From Lunularia cruciata (taxonomy: Eukaryota > Streptophyta > Marchantiopsida > Lunulariales > Lunulariaceae): a DNA stretch of 64,000 bases. The stretch is taken from contig OX419758.1 in NCBI GenBank assembly GCA_948567375.1, positions 5,089,001 through 5,153,000 of the forward strand. Reading direction: 5' to 3'. Both the position numbers and the translations under genes were made by a program. The notes beneath the pieces are model-generated. The model ran no database searches. It was not told where the DNA came from and was given only the letters and a program-made list of their open reading frames with translations. Shown here one piece after another: positions 1 through 64,000 of the stretch (the stretch's first letter is position 1; every line of letters begins with the position of its first letter).

Positions 1-330
1 AGTACCTTTTGTGATATCGATCAATTGCATGTGCTGCTCTCAACCATGGCCTCCCAAGAAGTAGTCATAGCTTGAATCCTTCAAGACTTGGAAAGTCATG
101 AGATTTTGAACTATTATAATTGAAACTACCACTTTATCCATCACCCCTACTGGTCGAACTTGTTGTTTGTTTGCCATGCTTACCACAAATGTTGAAGATC
201 TTGAGGGTATCATACCCAACTTCTTCATCAACCTTTCTTACGTAGCATTCATTGATGATCCTCCATCAACCAATGCATCCTTGATGTTGTGACCATTTAC
301 TCTCATATCTATCTTGGAGGCATATTCACA
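1..330 (-). pseudogene. Retropepsin-like protease remnant of element D
   Basis: The minus strand around 245-290 reads ALVDGGSSMNA, the D-G-G-S form of the retroviral-type aspartyl protease active site common in plant gypsy polyproteins. It is followed by a conserved-looking tail containing FLGGHG, which in related proteins is the LLGRPWL region. A stop follows the active site, so the domain cannot be made as one protein. It would have processed the Gag-Pol polyprotein inside the virus-like particle. The rest of pol lies left of the window. Confidence 0.6.
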
Positions 331-336
331 AGCCTC

Positions 337-1726
337 CTATGGTGTTGGTTTGGCATCCACCACCCCCATTGATATTGGAAATTTTGCCTTCTTCTTCCTC
401 TTGCTCCTTGTAGCACTCAAACCACCTCTAAGCTCCTTTCTCAAAGTAGGATTCAAAACAATCAATTGGCCCATGTTAGCCTTGTGACTATCAACATCCT
501 CCAAGACACTATAGTTCCATTGTTGCTTTGAGATCAAGAAGTCTTCCATCTCCAACTTCTTCCTTGGAGTCTTTGTTGTTGATGGTGTTGAAGTGCTTGT
601 ATGAGTGCTCCTAGTAGGCATAGGAGTATCTTGGCTGGGACTAAATCCTTGAGAAGAGAGTACATCCTCTACAAAACAAACTCTCTTCTTCTCTTGTGCC
701 AAAAGCTCCAAATTAAGACTCTTGGAGTTTGAGCACTCTCCCTTCTCATACTTGCTTTCAGCCACATCTATAGATGTTATCCCCTTACCTTATTTTGGAT
801 TAGGATCCACTTGGGTTTCACTACCTCCCTCTATTGGCTCCCTCATAATCCCTTCCTCCATGGTAAGTGGAATTTGGGCAATATTTTTGGATATGGCCTC
901 TTCCTCCACAACCAAAACAATTTCTCTCATTGAAATTGTTGGTTGGTTGGCCTCCTCTATATGGATAACTTCTATAACTCTTAGGCCCTCTTCCCACATT
1001 CTAATCCACCTCTCTCTTCTCCCATAGTTGCACCACATTGATCTTGAGATCAGACAAGTTGTTTTGTGATGGTTTAAAGTGGATCCTTTGGTGGAGGTGT
1101 TAGACCTAGAGCAACTACTACTTGTGGTGCAACCTTTACCACCAAAGTATCAGATGCTCCACCATACTTGTAACCTTGAAGAGGATGCACAACCTCCTTC
1201 ACCACCAAATCAAATTGCAATCTTGATTGATTACAAATTGCAATCTTGATAGCTTCAACCTTGGAAGAAGGTTTCTCATATCTCACCTTGCTTCTAATTT
1301 GTGGTATCAATCCTCACACAAAATTCTTGGTGAGCATGGCCCCTATGCCAATCATAGTAGTCTCCACATCATCCCCACCCTTCCTCAACACTATGCAAAA
1401 TTTGGACTCTAACTTCTCCACTCTTTCCACATAGATTCTCACTTTCTCTCCATCTCCTTGTTTGAGAAAGGTAACCTCACTCATCAATCTCTCATAACTC
1501 ATCAATCTCATAAATCTCTCATAATAAAGTTTTCAATGAGTGTTGAAGTCAAAATCTCCCAAGACTCTTCTTCCCCATCTCTCCTCTCTCTCTTTTGGTA
1601 TTTTGACTCATACCATGTAGGTGCTGCATCCTCAAAGAAATTTGGTAATAATGAGGCCCACTCATTCTTCCTCCTCTCATTGTTTCCTATGCACGCTCTC
1701 TTGAAGTCTCTCACAAAGGCTTCCAT
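337..1726 (-). pseudogene. Gag-like polyprotein remnant of element D
   Basis: Successive minus-strand frames at 1508-1726, 1314-1511, 1074-1310, 790-1038 and 337-765 join with small shifts and stops. The first contains WASLLPNFFEDAAPTWYES, the AxxWY-type core of plant Retrotrans_gag capsid domains. The last is a basic Ser/Thr-rich linker (STSTPSTTKTPRKK) leading into the protease. The capsid assembles the cytoplasmic virus-like particle. The zinc-knuckle frame lies upstream (2007-2480) and not between capsid and protease, which is unusual. Confidence 0.55.
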
Positions 1727-2006
1727 ATCTTCTCCATCCTTGCAAAAGAAAATCAGAAGTTTCCCTATCTTAACTCCTCACTATCTTTCTTTTCTCTCAA
1801 TTTTTTTCTTTTTCTCTTTTCTTTTCTCTCACTCTATAACTAATAGATTATATACATGAATAAAACCATCTGAGAATAATCCACTCTAGGGAACACAAAA
1901 GTTTCAAGTTGCTCCAAGATTTCTATAGCAACATCAATTCCTAGAGTGCATATTAATCAAACTCTCATGGATAGTTTATCCATAAATTGAAAGATTATCT
2001 CCATCA

Positions 2007-2480
2007 CTAATCTTGAGAACAAGTTGATGAAGGTGGTATTATTTCTATAGATCTACTAAGACTCTCTCCAAGAGACTTCACCAAAGTCTCCAAAAGTGCT
2101 TTCACTCCACTACACTCATGTCCTTTTGGAAGTCCTTCCACTCCACAAACCTCACACAATTTCTTGGTCTTTGATCTTCTCCCTCCCAATCTTGGTGAAA
2201 AAGGTCCAACATGCAAGCCCAAGTCAAGTAAGCCTCTCCTTTCTCTCAATCCCTTGCTCTCAAAATTCAATGGACATGAACTTGCCTTATGTCCCCTCTC
2301 CTCACATAAAAAGCACTTAGACTCACTCTTTCCTCCAAATGGTGTAGGTTTTTGGATCATCTCAACACTCTCTTCAAATTCTATTCTAAACACTCTTCTC
2401 CTCAAATCCACCCCTACAATCACCCCAAACCCTTGAAAAACTTTGAATAACCTCAATTTCCACTCTTGGTGACCCTCCAT
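2007..2480 (-). pseudogene. Zinc-knuckle reading frame (157 aa), nucleocapsid-like
   Basis: The frame has a CX2CX4HX4C knuckle (CFLCEERGHKASSC, about residues 56-69) preceded by a basic stretch (VDLRRRVFRIEFEE), as in gag nucleocapsid. A second Cys/His cluster, LCEVCGVEGLPKGHEC, lies near residues 109-124. Such knuckles bind genomic RNA. It lies 5' of the capsid-like segment, the reverse of the normal capsid-nucleocapsid order, so it may be rearranged or come from another element. Confidence 0.5.
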
Positions 2481-3310
2481 GTTCTCAAGATGAGTCTAAA
2501 CACTCAAACATGCTTATTGTTGCTCTCATACTCCTCATGCATGAAATCTCTCAGTAGAATTGACCCTTCCTCACAATGTAAGTCAAATCTCACAACTGGT
2601 ATATCACAATCTTTTGAAACTTTTCATACTTGATCAAAACTCCAGGGAGTCCCTCCTTGAAAAATTTTACATCTTTTCATTGAGCCATTTGGCCTAGGAA
2701 TCTTTCTATTCAGCACACATATTTCAGATTTGGTCTAAAAACCACCCCCTCATTTTAAAAACTTATAACTCTCTGCTCAGAATGATCTCTCTCTAATTTT
2801 TTGAGTCAATATGTAGGATAAAATGCACTTAATTTTTTTGCAAACTTTCAGCACAATCCACTAAAAATTGAAGAAATGGTAGACTCTGTACAATTCTCCA
2901 AAGAGCATGCAGTTGCGAGAGTAGTTTACCCTATCAACTTTCAAAAATTCTAGCCTAGTGCGCATAAGAGCTCTCACAATAATTTCAAGTGTGCTAACTG
3001 AAGGATAACCCAATATATCATGTATATAAATTTCAAGTCCAGATCCTAAACTTGAGATTTTGCCCAAAATCACCTTAATCTCCAAAATCTGCAATCCACC
3101 TCCCACAATCTCTCCAAATCCTCTCAAGTGCACAAGATGTACAAATCACCTCAAAGACATCATAATGAACTACATGGTATACAAATGGGTCTAAATTCTC
3201 TAACATAAGTTCAGCCCTCTTCTCCTCTTAAGTTCTCTCCAAGTGAGCTCTCATAGCTTCCTTCTGTCTAATATAAAATTATAGACTGAACATTATCTTG
3301 CCTTCTAGAG
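2481..3310 (-). other. Probable untranslated leader of element D
   Basis: No coding region is recognisable on either strand. It lies between the LTR end with its primer-binding-like site and the zinc-knuckle frame, where the leader of element D would be. It is AT-rich, with short poly-T and poly-A runs. Confidence 0.3.
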
Positions 3311-3720
3311 AGGTCCCAACAATGGAACCAAAAATGTGAGCCAGCTTGTCTCTCACTCAGGATGAATTTCTAATGGCTATTATGGTAGCACAACATGGAC
3401 TAAGAAAGCAAGGAACCTCAACTCCATCATACTCCTCCAAGGCTAACACTCCAAGACTCAAGACATTGCTCACTAGAGAACTCAATAAAAGAGAGATAGT
3501 TGCAAATGAAAGGATGATGAATACCTCCTCACTCCTTGTTTATATACTTGTGAAAGAGTTATGCACCAAAGTTACTAATTATTGGAGTAACTCAAGTTAC
3601 TAGGCTAAAAGTCAAGTCGAGTCAAAAAATATAAAGGAATATCTATCCATATGGGCATATTCCACTAAGCGTGTGATCTTGATCTTGATGAAGAACTTTA
3701 CCATTTGATTGCAATAAAAG
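3311..3720 (-). mobile_element. Candidate 5' LTR and primer-binding region of element D
   Basis: On the minus strand, TTTTTGGTTCCATTGTTGG follows directly after a CACA terminus (LTR edge at 3335). The layout resembles the TTTGGCxCCGTTGCCGGGG region that follows plant gypsy 5' LTRs. TATATAAACA on the minus strand near 3540 is a plausible promoter about 200 bp upstream of the LTR edge. The far boundary and target duplication could not be identified. Confidence 0.4.
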
Positions 3721-3827
3721 TACAATGTATGCCATAAAATATCATTATTTGCATACTAGCTAGTCTATTGAAGGGTTGGACTTGAAACAAAGGGTAGTCT
3801 TTCTTAGGAAAATGGAACCATAATATT

Positions 3828-4950
3828 TTGCATAATATTTTGTTTAAGATCGGTGAAGTCAAAGTACTTTGTGGGTGCTTGGAAGCATACAAAGTAGGGG
3901 TAGTAATTGAGTCATTGCACTCAAAAGCCCCGAAAGGACATTATGCCTCGAAGAACACAATGAAGAAAATTCTTGCGGTAGGGTATTGGTGGCTTACAAT
4001 GTATAAAGATACTCAAGCTCATATCAGAACTTGTGATGCTTGTCAGAGAATGGGAAAACCAATGGCTATTATCTAATGGCCCTTGAGACCAATTTTGCAA
4101 TTGGTCTCATTTGAGAAATGAAGTATTGATTTTGTGGGTTTGATTCAATTAGTCACTTGATTCACAAGGAAGAGATACATTTTAGTATGCACTAATTATG
4201 CTACTAAAATGGTTGAAGTTGAGGCAACTCGGAAAGATGATGCAAAAACTATAGCCAATTTTTTTCTTTTGAAATATTATCACTTAATATAAATGTCTTT
4301 GGAATTAGTTAATGATCAATGGACTCATTTTTTTAACTCACTTGTGGAGGCATTAACCAAGTATTTCCAAATAAAACCTCAAAAGACATCTCCTTAGAAT
4401 CCAAAAGCAAATGGGTTGACCAAGAAAGCAAATGGATTATTGTGTAAAATTTTGAACAAGGTGATTGTCAATTATGCCTACAATTGGGACAAAAAGCTAC
4501 CTACCACTTTGGGCATAAAAAACCATAGAAACAATAGCAACTAAGTAGACTCCATATTTCTTAACTTATAGATTGCGTCTTATATTACTAGTTGAATTTG
4601 AAGTACCATCATATCAAATCTTGTGCGAGGAAAGATTGTTGGAGGAAAAAAGTCAGGATCTTCAGATCCAACAATTGATGTGGCTAGACAAGAAGAGAGA
4701 TGATGCAATGCAAATGATAAAAGAAAACAAAGTCAGAGGAAAGTCATGCATGATAAGAGATTATGGCCTATTATTGTTTGGGAGGGTGATTTAGTGTTAT
4801 TATATGACAACCACCAAATATATTTTCCATGCAAGTTGCACTTAAGGTGCATGGGGCTACAGCAAGTGTTGTAAATTTATGACAATAGCTCTATTCTGGT
4901 CAACTTGGAAGGAAATCCTCTTGACACTCAACTAAATGGGTGGAGATTCT
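3828..4950 (+). pseudogene. Gypsy integrase remnant of element E
   Basis: The plus strand encodes GHYASKNT..TCDACQRMGKP, the HHCC zinc-binding N-terminus, then IDFVGLI and LVNDQWTHF, which carry the first two catalytic Asp of the DDE core. At the third position the usual ANGxxE-type motif reads ANGLTKKANG, with Lys where the catalytic Glu should be (GAA to AAA). The C-terminal part (frame 4573-4794 and beyond) matches the usual integrase tail ending near the polypurine tract. Several stops and a shift near 4150-4560 make it nonfunctional. Confidence 0.75.
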
Positions 4951-5034
4951 AAAAATATTGGACCTTGGACACTAAATGCAAGGAAGAAATAAAGCTGACT
5001 TTTGTAGGGATGCTCACATTTGAGGGAGTGGGTA

Positions 5035-6505
5035 TGTGGTACACACATTTTTTGTTTTTGTGAGCTTTTAGAGAAGAAGTGAATTGTTGAAGTTGAATTG
5101 AAGCCAAATGGAAGAAAGACGAGAAGAATTGTGTGTTCGGATCCAAACCAAGGAAGTAGATTTTGTGTCAAGGGAAGAAGGACTTGGAACAAACTAGAAG
5201 GGCAATAGACTTGAAGTAAGGTTATTCTGCATCAAAATGATGAACCCAATCCAAAGACATTGTGCCAACTTTAACTTGAGCCATACCAACCAAGAAGCAA
5301 TCAGCAAAAATGGCTACTTTGTGTTAGGATAAATTTGAGAGTGATAGGAGTAAGTCTTGTAGAATGTGTGAGTTTTGATTAAGGCTTGACTAAACAATGA
5401 GCAAATTAGAGAAGTATAAAAATGAGATTTCATTGAGGGAACTTTGCAATGCTAAAGCGATATCCTATTCCTCTAAAGAGCTATCTTGAGGGAATTAGAA
5501 TCACAAGCTGAGTCATGGGGTTGATTTGTGAGAAACCAAGAATTAATGAATGCATAATGCCAATGAAGGGCAGCAAACAAGTTCTAGCACTTGCAGTTTG
5601 AGATCCTACAATTTGGAGGTTAGATATGCTAGGATTGAAGTCTTGAGTTGACTTTGGATCACATTTTTGGCCTGGAATTGGAACTTGAGTTTTCCAAGGT
5701 TCATGGAAGAAATTGCTGCTAGTAATTGTATAGACGGTCCCAAGGCAAAAGAGAAGAGAGGGAATCCAACTTGATGGATTGATTCAGATTGGAGACTTGT
5801 GTTGTATAGAGGTGCAAGAGAGTAGACAAGAATGATCTTGAATCAGAAGTGTGATCCTATAGAGGAAATTGATGAGTTGAAGAGTACCTTTAGTGCACCT
5901 CAAACAAAGAGCAAGTATAAGGTAAAAACCCAAAGGGACTCATTGAAACAAAGTATCATCAGAGCTTTGATGGCTATGTTGAAGCCGGAGCAAACCACCT
6001 ACATTACAAAGCAGCATGCAGTATTCTTTCACTTCATGTTTGCAAGAGAGAGGGTGAACAGGGCAAGGTACTTCTACCATAGAACAAGACAGATAATCAT
6101 GAATTGGAGGATAGGTTTGCCACCCCATTACTTTTTACCTTTTGCAATGCATCTTCATTTGAGTTTGAACCTACTCAATTCCAAGGAGAGGAAGAAGATG
6201 GTATCAAAGTCACTTTGTGGTGAAGTAGCCTTCTTTGAATCAATTGAATCATCCCAATCAGCATCAATTTAGAGAGGATCTGAAAATTTCTGATTTTGGG
6301 TAACTTTTTATTGTAACAAGAGTTAACATTGAGCATTTGTTACTCTCTTTTGGGTGTGGTTTCTACCCAAGAGGCTAAAGAAAAATCAAGAAGAACTGCA
6401 TTGTCATATTTTACTTTGTGTTTGACCATTCTTGACTAATATCTGTACTGGAACAAACAATTACTCATTGATTACTACAAAAGTGATACTTGTAAGGTTG
6501 TCAAA
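5035..6505 (+). mobile_element. 3' LTR of element E (degenerate copy of the 1.9 kb LTR family)
   Basis: It begins TGTGGTACACACATTTT and ends AAGGTTGTCAAA. Start, middle and end align with the LTRs at 13668-15574 (plus) and 39749-41646 (minus), including the shared terminal block GTTACTCTCTTTTGGGTGTG. At 1471 bp it is about 430 bp shorter than the others and much more diverged, implying an older copy with deletions. No matching direct repeat flanks it. Confidence 0.7.
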
Positions 6506-7344
6506 TAGGTTCTCTACCCTAATTTATTGTAGTGTTACATCAAACGGCACACTAATGGGTCTCTTAATTACCATAAGACTATATCTCCACATGAGCTCCC
6601 ACTCTCTATCATGCATAGAAGGGTCTTGAATGTCTATAGCTAAACCCTCATAGGGATCTACATTATAATCCCTAAGACAACCTGAGGTCCATTCCTTGGT
6701 GAAAAACTAATAGAGGAGCACATATGACTCCACTAAATCTAACTAAAGGATGCTATAAGAAATTCCAATGATGAGATATGTAGATCTACTACTCTCAAAC
6801 AAAAAGGAGTAAATGCTAGAGGATGGATAGGACCATGAGAAAGTTTCCTACAATATGGAAGAAACATTATCAACTAGCAATATTTTTTGAGGTGATACAC
6901 CTAAAGTAGTAAATGGACTATAAGGTCTATACGTGAAACTTCTCCAACTATCCATGTACCCATCCTCTCTATCAAGCATAGTCATGAGCCATGCTCCATT
7001 TTGTACTATCATTGCTAGAAAACACTCATCCCACATGGATCAAAGGAGATGCTTTATCTTTGCAAAGGTGCTATTAATCCAAATCATAACCAAAATATGG
7101 GTCACAAAATACACCATGAATTGTCTAATCCTAGGTAGTGGAACATACCAAAACCAACTTAAACCTATATAATATGACCATCCACACCGCTACATTAGAC
7201 CACACCATTGGTAATAAATAATACTATTATCCCATATAATATCCACTAGGTAGCCAATATCCAAAACTAATATCTTCTTATGCCTCTTGTGAGCATAAAT
7301 GATATGAAAAGGAACTCTCTAGACAATCTCATCCTCTCTCTCAA
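6506..7344 (-). mobile_element. Unclassified coding repeat U, downstream segment
   Basis: The minus strand carries protein-like blocks, including HKRHKKILVLDIGYLVDIIW and a 62-residue frame at 6848-7036. The same blocks in the same order recur at about 63.06-64.0 kb (RWKKISVLDIGCLVDIM; MLDDMDGYRDWYKD against MLDREDGYMDSWRS). The segment continues across chromovirus A into 12902-13667: the peptide before A (EERTMTLLQ) and after A together match the uninterrupted second copy (EERRMTLIDE). I do not recognise the family; no RT, integrase or DDE motif is seen. Confidence 0.55.
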
Positions 7345-7699
7345 TGTAATAATATGGAGTTTAGCAACAAAGTTAGTAGGGCTAACAAAGTAGCAAATAA
7401 GACAAATTAGCCTAGAATATTCCAGAAGTATCTAGGAAGCTTCTCGGATAGCTTAGCTTGCACCTCAAGTGAATATCTTCTAGAAAGAAGCCTCTAGAAG
7501 CTTCCAACTAGCTTAGCTTGCATGCCAAATAGGCAGCTTCTAGAAGGAAGCTTCTTGAGAAACTTCTCAAAGGCCTTGTATGCTACCTATAAATACCAAA
7601 GCCAAAGCTCATGCTAGGCATTTGAAGTTTTCTCTCATTCTAGCATCCCAATGTGAGCTTCTATTCTCCTATTTCTCTCCTTGGTCGTGGTCTTTTACA
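7345..7699 (+). mobile_element. 5' LTR of element A
   Basis: It runs from TGTAATAATATGG to GGTCTTTTACA. It has a TATA box CTATAAATA at 7587-7595, with GAA/TTC inverted repeats upstream (for example CTCTAGAAGCTTCC near 7491-7504). It lacks about 70 bp present in the 3' LTR, removing one block of GAAGCTTC-type repeats. Confidence 0.92.
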
Positions 7700-7700
7700 T

Positions 7701-7712
7701 TGGTATTAGATC
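7701..7712 (+). promoter_or_regulatory. Primer-binding site (initiator tRNA-Met type, mutated)
   Basis: TGGTATTAGATC begins two bases after the 5' LTR. Element B has TGGTATCAGAGC in the same place, the perfect complement of the 3' end of plant initiator tRNA-Met. A therefore carries two changes. Confidence 0.85.
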
Positions 7713-7970
7713 AGGAATGGGATGGATGGAATTTATGGACCACCTAATCCATTTCTACCAAACCATTGAGATTTTCATGTCTAGATATTATCCAAGCATC
7801 ATTTCACACAGTTCATCACCTTGCACTTTGGGTAGGATTTTCTACATATGATCACTTTGTCTAATGAACCCTTGATACTTCCGGTTGTAACTTATGGAGA
7901 ATGGTGGATGTGCTACATCTATGTGCTAATCAATTAGATAAATTAGGAGTAGTGGGATAGAGTAGTAGCT

Positions 7971-8810
7971 ATGGCGGCAATACCGAACGTTATCCTTGTG
8001 ATGCAGCAACAAATTGAGCACCTTACTTGATTGTTGGATGAACAAGACCAGCAATGACAAGACATATAGAAAGAGCGCCAATTCAAGATGGAGAAGATTG
8101 CATCCGATTTCCAAAACCCAAGGTGTTTGAATGCAAGAATCTTCTAGGCACAATGGAGAATTTTGTGTTTAATTGCAAATGTTACTTTGAAGCCACCAAT
8201 CTTCAAGATGAACTGAAATAGATTTTCTTGGCTTCTAGCCAATTGGATGGTGTGGCAAAACTTTGGTGGCAATTTTGAGTGGAGCAAACCAAACAATAGA
8301 TTGTTGCACCAATTTTGACATAGGTAGAATTCAAGGATGCAATACTTGTTCAATTTCAAACTATAAATGCCACTTGAGCTGCACAAGATAAATTAGTGGA
8401 GTTGAAGCAGACTGGCTCAGTAAGGAGCTACATCACACAATTTTAGAACATCATCATATAAATTCTAGATATACAAGCAGGTGAAGTTTTGAATCAAATT
8501 GTGTGAGGATTGAAGTCACAAACCAAATTAGAGGTGACCATACGGGAATCACAAAACGTAGAAGAAGTCATGCAATTGGCTAAGCGGTTTGATTCCTTGG
8601 TTACAACAACTTGGTCTCAACCTCGACCTACACAAAGCTTACCACTACACTATGCACAGGCAAAAAGAACTAGCACCAATGGAGATTGATGCCATCCAAC
8701 AAAGACCACTTGGTACAACAGATAGAGAAAGATTGCAAAAAAATAGAGGTTGTTTTTATTGTTGCCAAGTTGGACATCATATTGTTGAATGTCCACTTAG
8801 GAATGGGTGA
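7971..8810 (+). pseudogene. Gag remnant of element A
   Basis: It starts ATG at 7971 (MAAIPNVILVMQQQIEHLT), parallel to gag of element B. The capsid core is recognisable around LASSQLDGVAKLWW. It ends with an intact nucleocapsid knuckle CFYCCQVGHHIVEC (CX2CX4HX4C, about 8748-8789). Numerous stops, many of the CAA/CAG/CGA-to-stop type, and at least two shifts break it. Confidence 0.8.
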
Positions 8811-8974
8811 CCTTGACAAGTTGCCCAGATGGAGTTTGTGGAACAGAATGATTAGGGAAATGAGGAATCCCAATAGGAGATTTTGAGCTACTAATTGGGA
8901 GCTTGATTAGTTCTAATGGGATTGAAAGCTCAACCTATGCAAGTTTGCTTCACATGCAAGGTATGATATCTAAT

Positions 8975-10965
8975 TGAGGTTGTAGGATTTTGGTTGATTC
9001 TAGAAGTTCAGAGAATTGCATATCTATGCAAGTAGCAAAGGAATTGGGTATTCCTATCAAGCCAATGATTGGAAGTAGATTGATGATGGCGGAGCGTAGA
9101 AAGGGTTCTGCATTCCGTACCTCACATCCTATTACTTTTAAGATTGGGAAGGAGTATTTGGAGTGTATGAGGTAGTGGCAGCTCTACACTATGATGTCAT
9201 TCTAGGACTACCTTGGCTTGAACATCATAAGGTTCAATTTGATTGGACCCAACAACAAATTCAAGTACAACACCAAGGTAGGAATTTCTGATTAGGTTGT
9301 TTGGCACCTCTAAGTAAGACACCTAAGACTAGTCAGTCCCAAGATGGGAAGTCTGTTGAGAAGGTAGCCATAGAGCATGCCTTGAAGAGAGAGGGCTCCA
9401 AGATGGGAAGTTTGCCACGAAGGCAACCATGGAGCAAGCTTTGAAGAGAAATGAGTCCCTAGATGGGGAGTTTGTTAGTGAAGCAGCCATAGAGCAAGCT
9501 TTGGAGGAAGATAAGTCTATTTTTGCAATGTGGATCAAGCAGATTGCACAAGGACAATCTGAGGAGAACCAAGAGCATCATTAAGCAATGGTTGATCAGA
9601 TAGTTCAGGAGTTTGTGGATGATCTGCCAAAGGGATTACCCTTTGATCATGGTATGTCCTTCAAGATTGAGTTATTGCCAAGGAGTACTCCATTGAATAG
9701 ACCAATCTATTGGCTCTCACCAAAGGAGTTAGAGGAGTTGCGAACAACACTTATGGAGTTGTGGAGAAGGACTTCATACAACATAGTACCTCTCCTTGGG
9801 GAGCACCGGTACTATTTGTTCCAAAGAAGGATGGAGGACTTTGTTTTTGTATTGATTATCATGGGCTCAATAAGCAAACAGTGAAGAATGTATACCCCTT
9901 ATCTTGGATTGATGACTTGCTTGATCAATTGAGTGGAGCACTATACTTTTCCAAGCTGGATCTTCACAACGGCCATTGGCAAATCCCCATTGATATGGAG
10001 GATGTGCAAAAGATATGGTATGGGCATTTTGAGGGGAGAGTTCTACCTTTTGGGTTCACTAATGCTCCAATAGTCTTCATGGATCAGATGCGTTGGGTGT
10101 TGGATGGACTATTGGATTGGTATGTGGTGGTGTTCTTGGATGATATCTTAATCTATAGCAAGACAAAGGTAGAACACGTGAATCACATGCAAGAAGTCCT
10201 AAGACAACTACGACAATGGAAATTTTACTGCAAGAAGTCAAAGTGTGCTTTTTGGCAAAAGGAAGTTATATTCTTGGGGCACAAGATCTCATTGGAGGGG
10301 ATCAAGATGGAAGAGGAGAAAATCAAGGCCATTACTGATTGGCCTTCTCCAAAGGATACTACAAAAGTACTTGCATTCAATGGACTGGCTATTTTTTACC
10401 GATGGTTCATCTATTATTATGCTCATGTAGCTACACCATTGATTGGCCTCTTGGGGAAGGACTTGAGCTTCCAATGGACCATCAAGCACAAAGAAGCATT
10501 CCAGAAGTTGAAAATATGGTGTCTTCAAGGCCTATTCTTCAACCATATGATCCTCAGCTACCCTATAAGGTTGATTTTGATGCTTCTAACTTTGCAATTA
10601 GAGCCATGTTGCAACAAGAATTCCCAGATGGACTACATCCTATTGCCTTTATGTCTTGCCAACTCAATATGGTTGAAAGAAACTATAATGCTTGAGATCA
10701 AGAACAACTTGCAATGGTATATGCCACCAAGGTATGAAGGCATTACCTCTTGGAGAAACAAGTGTTCATGCAAACTGATCACAAACCATTGTTGCAGACC
10801 TTACACTTGAAACACATGAAGAGTCAATATCATTGATGGGAGGAACAACTCCAATTTTTTGATATCAAACTTGAGTAAAAACCAGGTTGGTTCCACATCA
10901 TCCCTGATGCTTCATCACAACGACCTGATTTGAAATCTCTTCCTCTCATCACAATGGCAATTACA
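8975..10965 (+). pseudogene. Protease-reverse transcriptase-RNase H remnant of element A
   Basis: The protease segment reads ILVDSRSSENC at about 8990-9016, with Arg where the Asp-Ser/Thr-Gly active site needs Gly. RT follows (longest frame 9710-10810, 366 aa) with [40 protein letters not shown] and the catalytic box [12 protein letters not shown] deletion of a few residues after EDVQK removes the segment that is TTFCTR in B. RNase H (DFDASNFAI...) is in a shifted frame from about 10560. Stops and shifts make it inactive. Confidence 0.88.
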
Positions 10966-11174
10966 ACGATGTCAATTGACTCCAAGGTTCAAAACAAGTT
11001 TCAGTCAGCTCTACAACAAGATCCCTTCTTCCAAATGGTACATGGTTGCCTTACAGCATGCAACAAGGAGTAAAACACCTTCTCCATCAAGGAGGGCCTT
11101 CTATTCCATGAGGACCGGATCTATGTTCCAACCAAAGATGATCTTTGACTTGTGTGCCTTCAAGAAGCCCATGA

Positions 11175-12215
11175 TTTACCCATAGTTGGTCACATGGGTG
11201 TAGACAAGACCTTAGGTACCCTCCAACGTTGAGGATGGTGGCCCAACATGACACAAGATGTTTGAGAATTTGTCCCATCGTGTGAGAGTTGCCAACGCAA
11301 CAAGGCCAGCAACCAGAAGCCGAGTGAACTCCTTCAACCACTTGCCATTCTATCTGCTCAATGGGAGGATGTGAGCTTGGATCTCATCACATCCTTGCCC
11401 AAGACAAAGCAAGGACACATAGCAATCATGGTGTTTGTGGATAAGCTTAGTAAGAAAATCCACTTGGCACCAACTTGTGATATCGTGGATGCTCCAACCT
11501 TAGTTCAAATCTACTTCAACAATGTTGTCAAACATCATGAGATGCCATGTGTACTCATCTTCAACCGCGATCCTTGGTTTACCGGGAAGTTTTGGCAAGC
11601 ATTCTTCCAGATACTTGACACCAAGCTTGCTTTGTCCACGGCCTACCATCCTCAAACTCATGGACAAACCGAACGTGCAAATTGTACATTGGAAGATATG
11701 TTATATACCTTTGTCAATGACCACCATACCAATTGGGATGAATGTCTTGCAGCTACAAAATTTACCTACAACAATTCCAAACAAGCAAGCACCAGATTTT
11801 CTCCTTTCTTTCTCAATTTTGGTCAAGATCTGCTTGTTCCAAATTCTCTTCTTGCTCCTCCTCCATCTTAGGTTCCTCATACTTCAACATTCTTGACCAT
11901 TATATCCCAATCTCTCCAACAAGCCAAATCTCACCTCCTTGTTGCTCAAAATTGTCAAAAACAATATGTGGACCACATCATCATGATCTCACCTTTGAAG
12001 TTGGTGATAAATTCATGTTATCCTCCAGTAACCCTCCTCTCTCCCTTGATACCCAAGTTTTTCAACTTGCTCCTAATTGGATAAGACACTTTGATGTCAC
12101 CTAAATTGTCTCTCCTATTGTTTATTGACTTGCCTTGCCTTGTCATATGCGTATCCATCCTATCTTCCATGTTTCTAAGTTGAAATCCTTTGTTCCTAAC
12201 CCCTCTTCCTTTTCC
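11175..12215 (+). pseudogene. Integrase remnant of element A
   Basis: An HHCC finger (HMGVDKTLG..CESCQRNKAS), a first catalytic Asp (SLDLITSLPK) and the Glu of GQTERAN are visible in the 11371-11871 frame. The second catalytic Asp position reads IFNRDPWF where B has ISDRDP, a G-to-A type Asp-to-Asn change. The C-terminal part continues in other frames (LAPNWIRHFDVT) to the stop before the chromodomain. Confidence 0.85.
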
Positions 12216-12218
12216 TCT

Positions 12219-12460
12219 TGAGTCCAACCTCCCCCTCCTCCTATACCTATCAATGATCATGAAGAGTACGAAGTTGATTGTATCCTTGCACGTCGTTATA
12301 TTCAACAAGGCCCGTCAATAACATACGGAGTACAAGGTCCTTTGGAAAGGGTATCCCCTTCTTGATGCTACATGGGAACCTCTTTCTCACCTCCAGAATG
12401 CACAAATGGCCATCCAAGAGTTTGAAGCTTCATTGGTGGTGAGGTTGTCACCAACTAGCG
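12219..12460 (+). pseudogene. Chromodomain of element A, behind an in-frame stop
   Basis: After a TGA at 12219-12221 the frame continues NDHEEYEVDCILARRYIQQG. After one shift it reads EYKVLWKGYPLLDATWEPL, the aromatic-cage chromodomain signature (Y...W...W.P) of chromoviruses, which targets integration to modified histones. Element B has the same TGA at the same point. Confidence 0.85.
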
Positions 12461-12471
12461 GTGGGGAAATA

Positions 12472-12896
12472 TGTAACAATATGGAGTTTAGCAACAAAGT
12501 TAGTAGGGCTAATGAAGTAGCAAATAAGACAAATTAGCCTATAATATTCCAGAAGTATCTAAGAAGCTTCTTGGGAAGCTTCCCGGCTAGCTTAGCTTGC
12601 ACCTTAAGTAAGTAGCTTCTAGAAAGAAACTTCTAGAAGCTTCTAATTAGCTTAGCTTGCATGCCAAGTAGGCAGCTTCTAGAAGGAAGCTTCTTGAGAA
12701 ACTTCCTGATTAACTTGGCTTGCAGTCTAAGAAAGCGGTTGGAGGAAACTTCTTGAGAAGCTTCTCAAGGGCCTTTTTTGCTACCTATAAATACCAGAGC
12801 TAAAACTCATGCTAGGCATTTGGATTTTCCCTCATTCCAGCATCCCAATGTGAGCTTCCATTCTCCTATTTCTCTCCTTGGTCTTGGTCTTTTACA
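12472..12896 (+). mobile_element. 3' LTR of element A
   Basis: 425 bp, TGTAACAATATGG to GGTCTTTTACA, preceded by the purine-rich GCGGTGGGGAAATA. TATA box CTATAAATA at 12785-12793. TTCTAGAAGCTTC at 12631-12643 is a three-unit heat-shock-element-like repeat. The target duplication CTCAA follows at 12897-12901. Confidence 0.93.
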
Positions 12897-12901
12897 CTCA
12901 A

Positions 12902-13667
12902 CATCCTTAGTCTAGAAAACTTGCAAAAGAGTGTCATTGTCCTCTCCTCATACCACTTGGTCTTCTCCTATATGTCTAAAAGAGGTTGGAGTGCAAGATC
13001 ATATGAAAGTTTTGATCTCCAAGGAACAATTTCTAAAATTTATTTGATCATACTAGGATTTCCCTTGCATGGAGATGAGGCTTGGTTTTGTCTTTGTACT
13101 AATAGGTTGAGCCTCACTCTCTATACTCTCAATCTGAGTCCAACAAGACACACATCTCTCTATAGTTGGTCTAAGACTTGAATCTTCATACACTTTAATT
13201 TCTCATAAGCTCTTTGATACTCCTCTAGTAGTCCCTTATTAAAATACAACTCTCTCCTCAAAAACTCCTCATCAAGCCAAAAAGTCCCCAACCATAGCCA
13301 CCCTATGAGACACAAGCCTATCTCACTCTATGATATCCTAAATTGTTCTTCCTTCTCTTTTGGACTCCTCTTCCTCTCAAGAAGAACGTGCTCACTCTCT
13401 ACTAAGTCCCTCTCCCTCTCCACTAAGTCTGCTTCCCTTGCAAGAGCCTCATTCTTCCCAAGCTCTAATTGTGTAAGGCTCACAAGACCAAATGATTGAC
13501 TCTTATCCTCATATCCTAACTTGACAATGGGCAACCTAAAACTTTCACCATCTACTCACACAACTCTACCTACTAAGCCATAGTTCCCTAAAGAGTCAAC
13601 AATAGGAAGGTCTTGGCTAAATACAACATGAGGTCCATCCCTTATAAGAAGTACAAGGGTAGGGTTA
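12902..13667 (-). mobile_element. Unclassified coding repeat U, upstream segment
   Basis: The minus strand encodes a charged, probably coiled-coil stretch at 13328-13534 (EALAREADLVERERDLVES). Next comes a block near 13200-13260 (FNKGLLEEYQRAYEKLKCM), then YDLALQPLLDI and WYEERTMTLLQ. The last block aligns with LLDDLASPP...WLEERRMTLIDE in the copy at the right end of the window. The segment is separated from its continuation (6506-7344) by element A. Function not recognised. Confidence 0.5.
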
Positions 13668-15574
13668 TGTGGTACCAACATTTTTCATTTTGGACTAGTT
13701 TAGAAGAAAAAATGCACTGCTGAAACCAAATTGAAAGCAAATGGAGAAGAAATGAGTGCAAACTTGTGATTTGATCAGACCCAAGGAAGTCAACTTCATG
13801 TAAGAGGAAGAATGGCTTGGTTTGGATCAGACCCGAAGAAGCTTACTTCATGTCAAAGGAGGGAAAAACTCGGATCAGACGTTAAGGAGGGCAAACGCCG
13901 AAGGAGAAATAGAAGTTACAGGTCAGGATTCTTGCGAGGGCCATATCTCAGTGAACACAACTCCAAATCAAGCGTGCTATATCTCGTTGGAAGCGTCTCG
14001 TTCAGGGCTTTTCATTGCCACTAAAATCAAAAATTATAGAGGTCTGTAGAAGAAGTTACAAGCATTTGAAGTTTCTGGAGTAGATGTACCTCGGGTCAAA
14101 GTGTCTTCGGGACTTTGTACTTCGGACTTCGTACTTCGTACTTCAGGTTTACATGACTTTGGGTCTAAAGACTTTGCCTCAAGATGAAGATGACTAAATC
14201 AGAGGTAGCCGGACCTTGGAGTGCAGTGAAGGTGTTTTTGGGAGTTTTGCCAAAGGGATCAGAGGAAGTTAGAGTAAGGAAAGAAGATAGTTAGGATACC
14301 TATGACTTCAATTTCAGTTCTGATTGAAGATATGATAGAAATTGAAGGAGAAATAACAGTAGTGAAAAAACACGAAGTGCAGGATCAGACAGTAAGTGTC
14401 TTCAGGTTAGTAACATGAGTGATTAGGGGAAAATGGGTTACAAATTGAATATGTAGATAGTGTATTCATGCTTTCAATTACAATTCTTGATGATGACATA
14501 ATAGAATTAGTAAAAGAATTGATAATAGTCGGACCCGAAGTAAGAGAGATAGGAGTGCAGTTGTCTTCGGATTTTACATTTGACACTTTAGAGAAGAGTG
14601 GGTCGGGAGATAGAGATTTAGAAGGCTTAATTATGATAGGAATTTCATATCATGAAGGAGAAGTGTTAGAATTAGTGGAGGAATTGGGAGTTGTGAAACC
14701 CGAGGATAGAATATTATGAAGTAAAGTTACTTCGGGTTGGGGTTTGAAAGCCAAGGAAGAAGTAGATATCGGATCGGATTAGTAACCGATTTGAGATTTG
14801 AAGGAGCAGATATGAAGAGGTGCATTGTCATTTCGGATCTGCAGGTTAGAACAATTGTGGTAGAACAGTATAGTTGTTAGAACTGTCGATTGCTTCACTA
14901 TTTAAGAGTGGCATTTGCAGGAAATTGTTGTTCAGTGCTCATTATTTCTGAGAATAGATAAAGCAAAGTGTTGTGAAGTAGTGCTCGTTGCTTGAGCTTG
15001 ATTCCGAGTATCAATTTTGCAATTGTGTTTGTGAGTGTTTGGAGAAATTTGAAGTGCAAGTTAGAGTGCTTGTTGGATGTTGGATTCCACAACCTTGATC
15101 TTCATTCTGTGTGTTTGATCCTGAGTGAAGTGCAATCAAATCAATGCCTTGACAGATCTGAGAGGAATTGTAGTGTTGGTAGTATTCTGCATTTGTGAGT
15201 GCAGTGCGAGGTTGATGTGAAGCAATTTTGATCGAGGAAGTTGTGCCTTCAGTGGAGGGGTGGAACACAATTTTGAGGCAAAGTCGTTTTGCAGTGAAGT
15301 GCCGTTTTCGGGAGAGCCTGAATCATCACAATCAAGATTGTTTGGAAAGATTTGATGGAGTTGTGATTATGGAGTGTTAATTTGTGACAAGATTGCGAGT
15401 CAATGCTTGTTACTCTCTTTTGGGTGTGGTTTCTACTTGAGAGACTAAAGAAGAACTCAAGAAGAACTACATTGTTACTTTGCTTTGTATTTGACCAATT
15501 CTGACTCGTATCTCAGCGGGGACAAACTTTACTTACCCGATTACCGCAAAAGTGATATTTGCCGGGTTGTCACA
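13668..15574 (+). mobile_element. Solo LTR of the 1.9 kb gypsy LTR family (element E family)
   Basis: 1907 bp, starting TGTGGTACC and ending GGGTTGTCACA. It is flanked by near-identical 5-mers GGTTA (13663-13667) and AGTTA (15575-15579) and has no adjacent internal sequence, so it probably arose by LTR-LTR recombination. Its minus-oriented sister is at 39749-41646. A TATA-like ACTATTTAAG sits at about 14897-14906. Short frames inside it (14468-14719 and others) are not considered genes. Confidence 0.85.
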
Positions 15575-15579
15575 AGTTA

Positions 15580-16060
15580 TCTAGAAGGGAAATGTTATTT
15601 TAAACATCAAGAGTATGACATGTATACAAGTCAAGTTCAATTATCAACATCATATAAAGTCAAAGTCAAAGTTGAAGCATTCAACTTAAAATGTTCAATA
15701 TATACTCAAAGAATGAAACTATGGTGTAAAGTCATTTATTATGTGTTTAAAAATACCAATACAAAAAGAGAAAACATTATAGAAAACACATATTTCAAAA
15801 GTAATCTCTTCACTACTCTCAATTGACCCTTCTTCTTGGGTTCATTGTCATCTTCATGTGCACCATGGACATAGATCTCCTCTTGTTACACACAAAGGCT
15901 CCCAAAATACACCTCATCTTCTCTTATGAATCCACTCTCCAAGAATAGATGATTGAGGAATTATCCAACAAATGACTTAGTAGATAATCTACCATTGGGA
16001 TGCCTAAGCTTCTTTTGCAAGAATGCAACTTTGCCTCAACAATGGTCATCATCAACTATT
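15580..16060 (-). other. Anonymous sequence between the solo LTR and element B, possibly more of repeat U
   Basis: The minus strand has fairly open frames with protein-like composition (for example GKVAFLQKKLRHPNGRLSTK near 15990-16035), and the sequence resumes on the other side of element B at 21650. It is probably host repeat split by insertion of B. No conserved domain recognised. Confidence 0.35.
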
Positions 16061-16065
16061 CCTAG

Positions 16066-16473
16066 TGTAAAAGACCGAATCCGAGGAGAGAAATAGGAGA
16101 ATGGAAACTCACATTGAGACACTTGAATGAGGGAAAACTCCAAATGCCTAGCATGAGCTTTGGCCTTGGTATTTATAGGTAGCATACAAGACCCTTGAAG
16201 CTTCTCAAGAAGCTTCCTTGAGCCGCTTTCTTGGAGTGCACCCAAGTTAATTAGAAAGCTTCTCAAGAAGCTTCCTTCTAGAAGCCGCCTACTTGGCGTG
16301 CAAGCTAAGCTAGTTAGAAGCTTCTAGAAGCTACCTGCTTAGGGCACAAGTTAACTAGTTGGATAGCTTCCCAAGAAGCTTCTTAGATGCTTCTACAATA
16401 TTCTAGGTTATTTTGTCTTATTCTCTACTTTGTAAGCCCGACTAACTTTGTCACTAAACTCCATATTGTTACA
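16066..16473 (-). mobile_element. 3' LTR of element B
   Basis: 408 bp. TATA box (minus CTATAAATA) at 16170-16178. GAAGCTTCTAGAAG at 16317-16330 gives a perfect three-unit GAA-TTC-GAA array. It lacks a 14-15 bp segment near 16330 that is present in the 5' LTR. Confidence 0.95.
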
Positions 16474-16487
16474 TATTCCCCCGTCGC
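16474..16487 (-). other. Polypurine tract of element B
   Basis: On the minus strand GACGGGGGAATA lies immediately before the TGTAACA start of the 3' LTR, the position and composition of the plus-strand primer of reverse transcription. Confidence 0.7.
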
Positions 16488-16499
16488 TAGTTGGTGACG

Positions 16500-16725
16500 T
16501 CCTCATTGCTAGTGAAGCTTTGAATTCCTTGATGGCCATCTATGCATTCTAGAGGTGAGAAAGAGGTTCCCATGTGGCATCATGAAGGGAATACCCTTTC
16601 CAAAGGACCTTGTACTCCGTATGTTGGCGACGGCCTTGTTGAATATGGCGACGCGCAAGGATACGATCAACTTTGTACTCCTCATGATCATTGATAGGGA
16701 TAGGAAGAGGGGGAGGTTGGACTCA
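16500..16725 (-). pseudogene. Chromodomain of element B, bounded by stops
   Basis: The minus strand reads EEYKVDRILARRHIQQG, HTEYKVLWKGY and DATWEPLSHL, a good chromodomain with all aromatic-cage-type positions. It is separated from integrase by a TGA at 16723-16725, shared with element A, and is followed by a TAG where A reads CAG. The shared TGA must predate the two insertions. Confidence 0.88.
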
Positions 16726-17830
16726 AGAGGAAAAGGAAGAAGGGTTAGGAACAAAGTGTTTCAACTTGGAAACATGAAAGACAAGATAGATACGCATGTG
16801 ACAAGGTAAGGCAAGTTGATAAGCAACAGGAGAGATAATGTGAGTGATATCAAAAGGTCTTATCCAATTAGGAGCAAGTTTACGAACTTGGGTATCAAGT
16901 GGGAGAGGGAGGTTACTAGAGGATAGCATGACTTTATCACCAACTTCAAAGGTGAGATCACAACGATGATGGTCCGCATATTGTTTTTGGCGATTCTGAG
17001 CAACAAGGAGGTGAGATTTGGCTTGTTAGAGAGATTGGGATATAGTGGTCAAGAATGTAGAAGTATGAGGAACTTGAGAGGGAGGGGGAGCAAGAAGAGA
17101 ATCTGGAACAAGCGGATCTTGGCCAAAATTGAGAAAGAAGGGAGAAAATCTAGTGCTTGCCTGTTTGGAATTGTTGTACGCAAATTCTGCAGTTGTAAGA
17201 CATTCATCCCAGTTGGTATGGTGGACATTGACAAAGGCCCGCAACATATCCTCCAATATATGATTGGCACGTTCGGTTTGTCCATCAATTTGAGGATGAT
17301 AGGCCCTGGACAAAGTAAGCTTGGTGCCAAGTATCTGGAAGAGTGCTTGCCAAAACTTCTCGGTAAATCAAGGATCACGGTCGGAGATGAGTACATGTGG
17401 CATCCCATGATGCTTGAAGACATTGTCAAAGTAGATTTGCGCTAAGGTTGGAGCATCCACGGTATCACAGGTTGGTGCCAAGTGGATTTGCTTACTAAGC
17501 TTATCCACAAACACCACAATTGTGGTGTGTCCTTGTTTTGTCTTTGGCAAGGATGTGATGAGATCTAAGCTCACATGCTCCCAACGAGCGGATAGAATGG
17601 CGAGTGGTTGAAGGAGTCCACTCGGCTTCTGGTTGCTGGCCTTGTTCCGTTGGCAACTCTCACATGACCGGACAAAGTCTTGAACATCTTGTGTCATGTT
17701 GGGCCACCACCATTGGCGTTGGAGGGTGCCCAAGGTCTTGTCCACTCCCATGTGACCAGCTATCATGGGCTTCTTGAAGGCGCACAAGTCCAAGATCACC
17801 TTTGGCTGGAACATAGATCTGGTCTGCATG
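16726..17830 (-). pseudogene. Integrase of element B
   Basis: The frame at 17368-17829 has the HHCC finger (HMGVDKTLG...CESCQRNKAS), the first Asp (SLDLITSLPK) and the second Asp (ISDRDP). A TGA follows DRDP, where an Arg codon is expected. The frame at 17026-17313 supplies the Glu (GQTERANH) and the conserved FAYNNSKQAST. The tail runs to 16726 (KLAPNWIRPFDI). Catalytic triad intact, but at least one stop and one shift. Confidence 0.9.
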
Positions 17831-19168
17831 GAATAAAAGGCCTTCCTTGAAAGAGAAGGTGTCGTACTCCTTGTTGCGTGCTGTCAGACGACCATGTACC
17901 ATTTGGAAGAAGGGATCTTGTTGTAGAGCTGATTGAAACTCATTATGGACCTTAGGGTCAATGGACACCGTTGTAATTGCCGTCGTGATGAGAGGAAGAT
18001 CCTTCAAGTCAGGTCGTCGTGATAGAGCATTAGGGATGACATGGAACCAACCTAGTTTGTACTCAAGTTTGATGTCAAACAATTGGAGTTGTTCTTCCCA
18101 TTGATGATGCCAACTCTTCATGTGCTCCAAGTGTAAGGTCTACAACAATGGTTTGTGATCAATTTGCATGATCACTTGTTTCCCCAAGAGATAATGCCTC
18201 CATACCTTTGTGGCATATACCATTGCAAGTTATTCCCAATCTCGAGCAGAGTAATTTATTTCAGTTGTATTTAGTCAGTGAGACACAAAGGCAATAGGAT
18301 GTAGTCCATTTGGAAATTCTTGTTGCAACACAGCTCCAATTGCAAAGTTAGAAGCATCAAAATCAACCACACAAGGTAGTTAAGGATCATATAGTTGAAG
18401 AATAGGTCTTGAAGACACCATATGCTTTAACTTCTGGAATGCTTCTTCATGCTTGGTGGTCCACTGGAAGCTCGATTTCTTTCCCAAGAGGTTAGTCAAT
18501 GGTGCAGTCACGTGAGCATAATAGTGGATGAACCGTCGGTAAAAACTGGCCAATCCATTGAATGCTTGTACTTCTGTAGCATCCTTTGGGGTAGGCCAAT
18601 CAGTAATGGCCTTGATCTTCTCTTCTTCCATCTTGATCCCCTCTGATGAGATCTTATGACCCAAGAAGGTAACCTCCTTCTGCCAAAAAGCACACTTTGA
18701 CTTCTTGTAGTAAAATTTCCACTGCCGTAGTCTTCTTAGGACTTCTCGCACATGATTCATGTGTTCTACCTCTGTCTTGCTATAGATTAAGATATCATCT
18801 AAGAACACCACCACGGACCGATCCAATAGTCCCTCCAACACTTGATGCATCTGATCCATGAAGACTACTGGAGCATTAGTGAGTCCAAAAGGTAGAACTC
18901 TCCACTCAAAATGTCCATACCTTGTGCAAAAAGTAGTCTTTTGCACATCTTCTCCTTCAATAGGAATTTGCCAATAGCCGCTACAAAGATCCAGCTTGGA
19001 AAAGTAGCGTGCTCCACTTAGTTGATCAAGCAGGTCATTGATCCGAGGCAAGGGATATGCATTCTTCACAGTTTGCTTATTGAGTCCACGGTAATCAATA
19101 CAGAAACAAAGTCCTCCATCCTTCTTTGGAACAAATAGTACCGGTGCTCCCCAAGGAAAGGTACTATG
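17831..19168 (-). pseudogene. Reverse transcriptase-RNase H of element B
   Basis: The 18380-19069 frame (229 aa) holds [25 protein letters not shown], the catalytic [11 protein letters not shown] and [12 protein letters not shown]. RNase H follows (DFDASNFAI...; IDHKPLL) with several CAG/CGA-type stops, and its end (MEHMKSWHHQWEEQL) starts the 17660-18130 frame. A TGA at the RT entrance (DFI*HST) corresponds to Gln in A, and Arg is usual in this family. Confidence 0.9.
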
Positions 19169-20005
19169 TCATATGAAATCCTTCTCCAACAACTCTGTAA
19201 GTGTTGTTTGCAACTCCTCCAACTCCTTTGGTGAGAGCCAATAGATTGGTCTACTCATTGGAGTACTCCTTGGCAATAACTCGATCTTGCAAGGCATACT
19301 TTGATCGGAGGGTAATCCCTTTGGCAGATCATCCGGAAACACATCTGCAAACTCCTGAACTATCCAATCAACCATTGCTTGATGCGGCACTTGGCCCTCC
19401 TCAGATTGTTCTTGTGCAATCGGTTTGATCCACACCGCAAATACAGACTTATCTTCCTCCAAAGCTTGCTCTATGGCTGCTTCATGAACAAACTTCCCTT
19501 CTAGGGACTCATCTCTCTTCCAAACTTGCTCCATGGTTGCCTTCTTGGCAAACTTCCCATCTTGGGACTGACTATTCTTAGGTGTCTTACTCAGAGGTGC
19601 CAGACAACCTAATCGGAAATTCCTACCTTGGTGTTGTACTTGGATTTGGCGTCGGGTCCAATCAAATTGAACCTTATGATGTTCAAGCCAAGGTAGACCT
19701 AGAATGATATCATAGTGTAGAGGTGCCACTACAAACCTCATACACTCCAAATACTCCTTCCCAATCTTGAAGGTAACAGGATGCGAGGTGCGAAATGCAG
19801 AACCCTTTCTACCATCCGCCATCATCAAACTACTTCTAATCACTGGCTTGATAGGAATACCCAATTCCTTTGCTACTTGCATAGACATGCAATTCTTTGA
19901 ACTTCTAGAATCAACCAAAATTCTACAACTCCAATAAGATATCATACCTTGCAAGTGAAGCAGACTTGCATAGGTCAAGCCTTCAATCCCATTGGAACTA
20001 ATCAA
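19169..20005 (-). pseudogene. Protease and protease-RT linker of element B
   Basis: A 278-codon open frame. RILVDSRSSKNCMSM contains the protease site with DSR in place of the normal DSG (codons 19904-19912). IILGLPWLEHH is the second conserved protease block. A Glu/Lys-rich linker follows with imperfect repeats (ATMEQVWKRDES, AAIEQALEEDKS), then the RT entry ELLPRSTPMSRPIY. The same DSR is present in element A. Confidence 0.88.
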
Positions 20006-20109
20006 GCTCCCATTAGGCGGCTCAAAATCTCCTACTGGGATTCTTCGTTTCCCTGATCATTCCGCTCCACAACCTCCACTTGGGCAACTTGTCGAGGTTG
20101 TCTATTCTT

Positions 20110-20937
20110 GAGTGGACATTCAACAATGCGATGCCCCAACTGGTGACAATAAAAACAACCACCATTTTGTCACAATTTCTCCTTGTCTTCCATGCCTAGT
20201 GGCCTTTGTTGAATTGCATCAATCTCCATTGGTGCCGGCTCCTCCACTTGTATGTAGTGTATTGGTAGGTTTTGTGGGGGTTGAGGTCGAGAAAAAGTTG
20301 TTGCCACCAAGGAATCAAAACGTTTGGCCAACCGCATGGCTTCTTCCAAGTGTTGTGGCTCTTGCATGGTTACCTCTAATTTGGTTCTTGCCTTCAAGCC
20401 CCTCATGAATCAATCCAGAGCTTCACCTTCCAAAATATCTGGAATTTGCATGATGGTGTTTTGGAACTGCATGATGTAACTTCTTACAGAGCCAATTTGT
20501 TTCAACTTTGCCAACTTATCCCATGCAGCTCGTGTGGTATTTATAGCTTGGAACCGACTGATTATTGCGCTCTTGAATTCTGCCCATGTCAAGATTGGTA
20601 CAACCATTTGTCGTTTGGCTTGCTCCACTTGGAATCTCCACCATAGTTTTGCTACTCCATCCAATTGGCTAGAAGCCAAGAGAAGCTGTTTTTGCTAATC
20701 TTGTAGATTGGTAGCTTCAAAATAACGTTCACAATCAAACAAAAAATTCTCCATTGCACCCGAGAGATTCTTGCCTTCAAATACCTTAGGTTTAGGGAAT
20801 CTGATCCAATCTTCTCCTTCTCGAATTGGTACTCTCTCCACCTGCTCTTGTTGTCGAAGATCTTGTTCATCCAACAATCGAGTGAGGTGCTCAATTTGTT
20901 GTTGCATAGCAAGGATAACATCAGGTATTGCCGCCAT
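20110..20937 (-). pseudogene. Gag of element B
   Basis: It starts ATG at 20937 (MAAIPDVILAMQQQIEHLT). The capsid core includes LASSQLDGVAKLWW and LDxFMRGLKART. It ends in the knuckle CFYCHQLGHRIVEC (about 20112-20153). Stops at 20695-20697 (TAG), 20407-20409 (TGA in the LDxFMRGLK motif, where Arg is expected) and just before the knuckle are compatible with C-to-T changes. Confidence 0.88.
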
Positions 20938-21208
20938 GGTTGCTCCGCCATGGTTGCTCCTCTATCACAACACTCCCAATTATCTAATTTATTAACACAT
21001 AGAAACAGCACGTCTACCGTTCTCCATAAGTTACAACTGGAAGCACCAAGGGTTCCTCAGATATGGTGATCATATGCAGAAAATCTTGTCCAAAGTGTGA
21101 GGTGATGAACTGTGTGAAACAATGCTTGGGTAGTATTTGGACGCAAAAATCCCAATGGTTTGGTGGAAGTGGATTTGGTGGTCCATAAATTCCATCTATC
21201 CTATTCTT

Positions 21209-21220
21209 GCTCTGATACCA
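21209..21220 (-). promoter_or_regulatory. Primer-binding site of element B (initiator tRNA-Met)
   Basis: The minus strand reads TGGTATCAGAGC one base after the 5' LTR, an exact match to the usual plant initiator-tRNA-Met primer site. Confidence 0.92.
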
Positions 21221-21221
21221 A

Positions 21222-21644
21222 TGTAAAAGACTGAATCCGAGGAGAGAAATAGGAGAATGGAAACTCACATTGAGACACTTGAATGAGGGAAAACTCCAAA
21301 TGCCTAGCATGAGCTTTGGCCTTGGTATTTATAGGTAGCATACAAGACCCTTGAAGCTTCTCAAGAAGCTTCCTTGAGCCGCTTTCTTGGAGTGCAAGCC
21401 AAGTTAATTAGAAAGCTTCTCAAGAAGCTTCCTTCTAGAAGCCGCCTACTTGGCATGCAAGCTAAGCTAGTTAGAAGCTTCTAGACGCTTCCTTCTAGAA
21501 GCTACCTACTTAGTGCGCAAGTTAACTAGTTGGGAAGCTTCCCAAGAAGCTTCTTAGATGCTTCTAGAATATTCTAGGCTATTTTGTCTTATTCTCTACT
21601 TCATAAGCCCGACTAACTTTGTCACTAAACTCCATATTGTTACA
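21222..21644 (-). mobile_element. 5' LTR of element B
   Basis: 423 bp. TATA box CTATAAATA (minus) at 21326-21334. Upstream in U3 there are repeated TTCTAGAA and GAAGCTTC palindromes and TTCTTGAGAAGCTT units, spread over about 21345-21580. Confidence 0.95.
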
Positions 21645-21649
21645 CCTAG

Positions 21650-22450
21650 TCACAATTGTTTTTCTTTCCAAATATCCAACTACCACCTTTGGATGTCTAA
21701 CCAATACAAGAATTGAACTAAAAATCTATAAGAATGGTTTTCAAGCAGCATGCACATACTATCTTGCCAAGTCTCTTCTAACCATGAGGTGACTTAATGG
21801 AAATCAATCCTACATCTATGAGTAAGATACATCTCTCCTCTTTCCTCACTTCTCAACCTATAATGCAAAGGCCTCCCTTATGGGTCCAAGTCCAAAGTGA
21901 TGATTCTTGTTTGAGTATTGGCATCCAATATGCTCACAAGCTCTATACAAATGGGAATTTACACAAACAAGAAATAAAAATTGTATTGTCAAAATCGAAC
22001 CAAAAACAAAAAGTTAAGAGAAGTTCAAGGGTCCAAGGGGAGGATATCCTATAGTACATGAATGGGAGAGGGATTGCTCATTGAATCACTAATAGGAGGA
22101 AGATTACTCCTAGTGCAAGAATTGATAATAGAGATTGCTCAAAGGAAAGGTGTCAAGAGGGGGATTAGCTATAGTGTAAGGACCCAAGACAAGGATTGCT
22201 CATAAGAGCAAGGGTGGGAGAAGAAGTAGGAAAGGGATAACTTGCAAGTGTGAGGACAAGAGTAGGATCATTGATGGTGATGAGGAGCCACAAAGAGGAT
22301 TGCTTCTACAAGGAGATTTGGGGCAAGGATTGGTCATAGGAGGAGGTGCAAGATAGGAATCATTGGTGGGAAGAATGTTGAGAGGGAATTTGGAAGGGGA
22401 TTGCTTGTAGTACCCAAATCTCTAAATTTCAAATCCCAAATTTGCAAGAT
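21650..22450. other. Purine-rich anonymous region with short degenerate repeats
   Basis: 21650-22000 may be more of the repeat split by element B. From about 22060 to 22400 the plus strand is purine-rich, with the imperfect unit GGGATTGCTCA recurring about every 30-60 bp. No gene recognised. Confidence 0.4.
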
Positions 22451-22779
22451 TGGGTCAAAGGGAGAGTGTTCCTCTTAGGGATTGAAAGTGAAATGGAGTG
22501 TCATTAGGAGGCCAAGTAAGAAAGAAAAAAATAGAACACACCAAACTCATAAAACCCATTGAGTCACTCACATTTGGGGCATGAGAAATCCAAGCCAATG
22601 TAGACTTTGAGTCCCATGGCATCCATATCATAGCATTTGATGCACTTCATAGACTTTTGAATATGTTGCTTGCTTGTAATAAAGCTCATTTAATATAAGT
22701 CATGTGATCCTCCTTAGCAGAGAATCCAATTAGCCATTCTTGTTATTTGAAATCTTCAATATTCCACATACTCCATACT

Positions 22780-23170
22780 TTCTCATATTCACCAATGTCC
22801 ACCATAGTTTTGTCTTGCCTTCTACCTTCTACTCCTCTTTTTCTCTCCCCTCCCTTCCACTCAATCTATCTTGTTCCCCTTATGCTCCTTATTTGTTTCT
22901 ATTTCTCTCTCCTTGCCACTCAATCCTTGAATTCTCCACTCTCTCTTTGTCTCTCCACTCCACTCAATCTTTGAATGCTCCTCTTTATGATGTTGTTTTT
23001 GTCACTCCTTTTTCAAATGTCCTACTTTCTCAAAAATTTACTCCTTTCTTTATGTTTTGTCAGTGTTTCCTCTTATTTCTACCACTCCTTCCTTCAAAAA
23101 TGTCTTCCTTTCTCTCTTTATTTTTCCCTCTTCCTTTCTTTCTTGTTGAGCATTCCTTTCTTTTTTTAAT
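22780..23170 (+). repeat. CT-rich low-complexity tract
   Basis: The plus strand is strongly pyrimidine-rich (CTTTCTCTC-type runs). The apparently long frames across it on both strands are by-products of this composition. Confidence 0.6.
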
Positions 23171-23689
23171 TTGAAAGACCACTTTGCAAATAACATCAAG
23201 AGCTTAAGAGCCCTTGTTTAAGATGAATCACTCACCACTACATACATTGGACAAACTTAATATCATTCCAAGATTTATTTTTATATATGCAACAAAGAAT
23301 CCAAATTTCTCCCTTGGAAATCCATATTACTCAATGTGAAACTCTGTATTTCTACTTGTGAAACTCCATATTCCTACTTGTGAAACTCCATATCCTCACT
23401 ACCATTTTTCATATTCTTCAAAGTATGAAACCATGTTCATTACATAAAAAAAGGAATTCTTCACTAACACAATTACTTATCTAATTCCTCATGTGGTGAA
23501 GTGACTTGACATCAAATGAACCAATGCCACAAAATTTCATAAATTGTACCACCATTCATAAAGTGTGTGACTATTTAATAAAGATGCAAAACACCACTAG
23601 CTTGAGTGTTGTATGCAATACAAATTTGCATCACTATTTCTCTTGTTTCCGAGGAGATCAATTAGTTCATGTTCTCCATCTCTATAATA

Positions 23690-24417
23690 CTCCAAGGACA
23701 AGAGAAGAGAGAAAACACAGATTGCACACTCAAACATTTGATGCACCAAAGAAGCACCTTCTCTTTATTATATAGACAAAGAGGATCTCGTCCAAGGAAG
23801 CTCCACCATAGGATTAGGGACACATATAGGTGACATGTCAGCAAGCTCCACCCTTGGATTACTTACTTGGATGGGTGACATGTCTGGTCTAGGTCCTATC
23901 TGGTTGGTCAAACAAGCTTTGACCAGAGGGAATCTTTTAGGGAATCTTCCTATAGGAATCTCAGAATCACATGAGTAAGGTACCGTTGGAAAGCTCTTGA
24001 CAAGACAAAGCAGAGGGGAGGGAAGGCCAACCTTTCCTCTACTGGGGGGAATTTGCACATTTTCAAGGCCTAATTCATCTGTTTAGGCCTCCAAAATTGC
24101 CTTCAAAAATTTCAAGCATATTTCGGTTCCTACTCTATTAGTAGAAGTCCCCTTTTGGTGATACCTCTTTTTGATCTGTTTAGTCCATCATGTGTAAGAT
24201 CCTTCCAGATGTTACCAAACCAATTCTCACCTTTAAATCATATGTCTAGCTATTGGTTCTAAGGTTCTCAAATCTATTCTGGTTTTTGCTCTATTAGTAG
24301 AAGTACTCTTTTGGTGATACTTCTATCTTATCTATTTTGACCATCATGTATAACATCATTCTAGATGTTACCAAACCAAATTTCACATCTAGATCATATG
24401 GCTAGCTCTTGGTATTA
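23690..24417. repeat. Dispersed repeat R, copy 1 (LTR-like)
   Basis: It matches 59878-60470 in the same orientation through many blocks: AGGTGACATGTCAG, GGGTGACATGT, GTTGGAAAGCTC, GGCCTAATTCATCTG and TTGGTATTACA at the end. Copy 1 carries an internal tandem duplication (about 157 bp, units starting near 24125 and 24282) absent from copy 2. Terminal ...TATTACA would suit an LTR edge, but no second LTR or coding region is linked to it. Confidence 0.6.
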
Positions 24418-25841
24418 CAATCTCCCTCCTAAGTGAACTTTATTCTTGGATCTTCTTTTACCCACATATTGGACCTAATTATAAAAAATTTATGCAATTT
24501 GATGCAATAGCTAATCTACTTCAGCAATTATTCTTACTTTTAAGTTGCACTCTTACTTCTTGCAACAAATGCTAGTGTGCCTTGAACACTTTAATGCTAT
24601 GCTTGTTGAGAACGCAAGCTTATGTAACACATTTGTTAATATCTATTTTATCCTCTGAACACATAAGCTTGAACAAGGGTACAAAGTGACGCATTGGCAC
24701 ATAACCCAACTTGCTAAGTAGATATTGGTGTTGCTTGCAAAAATTCTTATGTGCTCTTTGATTCATGTCATCCCACAATGGTGATTTCTTGATGTAGGTC
24801 ATGTTGAGACAAGACTTGAGAACCCCTACAATAATAACACACACTAATACTTGGAACTAATATAGAGCAGCCAATGGAACTCAAAGAACGCACCATCCTT
24901 ACATTCATACTATCAAAAACCGCTCAACTTTGCAAAAAATTTATTCTTCAATATCATCATATATTACTTGTATATTGATGGAATATGAACCTTTTTGGCT
25001 CAAATAAATTTCTCCATCCAGTTGGGGTCTTTGCACTAAAGGAAATAATGTACTACTATCATAATTTTATTTTCTCTCTCTAGGAACACATTGGATGCTT
25101 AGTTGTGGAGCTTATAGATAGGACATTGTGTGTAGACCTATCACTAATAATTTGAGCCCACTTGTTTGATGCAACCACCAAAACCTTATATCCGTGTTTT
25201 TAAATTTCCTTCTATCAAGTAAAGGAATAAAGGGCAACCTGACCTACCATCACAGCATGCACTCTTGGATGGTGACATCACTTCTACCATCACCATCTAC
25301 CATCACCATCTATCATCACCATTTCTACGGAAAAGGAACCTAAGTGCAACACCCTCACACCAATCCAAACAAATTGGGTGTACAATCAAGCACACCAACC
25401 ATGGAGAAAATTGAAAACAACCTCCATGACTCTGATAAGATTGTGCATCAAAGAAAAATTTCTTCGTCAAAGACTTGTTCTCCATCTTTACTCCAAGTGT
25501 TGCTTCCAAGAGTTTGACTTTTATGTCTTTGTGGGGAAGTATTTGTGAGACTCAAACTAAGATAACTTCCTTTGTGTAGCTCTTTGATTCAAATTATTTA
25601 GGTCTAAATGGAAATCATGTGAGATAAGCTTTCCAATGATATAAGGCAAGCTACCATCTGACTATTGTAGCTTTTGTGACACTCTATTGAACTTGGTTTA
25701 GTGTTTGTAGTCCAAACCCTAATTAAGGATCCAACCTTGGTTCTTGGAAAAATCTAACCAAATTTTTTATTGGAGGGTTAAGATAAATTCTCAAGAACAA
25801 TGCACCAAACTAAAAATCCTCAACCTTGATCTTACGCCATT
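24418..25841. other. Anonymous AT-rich region
   Basis: No convincing coding region. A short microsatellite-like run of ACCATCTACCATC units lies at about 25278-25325. A 68-codon minus frame at 25303-25509 overlaps that run and has no recognisable domain. Confidence 0.4.
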
Positions 25842-26362
25842 TGTAGTGCCGCATCTAGACACTCAAACACTGGAGTTCTAGTGATAATAGTTAGAGTTAT
25901 TTCAGCAGTTTCTCAGAGACTACTTTTTGACAGTTAGATTTCATGTTCAGGGTACTGACTTCACGGTGGGGCCCACTGTCACTTTGCACCGTTGAGTGTG
26001 CCGTCAGCAGGACCGTTAGGGTTTCAGTGCTAGCTTGAGTCCAGGGGGTATAGTTTTGAAGTGAGCTCTAGAGAGCTCACTTCTCTGATGTTGAGCCTTC
26101 GAGTTCCTAGCTATGGTGGACAGAGGCCGGTGAGCATCACTTGGATTCTCTATGCTTGAGTGGGTGTAGCTTGACTGTAATCAGTGCCCAGTTGTTGGAG
26201 TTTATAGAGTGACAGATCAAGTACTGATCTAAATTGAGTTGAGTTGAGAGTGGTAAGCAATCTGATTACATCAGAAAAGTGAAGTCATGGGGAAATCGGA
26301 AGCAGGGGATTCGGCGGACAGCCATCTTTAGGGTTTACGTCAGATTTTGGTTGGGATTTATG

Positions 26363-26472
26363 TCAGATTTGGAGGAGTTTTGTTGTTTGGCCAGATTTGG
26401 AGGAGTTTCGCTAGTTTGGAGGAGTTTCGCAGATTTGGAGAAGTTTTGCCAATTTTGGAGGAGGTTGGAAGT
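26363..26472 (+). repeat. Short tandem repeat in the 5' region of element C
   Basis: Five imperfect 18-20 bp units of the form ATTTGGAGGAGTTTCGCNAG lie in a row within the putative leader or LTR. There is no coding evidence here. Confidence 0.7.
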
Positions 26473-27353
26473 GGCAACAAGAAAGGCCTCATTTGGCTGA
26501 ATTTCGGCATTTAGAGGCTTTGAGGCATAGGGCTGTGGGCTATGAGAGGCTACGAAGGCCTAGAAGGGCCAGAGGGTAGCTAGTTTAGAGTAGATCTTGG
26601 TCATTGGTTGGCAAAATTTGCCTTTCCTGCTAGATTATGCGCAACATGGTTTGACCCCTAGATCTCTTGTTCCTAGACTGGTGCCTTAGCCAACTGGTCC
26701 ACCCTCACTTGTTGTCCTAGTGATTGTGCCACTGCTATCTATACACATGTAGCTTTGGCTAGGAGAGGCAGTTTGATCCCATTCTTGATGATCCTAGTAG
26801 CTTAGAACTTAGATACAAACTTCTCTTATGTCAAATGCCAAATGGTGGCAGAGTCAGTCCCATGTTGTGTTATGAGATGTAAGGTTTTCGTTTAGATTTC
26901 TTGTGATTGGATCCCCTCCATTATCTACTTCCTGTTTGTGCACCACGTTTGTGTGAGGTGCCTTCACTTTTGAGCGTTGGTGCTCTGGTGTGCTCTCGAT
27001 GGTAAGGCTGGAGTGATGACTAGTCAGACTACCTTTGTTTCTCTCCGGTGAGGCAAGAAGTGATGACTTGCAGACCGTGAGAGTGCGTGTTATGATAGCA
27101 GGTTACAGGTTGCCCTTTCCTCTAGTATAGTTATCTCGGTTAGAGTTATATTAGTGGGTGGTGCTTAGTTAGTATTGGCACTTGGTGGGGTACTTGCAGT
27201 TGTGACTTGCGGTTGCAGTTGGTGGTTTGGGTTTGTTGTTGTGGTTACTTTGTCACGACTGAGTTCTTTGGAGATTCTAGAGGAGTTAGCCCTGCAATAC
27301 GCAGTGGGTTTACTTGGAGTGGTGCTCAATATCAGCCTATATCTTAGGTCCTA
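26473..27353 (+). other. Leader region of element C
   Basis: G/T-rich, without a convincing reading frame. It lies between the tandem repeat and gag and probably contains the untranslated leader and a ruined gag start. Confidence 0.4.
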
Positions 27354-28930
27354 GTGAGGAAGGAGATTGACTCTGAGTTGGAGTTTGACACAGGAGCTGA
27401 TTCAGTTGAGAGTGCACTTGGTGTGTCCGTACCGTTGTTGTGGGACATGGACAAGATTTATGGGGCCTCCAAAGGCCCTAGGCATTACTTTGGTACAATG
27501 GTACCATTGAGTTGGATGACTTCATCCAGGAGTTTGATAGTTGGTGTGATCTACAATAGATGCGGAACCCAACTTTGTTCACACCCTTCATGGCATGGAA
27601 GGGGTTGTTTCAGCATCTGGAGGGTCCGCTGATGGATGACTACCATGAGTTCAGGAGAGCTCATTTGGAGGAGATTGAGTTATGGAGACAGTGTTGGTCT
27701 CCATACTATGTCTCCATCACTTCAAGCTTGGTGGCCAAGAGTAGATCGGCTGTACCCACAAGTTCTAGCTTGAGTAGTGTTGGTGGAGCTAGTGGAGGTG
27801 CACTAGCTGGAGATAGTGCTACTACAAGTGGAGGTACCGTTGCAGGAGGTGGTGTGGTACCGGGGTTTAACCCCATGGTGGAGTTCTTCCTATGTTTGAG
27901 GTAGAACTACCAGGGAGTGCGGACTGACAAGCTGAGGAGCTTGCAGGAGTTCCAGCGGAAGGCTAGAGAGAGCCTATGCAAGGCATACACTTGCATGAGG
28001 CGTCTGATCAATTTCACTTAGGGAGTTACTGAGGCCCAGGCAGTCCAGTTTTGGTATGGGATACTAGAAAGGGAGTTAAGATGTAGAGTTTGTGATGCTA
28101 CGTTGTTGCAGGCTACTTTGCCCACTTTGGCAGTAGTCTTTGGTTTGGCTAAGCATATTGAGCTCAATATGGTGGAGGAAAGAGTGGTGATATCTGGATT
28201 TGGTAGGGAGACCTCATCCACGATTGTGACTTCTTCTAGAGGGCAACAGAGTGCACCACGCCTAGTTGGTTTTTGAGGACAGGGTGGACAGCCCAGATCC
28301 TATGGAGCGAGTGGAGGGCCTAGTGGAGTTCGGCCCTTACCCTCATTTTTGAGTCAGCAGCAGCCAGTGAGTGGTGGTGTTGCATGTTGGACTTGTGGTG
28401 GACCTCACCATAGGAGAGAGTGTACTTAGGGTAGTGGACTTGATACCTCGGGTGCATCACAGCCAGCACATAGGCAGTGTGAGCATTGCCACAGATTTGG
28501 TCACACTCGTGACCAGTGTTTTGACCTACACCCGGAGTTACGGAGTGGTAGGGCTACTATGGCTGGTAGTAGAGGAGCTCTAGTTCATGGAGGACAAGGT
28601 GGTAGAGGTGGTGGTAGAGGATCTACACCTAGTAGAGGTGCAGTACCTACCCTTACTTCTGACACAACTATAGCTACTCGGATTGAGCAGTTGGAGCAGA
28701 GATTGGCTAGTATGGCTATTGCTCAGAGGAGATCAGATTTGGGTGTTGAGGCTTCCACCTCATATGCTAGTGATAGAGATGCTTTGGACTTCATGCGCAG
28801 AGCAGCACAGGTGGATGCATCTGTAGCAGTGACTAGGAGTGCAGTACGTGCTCCAGAGCCTAGAGGAGCATCAGTGGAGTTGGACCCACAGAGAGGAGAG
28901 GTTGGGAGACAGGTTAGACTTCCCTAGTCT
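27354..28930 (+). pseudogene. Gag of element C with two zinc knuckles
   Basis: Capsid-like blocks ELDDFIQEFDSWCDLQ (about 27505-27555) and FTPFMAWKGLFQHLEG are followed by FWYGILERELRCRVCDA. Nucleocapsid has two knuckles: CWTCGGPHHRREC (28385-28423, CX2CX3HX4C) and CEHCHRFGHTRDQC (28478-28519, CX2CX4HX4C). A Gly/Arg-rich basic linker (GGQGGRGGGRGS) follows, then a short coiled-coil-like segment (TRIEQLEQRLASMAIAQRR). Most of it is one frame with stops near 27556, 27902 and 28018; the first 150 bases are in another frame. Confidence 0.8.
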
Positions 28931-28963
28931 TTCACGCTATCTGAGGCATTGTAGACGACATCC

Positions 28964-29750
28964 ATGGCTCTTAGACGTCCTAGTGTAGGTGTGGTAGGTG
29001 GTGATGGAGTACATGATGGACTACCTGTTAGTCAACCACCTGCTACTACACAGACTGAGTCTAGCATGATGTTGGGGGCGGCTCAGCTGATTATGTGGCA
29101 TCCTTTGTTTTCGGCCAATGATATGTTTACATTGGGAGTTGACCCAGCCCTAGTATTCCGGTTGGCTGCCACATCGTGTGAGAGTACGGATGGTGCACTT
29201 CCTACTACTAGAGTAGAGGTGGTTGGTAGTGGAGTTGACTTGGTTGAGGAGCATGGGATCTGTTCAGCGACCAGTGGTTTATGGCAGGCAGTAGCGGCTA
29301 GACTGGAGGAGTTGCCAACTAGACCGGCCTTTGAGAGAGCACGGTTTACACCTGGTGTTGTCCTATTGGATAACCAGAGGGGGATTTTTTGTTTGGTGGG
29401 ACCTTCAGGGAAGGTCTATACACCACAAAGAGTCTTGTTAGACTCTGGTGCGCAGCCCCTTATGTTGGGGAAGACTGCAGTTGTCGGTCTTGAGTTACGG
29501 AAGACCGATGTGGAGAGGTGTCCATTTCAGATCCAGACATCTCTAGGTGGTGGTTTGACACAATACATCACACGTGGGGAGCTTGTTGTCCAGGTTCAAC
29601 TTGGTCATCCGACTGATAGCTCAGGCTATTGCGACAATAGCTGAGTCATATGATGTGCTAGTTGGGGGAGCAATGTTATACCCCATGGGTTTCAGCATTG
29701 ACTATTGGGAGGAGATAGCCTCCTATAGACCTGGTTGGCAGTCTGGTGAG
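28964..29750 (+). pseudogene. Retropepsin-like protease of element C
   Basis: The frame to 29643 contains RVLLDSGAQPLMLG, with an intact Asp-Ser-Gly at 29441-29449, preceded by a long linker. After one frame change the second half continues in 29574-29807 (ESYDVLVGGAMLYPMGFSID, the conserved protease C-terminal block). A second change near 29750 brings the sequence into the frame used by the rest of pol. Confidence 0.75.
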
Positions 29751-31320
29751 GGATGGGTATGTTGCCTACCAGTATGCTTCAGTAGTGGCAATCTTGGCTC
29801 ACTATAGTCCGGGACCATCAGTTTTAGCTTTTAGTGGTGCAATTACGTGACCTGGTGACTTGTTGGAGGGGAACGCCCATGCAGAGGATACTCCAGTACC
29901 AAAGGAGATCACTCGGCTTTGGAGTATGAGTGGGATTGTTCCATCCACCTTGGATGTTCCATTGTGGAGTTCAGAGGAGGCATTGTAGCAGCATGCAGAT
30001 TAGTTGGTGCAGTAGGCTTGGAGTGGAACCTTTGTACCATCAGGAGATGAGTGTGAAGATGAGCCTCCAGAGGCGATTGCTTTGACCTCTTTGGATACCA
30101 CACTCATTGCTTGGCAGTATCTAGTTGAGGGGATATGCCTATTGGAGTTGTTTGGTGGGATCAGCACCGGACTAGCTACGGTGTTACAGGCGGGTATACG
30201 AGTACAGAGGTACTTGTCTGTAGAGAGAGATGAGACTACTAGGTGAGTCTCTCTACATCATGTGGCACACTTGGCCTATTGGTATCTGGAGTTATTACCA
30301 ATGTCAGCAGTCAGAGGTTACCAGAAGGCCCTACCAGGAGACATTTCCTTACTCGGGGCTCATGACCTAGAGAGACATGGGCCTATTCACTTGGTGATTT
30401 TTGGATGCCCATGTCAGGGACATACACGTGCTGGTAGAGGATTGGGTCTTTAGGATCCTCGTTTTGGTGTGTTTTGGGAGATGTTACGGATACTACAACA
30501 TCTCCAGGTTCATCAGTCTGTTTCTCCAGCTTACCTTTTGGAGAACGTTCCTTTGATGGGTGATTCTTGCACCAGAGTAGTGGTGAGTACACATCATGTC
30601 CATTCTTGGATGGGACCTGCTATATTGTTAGATGTAGCCAGTGTGGGATCACGGGCTCATCGTCTTTGTCTTTGGTGGATGAACCTCTTACCCAAAGAGG
30701 TTCTACAGCGCGCTTATGATGGGATTCAACAACTTGACCACATCCTTGTTGATGATATCTTGGATGTTGAGCATTAGTCTCAGATAATGGTAGTGGCTGA
30801 TAGGTCACCTATGGCTGTGGTGAACCTAGTTGGACAGCCTAGAGCTGCATTTCCCACACTCATGAGTTTCCCAAGCTCTCATGCTTTTTGAGAGGGAGGA
30901 CCTGGACTTGTTTGGGACTCACAATTACAGCAATTGGTGGAGCCCAACGTTGATGAGAGAGAGCTGGTGATAGGTTTTCACACCAGTATTACCACTATTC
31001 CAGCAGTGTTAGAGGCATCTAGGCGTCAGGTGTTAGGTCAGGCTATGGACCTGAACTGTTTGACCTGGATTGTGAGCCTTGGCTTGGCAGAGCAGCGTAA
31101 GATGTGCTTGATAGGCATCACCACTCGGACACTTGTGAGCCATGTGCCTATCAAGACAATTCAGGCACATGCTGGGGGCGATGGACCGAGTGGACATGGT
31201 ATTCTTGGGACATATCCAGTAGCTACTAGGGAGAGTGGTCTACTTGGAGTCCATCCAGGTGAGCGTGGGCTACTTAGATTACACCCTTGGTCCACATGGG
31301 ATGCAGCTATATGACATGTG
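29751..31320 (+). pseudogene. C5 cytosine DNA methyltransferase domain inside gypsy pol
   Basis: The ordered catalytic motifs are in one frame. Motif I is LLELFGGISTG (30139-30171), the S-adenosylmethionine loop. Motif IV is FGCPCQGHTRAGRG with the nucleophile Cys at 30412-30414. Motif VI is YLLENVPLMG (ENV at 30541-30549). Motif VIII is SRAHRLCLWWMNLLP (30649-30693). Motif IX/X is ELVIGFHT and EASRRQVLGQAMDLN (30961-31056). The GISTGLATVLQAGIRVQRY and AHRxxxWWxNL flanks resemble DNMT3-type enzymes, although motif IV has PCQ and not PCN. The core is about 317 codons, with a short target-recognition part. Stops at 30244, 30451, 30775 and 30889 inactivate it. It would have methylated cytosine in DNA. 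It lies between protease and RT, in frame with RT. Confidence 0.88.
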
Positions 31321-31428
31321 GAGCTTGCAGCTAGAGTGGAGGGAGTTTTTCACATGGAGGTTGGGACCTCTAGTGGTCGGGAGCATGACACTATTGCTCC
31401 CAAGGGCCCAGTGTAGCAGTCAGTCAGT

Positions 31429-32403
31429 ATGTCTTCCACTCCTACTACAGTTACAGAGGATACTTGGGAGCCAGATCTTGGACCCAAGCTTATTGGAGAG
31501 GAAAGACGGAGGGTTTGGAGGTTCTTGAGGAGTCACACGAGTTGTTTTGCCTTCAGTATGAAGGATTTGGGTGCTCTAAAGGGACCTGGTATACGGATTG
31601 AGCTGACTAGCAACACACCAATTTTCCAACGTCCTTATCGATATAGTGATATGGAGAGGACATTGATTCAGAGCCGGAGTAGTGACCTTTTTGAGGTTGG
31701 TTTGGTGGAGATTTCACATGGAGAGTATGTATCAGTGATAGTGATGCCAGCCAAGAAGGATATGCATGGCAACTATACAGATAGGCGGATGTGTGGAGAT
31801 TACCGTCCTATCAACCGACAAACCAAGGCTGATCGGTATGCCATGCCTACACCGGAGGAGATTTTTGATGCGATTGGGCATGCAAAGGTCTTCAGTACTT
31901 TGGATCTTCAAGCGGGATATCATCAGTTGCCGATCAGGGAGGAGGATAAGTCCAAGACAACATTTTGGGCTATTGATCTTCACGGCAAGGATGTGTTATA
32001 TCAATGGAGGTTCTTACCATTTGGGTTAAAGAATGCCCCTGCTGAGTTCCAGAGGGTCATGGATAGGATCCTAGCTGGATTGGATTTTGCTTGGTGCTAT
32101 ATTGATGACATTTTGGTTTATAGCACAACTGTGGAGGAGCATGAGAGATAGTTGTTGGAGGTGTTTGAGAGGTTGAGATCCTATGGACTCAAATTACATC
32201 CAGGGAAGTGTAGGTTCTTCCACAAGCAGGTTGAGTATTTGGGTCACACTATCTACCCCGGAGGACTTGGTGTTCAGCAGACCAAGGTGGAGGCTATTGC
32301 ATGTATTCCTCGGCCTACGGATGTGAGCAAAGTGTGAGCATTCCTTGGGTTGGCAAACTTCTATTGCCGCTAGGTTAGAGGATTTAGTGCCATTGCCAAG
32401 GCT
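31429..32403 (+). pseudogene. Reverse transcriptase of element C
   Basis: The 31429-32151 frame (240 aa) includes IRIELTSNTPIFQRPYRYS, FSTLDLQAGYHQLPI, FLPFGLKNAPAEFQRVM and the catalytic YIDDILVYS (YIDD at 32098-32109). After a single TAG it continues HPGKCRFFHKQVEYLGHTI into the thumb region (AFLGLANFY). The frame is the same as for the methyltransferase and integrase. It differs clearly from the A/B family (FLDD). Confidence 0.93.
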
Positions 32404-32900
32404 TTGACAAAGCTGACCAAGCCTACACAGGAGTGGTGTTGGGGAGATGAGCAGGAGAGAGCTTTTGTAGAGCTCAAGGAGAGGTTGACATCTACTCCTA
32501 TTTTGAGGAGACCGATCAGGGGACAACCATTTCAGGTTCACACTGATTGGAGTATGTTGGGGCTTGGAGCAGTGCTCACCCAGCATGATGATGAGGAGAA
32601 GGAGTTTGTGGTGGCCTATGCTAGTCGCTCCAACAATTCAGCGGAGGTGAAGTATAGTTCATATGAGGGAGAGTGCTTGGCAGCAGTTTGGGCAGTAGCA
32701 CATTTCCGATGTTACCTATTTGGTAATCCCTTCACTCTCATCACTGATCATCAGCCGCTGAAGTGGTTGATGGAGTCCGATAAGCTTTCAAGGAAGCTTG
32801 CATGATGGGCTTTGATTTTATAGGATTATGATTTCACGGTTGTTCACAGACTTGGAGTGGTGAACCATGATGTGGATGGGTTGAGTAGAAACCCATGTCC
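32404..32900 (+). pseudogene. RNase H of element C
   Basis: FQVHTDWSMLGLGAVLTQHD (first Asp region), YSSYEGECLAAVWAVAHFR (catalytic Glu) and TLITDHQPLKWLM are the conserved Ty3/gypsy RNase H blocks. The HRLGVVNHDVDGLSRNP end leads to the integrase linker. A TGA after KLA and a TAG interrupt it. Confidence 0.92.
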
Positions 32901-33189
32901 CAGCCAGCAAGATCAGACCGGAGCATGTTGGCATGGTGAGACAGATGAGGAGATGGTGCCAGGTTGGCATGCATCGGCCTTTCTGTGTATATTTGCAGAG
33001 GCTTTGGTGGTATCTCTCTCAGCGCATACAAGAGGAGTTATTGAGGTCATAGATCCAGAGAGTGAAGATATTGGTATAGTTCAATGAGACATTCATGATG
33101 ATGTCTTAGTGATGGACTATCTTTGCATTGGTGTTGTGGGTGGCACAGTTGGGGCCAAGGAGAGAGACTATGTTCTTCAGTGAGCCAGG

Positions 33190-34190
33190 CGGTTCAGATT
33201 GGAAGGTAGACACCTTTTGCATGTATGGGAGGATGGTAGAGTGCGAGTAGTACCACTTCCATCACAGAGACCACAGTTGGTCCGTCATGCTCATGAGGAG
33301 CTAGGACATTTTGGAGTAAAGCGTACATATAGCTTACTCCAGAGTCATTATTGGTGGCACGGTATGCAGACCAAGGTATAGCAGTTTGTTGTCAAATGTG
33401 TGGTTTGTGACCGAGTTAGAGCATCATTCAATGCTCCTACGCCACAGTTACACCCATTACCTATCATGGGATTGGGTTAACATTGGAGTTTGGACTTTGC
33501 CGGACCTTTACCGCTGACTGTGAGACATCATTGGTATGTTTTGGTGATGGTGGAGCACTTCTCCAAGTGGATTGAGTTGGTGGCACTTCCTGACAAGTCT
33601 AATGAAGGGACAGCTTACTCGTTCTTGGATTGAGTTCTTAGTCATTTTGGTGCACCAGCTGAGGTTTTGACTGATCAGGGTACAGAGTTCTTGGGGGAGT
33701 TTCAGGTCTTGTGTGACAAGGCTTTGATTGATCATCATACTACATCCCGAGATCACCCTGAGGCGGATGGCTTAGCAGAGAGAGTGGTTTAGATGGTGAA
33801 GAGAGGATTGCAAAAGTATGTTTTGCAGAGAGGCCACTTGGGAGATTGGGATCTCCAATTACCTTGGTTGACCATGGGCTATCAATTCAGCCGGCAAGCC
33901 TCCTTAGCATCCTTCTCTCCATACTTTCTACTCTATGGACAAGATCTTGTTTTACCTACAGCTATTCGTCGAGATGTTACCGTAGTTTTGGACTTGGATG
34001 ACCCCGATGTATGGATGAGCGCATGTTCTCAACGGGTAGAGATCTTTTGGAGAGTGATGCCAATGGCCTTTGAGAACTTGGCGATTGCTCAGCATAGAGA
34101 TACTTTACGATATGCTACCATTCAAGGAGGAGGTTATAGACCCTCGATCCATCAATTTCATCTAGGCGACTATGTATATCTATAGCAGAC
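33190..34190 (+). pseudogene. Integrase of element C
   Basis: HHCC finger: HAHEELGHFGVKRTY...CVVCDRVRAS. Core: first Asp in WSLDFAGPLP (33493-33495), second Asp in LTDQGTEF (33673-33675), Glu in LAERVV (33778-33780), with DD35E-type spacing. The C-terminal part includes FSPYFLLYGQDLVLP and HQFHLGDYVYL. Stops are mostly TAG at Gln or Trp positions. Same frame as RT and the PHD finger. Confidence 0.92.
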
Positions 34191-34230
34191 AACACCGACA
34201 ACACTTGATGTTTCTACTAGCCGCACTATC

Positions 34231-34530
34231 TTGAGAGTGCACGAGGTTTTGCCATATGGAGTCCTTGTGTTAGAAGGACATGATGGTGTTGTTTGGAAGG
34301 ATCATGTGCACAATTGTGTGCCATGCCACCTCCCAAACATTGATGGTATTATGGACCCAAGCTTGGCACTTGTACGTGTAGGCTTGAGGTGTATGTTATG
34401 TGGCTCTTTTGGTGGAGCTGCTACTATGTTAGTGTGTGATAGATGTTCAAGAGGATGGCATATGGCATGTATGACTCCTCCCCTCACGGTGGTTCCTCAA
34501 GGACAATGGTTATGTCCTAGATGTGCTTGA
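34231..34530 (+). pseudogene. PHD finger at the C-terminus of element C pol
   Basis: After the integrase tail the same frame gives a C4HC3 zinc finger. CMLC is at 34390-34401, CDRC follows 12 residues later, then WHMAC, and QWLCPRC at the end (last Cys 34522-34524, stop TGA 34528). The spacing CX2C-X12-CX2C-X4-HX2C-X14-CX2C, with a Trp two residues before the last pair, fits a PHD finger, usually a reader of histone H3 tails. It occupies the place taken by the chromodomain in chromoviruses, so a targeting role is inferred. The finger itself is free of stops. Confidence 0.88.
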
Positions 34531-34698
34531 CCTATAGCTAGTTCATTCTTTATATGGTATAGATTGCAGACAGGCAACTAACGATGGGGCTCCATAGCAC
34601 CCGGCCTCCTGATCTTTGCCCATTAGAAGGTATATCATATACTTAGAGTAGATGGCTATCTGGAGTTAGAGGGACCTAACCGCTAGCTAGGGGGCAAT

Positions 34699-37170
34699 TG
34701 TGGCACTTTAGAGTCTATGTATGACTTGTGTGTGAGTTGTGCTTCTATAGTGTATGATGTTGACAGCGATGTATGTTGTGTAGCGATGTATATGCACACG
34801 AAAAATGAGATGTCATGAAATGTCATTCAATTGGAGTTGGAAATAGATTATTCCTCAAAGCTTATGCTAGTATTTTCAAAAGAGATTGTTGCATCAAATC
34901 ATATCCCTCCATAAATCATGAGCCAATGAGATTTTACAAAGTAGTTGGTTGTGCTTCTATCTAAACCTATATGAAATTTGGAATTTTAATTTGATCTCAA
35001 TCCGTGGATATGGATCAATTCCCAAGTTGGGCTAATTTTTTAGCCCAACAAACCTAGGTATACTTGATCCAAGACTCCAAATTCTCTATTTAAATAACTC
35101 ATATGAAAAATTTTCACACAAGTACAAGACTTAGCCACCAACAATAAAATAAACTTTAATAGTCTGATTAGAACCAAAGTTTGAGAAGTGACCAAAACTC
35201 CAAACCTGATCATAATCTCCTCCCTAACACTATGATTTTCAATACTCCAATTTAAATTGATGAGATCAGATTTTAGATCAAATCGAAATTGGAATTTCCT
35301 TAGCTCAACATGACCATTAGTTTTTCTACTCCCCAAAGTCACTAACAGATCATGAAAGTATGATGGAACTCCTCAAATTTATACAACTAACCCCCCTTGC
35401 TTTGATTAATCATATTGCATTCAAACTTCACTCAATCTCTTGCTTCTTATCTCCAAACCATACCATGTAAGCTCCTCTCTCCAACTATGGTCTTTTCTTC
35501 CCAAATACTTTTCCTAAATTTTCTCAAAACATCAAAAACCTCCCAACTTCTCTTATTGAGATTCAATTCTTGCTGTTTTGTCATTTATTATTCTCCTTTT
35601 GACACATGGACACCAGAACTCCACCTTGAAGCCCTTGAATGAAATTAAGTATTTCTCCTTCTAAAAGAGCACATGAATTTTCAAGTCCCAAACCTATCCA
35701 TAATTAAGCATAAGAAGGACAATAAGACCCAAGCTCATCATCAATGCCATAAACACAAACCCAAAATGTGCTACAATCCAAGCTCAAAAGTAATCATGAT
35801 GCAAAAATCTGAAGCTTGATGAGAAAAGGATTCAAAAGTGGTAGATCAGGAGCATGGACCATCTCTTGTTCCAATTCTTCTTTGAAGCTCTAGCTCCCAC
35901 ACTCTAATACAATTCTCACTCTCAATATAATTCTCTCACTTGCAATTCCGAAAACTAAAACACACCCCATCTATGAAATCTCTACCTATATACATCAAAG
36001 CCCTCAAAGAGGACACAAAGAACACACATGGCAAATCACTTAAATGTACATAGATTGCTCATATAGCAATAGCTCAACCGTGGGATCTATTGTACGGTCA
36101 ACCAACCTTATTGCTACCATATTGCTAATCAACCAACCAACGGTATTGTTATCTCATTAGTGGGATCTATTGTACAAACTACTCTTTCATTGGCTATGCA
36201 AGCCACAACATGACACCATCCACCAATCCAACACATCCTTGAAACTCTTTTGGTGCAAAAGCATTTGAAATTATAACTCTCTTTTTTATCAAGCCAAGCA
36301 ACATCTTTCCCAAGAGTAGATACAATAGTTGACATGAATTTTTTTAAATTTTGTTTTAGATCCTAAACTATTACCACAAAAATCTGTGCTCCTTATCATT
36401 TCTACTATGTTTAAACAGATCAAGTGTTGCTACCAATTGAACCCACATAGGGGTTTAGATCTTTCATTAATCTCTCTTTTTGAAAAAATCATGGTCTCTA
36501 ATGAGGTCAAGTGAACAATTAAAGATTCAACCTCCATTTTCACTAGCTATCTTAATGAATAGAGATCAAGATGTCTAAAACTTCAAGATCTATAAACTTC
36601 TACTAGTTCACTGTTGTCTTCTATATTAGAATCAAAGTTACTCCATTTTTCATCCTATTTTCTTAATCCAAACTTGTCCAATCCCCCTCATCCACTTCTC
36701 ATTCATGAAAGTAAAGCTCACCTTCCCCTTCTCTAGTGGAAATTTGCTTCCGCATGCATTTCTTAATTTGCCCTATGGGATGGGAGAGTGCCAAGTCTTG
36801 TGGACCTTGCCTTGCATGGCTAGTGCCATCTCAGCCAATGGGATTGGGCTTTCCACATTCCAACTACAAATGACAAGGATCCCTCAATCTCACTTTTATG
36901 ACATGCTTTGGTCTCCCACAACTTACATGGCAATGATGAGTAGTATATTGGCATGCAAAAGATAGGCTCATGTGGTTTAGGACCGATGTGTTCAGCCCCA
37001 TTGACATAACTATGGGTGACCTCATGAACAGAGCTTTCAGCTTAAAGAAATAGTCCAAGAAACTCTAGAATGGTCTAGTTTGGGCAAATTTAAGGCACCA
37101 AGCAATAATCAGGGCATAAAAGCATGCCGTTGTCATAGGGAAACTAATACACATGTACCATTGGTGCTAG
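34699..37170. other. Anonymous region right of element C
   Basis: TGTGGCACTTTAG at 34699 could start a 3' LTR of C, but I could not match it convincingly to the left side. From about 34850 the DNA becomes AT-rich with no recognisable genes. GTGGGATCTATTGTAC occurs twice (about 36079 and 36161). Confidence 0.4.
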
Positions 37171-37379
37171 TTGGTGTGAGCCTTCTTCTTTCTTTATTCA
37201 TGCTATAGTGCACTCGGGGGTTTTATGTTATGGTGAAACCGGAAGTTGTTTTGTGTTTTTGTTAGCTCAAGGATTTTCTTTTATGTTACATAAGCTTGGT
37301 GCTTATCTGTATGTCACTTAAGCGCAGGAGTTTTTTTATGTTACGGAGGTCTCAAGAGTATTTTAGTTAGTGGTAGCAG

Positions 37380-39430
37380 CAAGGGGTTTTGGAGCTTCGA
37401 GAGAAAAGCCTGAACAGGTCTGCAAAAGGAAAAGAGAAGGAGGAGAGTATTGAAAGGAGTGTGGAGTAGGAAGGAAAAAGGACTTCGAGAAGGAGAAAAA
37501 TATAGGAGTTAGTGATGGGGGAGAAGAGAAAAGAGGAACAGGGAGAATAGGAAGAATTAGGACAAAAATAGGGTTGTGGGGTTTAATGAAAAATGTTAAA
37601 GAGGAGAGCACTAAGGAGGGAAAGGTATCATCAAAGGGTTTGGGGCCAAGGGGTGAGAGCAATAAGGAGGGAAAGGAATCATCAAAGGGTTTGGGGCCAT
37701 GGGGTGAGACCCCGGAGGTATGCAGGAAGAAGAGAATTTTTTTTGGTGAGACTTCTGTAGGAGTGATGCATCAAGAGAATTGGCAGAACAGTGAATCATC
37801 AAAGGGAAGTTTTGGCTAGGCAGAAGGATTTTAGGGGTTTGGAAGGACATTGATTTCTTGAAGGAGGAACTGAGAAAACAGGAGAAAAGGATCAAAAAGT
37901 TAGAGAGTTTGGACAGGAGGAGAAGTCCCAAAGGAAGGATTGGGGGGTTTCTCGAGGAGTAACAGAACAGGTCGGGAGAGAAGGAGTCGGATGGACAGGA
38001 CATTCATGAACAAAGGGAAAAAATCTTGAAGGGTCTGGCAGTAGAGAGAATTTTAGAGAGGAGTGAAGTTGTTTGGAGAGAACGCGAACATGAAGTTTTT
38101 GGGACAAGAGTGTGAGGGCTTTTGGGAGAAGGGCAGGAAGTGAATTGCATTGGGAAAGAGTGTGAGGGTTTTGAGAGAATGTGAAGACCAGTTATGATTT
38201 TAGAAGAGAATGTGAAATTGTTTAGAGGAAAGAATGTGAAGACCAATAATGCATTTGGAGAAGAATTTAAGGTTTAGGAGAAGAGAAGTTTTCAGGAGAT
38301 TGTGTTATCATTCAAAGGAAAAAATGTGAAGACCAGTTATGCTTTTGGAAGAGAGTGTGAAATTGTTCGGAGGAAAGAATGTGAAGACCAGTAATGCATT
38401 TGGAGAAGAATGTGAGGATTTCAAGAGAAGAACAGAGCTGGAGAGCAGAAGAAGGACAGAGAAGTGATATTTTTTGGGAGAGAAAGTAAAGACCTGTTAT
38501 GCTTTCGAGAGAATGACAGAAATGTGATATTTTTGGGAGAGAATGTGAAGCTGTTAAGAGAGAATGAGAACGGGATGATTTTGGGAGAGTGTGTGATGCT
38601 TTAGAGAGTGAATGTGAAGCTCTTTGAGAATGGCAGTGGTAGTGATGCATTTGAGAGAAGTTATGCTTTTTGAGATATTTGAAGATTGTGAAGAACAAGT
38701 AGGGTTTTAGGAGTTGACAGAATTTTTGGGACAAGAATAGGAAGTGAGTTGCTTTGAAGAAGAATGTGAGATTTTGGGAGATGAATAGGAAGTGATTTTC
38801 TTTTCTTGGGAAAGAAAGTAACATGATTTTAGGAGAAGGATAGGAAGTGATTTGCTTTTTGGGAAAGAGTATGAGAGATGATTTTGGGAGAATGACAGAG
38901 ATGTTTTTGGAAGAATGATAGAGAAGAGAAGAAGACATTAAGATTCAATGGAAGCAAAAGGTAGTAAGCTGATAGGAAGAGAAGGAGAGTGAATTCTCAA
39001 AGGAAGTGTGACTGAGATGGGGAGAAGAAGGAGTAATAGTGATAGGGTTTCTGGAAGATGAAAGGGGTTTGGAAAATAATTCAAGTGACCAGGAATGTTG
39101 AGAGAAAGCTTCAAAAGAGTCTTTTGCAGCAATTGGACAGTTAAGGGGTTTGGGAAATGTTTGAGTGACCACGAGGGTTTAAGGATGTTCCATGAGAGGG
39201 TCTTTCATTGAGAATAAAACTGGAGAAGGAGAGAGAATTTTGCAAGAAGGAATAGTGTGGATGTAGGAGTTGGGAAGGCTGGACAATGAAAAGTCTTTCG
39301 CTTGAATGTTGCCAAAGAGTGTGAGAGGAAGGGAGAAGGTCAGAAGGGTGAAGTCCCAAGGAGAATTTGCCAGATAGAGAGAGGACGTGGGGTGAGACAG
39401 TTGCGACAGAATAGAAAGAATAGATTGTAA
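37380..39430 (+). repeat. Long GA-rich tract with nested tandem repeats
   Basis: About 2 kb of purine-rich plus strand built from units such as GAATGTGAAGACCAGTTATG. A 51 bp unit is duplicated at 37613-37713. A roughly 145-160 bp unit recurs with starts near 38178, 38323 and 38483. The long minus-strand frames here (up to 208 codons at 38312-38938) are Ser/Leu/Phe-rich products of this composition and not genes. The flanks resemble neither LTR family in this window. Confidence 0.7.
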
Positions 39431-39748
39431 GAGATAGGGGTTAGAACTTGGTTGATTTTGTTCTTCTGTTATGCTTGGACAGTTGGAACCTTGGTGTGAT
39501 CAATGTTTGGTCTGGAGTTGATTATTTCTTCCCAAGATTGTAAATTGCAAAGCTTGGTGTTGTGATGCATTTGTGGTTCTCCATGGTTAAAAGTGAATAT
39601 TTTGATTTGTGAAAGTGTCAAGGGAGGACTCTATTCTAAGAGCTCCCAGTCATGTTACATAGACAAATCCTCTCCACTGGCTGGTCACGGTGATCCAAAA
39701 CTGGGCATAAGGGTTATGACTCATCAGACAAAATTCACCACCACCCCG

Positions 39749-41646
39749 TGTGACAACCCGGCAAATATCACTTTTGCGGTAATCGGGTAAGTAAAGTTTG
39801 TTCCTATAGAGATACAAGTCAGAAATGTCTAAATACAAAGTCAAAGTAACAATTGCAGTTTTTCGTGGTTGCATCTTTAATCTCTCAAGTAGAAACCACA
39901 CCCAGAAGAGAGTAACAAGCACTGATTCTCAGTCTTGTCATGAAATTAACACTCCTTAATCACAACTCCATCAATTCTTTCCAAATAATCTTGATTGTGA
40001 TGATTCAGGCTCTCCCAAAAATGGCACTTCACTGCAAAATGACTTCACCTCAGAATTGTGTTCCACCCCTGCACTGAAGGCACAACTTCCTCAATCAAAA
40101 TTGCTTCACATCAACTTTGCATTGCACTCACAAATGCAAAATACTACCAACACTACAATTCCTCTCAGATCTATCAAGGCATTGCTCTGATTGCACTTCA
40201 CTCAAGATCAAACACACAAAATGAAGATCAAGGCTGCGGAATCCAACATCCAACAAGCATACTGACTTGCATCTCAAATTTCTCCACACACTCAAAAACA
40301 CAAACACAAAGTTGATACTCGGAATCAAGCTCAAGCAACAAGCACTGCTTCACAGCACTTTGCTTTATCTATTCTCAAAAATTATGAGCACTGAACAACA
40401 TCTGACTATGAATGCCACTCTTAAATAGTGAAGCAAATGACAATTATCTTCCTAATGTACCTCTTCCTTATGACTCTATAAACCTACAGATCCAAAATGA
40501 CAATGCACCTCTTCATATCTGCCTATTCACATCTCAAATCGGTTACTAATCCGATCCGATGTCTACTCCTTCTTTGGCTTTCAAACTCAATCCTGAAGTA
40601 ACTTTACTTTCTACTACTCTATCCTTGGGTTTCACAACTCCTAATTCCTCCACTAATTCTAACACTTCTCCTTCCTGATTTGCAATTCCTATCATAATTA
40701 AGCCTTTTAAATCTCTATCTCCCAACCTATTCTTCTCTAAAGTGTCAAATGTCAAATCCGAAGACACTTGCACTCCTATCTCTCTTACTTTGGGTCTAAC
40801 TACTATCAATTCCTTTACTAATTCTATTGGATCATCATCAAAAATTGTAATTGAAAGCATGAATACATTATCTACACCTTCAATTTGTAACCTACTTTCC
40901 CCTAATCACTCATGTAACTAACCCGAAGACACTTACTGTCTGATCATGCACTTTGGGTTTATTCACTACTGCTACTTCTCCTTCAATTCATGTTCTATCT
41001 TCAATCAGAACTAAAATTGAAGTCATGTGTATCTTAACTATCTTCTTTCCCTACTCTAACTTCCTCTGATCCCTCTGGCAAAACTCCCAAAGTCACCTTC
41101 ACTGCACTCTGTCTGACTTCCTTGGGTTGAATCATCATATTTGTCTTGAGGCAAAGTCTTTAGACCCAAAGTCATGTAAACCCAAAGTCCGAAGTCACAT
41201 TGACCCGAAGACACCAAACTACTCTTCACATTTACTTTGAAAATTTCAAATGCTTGTAACTTTTTCTGTAGACCTCCAAACTTTTCAATTTTTGTGGCAA
41301 TGGAAAGCCCTGAACGAGATGCTTCCAACGAGATATAGCACGCTTTATTTGGACTTGTAGACACTAAGATATGCCCCCCCTCCCCCCGCAAGAATCTTGA
41401 ACTGCAACTTCTATTTCTCCTTCGGGTTTGCAATCCTTCAACGTTTGATCTGCGTTTTTTATCCTCCTCTGATACAAAGTAAGCTTCTTCAGATCTGATC
41501 CAATCCAAGTCCTCCTTCCTCTAACACAAAGTTGACTTCCTCGAGCTTGATCAAAACATTGGTTTCCCATCATTTCTTCTCCATTTGGTTTCAACAAGGC
41601 ACTTCTTCTTCAACACTCATCCAAAATGAAAAATGTGGGTACCACA
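39749..41646 (-). mobile_element. Solo LTR of the 1.9 kb gypsy LTR family
   Basis: 1898 bp, plus-strand start TGTGACAACCCGG and end GGTACCACA (TG...CA on both strands). The exact 5-bp target duplication CCCCG is at 39744-39748 and 41647-41651. It aligns along its length with 13668-15574 in opposite orientation. No internal sequence remains, so it is a recombination-derived solo LTR. TATA-like CTATTTAAGAG lies on the minus strand near 40420-40430. Confidence 0.95.
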
Positions 41647-41651
41647 CCCCG

Positions 41652-42577
41652 TTAAGTATAAACCCAACATTAACTAACTTGAACATTAGTTAGTGGACCT
41701 TGATAAACAAGAATTTTTGAACAAACCTAGCTCAAGAAACCATTAAGAGGGGACCGCCGTCCAAGCAAGAGTAAAAGAATAGGAGCCTGAATACCAAAGT
41801 GTGAGCCATTGACAAACAGAGCCATCTAAGCACGAGCAGCCAGGTGTCCATCACACTCTCAAGACCAACAATCCCCGCGATACCATATGACAAAAATATA
41901 TATATTCTCTTTGTAAGCACATAATTCATTTACTAATGTTTGTTGGATGGTACAACATGTGTATCTTAGACTCTTGCCCAACAGAATTAAACATTTCTCA
42001 CAAGAAATGAAAGCAATACAAGCCCAATGAAACAATTCTCACAAGGAATTAAGACATACAAGAAATATAGTAGAGAAGTAGTCTCCTACCACAAAGTTTT
42101 CTTTCTTTCAGCCCTTGGGTTTTAGGTCCATTATATTTCAAAAGAGAATAATAGCTCAATTTCATATAGCTACAACACTTGTATTATATTTTAAGATTCC
42201 AATTCAAACTACACTTACGTAATTGAATTCTACATGTTAATTAAGAGTTACAAGAGAAGCCCCATAACCCATAAACCATTGCAGCTCACTAAAATCATGA
42301 TATGCAAATATTTATTGGCTATGAGATCTTCTACATAAACAAATAGAGTACCTCTGTATGTTACATATAAAGAATTTTATGGGCAAAACTTATTTATATG
42401 ATCTTTTTGTATAGTGAAAAGACCTATTTGAAACACCCTCATCAATTTTTATTGGTAAGGGTATGATTTCCTTTGACCTAAACCATCCCTTAGATATGGA
42501 GGATAGCAATGTGAGAGATATTGCTCTATATTGCACTATCTTTGTAGAAGATTTGAACTTGTCCAAAAGCAACAATC
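41652..42577. other. Anonymous AT-rich spacer
   Basis: No coding or repeat structure recognised between the solo LTR and the PIF/Harbinger element. Confidence 0.4.
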
Positions 42578-42929
42578 GGCCACATGCATGCAAAAAGAAG
42601 TGTTTCTGATCCAGATACTATTGGTTTCAGCTAAACCTAGGTTAAACCCAATTCAACATGGTTCATAAAGCACCGCATGATCTAAATCAATGTGGTTTAA
42701 ATCACATGCAATTGCAAAAAGAAAAATTAAATCAGATAGATTGATATTGAAATTATTTTGCCTTTTTTGAGAAGAAATGGATGGGTAGGAGGAGTATCAT
42801 GCAACATGTGACTATCCACATGTTTATATTTATTGGAAAATTCATTTTGGATCTTATCTAACTCCACAATGTCTGACTCGATTTAAAAACGGAAGTAATT
42901 TGCCAGTGAATAACCATTCAACTCAAAGC

Positions 42930-43588
42930 AAAATGGACTTTTGCAAAAGAAGAAATTCTCACCATTGTGGTTTGCAAGCAGAAATTCAAGTTATTAGAAA
43001 GCAACACCAAGAAGGTATCACATGCAAAACAAACTTGGAAAACAAGTCATTGATTGGCTTAATGTAGAGCTTTACGTTGTGCACAAATCCATCAAGCAAG
43101 TTCAAGTTAAATAGAAGAACCTCAAAAGACAAGGCTCACAATCACAAGCCAAGGAGAAATGGGAGAGAAGAGCAACTAGAGGAGGTACACCTAGTCCACA
43201 ATCATTTGTGCACAAACAAGAGGTCATGGAGATCATTGGAAATAATTTAAAGCCTTATGAAAATGATGTCAATGATGATTTTGGCCATCACTTCTCAAAG
43301 GAAACTATTAATGTCTCCCACAAAGTCAAACCACCAATGGTCTACACTATCAAGAGGATCAAGAGAGAAATAATGGATTATGCTCAAAAAATTTGGCAAT
43401 TAGAACATGATGCTTATCTCAAGAAAATTGATCTAGAGATGGATCTTGTAAGGAAGGAACACAAACTCAAGAAGCAAAAACTTGAGTTGGAAATTCATAA
43501 AACTCAACAAGAGATACAAAATCTTTCCATGCACAATGTTAAAGTTCTTAATGTAACAACTCAATGTAATGATTTTAATCTCTAATAA
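42930..43588 (+). pseudogene. PIF/Harbinger ORF1-like protein (Myb-like plus coiled coil)
   Basis: Around 42928 the plus strand reads KWTFAKEEILTIVVCKQKF, the start of a Myb/trihelix domain (WT..E...). QVQVKxKNLKRQG follows after stops and shifts. The intact frame 43208-43585 (125 aa) ends in a charged helix (DLVRKEHKLKKQKLELEI), as in ORF1 proteins that partner the transposase and bind the termini. The first half is broken; the last 125 codons are open. Confidence 0.55.
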
Positions 43589-43609
43589 ACTGAACATTCT
43601 CAAAATGAT

Positions 43610-44460
43610 TTCTTATAATTGTTGCATCCATTGATTTTCCTATTGTGAAATTTCTTGAGAATGATTTGGCCGCTTGCTTCTCAACTTGATGAAAGTTAAT
43701 TCCTTGTCCATTTTTATTTTGCCTGCAACTTCTCCTTTCTTGATAAGAATATTTCAAATGACTCCACATGAAATAATCATTCTCATCAACATTAAAATTT
43801 TGACTTGCATGTTGGATGATCAGCATGCAAGATTTGATTTCCAAGCCCTAAATGTCCTCTCAATGACATATTGTGTAGCCAAATGAGCATAATTGTAGGT
43901 CTTTTCAAAGTGCAATTGTGGATTCAAATATGGAATCATGAGATATTTCTTGCACCCATATCTAGCATCTCCAATGAGCCATCCCTTGATATTCTAAATT
44001 ATAAAATTTAACACATAGAACTTTCATTAAAAATGCATGCATCATGAGTGTTTCTTGGTCAATGTGCTACTATGTTTAGGAATTCCACCTTAGCTTCATA
44101 AATAGCCATAATATTTTTGCAAATCTTGTTTTTGCATCCACAAAATTGCTTGTGATTTTGAATTCCTTGTACTAGTCCATTGATTAGTATACCATTAGCT
44201 GCTCCAATCAATCTTGGAAATCTCTTTATGTTGGCAAATTTGTCACATTGCTTGTGAAGGCTCTCTAGATTGATGAATTGGATGAATCTTTGCTTGAGTC
44301 TTGCTACGTTGTCCATTGTGCATGCAAAAATTCTTGCTATTGTAAATTGATAAACATTGAATATATTGCTCATAACCATTTGAAATAATCCCGTGCTCAA
44401 GACTCTTATTGTAATGAGTGTTTGATCATTGGATCAATTGGTTGCACACAATTTGAGTTT
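43610..44460 (-). pseudogene. Harbinger-type transposase remnant
   Basis: The frame 44059-44400 reads FPRLIGAANGIL then FLNIVAH. After shifts the minus strand continues HWPRNTHDACI, GWLIGDARYGCKKYLMIPYL, YNYAHLATQYVIERTFRAWK. These are the successive DDE blocks of PIF/Harbinger transposases. The second Asp (GDARY) and the Glu (VIERTF) are present. The first Asp position (IGxxDG) is Asn (IGAANG). Frameshifts also disable it. Confidence 0.75.
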
Positions 44461-44865
44461 GCTCGTAGGTCTTGCTTGATCATTAAACATAATTCTCTTA
44501 ACAAATTATTGGACATATGGTATTGCTTGTGAAATTATTCTTGGTCCAATGATCCTATGTGTTGTTTGCTATCCAATCTTGCTCCATCTTTTTGCATGCA
44601 ATATTTTTATCATTGTGATCTAAGAAATCCAAATCAAAGTCCATGCTTATTATCTATATTTTGTGTGAAATGATTGTTTGCAAATTAAAAGTTCATCTCT
44701 TGAACTTGTTTGAACCTCCTCATTTTGAGCTCAAGCTATGTGGTTCAAGTTCAAGTTCTGATTGGATCCAAACATTTTCTATAATTACAAGCAAGTTGAT
44801 ATTAGTTATTAAAATTGAACCCGTTTATGCTTCTATCCTAATTTGAAAAATCTTTGCATGCGGCC

Positions 44866-47800
44866 TAGTGACAACTAGATGTTTCAAACACACTGTGAGG
44901 TTCCCAAGGACAACAATAAGACCTCAACATTAGAAGATTTTACAAGGTTATAAATACAATGGTTACTTCTTGAAATCAAAATATCAACCAAAATAAGCTC
45001 TCTCTTGATATATTTTAGGTCTTTCATGAGGAATAGCATTGCAGCTTCAATGGTTTGTTTTCTTACATTCCATAATTCTTCTAGGGAAAAACCTATGTAG
45101 AACTCAAAAGACACACAATACATAAATTCAAGAACTATGAGAAATAGAGTCCAAGAGACATAATGAGATGGTATATTTTTCATACACACCAAACCAATCT
45201 TGGTTCCATTGTGATACTTTCATTATATCTCTCATTGCAATGTTTCTAGTGCACTTCAATTTAACTACATATATATGGGTTCATCCATGTAGACAACAAT
45301 TACATCAAAATCTTTGTTGTTGAAGATGATCATAGAATAGGGGCTCCTTATCCCTTTCTTGTGTAAGACTATTTAGTAGTGAAGATGATGGGCCATCACC
45401 ATATTGGCCGATAAAATAACATCAATAATACTTGTCTTTAATTACCAGATGCAATGTCAAGGAAGAGATTAAATATTTGTCAAAGAGTTCCTCAAAAGGA
45501 TCCATCTGACACGAGTATCACAACTAGAGGAAAGTAGATAGAATGTACAAAACTTGATAATTTGATCAAATTAACGTAATTGAAGTCTAAGCCTCAAGTT
45601 CATGAAGTAGGACAATAGTAAAAACTTTCAAATTTAAATTCAAATATTAAATCTAGGGTCCTTGACTCTAATTGCAACAACAAACAAACTACATGCAACA
45701 TGTATTTTAATTGTTGGAGAGATGAACAAGTGATTTAAACACTCATGCGGCTCATATACATTACTTATACATGCTAATTATACTAGCTAGCAATAGCAAT
45801 ATAGGTACTTAGTGATTCACTTCATCAAATCAATCAATCCCTTTTGATCCATGGTATTAGAGCAAATTGAATTGCTCCAAGACCTCAAAAAGGATTAGAA
45901 GAAGACTCCAAGAAAAACAAGACAAAGAGTAGTTAAAAAATTGCAATTATGTTTGATAATTTACATTTAGAAGCCAAACTCAAGGATAGAAACTACACTG
46001 CATAAAAATACATCATCCAAGGCATTTGATGCCAACTAATCTATTCAATTCAGTCAATGGAATGGAGTGACCCACTCAAACCATGGATGCAAAATCCTTG
46101 AAAGAGTTTCTGAAAAGAGACATGAGGGTTGTTGGCATTCTCAGAGTATCTACCAAGGGCATACAAATATCAATAATTAAGAATGAAAAGATTCAAAGTC
46201 CCTTGTAAGTAAAAATATATTTAGTACCTTGAAAGACAATGGAAAGGAATACAAGAAATAATCAAGTGCAGAAAAAAAAGCACAAAACCAGAAATCACAA
46301 TCAACCAAGAAAGAAATAAAAGTTAAGCTCAAAGGTACATTTAAGGAAAAAGTGCGCTAACAACAAGCACCACAAAAGCTAAGAAGATGGAAACCAAGCT
46401 CAAGACTACTCTTGAACCATGTGGTAGAAGCCTTCCAATGGTATCTCTAGTAAGTGCAAAGAGGACCCTAGCCATATTGAGTGTTCCTATTGCAATTGTT
46501 TGTCCATGTGAAGACCTAAAGCTTAAGTGTGTTGTAAAGTGACTGATACACACTAGCAATAATAGAGCATGGTTGGAGAGATAGGTGGGGCGTCTTTTCT
46601 TTGCAAGGAACCTCATGCAACCTCCATGAGGAGACCATTGAAGTGGTGATGAAGGCATCCAAGAATCTCAATCATTAAGGAAATAAAGGTATCTAAGGAT
46701 AGTTGGGGTTTGTAGTTGCTCTTGCATGTGCACCTGCTTGTACCAACAACTTTGTGTGTGGGAAATTTTCCACCACTATATCATACAAGGTGTGACAATT
46801 GTATGCAAAAGTAACAATATTTATTTGTGAGTTTTGGATAGTTTGTCTCCTCTACCAAGACCAACTATCCAAACTCACAAATCTGAACTATCCAACCATC
46901 ACTCAATCTGAACCCCGGCCTGTGTAGCTTGTAACAACCAAGGAATTGTATCTTGAACTCCATCAAGGACTCTAGTTGGCCCTTTACCTAATACACATCA
47001 TAAAAAGTGGATGCCTTGGATGTAATATGGAGAACCATATGTGCGTTGATCTAGAAGCTCAAAGAGAGTTGGATGTGGGAGACCCAACCTCAATTGTAGA
47101 GTTATGGTAAACTCCTCATATGTGATAGAAAGTAGTGAGAAGCTTGGAGCCAAGCTCAAGAATCTTTCCCACCATAAGAAAGAATACTAGCTCTATCAAG
47201 TAGAGGTTTATCAATGGCGATGCTAATAAGTGTGTAAGTTTGGATACATTCATTGAGATTTGCCTTGAGCTTCCTAAAGTCTTGAGATACAAAGTTAATA
47301 CAATGAATCTAGAATTGAAAGCATGAGCTACTTGTTATAGTTATGCAAGAACTATCATGACTTGCACATGAGCTTTGCAACAAAACTGAATGTAGAGTAC
47401 AAGTTTAATTCCTCTTATGGAAATGCAGCTAAATGTGGATATTTCACTTGCATTTCAATTTGGAGGTTCTCCATTCCCATGCACAATAAGGGATTGGTGC
47501 AAGAACTCAAGAGAACTTGTGATTAAATTTACACATTATGTAGATATCATTTTTCTATGGATGCCATGAATACTATTAAGTGAAGTTATTGTGAAAGAAA
47601 AGTACCTGGTTCACTTGCCTTTTAATCCTCTTATATTTGTCTTGGACATAGCATAGTAGCATACTGATTGGACTTTGAAATAGAAGATTTCAACTACCAT
47701 CTTCACAGTGAAATTGAAATTATCATAGGTGGATGATTCTTAATCTATGGTCAAATCAACTTTTGCATTGGGAATTTTTTCAACATGTTAACTTCATTTC

Positions 47801-48500
47801 ACTCATAGTTTAATATAAAATTTGGTCTAACCAAATCAATAAAATCATATTGCATGAGATTAGGATTGAAATAAAAATAGGACAAGAAATTGAATTGTCA
47901 AGTTAATTCCCTTATTCTTCTAGTTTCAAGCATCTCAATGATATATATGCAATGCAACTCTGAAACTAAGGTATTCAGTAAAATAAGATCACAAAGTAAA
48001 TTCAAGAGTATAATTCATCTATTGATAAATAAATGAGAAGTAAACATACAATAGAGTGAACAATTAGAAGATAAACATACATACTTTTCTCAATGTGAGC
48101 AAATAGACTTAGCATTGTTGTATTTTATTGGACAAAATTGATCTTATCAATCACATCATGCATTCTTAAAGTGAGATAATTTGTGTAGTTCCATTTTAAT
48201 TATACACTCTAGCACCCATGTATGTTATTAACAGAATATATAGTGTAGTGTACCTTGCACTATATATATAGCCCAATAAATATTTTCTAAAACTCATGAA
48301 TCACAAATATAGTTCTAAAATTTAATTATATTTTTAGCTTTTGTTTAAAGTGTTGGTCACAAAATTTTTATATATCAACTTTGTGAGAAGGCGACACCCT
48401 TAGGATAATAATAAGAAGGATGAGAAGACACCATCAACTCTACAAGGATAAAATATAAGAGGTAAAATGAGACTAAGCACATTAGGATTGATATAAGAAA
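44866..48500. other. Anonymous AT-rich region
   Basis: No confident gene. TGGTATTAGAGC at 45852-45863 resembles an initiator-tRNA-Met primer site and could mark a ruined LTR element to its right, but no LTR ends or pol domains were found. A 105-codon minus frame at 46341-46658 has hydrophobic stretches and no recognisable domain. Confidence 0.35.
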
Positions 48501-48506
48501 TTTTTC

Positions 48507-48547
48507 CTATTGTACTTATAAGTTACAATATGTTATAAGTACAATAG
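48507..48547. repeat. Perfect short palindrome
   Basis: Arms CTATTGTACTTATAA (48507-48521) and TTATAAGTACAATAG (48533-48547) are exact reverse complements around an 11-base centre, in AT-rich DNA with no gene nearby. Confidence 0.8.
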
Positions 48548-49150
48548 TTATATCTTAGCATGTATCTTAGCATCTTACAATAGGTTTGTATATCTTAGCT
48601 ATGCAAGTGGTATGGTTTACATACTACTAAGTATTGGAAGAATCATCTATGGATTACATCAACAAAAGCTTTCTGTAGAGCAATAGATACACTATCTAAA
48701 ATATGCTACAAAGTAGGAAAGTAAAAGTGGTACTCTTTACATTTATTTTGATATGCTCTTGTGAATTCCTTAACAAATATTACAAGGACAAAGAAGCTAC
48801 CTTACTGCATACTCCTATACTTGGAGACCTTGTTTGCTACCGCCCTACTTGCTGCACATCCAAGAGGATGAGTCACTCACTCCAAAACAACATTTCATGT
48901 GAGATCCATTATCCCAACATCCATTATTATTACCTAATCATCTCAAACCAAATATAAATCTATTCTAACTTGTGTTATCTATAAAGCATACCAGTGCTCC
49001 ACCTCCAAGTAAGGTATCTTCTCTCTCATGCTATAGCAAACACTATATCTTGGATGGTATCATGGATAGCAATCCTCTATCCTCTATAGGACATCATGTC
49101 ACACAGACCTTTGCTACCTCTAATGTAGAACTATACTCACAAGTGAGTAA

Positions 49151-49394
49151 GATGTAGATGGGTGGACCAAACCTAGGCAGACCTCATTGCTATAGATTAA
49201 GAAAGTAGCTAGTGCAAGTTGGAATGCCCTATTGCATGGTCCAAGAGCTTGCATCCTTGCCATAGCAAGAGTGATGCAGATGGGTGGACCAAACCTAAGA
49301 AAATCTCATTGCTATAGAGAAAGAAAGTGGCTAGAGCAAGTTGGAATGCCTATTGCATGGTCTAAAAGCTTGCATCCTTGCCATAGCAAGAGTG
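49151..49394. repeat. 122-bp tandem duplication
   Basis: Two adjacent copies start GATGTAGATGGGTGGACC (49151) and GATGCAGATGGGTGGACC (49273) and agree through GCATCCTTGCCATAGCAAGA with scattered substitutions and single-base indels. No coding content. Confidence 0.85.
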
Positions 49395-49642
49395 AAGATG
49401 TGCACTAGTAGCACAAGGAATGGAAAATTCAACTATCTAGAGAATGTAGCACATGTTTAAATTTTTGATCCATCAAGGAAGATTATAAACCTTTTGTCCA
49501 ATCAGAAGGCAAGGAGACAAACAATGAAAGGCCATCTTGTAAATGTGTGTATACGTTATCTCTTTTATGCTATAATAGTACTTGGAGAGAAAAAAATTAC
49601 ATCCTTGACTTTGGTCACATATGTCTTTAAGATGCCTATCAA

Positions 49643-49800
49643 CAAACACAAAATGAGAGGAAAATAGAGGTATTGAGAGAACCTAACTACCAAAAAAAGT
49701 TATAGGGGTCATCTCCTACATCAAACACAAAATGAGAGGAAAATAGAGGTATTGAGAGAACCTAACTACCTTAAAAAGTTATAGGGGTCATCTCCTCCAT
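49643..49800. repeat. 79-bp tandem duplication
   Basis: Copies starting CAAACACAAAATGAGAGG at 49643 and 49722 are nearly identical through AGGGGTCATCTCCT, differing mainly in an A/T-rich stretch. This looks like a recent replication slippage. Confidence 0.9.
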
Positions 49801-51843
49801 AGATAGTAGACATAGCTCTCCATACAAGATTGGTAGAGATGTTTGTCTTTGTACCAATCCCTTGTTACACACTCGAATGCCCTTGGCCCAATGATATAAC
49901 CAAAGACTACCATGATCCTCTTATCATAAGTTCTCAAACATGATAGCAAGGTAGGAGAAGGAGGAACCATGCAAAGTAAGTTAGTTGGTCAACAAGCAAT
50001 ACTAGAGACGAGTATTATAAATCACACGTACATGTCTCCTAGTTGAGGAAAGTCATACACATGAGGAATATTCTTTGTAAGTGCAACATCTACAAAGCAT
50101 ATAACAAAATCCTTGAATCCTATTAGCACTCCAAAAATGCATAAGCCAACTAGATCTGATATACACCCCCTTTGCAAGTTTGAGATGCAAAAAGATACTT
50201 GGAGACCATGCTCTACACTTTGATACCTTGACTCTACGAGACGAAGTTTGATAGTTAAGTGGTTAAAGGCCTGCCTAATCTAATCTATAGTGAGCGTGAT
50301 GTGTTGATTGTCTGCCAAGGAGTAAAATACACAATTTAATATGGCCAAACTAGTAGATAAGAAAAATCTAAAGTAAGCCATGGTAAATAAAATTCCCTCT
50401 AAAAGATCTTGTAGCAAACAACCTATTATGAGACAGTTATGATTAAGTTCATATAGTAAACGTTTTCTTGAATGTTTATGGCATATATCAATGGTTAAAT
50501 ATCATATTATAACAGAATTATAGATTTTCAAGAATCTAAACATTTCAATGATAAGTTATAATGGAGATTGAGATGAGAATCCTTTTAGAATAAATTTTAT
50601 CAAAAGATATCAAGGGTGATCTCGAATCACATTTGAGGAATATAGTTTGTACTCTTCTTTCCATTTTCCTTGATTGGTGAGGATATTACTGAATTCTCAC
50701 TCGAGCTCTTCAATCTACTTTAGTTAGATTTTTACTCTCATAATCATTCTCAAACGGCGACATAAGTTGAACAGTAAAAACGTATATTCTTTAAAATTGA
50801 ACCAATAAAAATAAATGGGTATAATTCTGTGTAAGGTCTGTTTCAACTTAGTGCATACATACTTTCAATTTTTGCCTCTCATCCTCAAGAGAAACCACCT
50901 CCAAAGTGTCGACTAGCAATTGAAAACAGTGTAGGATAATGTGCAAAATCAAGATCGTGATTCAATTGTGTTAACTATGTCCTGGTGCATTTCCTGGCCC
51001 TCGACCTTTGAACAAAACTCTCATAAGTCATTTTCAGTATGAAAACCTTTCCACCGTCAAATCAAAGTTTCATCATGATATCGAGTTTCAAGAAAAGGAG
51101 TGACCATCCATAACTATTAACAGGATAACCAGGACATCTGCGGTCTATAATCTGAACGGTCTACAACTTTCCTTCATAACACTTCCGAGAAAGGTGAACA
51201 AAGTAACTAATAAAGAAATAAAATCTACTAAAACAGACGATATCTCACAAATTTGATTCCCGTCCCAACACATTGCAAGGAAGTAAATTTTTAACAGACC
51301 ACTCATGAGATTGTATAGAATTCATTCATCAAAGAAAGTTGTATTGAAGGAATTTAGGTTGCTTTTCGTGTTAAACGACTTATGCAAGACCAGAATGACA
51401 ATGAGGATAGAAAGCCTCCACAGGAAATAACATCCATCGTAAAACTTAAATCCACCTATTGAACAGAAGTTTCTAGAATGCCATTCGACACGGATTATGT
51501 GAATTGCATGACATCGTTGAGATAACCATGAGAAAGTGCTCAAGAACAATCAATGGCACTTTCACTCTCGGTCTCACAACCTAGAATTTCCATTTTGTAA
51601 TTCAATGACATTAATTGGCCGTTTTCCAAACTCATAGTTTCTCAAACGTGGACTAGTTTTAAATACCTCTCTTGTGGAAGTGTTCATTCTTTTGTTTTTT
51701 GGCCTTGAATATCAGGAGCATGACATACATGATTACACTACATTTGGCTAATTCATGGGAGCACCTCTCGCTTACTCGCAGCAGTCTTGGCCTAGGCATT
51801 GGCACAGATCGATTTGGGTGTACCAAGATTGTGGCACTACACT
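49801..51843. other. Anonymous AT-rich region
   Basis: No recognisable gene, RNA or transposon end. Composition becomes more balanced towards 52 kb, as the FAS1 neighbourhood begins. Confidence 0.35.
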
Positions 51844-51977
51844 GCAGACAAAGGTAGCTTGATATCTGCCCAGGAATACTATCATCCAGGTGAGGATGAT
51901 AGTATTGAGAGCTACCTTTGTCTGCCTTTGTCTACCTCCTCTCTTGATCATCCAGGTGAGGATGATCAAGAGAGGAG
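51844..51977. repeat. Two adjacent perfect hairpins sharing the same 6-base loop
   Basis: Hairpin 1: outer arms GCAGACAAAGGTAGCT (51844-51859) and AGCTACCTTTGTCTGC (51910-51925), inner arms AATACTATCATCC (51875-51887) and GGATGATAGTATT (51894-51906), loop AGGTGA. Hairpin 2: arms CTCCTCTCTTGATCATCC (51936-51953) and GGATGATCAAGAGAGGAG (51960-51977), same loop AGGTGA. All paired arms are exact. A 121-codon plus frame (51799-52164) crosses the structure but has no known domain. Confidence 0.95.
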
Positions 51978-52164
51978 AAAGAAGTCTGCAATCTTTGAAG
52001 ATGATTTGGAAGAAACTGAACAGTATTGCTATCTCAATACCTGCCTTTTCAGAGTCGACTCAAAAGCCCAGAACAAGGAAGAATTGGGCTTTCAGTTTGA
52101 AGACTTGAGCTTTCACCAGATGGGAAATGAATCATGGAGGTTGTGCGTTATGCAGGTACTGTAA

Positions 52165-53147
52165 CGCGGCAAAGGTTGCCGAACTTGCGCAACCTAGAAT
52201 CCAACAGAAACTCGTGGCTGCATCGTCCTCCCATTAAAAGATTTTTGAACCTACTCTGTGATCATTTCAAGGTCTCCATTTCAGCAAGTAATCGTACTTA
52301 ACCTCAAAATAATCTAGTACATATCCATGAACATATCATATTTAAATGGGCAGGTTATGCATAATATGTGAACAATATGTAACAACGAAAGATGGGAGTA
52401 ATGTACAGATACCAGGTGTGTCGAAGATCAAGCTCTCCTACCTATGTACAACAACGCTCGTCCCTCAGGAGAACCCCGTATCTCAGATGACGTATGTGAG
52501 CTCCATGCTCAGTGGCTGATCAGTAGCCTGAACATCAAGGGTTTCCTTTTCTCCCGACTCGCATCATCGCAAGGAAGGGTGTCTCTGTTGTACAGATGCA
52601 ATTTCCTGGTTGAGACCATTCACTAGTGACTAATCTCAAGCTATGCTGAAAGATATAGGACTTACTATGCAGCTGGACGCTTAGTGTGTTTCTCAACGGA
52701 AACAGACGAAGCCCACTGCGAAGCTCTCCGAATCTGATCCGCATAAATGCACATAAAATTGATGATCAAGTTTTCTTCGCTTCTACGCGCACATCCTGGA
52801 CGAATTTTTCCCCGAGTATAAGCCCACTAAGTTGACCAAGTTTCAATGTAAGTCAAACGAGGTTGTGCAGCATCAACACCGCATAACAGGCGACAATGTC
52901 TGAAGTGAAGAAGGCTTCCCGGGAAACGTTATGATGGATATTAGATGGCTCTTAGATCACAACCTAGTTGCTCGAAAAGTGCTTTGCTTGCTGGGATACT
53001 CCGCTACTCCATCTACTCTCGTGAAAAAATTCATCCCCTCTGAAAAAAGTAAATGGCTCCTTGACGATCACTCGCATGGATTTTGCTTGTTCCAGATTTG
53101 GGGAAAGGGTCAAAAATGAACTTGCCTGTTGGAACTATGAGCAAACT
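52165..53147. other. Region 3' of FAS1, no confident exon
   Basis: GC richer than the regions to the left. On the minus strand a splice-acceptor-like TTTACTTTTTTCAG lies at about 53035-53050. No exon encoding the conserved FAS1 C-terminus is convincing, though a short minus-strand peptide at 52573-52623 is weakly suggestive. Untranslated 3' sequence of FAS1 probably lies here. Confidence 0.4.
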
Positions 53148-55394
53148 TCAAGGAACTCCGGTGTTGCTGGGAGTGAGGTATCTTATTCTAAGCGCTTCCA
53201 AAATCAGAGCCTCTGTTCTGGTTGCAGGGAGGACCTCTTCTTCAGAATCCCAGCCCAAGTTGTTAATGAGAAGAGGACGGTTCGTCTTAAGAGCATGCTC
53301 AGTTGCCTTGTCTAGAACCTTACGATGATGCTCCCGGGACATGCCGTTGGGGGCAATATCAGAACTGCACTTCGCTGACGAAGGAGAATGATCAGCGATT
53401 CCGTTTCTTGCGTCATCTCCAGCAGCTCCAGCTCCGCCCTCCATATGCACTCCTTCACCTTCGGATAGATATCCATCCGGCACCATGAACTCATCATCTA
53501 GACTGTCTTCCTCCTCTTCATTGTCTACTCTCTCATCTTCCTCGTCCTTCTCGTTCTCAAAATCGGACAGGCTTTCTCCAGGTTCTTCTTCTTCCCACTC
53601 TTCATCACTGTCCACATCGTACTCCAGCATTGGGTCCTGCTTCAACGGATTTCGAGGCTTGATCAAAGCACTCTTCTTGGAGAAAGTTCCATAATAAGGA
53701 GGACGATGACTCTTGTCAAACTGGAAGAGCTTCTTCCTCTTGGTGCGCAGCTGAAGATATCTATCAGAAAATAACTTTTTAGCATCTGACAAAGGTGTGC
53801 TGGGGCAAGATTCGGAAAAACTCTCCTTCCAATCCACATCCTCAAGGGCGTCTAAGTCAGACTCAATTCGAGGCCTCTTTGGAGGAGAGGCAGTAGGAGT
53901 AGGGCTCGTTACATTTGCTGCTGTTGTTTTCTTCTGGCTCACATCAGGGCTGCTACTTGCTCGGGGATCCCCACCAGCTCCATGAAGACGAATCGCTGGT
54001 GCGACAAACGCTTTGGGCTTCCGACGAGTGCCCCATCCAGGAAGTCTTCCCAAAGCCAACTGCTGACGAGTCTCCTGCCAGGTGCTTGTATGCTGTTTCC
54101 ACAATTCATCCAGATCAAAATCCTCGTTGCTCTGAAATAGAGCGTCCATACACCTGACTACCTCAGACGTATCTGAATCTCGTACACTTGAGGGGTGCTG
54201 CGCCTTCCTCTCCACTTCTTCAGCACCTGATAAAACCTTGGCGTTTGTCTCAGAGATCTCTTGACTCGCTTGCTCTTTCGGTTCCTTCTTGCTCGCTAGA
54301 AATCTGTCCATGAAGCTGGCTTGTTTCTTCAAAGCCATTTTCTTTCTCTGCTCGGCATCTTCTTTCTCCTTCCTCTTCTGTTCCCTTTCAGCTTCTTTCT
54401 CCTGCTTCTTCCGCTCCACCTCTTCCTTTTCCTTCCTCCTCAACTCCCTCTCGGCATCCTTTTCTTGCTTTTTCTTATCTGCCTCCTCCTTTTCCTTGCG
54501 CTTGAGCTCCTTCTCGGCTTCTTTCTCCTTCTCAGCCTCTTCCTTCTCTTTTCGTTTCTGCTCCTTCTCTTCCACCATCCTCTGTCGCTTCAGGATCCTC
54601 TCCTGCTTAATCTTTTCCTTCTCCTCAGGATCGGACCTCCTCCTTTTCTTTTTTCCTTCATCAGTGACCATTGTACAGTCGGACATCGAAGCTTTCAGCG
54701 CTCCATCCACATGATTTGCAACACCAGGTTTCCCCGAGGGCCGTTCCACTCTAGCAGACAAAAGCGCAAGCTCGTCATCACCCTTGGCAAGAATTTCCCT
54801 CGCCTTAGCAAGTGCGGCTTCATCGCTCACATCGTTCGGCTTGACTTTGAGTACCTCTACTGCACTAGAAAGATCCAACAACCTTTCATTTAATCTTTTC
54901 CTTCTTCGCCGCCGCTCAGCTATTTCTTCCCTGTAGGCTATTGGAAGAAGCTTCAATTCCCTTACTTCCCATCGCCAGAGGCTGGTGGCGGTATTGTCCT
55001 CCAGAACATCTGCATCTGTGTTAGTGATTCCGTAGCATACCCGCAAACCAATCGAAAGCACAAGAGTCCTTATAGACGCTAAGGTAACCTGATCACCATT
55101 ACTGCTCATCTTCTCCGCAATCTCTTTCACCAGGATTGAAAACGGAAGCTTGCTGTCCTCCAAACAAGCAGCTATCTTCTTCCGCTGCACGTTATTACCT
55201 GCGCCAGCATTTTCCTTGCCAGCCCTAGGTGCTATCTGCAGTTCTTGCTCCTCGTTAAAGAATTGCACAATTCTCTTCATCTCTTCCTCGCATTTTTGCA
55301 TCAACGTGTCACGCGAGATCTCCATATCCGGGAGTTGCTGGGTTCCCATCTCCTGAACCTGCTTAAACGACGCGCAATTCTGGTAAGAATTCAC
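53148..55394 (-). CDS. FAS1: Chromatin assembly factor 1 large subunit FAS1 (p150-like), C-terminally short
   Basis: 748 codons without an intron. With FAS2 and MSI1, FAS1 forms CAF-1, which deposits H3-H4 on newly replicated DNA in the nucleus. Visible: N-terminal plant domain, residues 83-150 (LPFSILVKEIAEKM, VTLASIRTLVLSIGLRVCYG, TDADVLED); Lys/Glu/Arg-rich KER helix 248-365 made of imperfect EKEE/RKEKEE repeats; PCNA-binding-like QASFMDRFL at about 357-365; FDKSHRPPYYGTFSKKSALI; then the acidic ED domain, about 591-649 (DSDEEWEEEEPGESLSDFE, FMVPDGYLSEGEG). It ends soon after EHALKTNRPLLINNL, so the usual C-terminal winged-helix part is absent. Met-1, Met-16 and Met-24 are all possible starts. 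It may be a partial gene with a further exon, a natural short form, or a retrocopy; Arabidopsis FAS1 is interrupted by introns. Confidence 0.93.
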   Translation of the reverse strand: MNSYQNCASFKQVQEMGTQQLPDMEISRDTLMQKCEEEMKRIVQFFNEEQELQIAPRAGKENAGAGNNVQRKKIAACLEDSKLPFSILVKEIAEKMSSNGDQVTLASIRTLVLSIGLRVCYGITNTDADVLEDNTATSLWRWEVRELKLLPIAYREEIAERRRRRKRLNERLLDLSSAVEVLKVKPNDVSDEAALAKAREILAKGDDELALLSARVERPSGKPGVANHVDGALKASMSDCTMVTDEGKKKRRRSDPEEKEKIKQERILKRQRMVEEKEQKRKEKEEAEKEKEAEKELKRKEKEEADKKKQEKDAERELRRKEKEEVERKKQEKEAEREQKRKEKEDAEQRKKMALKKQASFMDRFLASKKEPKEQASQEISETNAKVLSGAEEVERKAQHPSSVRDSDTSEVVRCMDALFQSNEDFDLDELWKQHTSTWQETRQQLALGRLPGWGTRRKPKAFVAPAIRLHGAGGDPRASSSPDVSQKKTTAANVTSPTPTASPPKRPRIESDLDALEDVDWKESFSESCPSTPLSDAKKLFSDRYLQLRTKRKKLFQFDKSHRPPYYGTFSKKSALIKPRNPLKQDPMLEYDVDSDEEWEEEEPGESLSDFENEKDEEDERVDNEEEEDSLDDEFMVPDGYLSEGEGVHMEGGAGAAGDDARNGIADHSPSSAKCSSDIAPNGMSREHHRKVLDKATEHALKTNRPLLINNLGWDSEEEVLPATRTEALILEALRIRYLTPSNTGVP

Positions 55395-57900
55395 TATAAA
55401 TATGAGATTGTCCCATACCGGAGTAGCATGAGTTCGGGAGTTGGGTTAGGCAGGTTCTAGCAATGGCCACGTACATTATCACAAGACTTCCAAGAGACGA
55501 GCAAACAGACGAACACGGTCACAAACACTTAGATAATAACTTCCACTCCGCATCCAAGTCAAGCGAGCTCTATGTGGATTGCAAGAACTCCTACAGTATC
55601 GGGATGACAAGAGTTGCCGCGTTGGAGCCTGACTTCAAACACTTGTAAATAAAGGACGGCTTTCTTTGAGTGTGGCTCCTGTGATTTAAGGTGGATCTAG
55701 GCTGGCCCGCTCACATGATGAAGAGAGATTGTACAGGCGGCCCAGAGCGGAGTCCCACGGCAGAACACGAATGCAATGATCAAGGAACCGTACGGTACAG
55801 TAAGATATATGCAACAAAGACAATTGAAGCAATGAAATCTTTGGACGAAACCTGAGAGACTTCAGGTCTGTTGACATTAGCTCGCAGTCTTGTTTTAATT
55901 GACTACGGACTCAGGAGAGGAATTATTTCCTCGTTCGAGTTCCATTTACCTACTTGGTGCTTCTTGACAAAGAGTGCAAGACTTATCTAATACAGTGAAT
56001 ACCGGCTAATCTCAGGAAGTAAATGGGTACACTTTGCCTCCCCACCACTATAATTCTCTTCCTAAGGACAACCCAAATCTGTATAGAACGAGTCCGCAAT
56101 ACGAGCTGAATTTACAAAGCGGAGAATGGAGAATTACTCACAGAAGTGGATGGCGTGCAAGGGTCGCGGTGAATCGCAGGAGCAGTAGTGACAGCAAAGT
56201 CCAGCTGTTACCGGCAGATGAGCAGGAGTCGGTCTAGAGGCAAATCCGAACTGGATCCTAACAAACGGCAGCTGGAGTTGCCCTCAAACTCCAGGACTGA
56301 AAGAAGAACCGGGACCCAAAACTCATATTCTCGCTTTTGAATTCAATCGAGTCGTGCGAGGAGAGACCGGTCGATGCCTCCACACCTTAGAGAATGAGAG
56401 ACTTCATTATTTAGATCTGAGTGAGTCACACGGGCGCCGGAGCTGGGTATAGCAATGAATGACAAGGATAGAGAAATGCGGCCATGACATTTCATTCGTC
56501 GACGAACGAGATACTAATTTGTTCTTCACTTGCTTAGTTTCTTTTCGTGAGTCTGCCTCCAACAGAAAATCGACATTCGATAAGATGGTCTGCAGACGAT
56601 GGCGCTACTACTAGCTGAAATTGTAGGAGGGAGGACATGAAATGAATGCTAAGACTCAGCAGAGCGTCGAACCATTCCTAGTCGTTCCCCTTAAACAGAC
56701 CTATACAGAACCACTGTCGATCATAATGGAACCAAATTTGGCGCTCCGCTCAGCAGATGACTTCAAAAACTGGATCCTGTGAAAAATCTAGAGAACATTA
56801 CTTCGAATAAAGTGGAGAAGGGGAAAACTCTCTGAATGTGAAGTTCCCGTGCACTTGACAGAGACAAGTGAGACCCCACTGGTCAATGATCTACAGTGAG
56901 ATTGGGCATCAACTCCTTCGTGACGAATGAACGAGGGAGAAAAACACGTATAAGTTTAAGCTTGGATCCGCTTAGAATGCCCAAATTTCAAGACCTAAAG
57001 TCGAACCCCACATGAACATCTTGGACGAGTCTAACATAATGAATCCTGATACAGTATGGCGGGCAGTAGAAAATTGCCAGAACAGCTAAAGCATCAAAGA
57101 AGCGAAATCTGAAACAAACCACTTTGCAGTTCACTGCACTGTTGAACAAGACTGCCTTGAATGCTGGCAAGAAGGAGGTCGAGATCAATTGGTCGACTTC
57201 GGATGGGAAATCCAAGGACACATCCCTACATAGTCGCATCTCGGCATAGCCGTGCAGGACATATGCCTGAAGCAGTGATGGAGTCGCGGGGAAGGGGAGG
57301 GAGATTCATGTCCAACCAAGCAGACAAATTTTCAAATGAAAAGTAGCGCATCCTAACACTGGATGAATAAATGCAGGGAAGCGGGAAGGCAGGCTGTTCC
57401 CGCGCAATCCTCATCATGAGGTCCGGTAATGGGCGAACTGCACAAGGAGACTGCAAGGCACAGCATCGCTTACTATGAACTCCTAGCTGCTTTGAAGAAC
57501 TGCGTGGAACATAGGAATTTCTTTACCGTACACACTTGTGTACAGACTTGCCTGACCTCCAAACTGGAATCCACAGTTGGAGATGTACAACACTACAGGC
57601 TGCGGAAGCGTACTCGGAGCTGATGCGTTATCAGCGCCGGTTTAATATTGGAAGTCTTACTATCGCCAGTTGTGTGCTTCTTGTACGTTGGGGCCGACTC
57701 GTATTCCGGTAGGTCTCCCTGGAAACGTGTCGAGCTTCCGGGTACGAGAGCTGATGCCCGTCGCAACCTGGACTGCCGGGTTTGTGTAGTACTGCCGGGT
57801 TTCTAAACTAAACTCCCTGATTTCTAAACTTTCACTCTTCTCGGTTATTTATTCTCGTCACTTATTGCCTTGTCCACTGGTGCCCTAATTCCGTAGGTAA
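55395..57900. other. Balanced-composition region upstream of FAS1
   Basis: Likely promoter and 5' untranslated sequence of FAS1 (minus strand), plus unknown DNA. Many short frames on both strands (60-83 codons) carry no recognisable domain. Composition is GC-richer than elsewhere and drops abruptly to AT-rich at about 57.9 kb. Confidence 0.4.
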
Positions 57901-59877
57901 AAGAGAGTGCTAAACATTATGTTTTCTGCGGGAATTTAGCTTATTATTAGGTATTTGAAATTTTATTGAAATTATTTTTTATAGATTAAGGTGTAATTTT
58001 AAAAATTACTAATCTTGGATAATAAATAGTTAGTAGAAATTATTAGACTTAAGTAGAAAAATGCTAGAAATGCTCAAATATATCGGATAAATAAATAAAT
58101 CAGAAAAATATTAAAATTCTAGGGAGGATCTATAGAAAATAAAACTATATTTCATATATTATGTAGTCTCAATCTAATTTTTATAAGAAAGCTAAGAAAG
58201 CTTTACCTATTGGGTTGTGACAAAGTTTACATTTTCAATACACAAAATATTGCTTAAACCTTCCAAATGATTTCTGGTTATTGGTTAAGTAATAAACAGG
58301 AATAATTTTAAATTTTATTTAACTTCTCGTATTATTTGGGAAGCATAAGCTCCAAGTATCACGTACATGATATCACATAAACCAAACGTTTTTATATCCT
58401 AGGAGTACTCTAGTGAAAAGTGTGAATAATGAACGAAGTTCTGTTCTGTTGAAAACCCATCGAAGAGAAAGATACAGAATAAAATACAACTTCTTAAATA
58501 TTAATTGTCAAATATTCTGAACAAAATATTAGTGACATGAAACCCTCATTCCTACATCTTGAAAGGAAATGGAATAAATATGACAAAATAAACCATCTTA
58601 CTATTATGCTAGCTGTGTGATGCAACTGAAAGTACCTAGAAACTGAATGAAAATACTTAAGTAAGAAGTTTGTTACTTTAAGAATCAAAAAGGTACCGTT
58701 GGGTACCAATGCCATATAATTATTGATTATTGGGTTAAATTAATAGTTTGGAGAGAGTGAGAAGCAAGTTGGTTAGCAGAATTTGTTAATCTTTTCATTA
58801 AAGCGTGCTAAATTCGTTTCAGATTAACCATTTATTTATTCAACAGATTCATATGTGTTTATCTGTATCTTCTCTATTGCCGTGCTTGTCTTTAGGTCGT
58901 AAATAGTTTAATTTGTAGAAGATAGAGATACTTGAGGGTGTTTCAACAATGACTTTTATGGATTCTTTATGGGAGATAGAGGTTTACCCATAAAATGATT
59001 CCCCTAACCGTAAAAACAAGATCCAAGAAAAATCAAATGCACGAAACATATTTTATGGGATACGAGTATCCCAAATATATACGTCTATCTAACCACTCTC
59101 CAAGCCCATTTTCTTTCCCCTAGATTGAAAACTTTTACGGGCCTAAATCAAGGCCGAGCTCTAACATGAATTAATTAGCAACGAAAGTCATTTCAACACT
59201 AAAAAGTAAATTCTCCATGGCAAGAGAAATTTCTCCTACAACGAATTTGAATTGAACCTTACATCCCCGAACCTCATTAACAATTTTCAATTTTTAAGAT
59301 TCCCTCTCTTCCATCAGTGCTAATGTGAATTCCTCCTTCCGTGTCTATGTGTGGCTTCATAAGTTGTTAGTTGTGTTGTTTGATAGTTATAACGTGTACC
59401 ACGGTCAATTTAGAAATCTATATTTTCAGTCCAAGAAGTTTTTGTGCACCAAGAGTGGCAATGAGTAACTTATCTACGTGCCGGAATTTTGAAGAAACGG
59501 AGAAAAACTTAAGTATGCCAAATTTGCAATTCTCCATGTGGTAGAAAATATGGAAAGCATACCTAGTTACTAACAGAGTCTGATTAGTCTTGATACCAAC
59601 ATTCCAAGTCCCTCGTTACCGGATTGCATTCCACTTGTGGTTTTTGGAAATTTCAAAATCTTTTACTAACATGGTGTACTTAGTACCTTGTGGATTTATT
59701 GTCTAGTGTAAACCAAGAGTAGTGGATGAGGATAAGGATAGGTTTATAATGAATGGTCTCTCACCACTATTGTCAATTTTTGGATTATCTGGAGGATCTA
59801 AAACATTTTTTATATATCCATGAAGGCCCTTGTAAGAAACCAATTCAAAAAAGCATTGTGTTCATCTACATGGTGTA
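57901..59877. other. Anonymous AT-rich region
   Basis: Very AT-rich, with no coding, RNA or repeat structure that I can name. Confidence 0.4.
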
Positions 59878-60470
59878 ATCTTCTAAGGATAGAAGACTTT
59901 AAGAGAAACACAAGAGAAAAAACACAAAACTTCACACTCAATAGTCCGATGCCCCAAAAGAGCACCTTGACTTTATTATATAGCAAAGAGGATTCTCTCA
60001 AATTCCACCCTTGGATCAGATACATGGATAGGTGACATGTCAGTCAATGAGCTCTACACTTAAATTAGTTTCATGCATGGGTGACATGTTTGTTCTAGTC
60101 CTATTTGGTTGGTCAAAAAATCTTTGATTAAAAGGAATCTTTAGGAAATATTCCTATAAGAATCTCAAAATCACGTGGATGAGGTATTGTTGGAAAGCTC
60201 TCAATGATGTTGGAAGGTCAACATTTTCTCATTTATTAGGGAGGGGGGAGGGAGAGGGATCTCAACATTTTTGAGGCCTAATTCATCTGTTTAGGCCCAA
60301 AAATTAGCTCTTAAAGTTTATAGACTATTTTTGGTTTTTTCCCTATTAGTAAAAGTACTCTTTTGGTGGCACCTCTATCTACTCTACCTAGCCCATCATA
60401 CATAACTTCCTTCAAGATGTTAGCAAGCTTATTTTTACCTTTAGATAATATGTCTAGCTATTGGTATTAC
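59878..60470. repeat. Dispersed repeat R, copy 2
   Basis: It aligns with 23690-24417 in the same orientation and ends in the same TTGGTATTACA. It lacks the internal 157 bp duplication seen in copy 1. Confidence 0.6.
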
Positions 60471-62890
60471 ACATGGCCACTTATCTTGTGAAGTTTAGGA
60501 ATGGTTTTCTAGAATCTATGAAAGGGGAGAGATTATACATGCATGTGTGCATGCTACATGGCTTCTACAAATCAGCACAAAATTCTAAAACCAAGTGCAT
60601 AAAGGCTCACAAAGAAGGAACTCAAACAAGGATGGAGAACTATAGAAGATAAGTTGAACTACAAATGTCCCTATTTTGCAAGAATGGATAAGCCATTTGG
60701 CATTAGAGCCAATATTTCACCATCTACCCTTGTATAATTGTACTAATTTTTTTCTCAAAGATGGTCATAGATGAAGAAACTAGTTTTGGATCTTGAGTTT
60801 CATTGGAGCGACTACTTCATTATTGTATAGAGGATATATTTGGGTTGGGAACCAACCACTAACCAATGGTGCATTCCCAAGTATTTTTTGTTCCTAGCAA
60901 CCAAGAATCATTTCCTTATGTACCAACTTACCATGGACCAGGAATAGAGGAGTATTATGTGCCTATTCAAGAGGAAGAGAGTCAATCTCCATCTTTTCAT
61001 CCCTCAAGATCATAGGAATTTCTCCCTCAACCAAGTACACCTACCAAAGAAGAACCTTTATCACAAGAGGGATGCCAAGAGAGAGAAAATCAAGAGTGTG
61101 AAAAAGAAGGAGAACAAGAGAATGAGTCATAAAAGAGAAAAATTAGTTGATTTAAGACACTTTCTTCCAAGACAGTTATGTCTTTTGTGTAGATCTCTCT
61201 CAAATCTTACAAAATTGAAAAGTAAAGTTATGGAAGCCCAAGAAAGGTATAAGTAAGCCAAAATTGAAACCCACAAGATGGCAAAAATGGAGAAGTTATG
61301 CATGAAAGGAGAAGTAGGAAATTTTTTTTTGATTTCAAAGTTAGAGAAAAGAAGAATCAGATAAAGGAATAACAAATCCAAGAGGTGTCATTCAATGATC
61401 TTAGAATTAGCAAAAGTAGGGACAACCAAAGAGTATAATAAGTATACTTTGTGACATAGATATTACCTACGTGGAGAGTTTTAGTAGTGATCCAATAGTG
61501 TTGGACTATAAAAGTGGCAATTCAAATGAGAGCAATTAGTGTGATAAGTTAAAGCCTATAATTCAAGCAAAATAAGTATGAAAAGTTCAAGCATGTATGA
61601 TTAATGTGTGGTAGAGTATGTTCTATGTTTTGTGATTGACTCACAAGGTAGAGTGGATGTTAACAAGTTGTGTGATTCACTTGGAGGTCATGTGATTGAC
61701 TTAGAGGATAGAGTGGATGTGCACATAGAAGGTAGAGTGGATGTGCACAATTTGGATCCATATGTTTATCTATTTTTCCATGTTATCTTTTACTTCTTCT
61801 AAACAGATATTGCACTTTCAAATCAAATTCTTTCCTTCTTTGTGTAATATTGTGTCAAATGTCAAATATGTCAAATACAAGCCTGAGTTATGCTAACATT
61901 AAGTTTCTGCTCTGATGTTCCTCCAATATTACCCCTAACTCAAACTTTCACTAGGGTACCACTGCATGCTTGCTATGGTTTTGCCACTCTTGCCACTTAT
62001 TCCAATTTGCAAGGATTTTTCTTCATGCTTGCTATGGTTTTGCCACACATATTAAGGGGTTTCAAATTTAGACTTTAGAGTACAATCTATAAATGATTTT
62101 ATGGGTAGAATGTAAAATTTGTATGGGTAGCATGGGAGAGTAGAGAGAGTTATTATGGGTAAATATTCATAGCCATAAATATCTTTATGGAAAATTGAAA
62201 ACATGATCCATAGCTTTTTATGGCTTACGAGTGATCTTGTACAGTCCAACTATGATATAAAATTAAAATCTATCCATTTTTGTTTTATTATCAAATTTCC
62301 AAACCTTAATTTTTTAAGGAACCACTCAATTTTCAACCAGACCCTGATTATGGGTCTGGTTTTATAGATTTAATACTTGTTCTCATAAAATTCTGAAAAT
62401 CTGGAATTCAAACCCCTCTATTGAGTTGTGTTGGGTTATTTTATGCTTTTGCTGGGGTTTTGTTGAGGTTTTATGAACCCAAAAAGCTAGATTGTACTCA
62501 CCAAGGTTCCACTAGTGTAACATCTGGATATTGTAGGGGTTCTGCCATGGTTAAAGAGCTTGCAAGAGTCCCACTATAGTTTTTTCTGGTTTGGGGAGGG
62601 GGAGAGTGGCGGTGTCTCTTGCATCTATGGTAGTCTTTGGCTTGGTGAAATTTGCAATTTTTTCAAAAGGTAAGGCCATATATATGACTAAAGAGTAGAT
62701 AATTGCACCATGTTATTAAAGCAAAGGCATCATGTAACAAAGAAGAACATAGACAAATGACTAAATAAATTAAGTGAATATACATAATGAATAAATGCTA
62801 GAATATCTATATACATGAATGTGAAACAATGAAGAAGTACTCAAGAAGAGCACAAGATCTTATACTATACATGAGAAGGATAAATGGTAC
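60471..62890. other. Anonymous region with small tandem repeats and a possible coding remnant
   Basis: Around 60940-61130 one plus frame is Pro/Glu/Ser-rich (EEYYVPIQEEESQSPSFHPS) and may be a ruined transposon linker. GGTAGAGTGGATGTGCACA-type units repeat at about 61640-61760. CATGCTTGCTATGGTTTTGCC occurs at about 61967 and 62023. No gene can be defended. Confidence 0.35.
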
Positions 62891-63059
62891 TAAGAGATGA
62901 GAGTAGACTATATAACCCATGGAGGAGCAATGTCAATGTCCTCACCTATGTCCTTTGACTCTAGCTCAACATCTTATGAAGGGGCCATGTCCATGTGCTC
63001 ACATATATCCCTAGTCTTGGTTTCTAGCAAAAGATACTCTAGTTTGACATGCTCTAATA

Positions 63060-64000
63060 CAACATTGATTCACCAAATGATGGATCTCTAAATATACATG
63101 GGACCATACCTCCATAGAAGATCCAACTCTCTCTCATGCATAGAGAGTTATTGGAATGTGGTTGCTAAACCCTCATATGGATTCATAATATATTCCATAA
63201 AATGAACCACAATCCACTCCTCCATAAGGAACTCAATAGTTGACTGCTCTAAATCTAATGTTGGCTCTAAATTTATCCAAGGGAGCTATCAAAGAGTAGC
63301 ATGACAAGGAAGTGTAATCTAATGCATTAGAATATAAGGGAGTAAATTCTCATGGATGGATAGTATTATGAGGATGGTTCTTACAATATGGTAGGAATGC
63401 ACTATCAATGATCAAAATATCTCTAAATGGTAGACCTAATTCAATATAAGATATATAATCTTTATACCAATCCCTATATCCATCCATGTCATCCAGCATG
63501 CCCATGATACAAGCACTTGTGTGTATAGCATTGTGCAATAAACTATTACCTGAAATGTCACTTACAAGATGCTAGAAGTCCTATTGGGTGCTATCAATCC
63601 ACAAGATAATCTCAATCCGGGACACATAATACTCTAGGAACTCTTTGATTGCAAGATGGGATTTATACCTAAAAGTAATTCTCACCCTAAAAGAAGTCCA
63701 TCCACCATGCTCTACCAACAAGGACCACTAGCTAGAGAGCATACTACTATCCTACATAATATCAACCAAGCAACCAATATCCAAGACTGAAATCTTCTTC
63801 CACCTCTCATGAGCATGAATGAAGCAAAGAGTACACTTGTGAGTCAAGCTAATATGTTGCCTCATCATTAAAAGTCTAGTAATTTCATCTATAAGTGTCA
63901 TCCTCCTCTCCTCTAGCCACTCAATATGCTCACGTGTATATCTAAAATGAGGTGGAGATGCAAGATCATCCAATAGCATAGGTCTCCAAGCAACTATGTC
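63060..64000 (-). mobile_element. Unclassified coding repeat U, second copy (runs off right edge)
   Basis: The minus-strand frame 63752-63979 encodes LLDDLASPPHFRYTREHIEW, EERRMTLIDEITRLLMMRQH and HERWKKISVLDIGCLVDIM. The frame 63350-63538 encodes MLDDMDGYRDWYKD. Both parallel the segments at 12902-13667 and 6506-7344. DNA similarity is also direct (TCTCATGCATAGAGAGTTA against TATCATGCATAGAAGGGTC; GCTAAACCCTCATA in both). No known domain recognised. Confidence 0.55.

Follow-up and report, generated by a model that had tools for sequence, protein, structure and literature searches.

The window, that is, the whole stretch of 64,000 nucleotides of Lunularia cruciata DNA analysed here, at C7:5089001-5153000 of the genome, harbors on its forward strand a decayed Ty3/gypsy retrotransposon (25830..34801) bearing a DNMT3-like cytosine-5 DNA methyltransferase (MTase), and this element is one member of a high-copy family in which the enzyme is encoded ahead of an in-frame UAG, as the C-terminal part of the gag-protease open reading frame (ORF). 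A mobile element equipped with a DNA methyltransferase of the de novo type bears on the very centre of host defence, and the Lunularia family makes the question testable, being abundant in one genome, comprising many copies that look fairly young and having relatives in Marchantia polymorpha. Its ORF layout predicts that the MTase is packaged like a structural protein, while the combination of split repeats with target duplications is puzzling in the light of how LTR elements are usually held to replicate.

Organization of the element in the window

The window copy was delimited by nucleotide matching of element parts and by mapping of domains with protein pieces taken from copies having open frames, and it reads A1, ORF1, UAG, ORF2 and B, devoid of the second A and the second B. 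The long repeat A1, which measures 449 bp in other copies, lies at 25830..26268 with 89.7% identity, its start being approximate (the match runs from A position 5 at 25834), and the leader of this copy has a gap. The gag region (27500..28141) was labelled by its position and CCHC motifs along with a protein match, and the protease region (29222..29551) by a protein match and its DSGA motif. The MTase domain, with motifs I to X and broken by stops, occupies 30133..31119 according to Pfam, motifs, profile and protein match; the protein match itself covers 30160-31119 at 86.6% identity, and the start was moved to motif I (about 30133) by residue count. The boundary between MTase and reverse transcriptase (RT) is marked by an in-frame TAG at 31414..31416 followed by CAG TCA, a UAG-CAR-YYA context recognized from the reading of 21 copies and from the genome-wide junction pattern. 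Downstream are found the RT with its YIDD motif (31687..32436) and RNase H (32437..32856), both by Pfam and protein match, the DDE integrase core (33217..33816) by protein match, its H2C2 and rve domains being detected by Pfam in copy L014, the PHD finger that closes ORF2 (34372..34527; Pfam 3.2e-11 and protein match) and, by nucleotide match, the short repeat B (34697..34801) with a G-rich tract just before it.

The first-pass annotation of this DNA had located the MTase between a retropepsin and the RT of a Ty3/gypsy element, in one frame with RT, integrase and PHD finger, and the mapping by protein matches agrees with it in both respects, RNase H sharing the same frame. The protease of the window copy is out of the MTase frame; gag, protease and MTase constitute a single ORF in L009 and L010. 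Pfam returned no match on the gag or protease stretches; at the protease position of the relatives P0018 and P0019 it reported the protease-type entries PF13650 and PF13975. With four stops in 340 MTase codons, three in RT, four in the integrase and three in gag, the window copy is dead.

The window contains other Ty3/gypsy pol pieces at 18050-19105 (-), 17239-17757 (-), 9764-11703 (+) and 3918-4460, which comprise RT, RNase H and integrase at 25-39% identity to the MTase-bearing family and are without an MTase match. At 37604-38879 and 24112-24413 there are short, imperfect tandem repeats whose units or spacings measure roughly 48-156 bp.

Identity of the methyltransferase

Translated with X at the stops, the frame 29752-31320 matches the Pfam DNA_methylase entry PF00145 at 2.1e-6 and 27.8 bits, above the cut-off of 22, which is a significant match to C5 methylases. 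Motifs I, IV (PCQ), VI (ENV), VIII, IX and X appear in canonical order, as had been read from the letters, for all of these but IX, in the first-pass annotation. Profile comparison favored DNMT3A (6e-21) over DNMT2 (1e-8), the predicted fold is likewise nearer to DNMT3 than to DNMT2, and the unrearranged motif order with catalytic PCQ/ENV/RxR is a feature of DNMT3. By profile and predicted fold, the element enzyme is best classed as a DNMT3-like C5-MTase with DNMT3 as its closest counterpart, which bears out the kinship proposed earlier. The catalytic residues are invariant across 19 proteins whose identity to the L010 domain ranges from 35 to 72%, and the proline of PCQ is replaced by E in P0177 and P0028.

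A chance match of motifs is ruled out by the Pfam and profile scores and by 1,521 genomic junctions against none for the control. True DNMT3 is not known from angiosperms; the Lunularia genome holds a DNMT3 (L001; solved-structure matches of 5e-35 to DNMT3C and 8e-35 to DNMT3A) as well as a DRM (L002; 1.6e-103 to DRM2), the latter type being described as confined to streptophytes (PMC12344493). Both host enzymes possess the C5-MTase fold and motif set of the element MTase, and DNMT3 also the same motif order, but they are separate loci without element sequence, which rules out a host DNMT gene or pseudogene as the source of the signal, and the element MTases form a clade of their own.

Abundance of the family in the Lunularia genome

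The search of the genome (566 Mb in 74 contigs) with PF00145 gave 123 scoring places from 2,161 candidates, and 28 of the 123 were examined, eight of them fetched first and 20 chosen later for long open frames. Among the first eight, L005-L008 proved to be the element and L001-L004 not. The first-pass annotation had looked to further genomic copies with the order protease, MTase and RT: in all 20 later copies the MTase adjoins the RT, with about 92% (MTase) and 96% (RT) identity to the window, and the exact MTase/RT junction pattern occurs in at least 1,521 places genome-wide, as against 0 for the reversed control. The annotation had also remarked that a land-plant case would extend the phenomenon; the family lies in a streptophyte, most probably a liverwort, the DRM marking the genome as that of a streptophyte and the closeness of Marchantia, Calypogeia and Riccia relatives pointing to a liverwort. 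The A1 and A2 repeats are 97-99% identical in nine of the 11 copies compared over at least 300 bp, the two others giving 96% and 90%, and many copies of the family look fairly young.

Of the 13 copies whose flanks were read on both sides, three are inserted in copies of the same family, which self-nests: the flanks of L019 repeat its own pre-B region, L020 sits within an A repeat and L023 beside a reversed ORF2 piece. It was also observed that the window MTase (29751-31320) is farther from all 20 copies (about 92%) than the window RT (31417-32805; about 96%), although the two lie in a single dead copy; the gap may stem from a quicker pace of MTase change in the active lineage or from recombination among subfamilies.

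Reading frames and the intervening UAG

ORF1 comprises 1428 aa in L009 and L010 and ORF2 comprises 1037 aa in L013 and L014; in the latter copy Pfam identifies RT, RNase H, H2C2, rve integrase and PHD in ORF2, and thereby the Ty3/gypsy succession of RT, RNase H and DDE integrase. A single in-frame TAG stands between MTase and RT in 21/21 copies read, window included, and is followed by CAG and then by CCA (16 copies), CTA (3) or TCA (2), all of which fit UAG-CAR-YYA. The enzyme had been described earlier as built into pol, a description that needs correction: the MTase closes the gag-protease ORF, and the UAG intervening in 21/21 copies rules out, for the Lunularia family, an MTase that is part of the RT-integrase ORF. 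Genome-wide, TAG is present at 1,465 of the 1,521 junctions, a count which does not inform on constraint of CAR-YYA because those bases were fixed in the search pattern; the preceding codon is variable among the rows listed, and the listed exceptions to TAG are TAA in four rows and TTG, GAG and AAG in one row apiece. The Marchantia ORF1 proteins P0001, P0002 and P0007, together with P0003 from a JGI record, end soon after the MTase, the Marchantia gene models P0004, P0006 and P0009 bridge the stop into RT, and in the relatives P0177, P0184, P0192 and P0222 MTase and RT form one ORF.

Constraint acts on the RT that follows the stop (dN/dS 0.21), so this RT should be translated, and we infer that the UAG is read through in part, its sequence context being of the leaky type. 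UAG-CAR-YYA is the type I readthrough consensus described for tobamovirus (PMC3542737); the motif is common to both, but in Lunularia it stands in a retrotransposon. Since the MTase resides in the gag-protease ORF with this leaky-context UAG before RT-integrase, it would apparently be made at Gag-like levels, together with the coat protein.

Split repeats at the element ends

Copies of the family end with A (449 bp) on the left and with B (107 bp), A and B on the right. The B-A join was found in 18/20 fetched copies, which rules out a plain LTR-internal-LTR layout, and B comes after A2 where read. B1 comes after the G-rich tract and is separated from A2 by a dinucleotide, which in most of the printed copies is GC (GACA-GC-TGTC). 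The sequence left of A1 (six copies printed) and right of B2 (eight printed) differs between copies, and, where both flanks were read, 12 of 13 copies, L021 being the exception, carry a 4-bp target duplication directly outside TGTCAC... and ...CGACA, that is, outside TG/CA tips.

Typically, Ty3/gypsy elements generate target duplications of 4-6 bp, and DIRS-type elements employ a tyrosine recombinase instead of an integrase and are not known to leave a target duplication. The family resembles Ty3/gypsy in its enzymes, TG/CA ends and target duplication but not in the layout of its ends, whereas with DIRS-type elements it has in common the split direct repeats A...B-A-B and differs from them by its rve integrase and 4-bp duplications; PF00589 was not found in the Pfam lists of the family (L014 ORF2 search). 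Split-repeat ends accompanied by 4-bp duplications imply a DDE integrase that works at termini positioned like those of split-repeat elements. If replication followed a conventional cycle that starts at the G-rich tract and finishes on the base next to A1, B-A long repeats would result, and a two-repeat circle cut at the B/A join would yield A...B-A-B. The integrase would then act where B meets A in a circle or concatemer and not at simple LTR ends.

Nucleotide matching of element parts did not find a second A repeat (A2) in the window. The window copy, without A2 and B2, is comparable in this regard to L017 and L025, which are without A2 beside B, and these B-bearing copies may be the outcome of B-B recombination or one-repeat products. 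The B repeats without an adjoining A2 in L017, in L025 and at window position 34802 may reveal the making or the loss of split repeats.

Relatives and descent

The protein search with the MTase, which scored the 8,000 candidates sharing the most words with the query, returned at least 47 proteins, of which 14 are named Marchantia polymorpha (60-73%) and one Sphagnum fallax (49%), the remaining matches being environmental or JGI records at 31-53%, with P0003 at 69%. The 120 of 3,759 RT matches that were listed include Calypogeia, Riccia, Closterium and Klebsormidium, and a close relative, P0171, stems from a transcriptome assembly. The nearest element relatives among the listed matches are liverwort (Marchantia, Calypogeia, Riccia), and relatives of the MTase-bearing element were encountered in Marchantia, Sphagnum, Closterium and metagenomes. 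Against IMG/VR contigs, the MTase query gave 10 loci at 24-36% identity and the RT query no match. The MTase is placed before RT in Closterium and in those land-plant proteins that span the two domains, whereas P0023-P0030, P0033-P0038, P0040, P0042, P0043 and others have it between RNase H and integrase; the integrase is accompanied by a PHD finger in the Lunularia family and many relatives.

In a quick RT tree of 131 rows, computed without bootstrap, 36/36 MTase-bearing rows fall inside one 99-row set (SH-aLRT 92), within which the RNase H-MTase-integrase arrangement falls in a 23-row subset (89); 63 rows of the 99 show no MTase, many of them being fragments. The MTase tree, which kept 28/49 element rows and 13/22 other rows of a larger quick tree, most long rows having been dropped, sets 28 element enzymes apart, with 100/100 support, from 13 free-standing ones, among them host DNMT3, and the larger quick tree gives an identical split at 100; as the set has few named DNMT3 and its tree no fixed root, a position inside a DNMT3 clade is a possibility. 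As the element MTases form a single clade apart from the free-standing ones in the sampled set, one old capture of the MTase is probable in that set. Some subclades have the domain ahead of RT and others have it flanked by RNase H and integrase, which suggests that it may have moved in the polyprotein while being kept, and one capture followed by one move would be the simplest reading; two captures from a single unsampled donor lineage are possible. The earlier proposal that the element captured the enzyme here needs changing, as the capture looks older and shared with relatives in Marchantia, Sphagnum, Closterium and environmental elements.

Capture from the host's own DNMT3 is unsupported, given the separate clades and the element profile, which scores the best domain of host DNMT3 at 54.9 bits and thus not above free-standing enzymes from the environment, which reach 71.9. 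In the environmental polyproteins P0270, P0276, P0044 and P0047, two of which carry a PHD finger, RT is preceded by a highly divergent MTase-like domain, and these domains possibly represent older or separate captures.

Proposed cycle and alternative explanations

Taken as a whole, the reading preferred here, to which we assign an even chance, is that the window copy is a decayed member of an abundant Ty3/gypsy family from an old lineage with a probable single DNMT3-like capture, together with the following cycle. Most ribosomes would stop at the UAG and deliver Gag-protease-MTase in structural amounts, while a minority would read through into the whole polyprotein. The protease would release the MTase within the particle, the MTase would methylate the new DNA of the element before or during integration, and the PHD finger would tether the integrase to nucleosomes. 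A possible benefit would be that the incoming DNA looks like methylated host DNA. With somewhat less conviction, short of an even chance, we suggest an old streptophyte gypsy clade in which a DNMT3-like writer and a PHD reader are standard, the writer being made at Gag stoichiometry through a leaky stop of the plant-virus type, in which the DNA inserted by the DDE integrase is a circle or concatemer (hence DIRS-like split repeats with target duplications), and in which the MTase moved within the polyprotein yet was kept.

Private transitions per site among the 20 copies amount to 0.345 at CG, 0.332 at CHG, 0.060 at CHH and 0.016 at A/T, and the corresponding values for the window copy are 0.179, 0.130, 0.013 and 0.008. 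CHG methylation speaks for host enzymes rather than for one of the DNMT3 type, and the C-to-T pattern at CG and CHG is the mark of plant methylation on inserted copies; as plant host enzymes explain it, it is not creditable to the element enzyme. The first-pass annotation had suggested that the element methylates its own or host DNA so as to be tolerated; this would be a hypothesis only, the private changes being such as routine plant silencing produces. The same concentration of private changes, in copies that end heavily methylated, would suit an MTase that mainly hastens the silencing of new copies, such that damage and transposition diminish and the host tolerates the family, but the CHG share points to host enzymes and the decay counts cover the MTase-bearing family alone, and we consider this explanation unlikely, albeit a serious contender. 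Self-restraint of this kind is one of the options offered in the discussion by de Mendoza et al. (PMC5890265).

Production of RT-integrase by re-initiation, an internal start or splicing in place of readthrough would accord with the stop in 1,465/1,521 junctions and with the Marchantia gene models that bridge it, but is decidedly unlikely in view of an ORF2 that continues in frame directly after the stop and of UAG-CAR-YYA in 21/21 copies. The PHD finger on the integrase of the Lunularia family and many relatives could also be taken to mean that MTase and PHD act jointly on host DNA round the insertion site, preparing or locking chromatin for integration; the UAG, however, puts the two in different ORFs, and such marking of targets appears highly unlikely. 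Likewise, an MTase made with Gag would be near RNA, and the DNMT2-type C5 enzyme acts on tRNA, which invites the thought that genomic RNA or primer tRNA is methylated during packaging, but the element enzyme resembles DNMT3 more than DNMT2 in profile (6e-21 vs 1e-8) and fold, making this very improbable.

Among the 20 copies, dN/dS was 0.38 for MTase, 0.48 for protease, 0.21 for RT, 0.54 for integrase and 0.24 for PHD, and 0.24 for gag in 19 copies (L017 missing). Nonsynonymous to synonymous counts for private and shared variants were 66:40 and 27:23 in MTase, 30:28 and 10:17 in RT, and 43:28 and 11:19 in gag. Within the genome, constraint on the MTase is weak and below that on RT, with little difference in the private/shared contrast; conservation between species would make the better case for it. 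The weaker constraint within the host (0.38 vs 0.21) would permit the MTase to be a relic carried without benefit, an explanation rendered most improbable by the invariant catalytic residues of the 19 proteins and by 14 Marchantia rows at 60-73% identity, a likeness that long neutral drift would erase.

Comparison with known systems

DNMT3-bearing gypsy elements are known from the alga Klebsormidium nitens, whose KnitGypsy-Dnmt3 carries DNMT3 in Pol, and DNMT3 also occurs in dinoflagellate elements (de Mendoza et al. 2018, PMC5890265); a 2025 paper likewise reports DNMT3 in streptophyte and dinoflagellate elements (PMC12344493). As far as the parts of these accounts compared extend, the Lunularia family is a variant with new features. 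The two have in common gypsy domains, an unrearranged DNMT3 in the coding region and DIRS-like repeats, a figure legend identifying the KnitGypsy-Dnmt3 repeats as those of a DIRS retrotransposon (PMC5890265), and Klebsormidium RT rows belong to the same 99-row RT set as the Lunularia rows. However, the KnitGypsy-Dnmt3 MTase is described inside the Pol ORF, whereas that of Lunularia ends the gag-protease ORF before the UAG; the parts of the description compared mention neither a stop between MTase and RT nor a target duplication, both of which the Lunularia family has; and the algal element is present in few copies as against at least 1,521 junctions. The likeness of the enzymes is by description, the Klebsormidium proteins compared (P0195, P0244, P0250) showing no MTase. 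In yeast, no methylation was obtained with the gypsy-borne DNMT of Klebsormidium, a result deemed inconclusive by its authors (PMC5890265).

SymbioDIRS-Dnmt3 of dinoflagellates is alike in being a retrotransposon with DNMT3 and split repeats, but it is a DIRS-type element with a tyrosine recombinase, unlike the Lunularia family with its DDE integrase and 4-bp duplications (PMC5890265). Two domain orders within Pol are reported for the dinoflagellate elements, as two MTase positions are seen among the relatives of the Lunularia family (PMC5890265). Among the papers listed by the literature search, none was seen to describe the bryophyte elements, the UAG or a pairing of split repeats with target duplications; the Marchantia relatives are already present in databases as hypothetical proteins.
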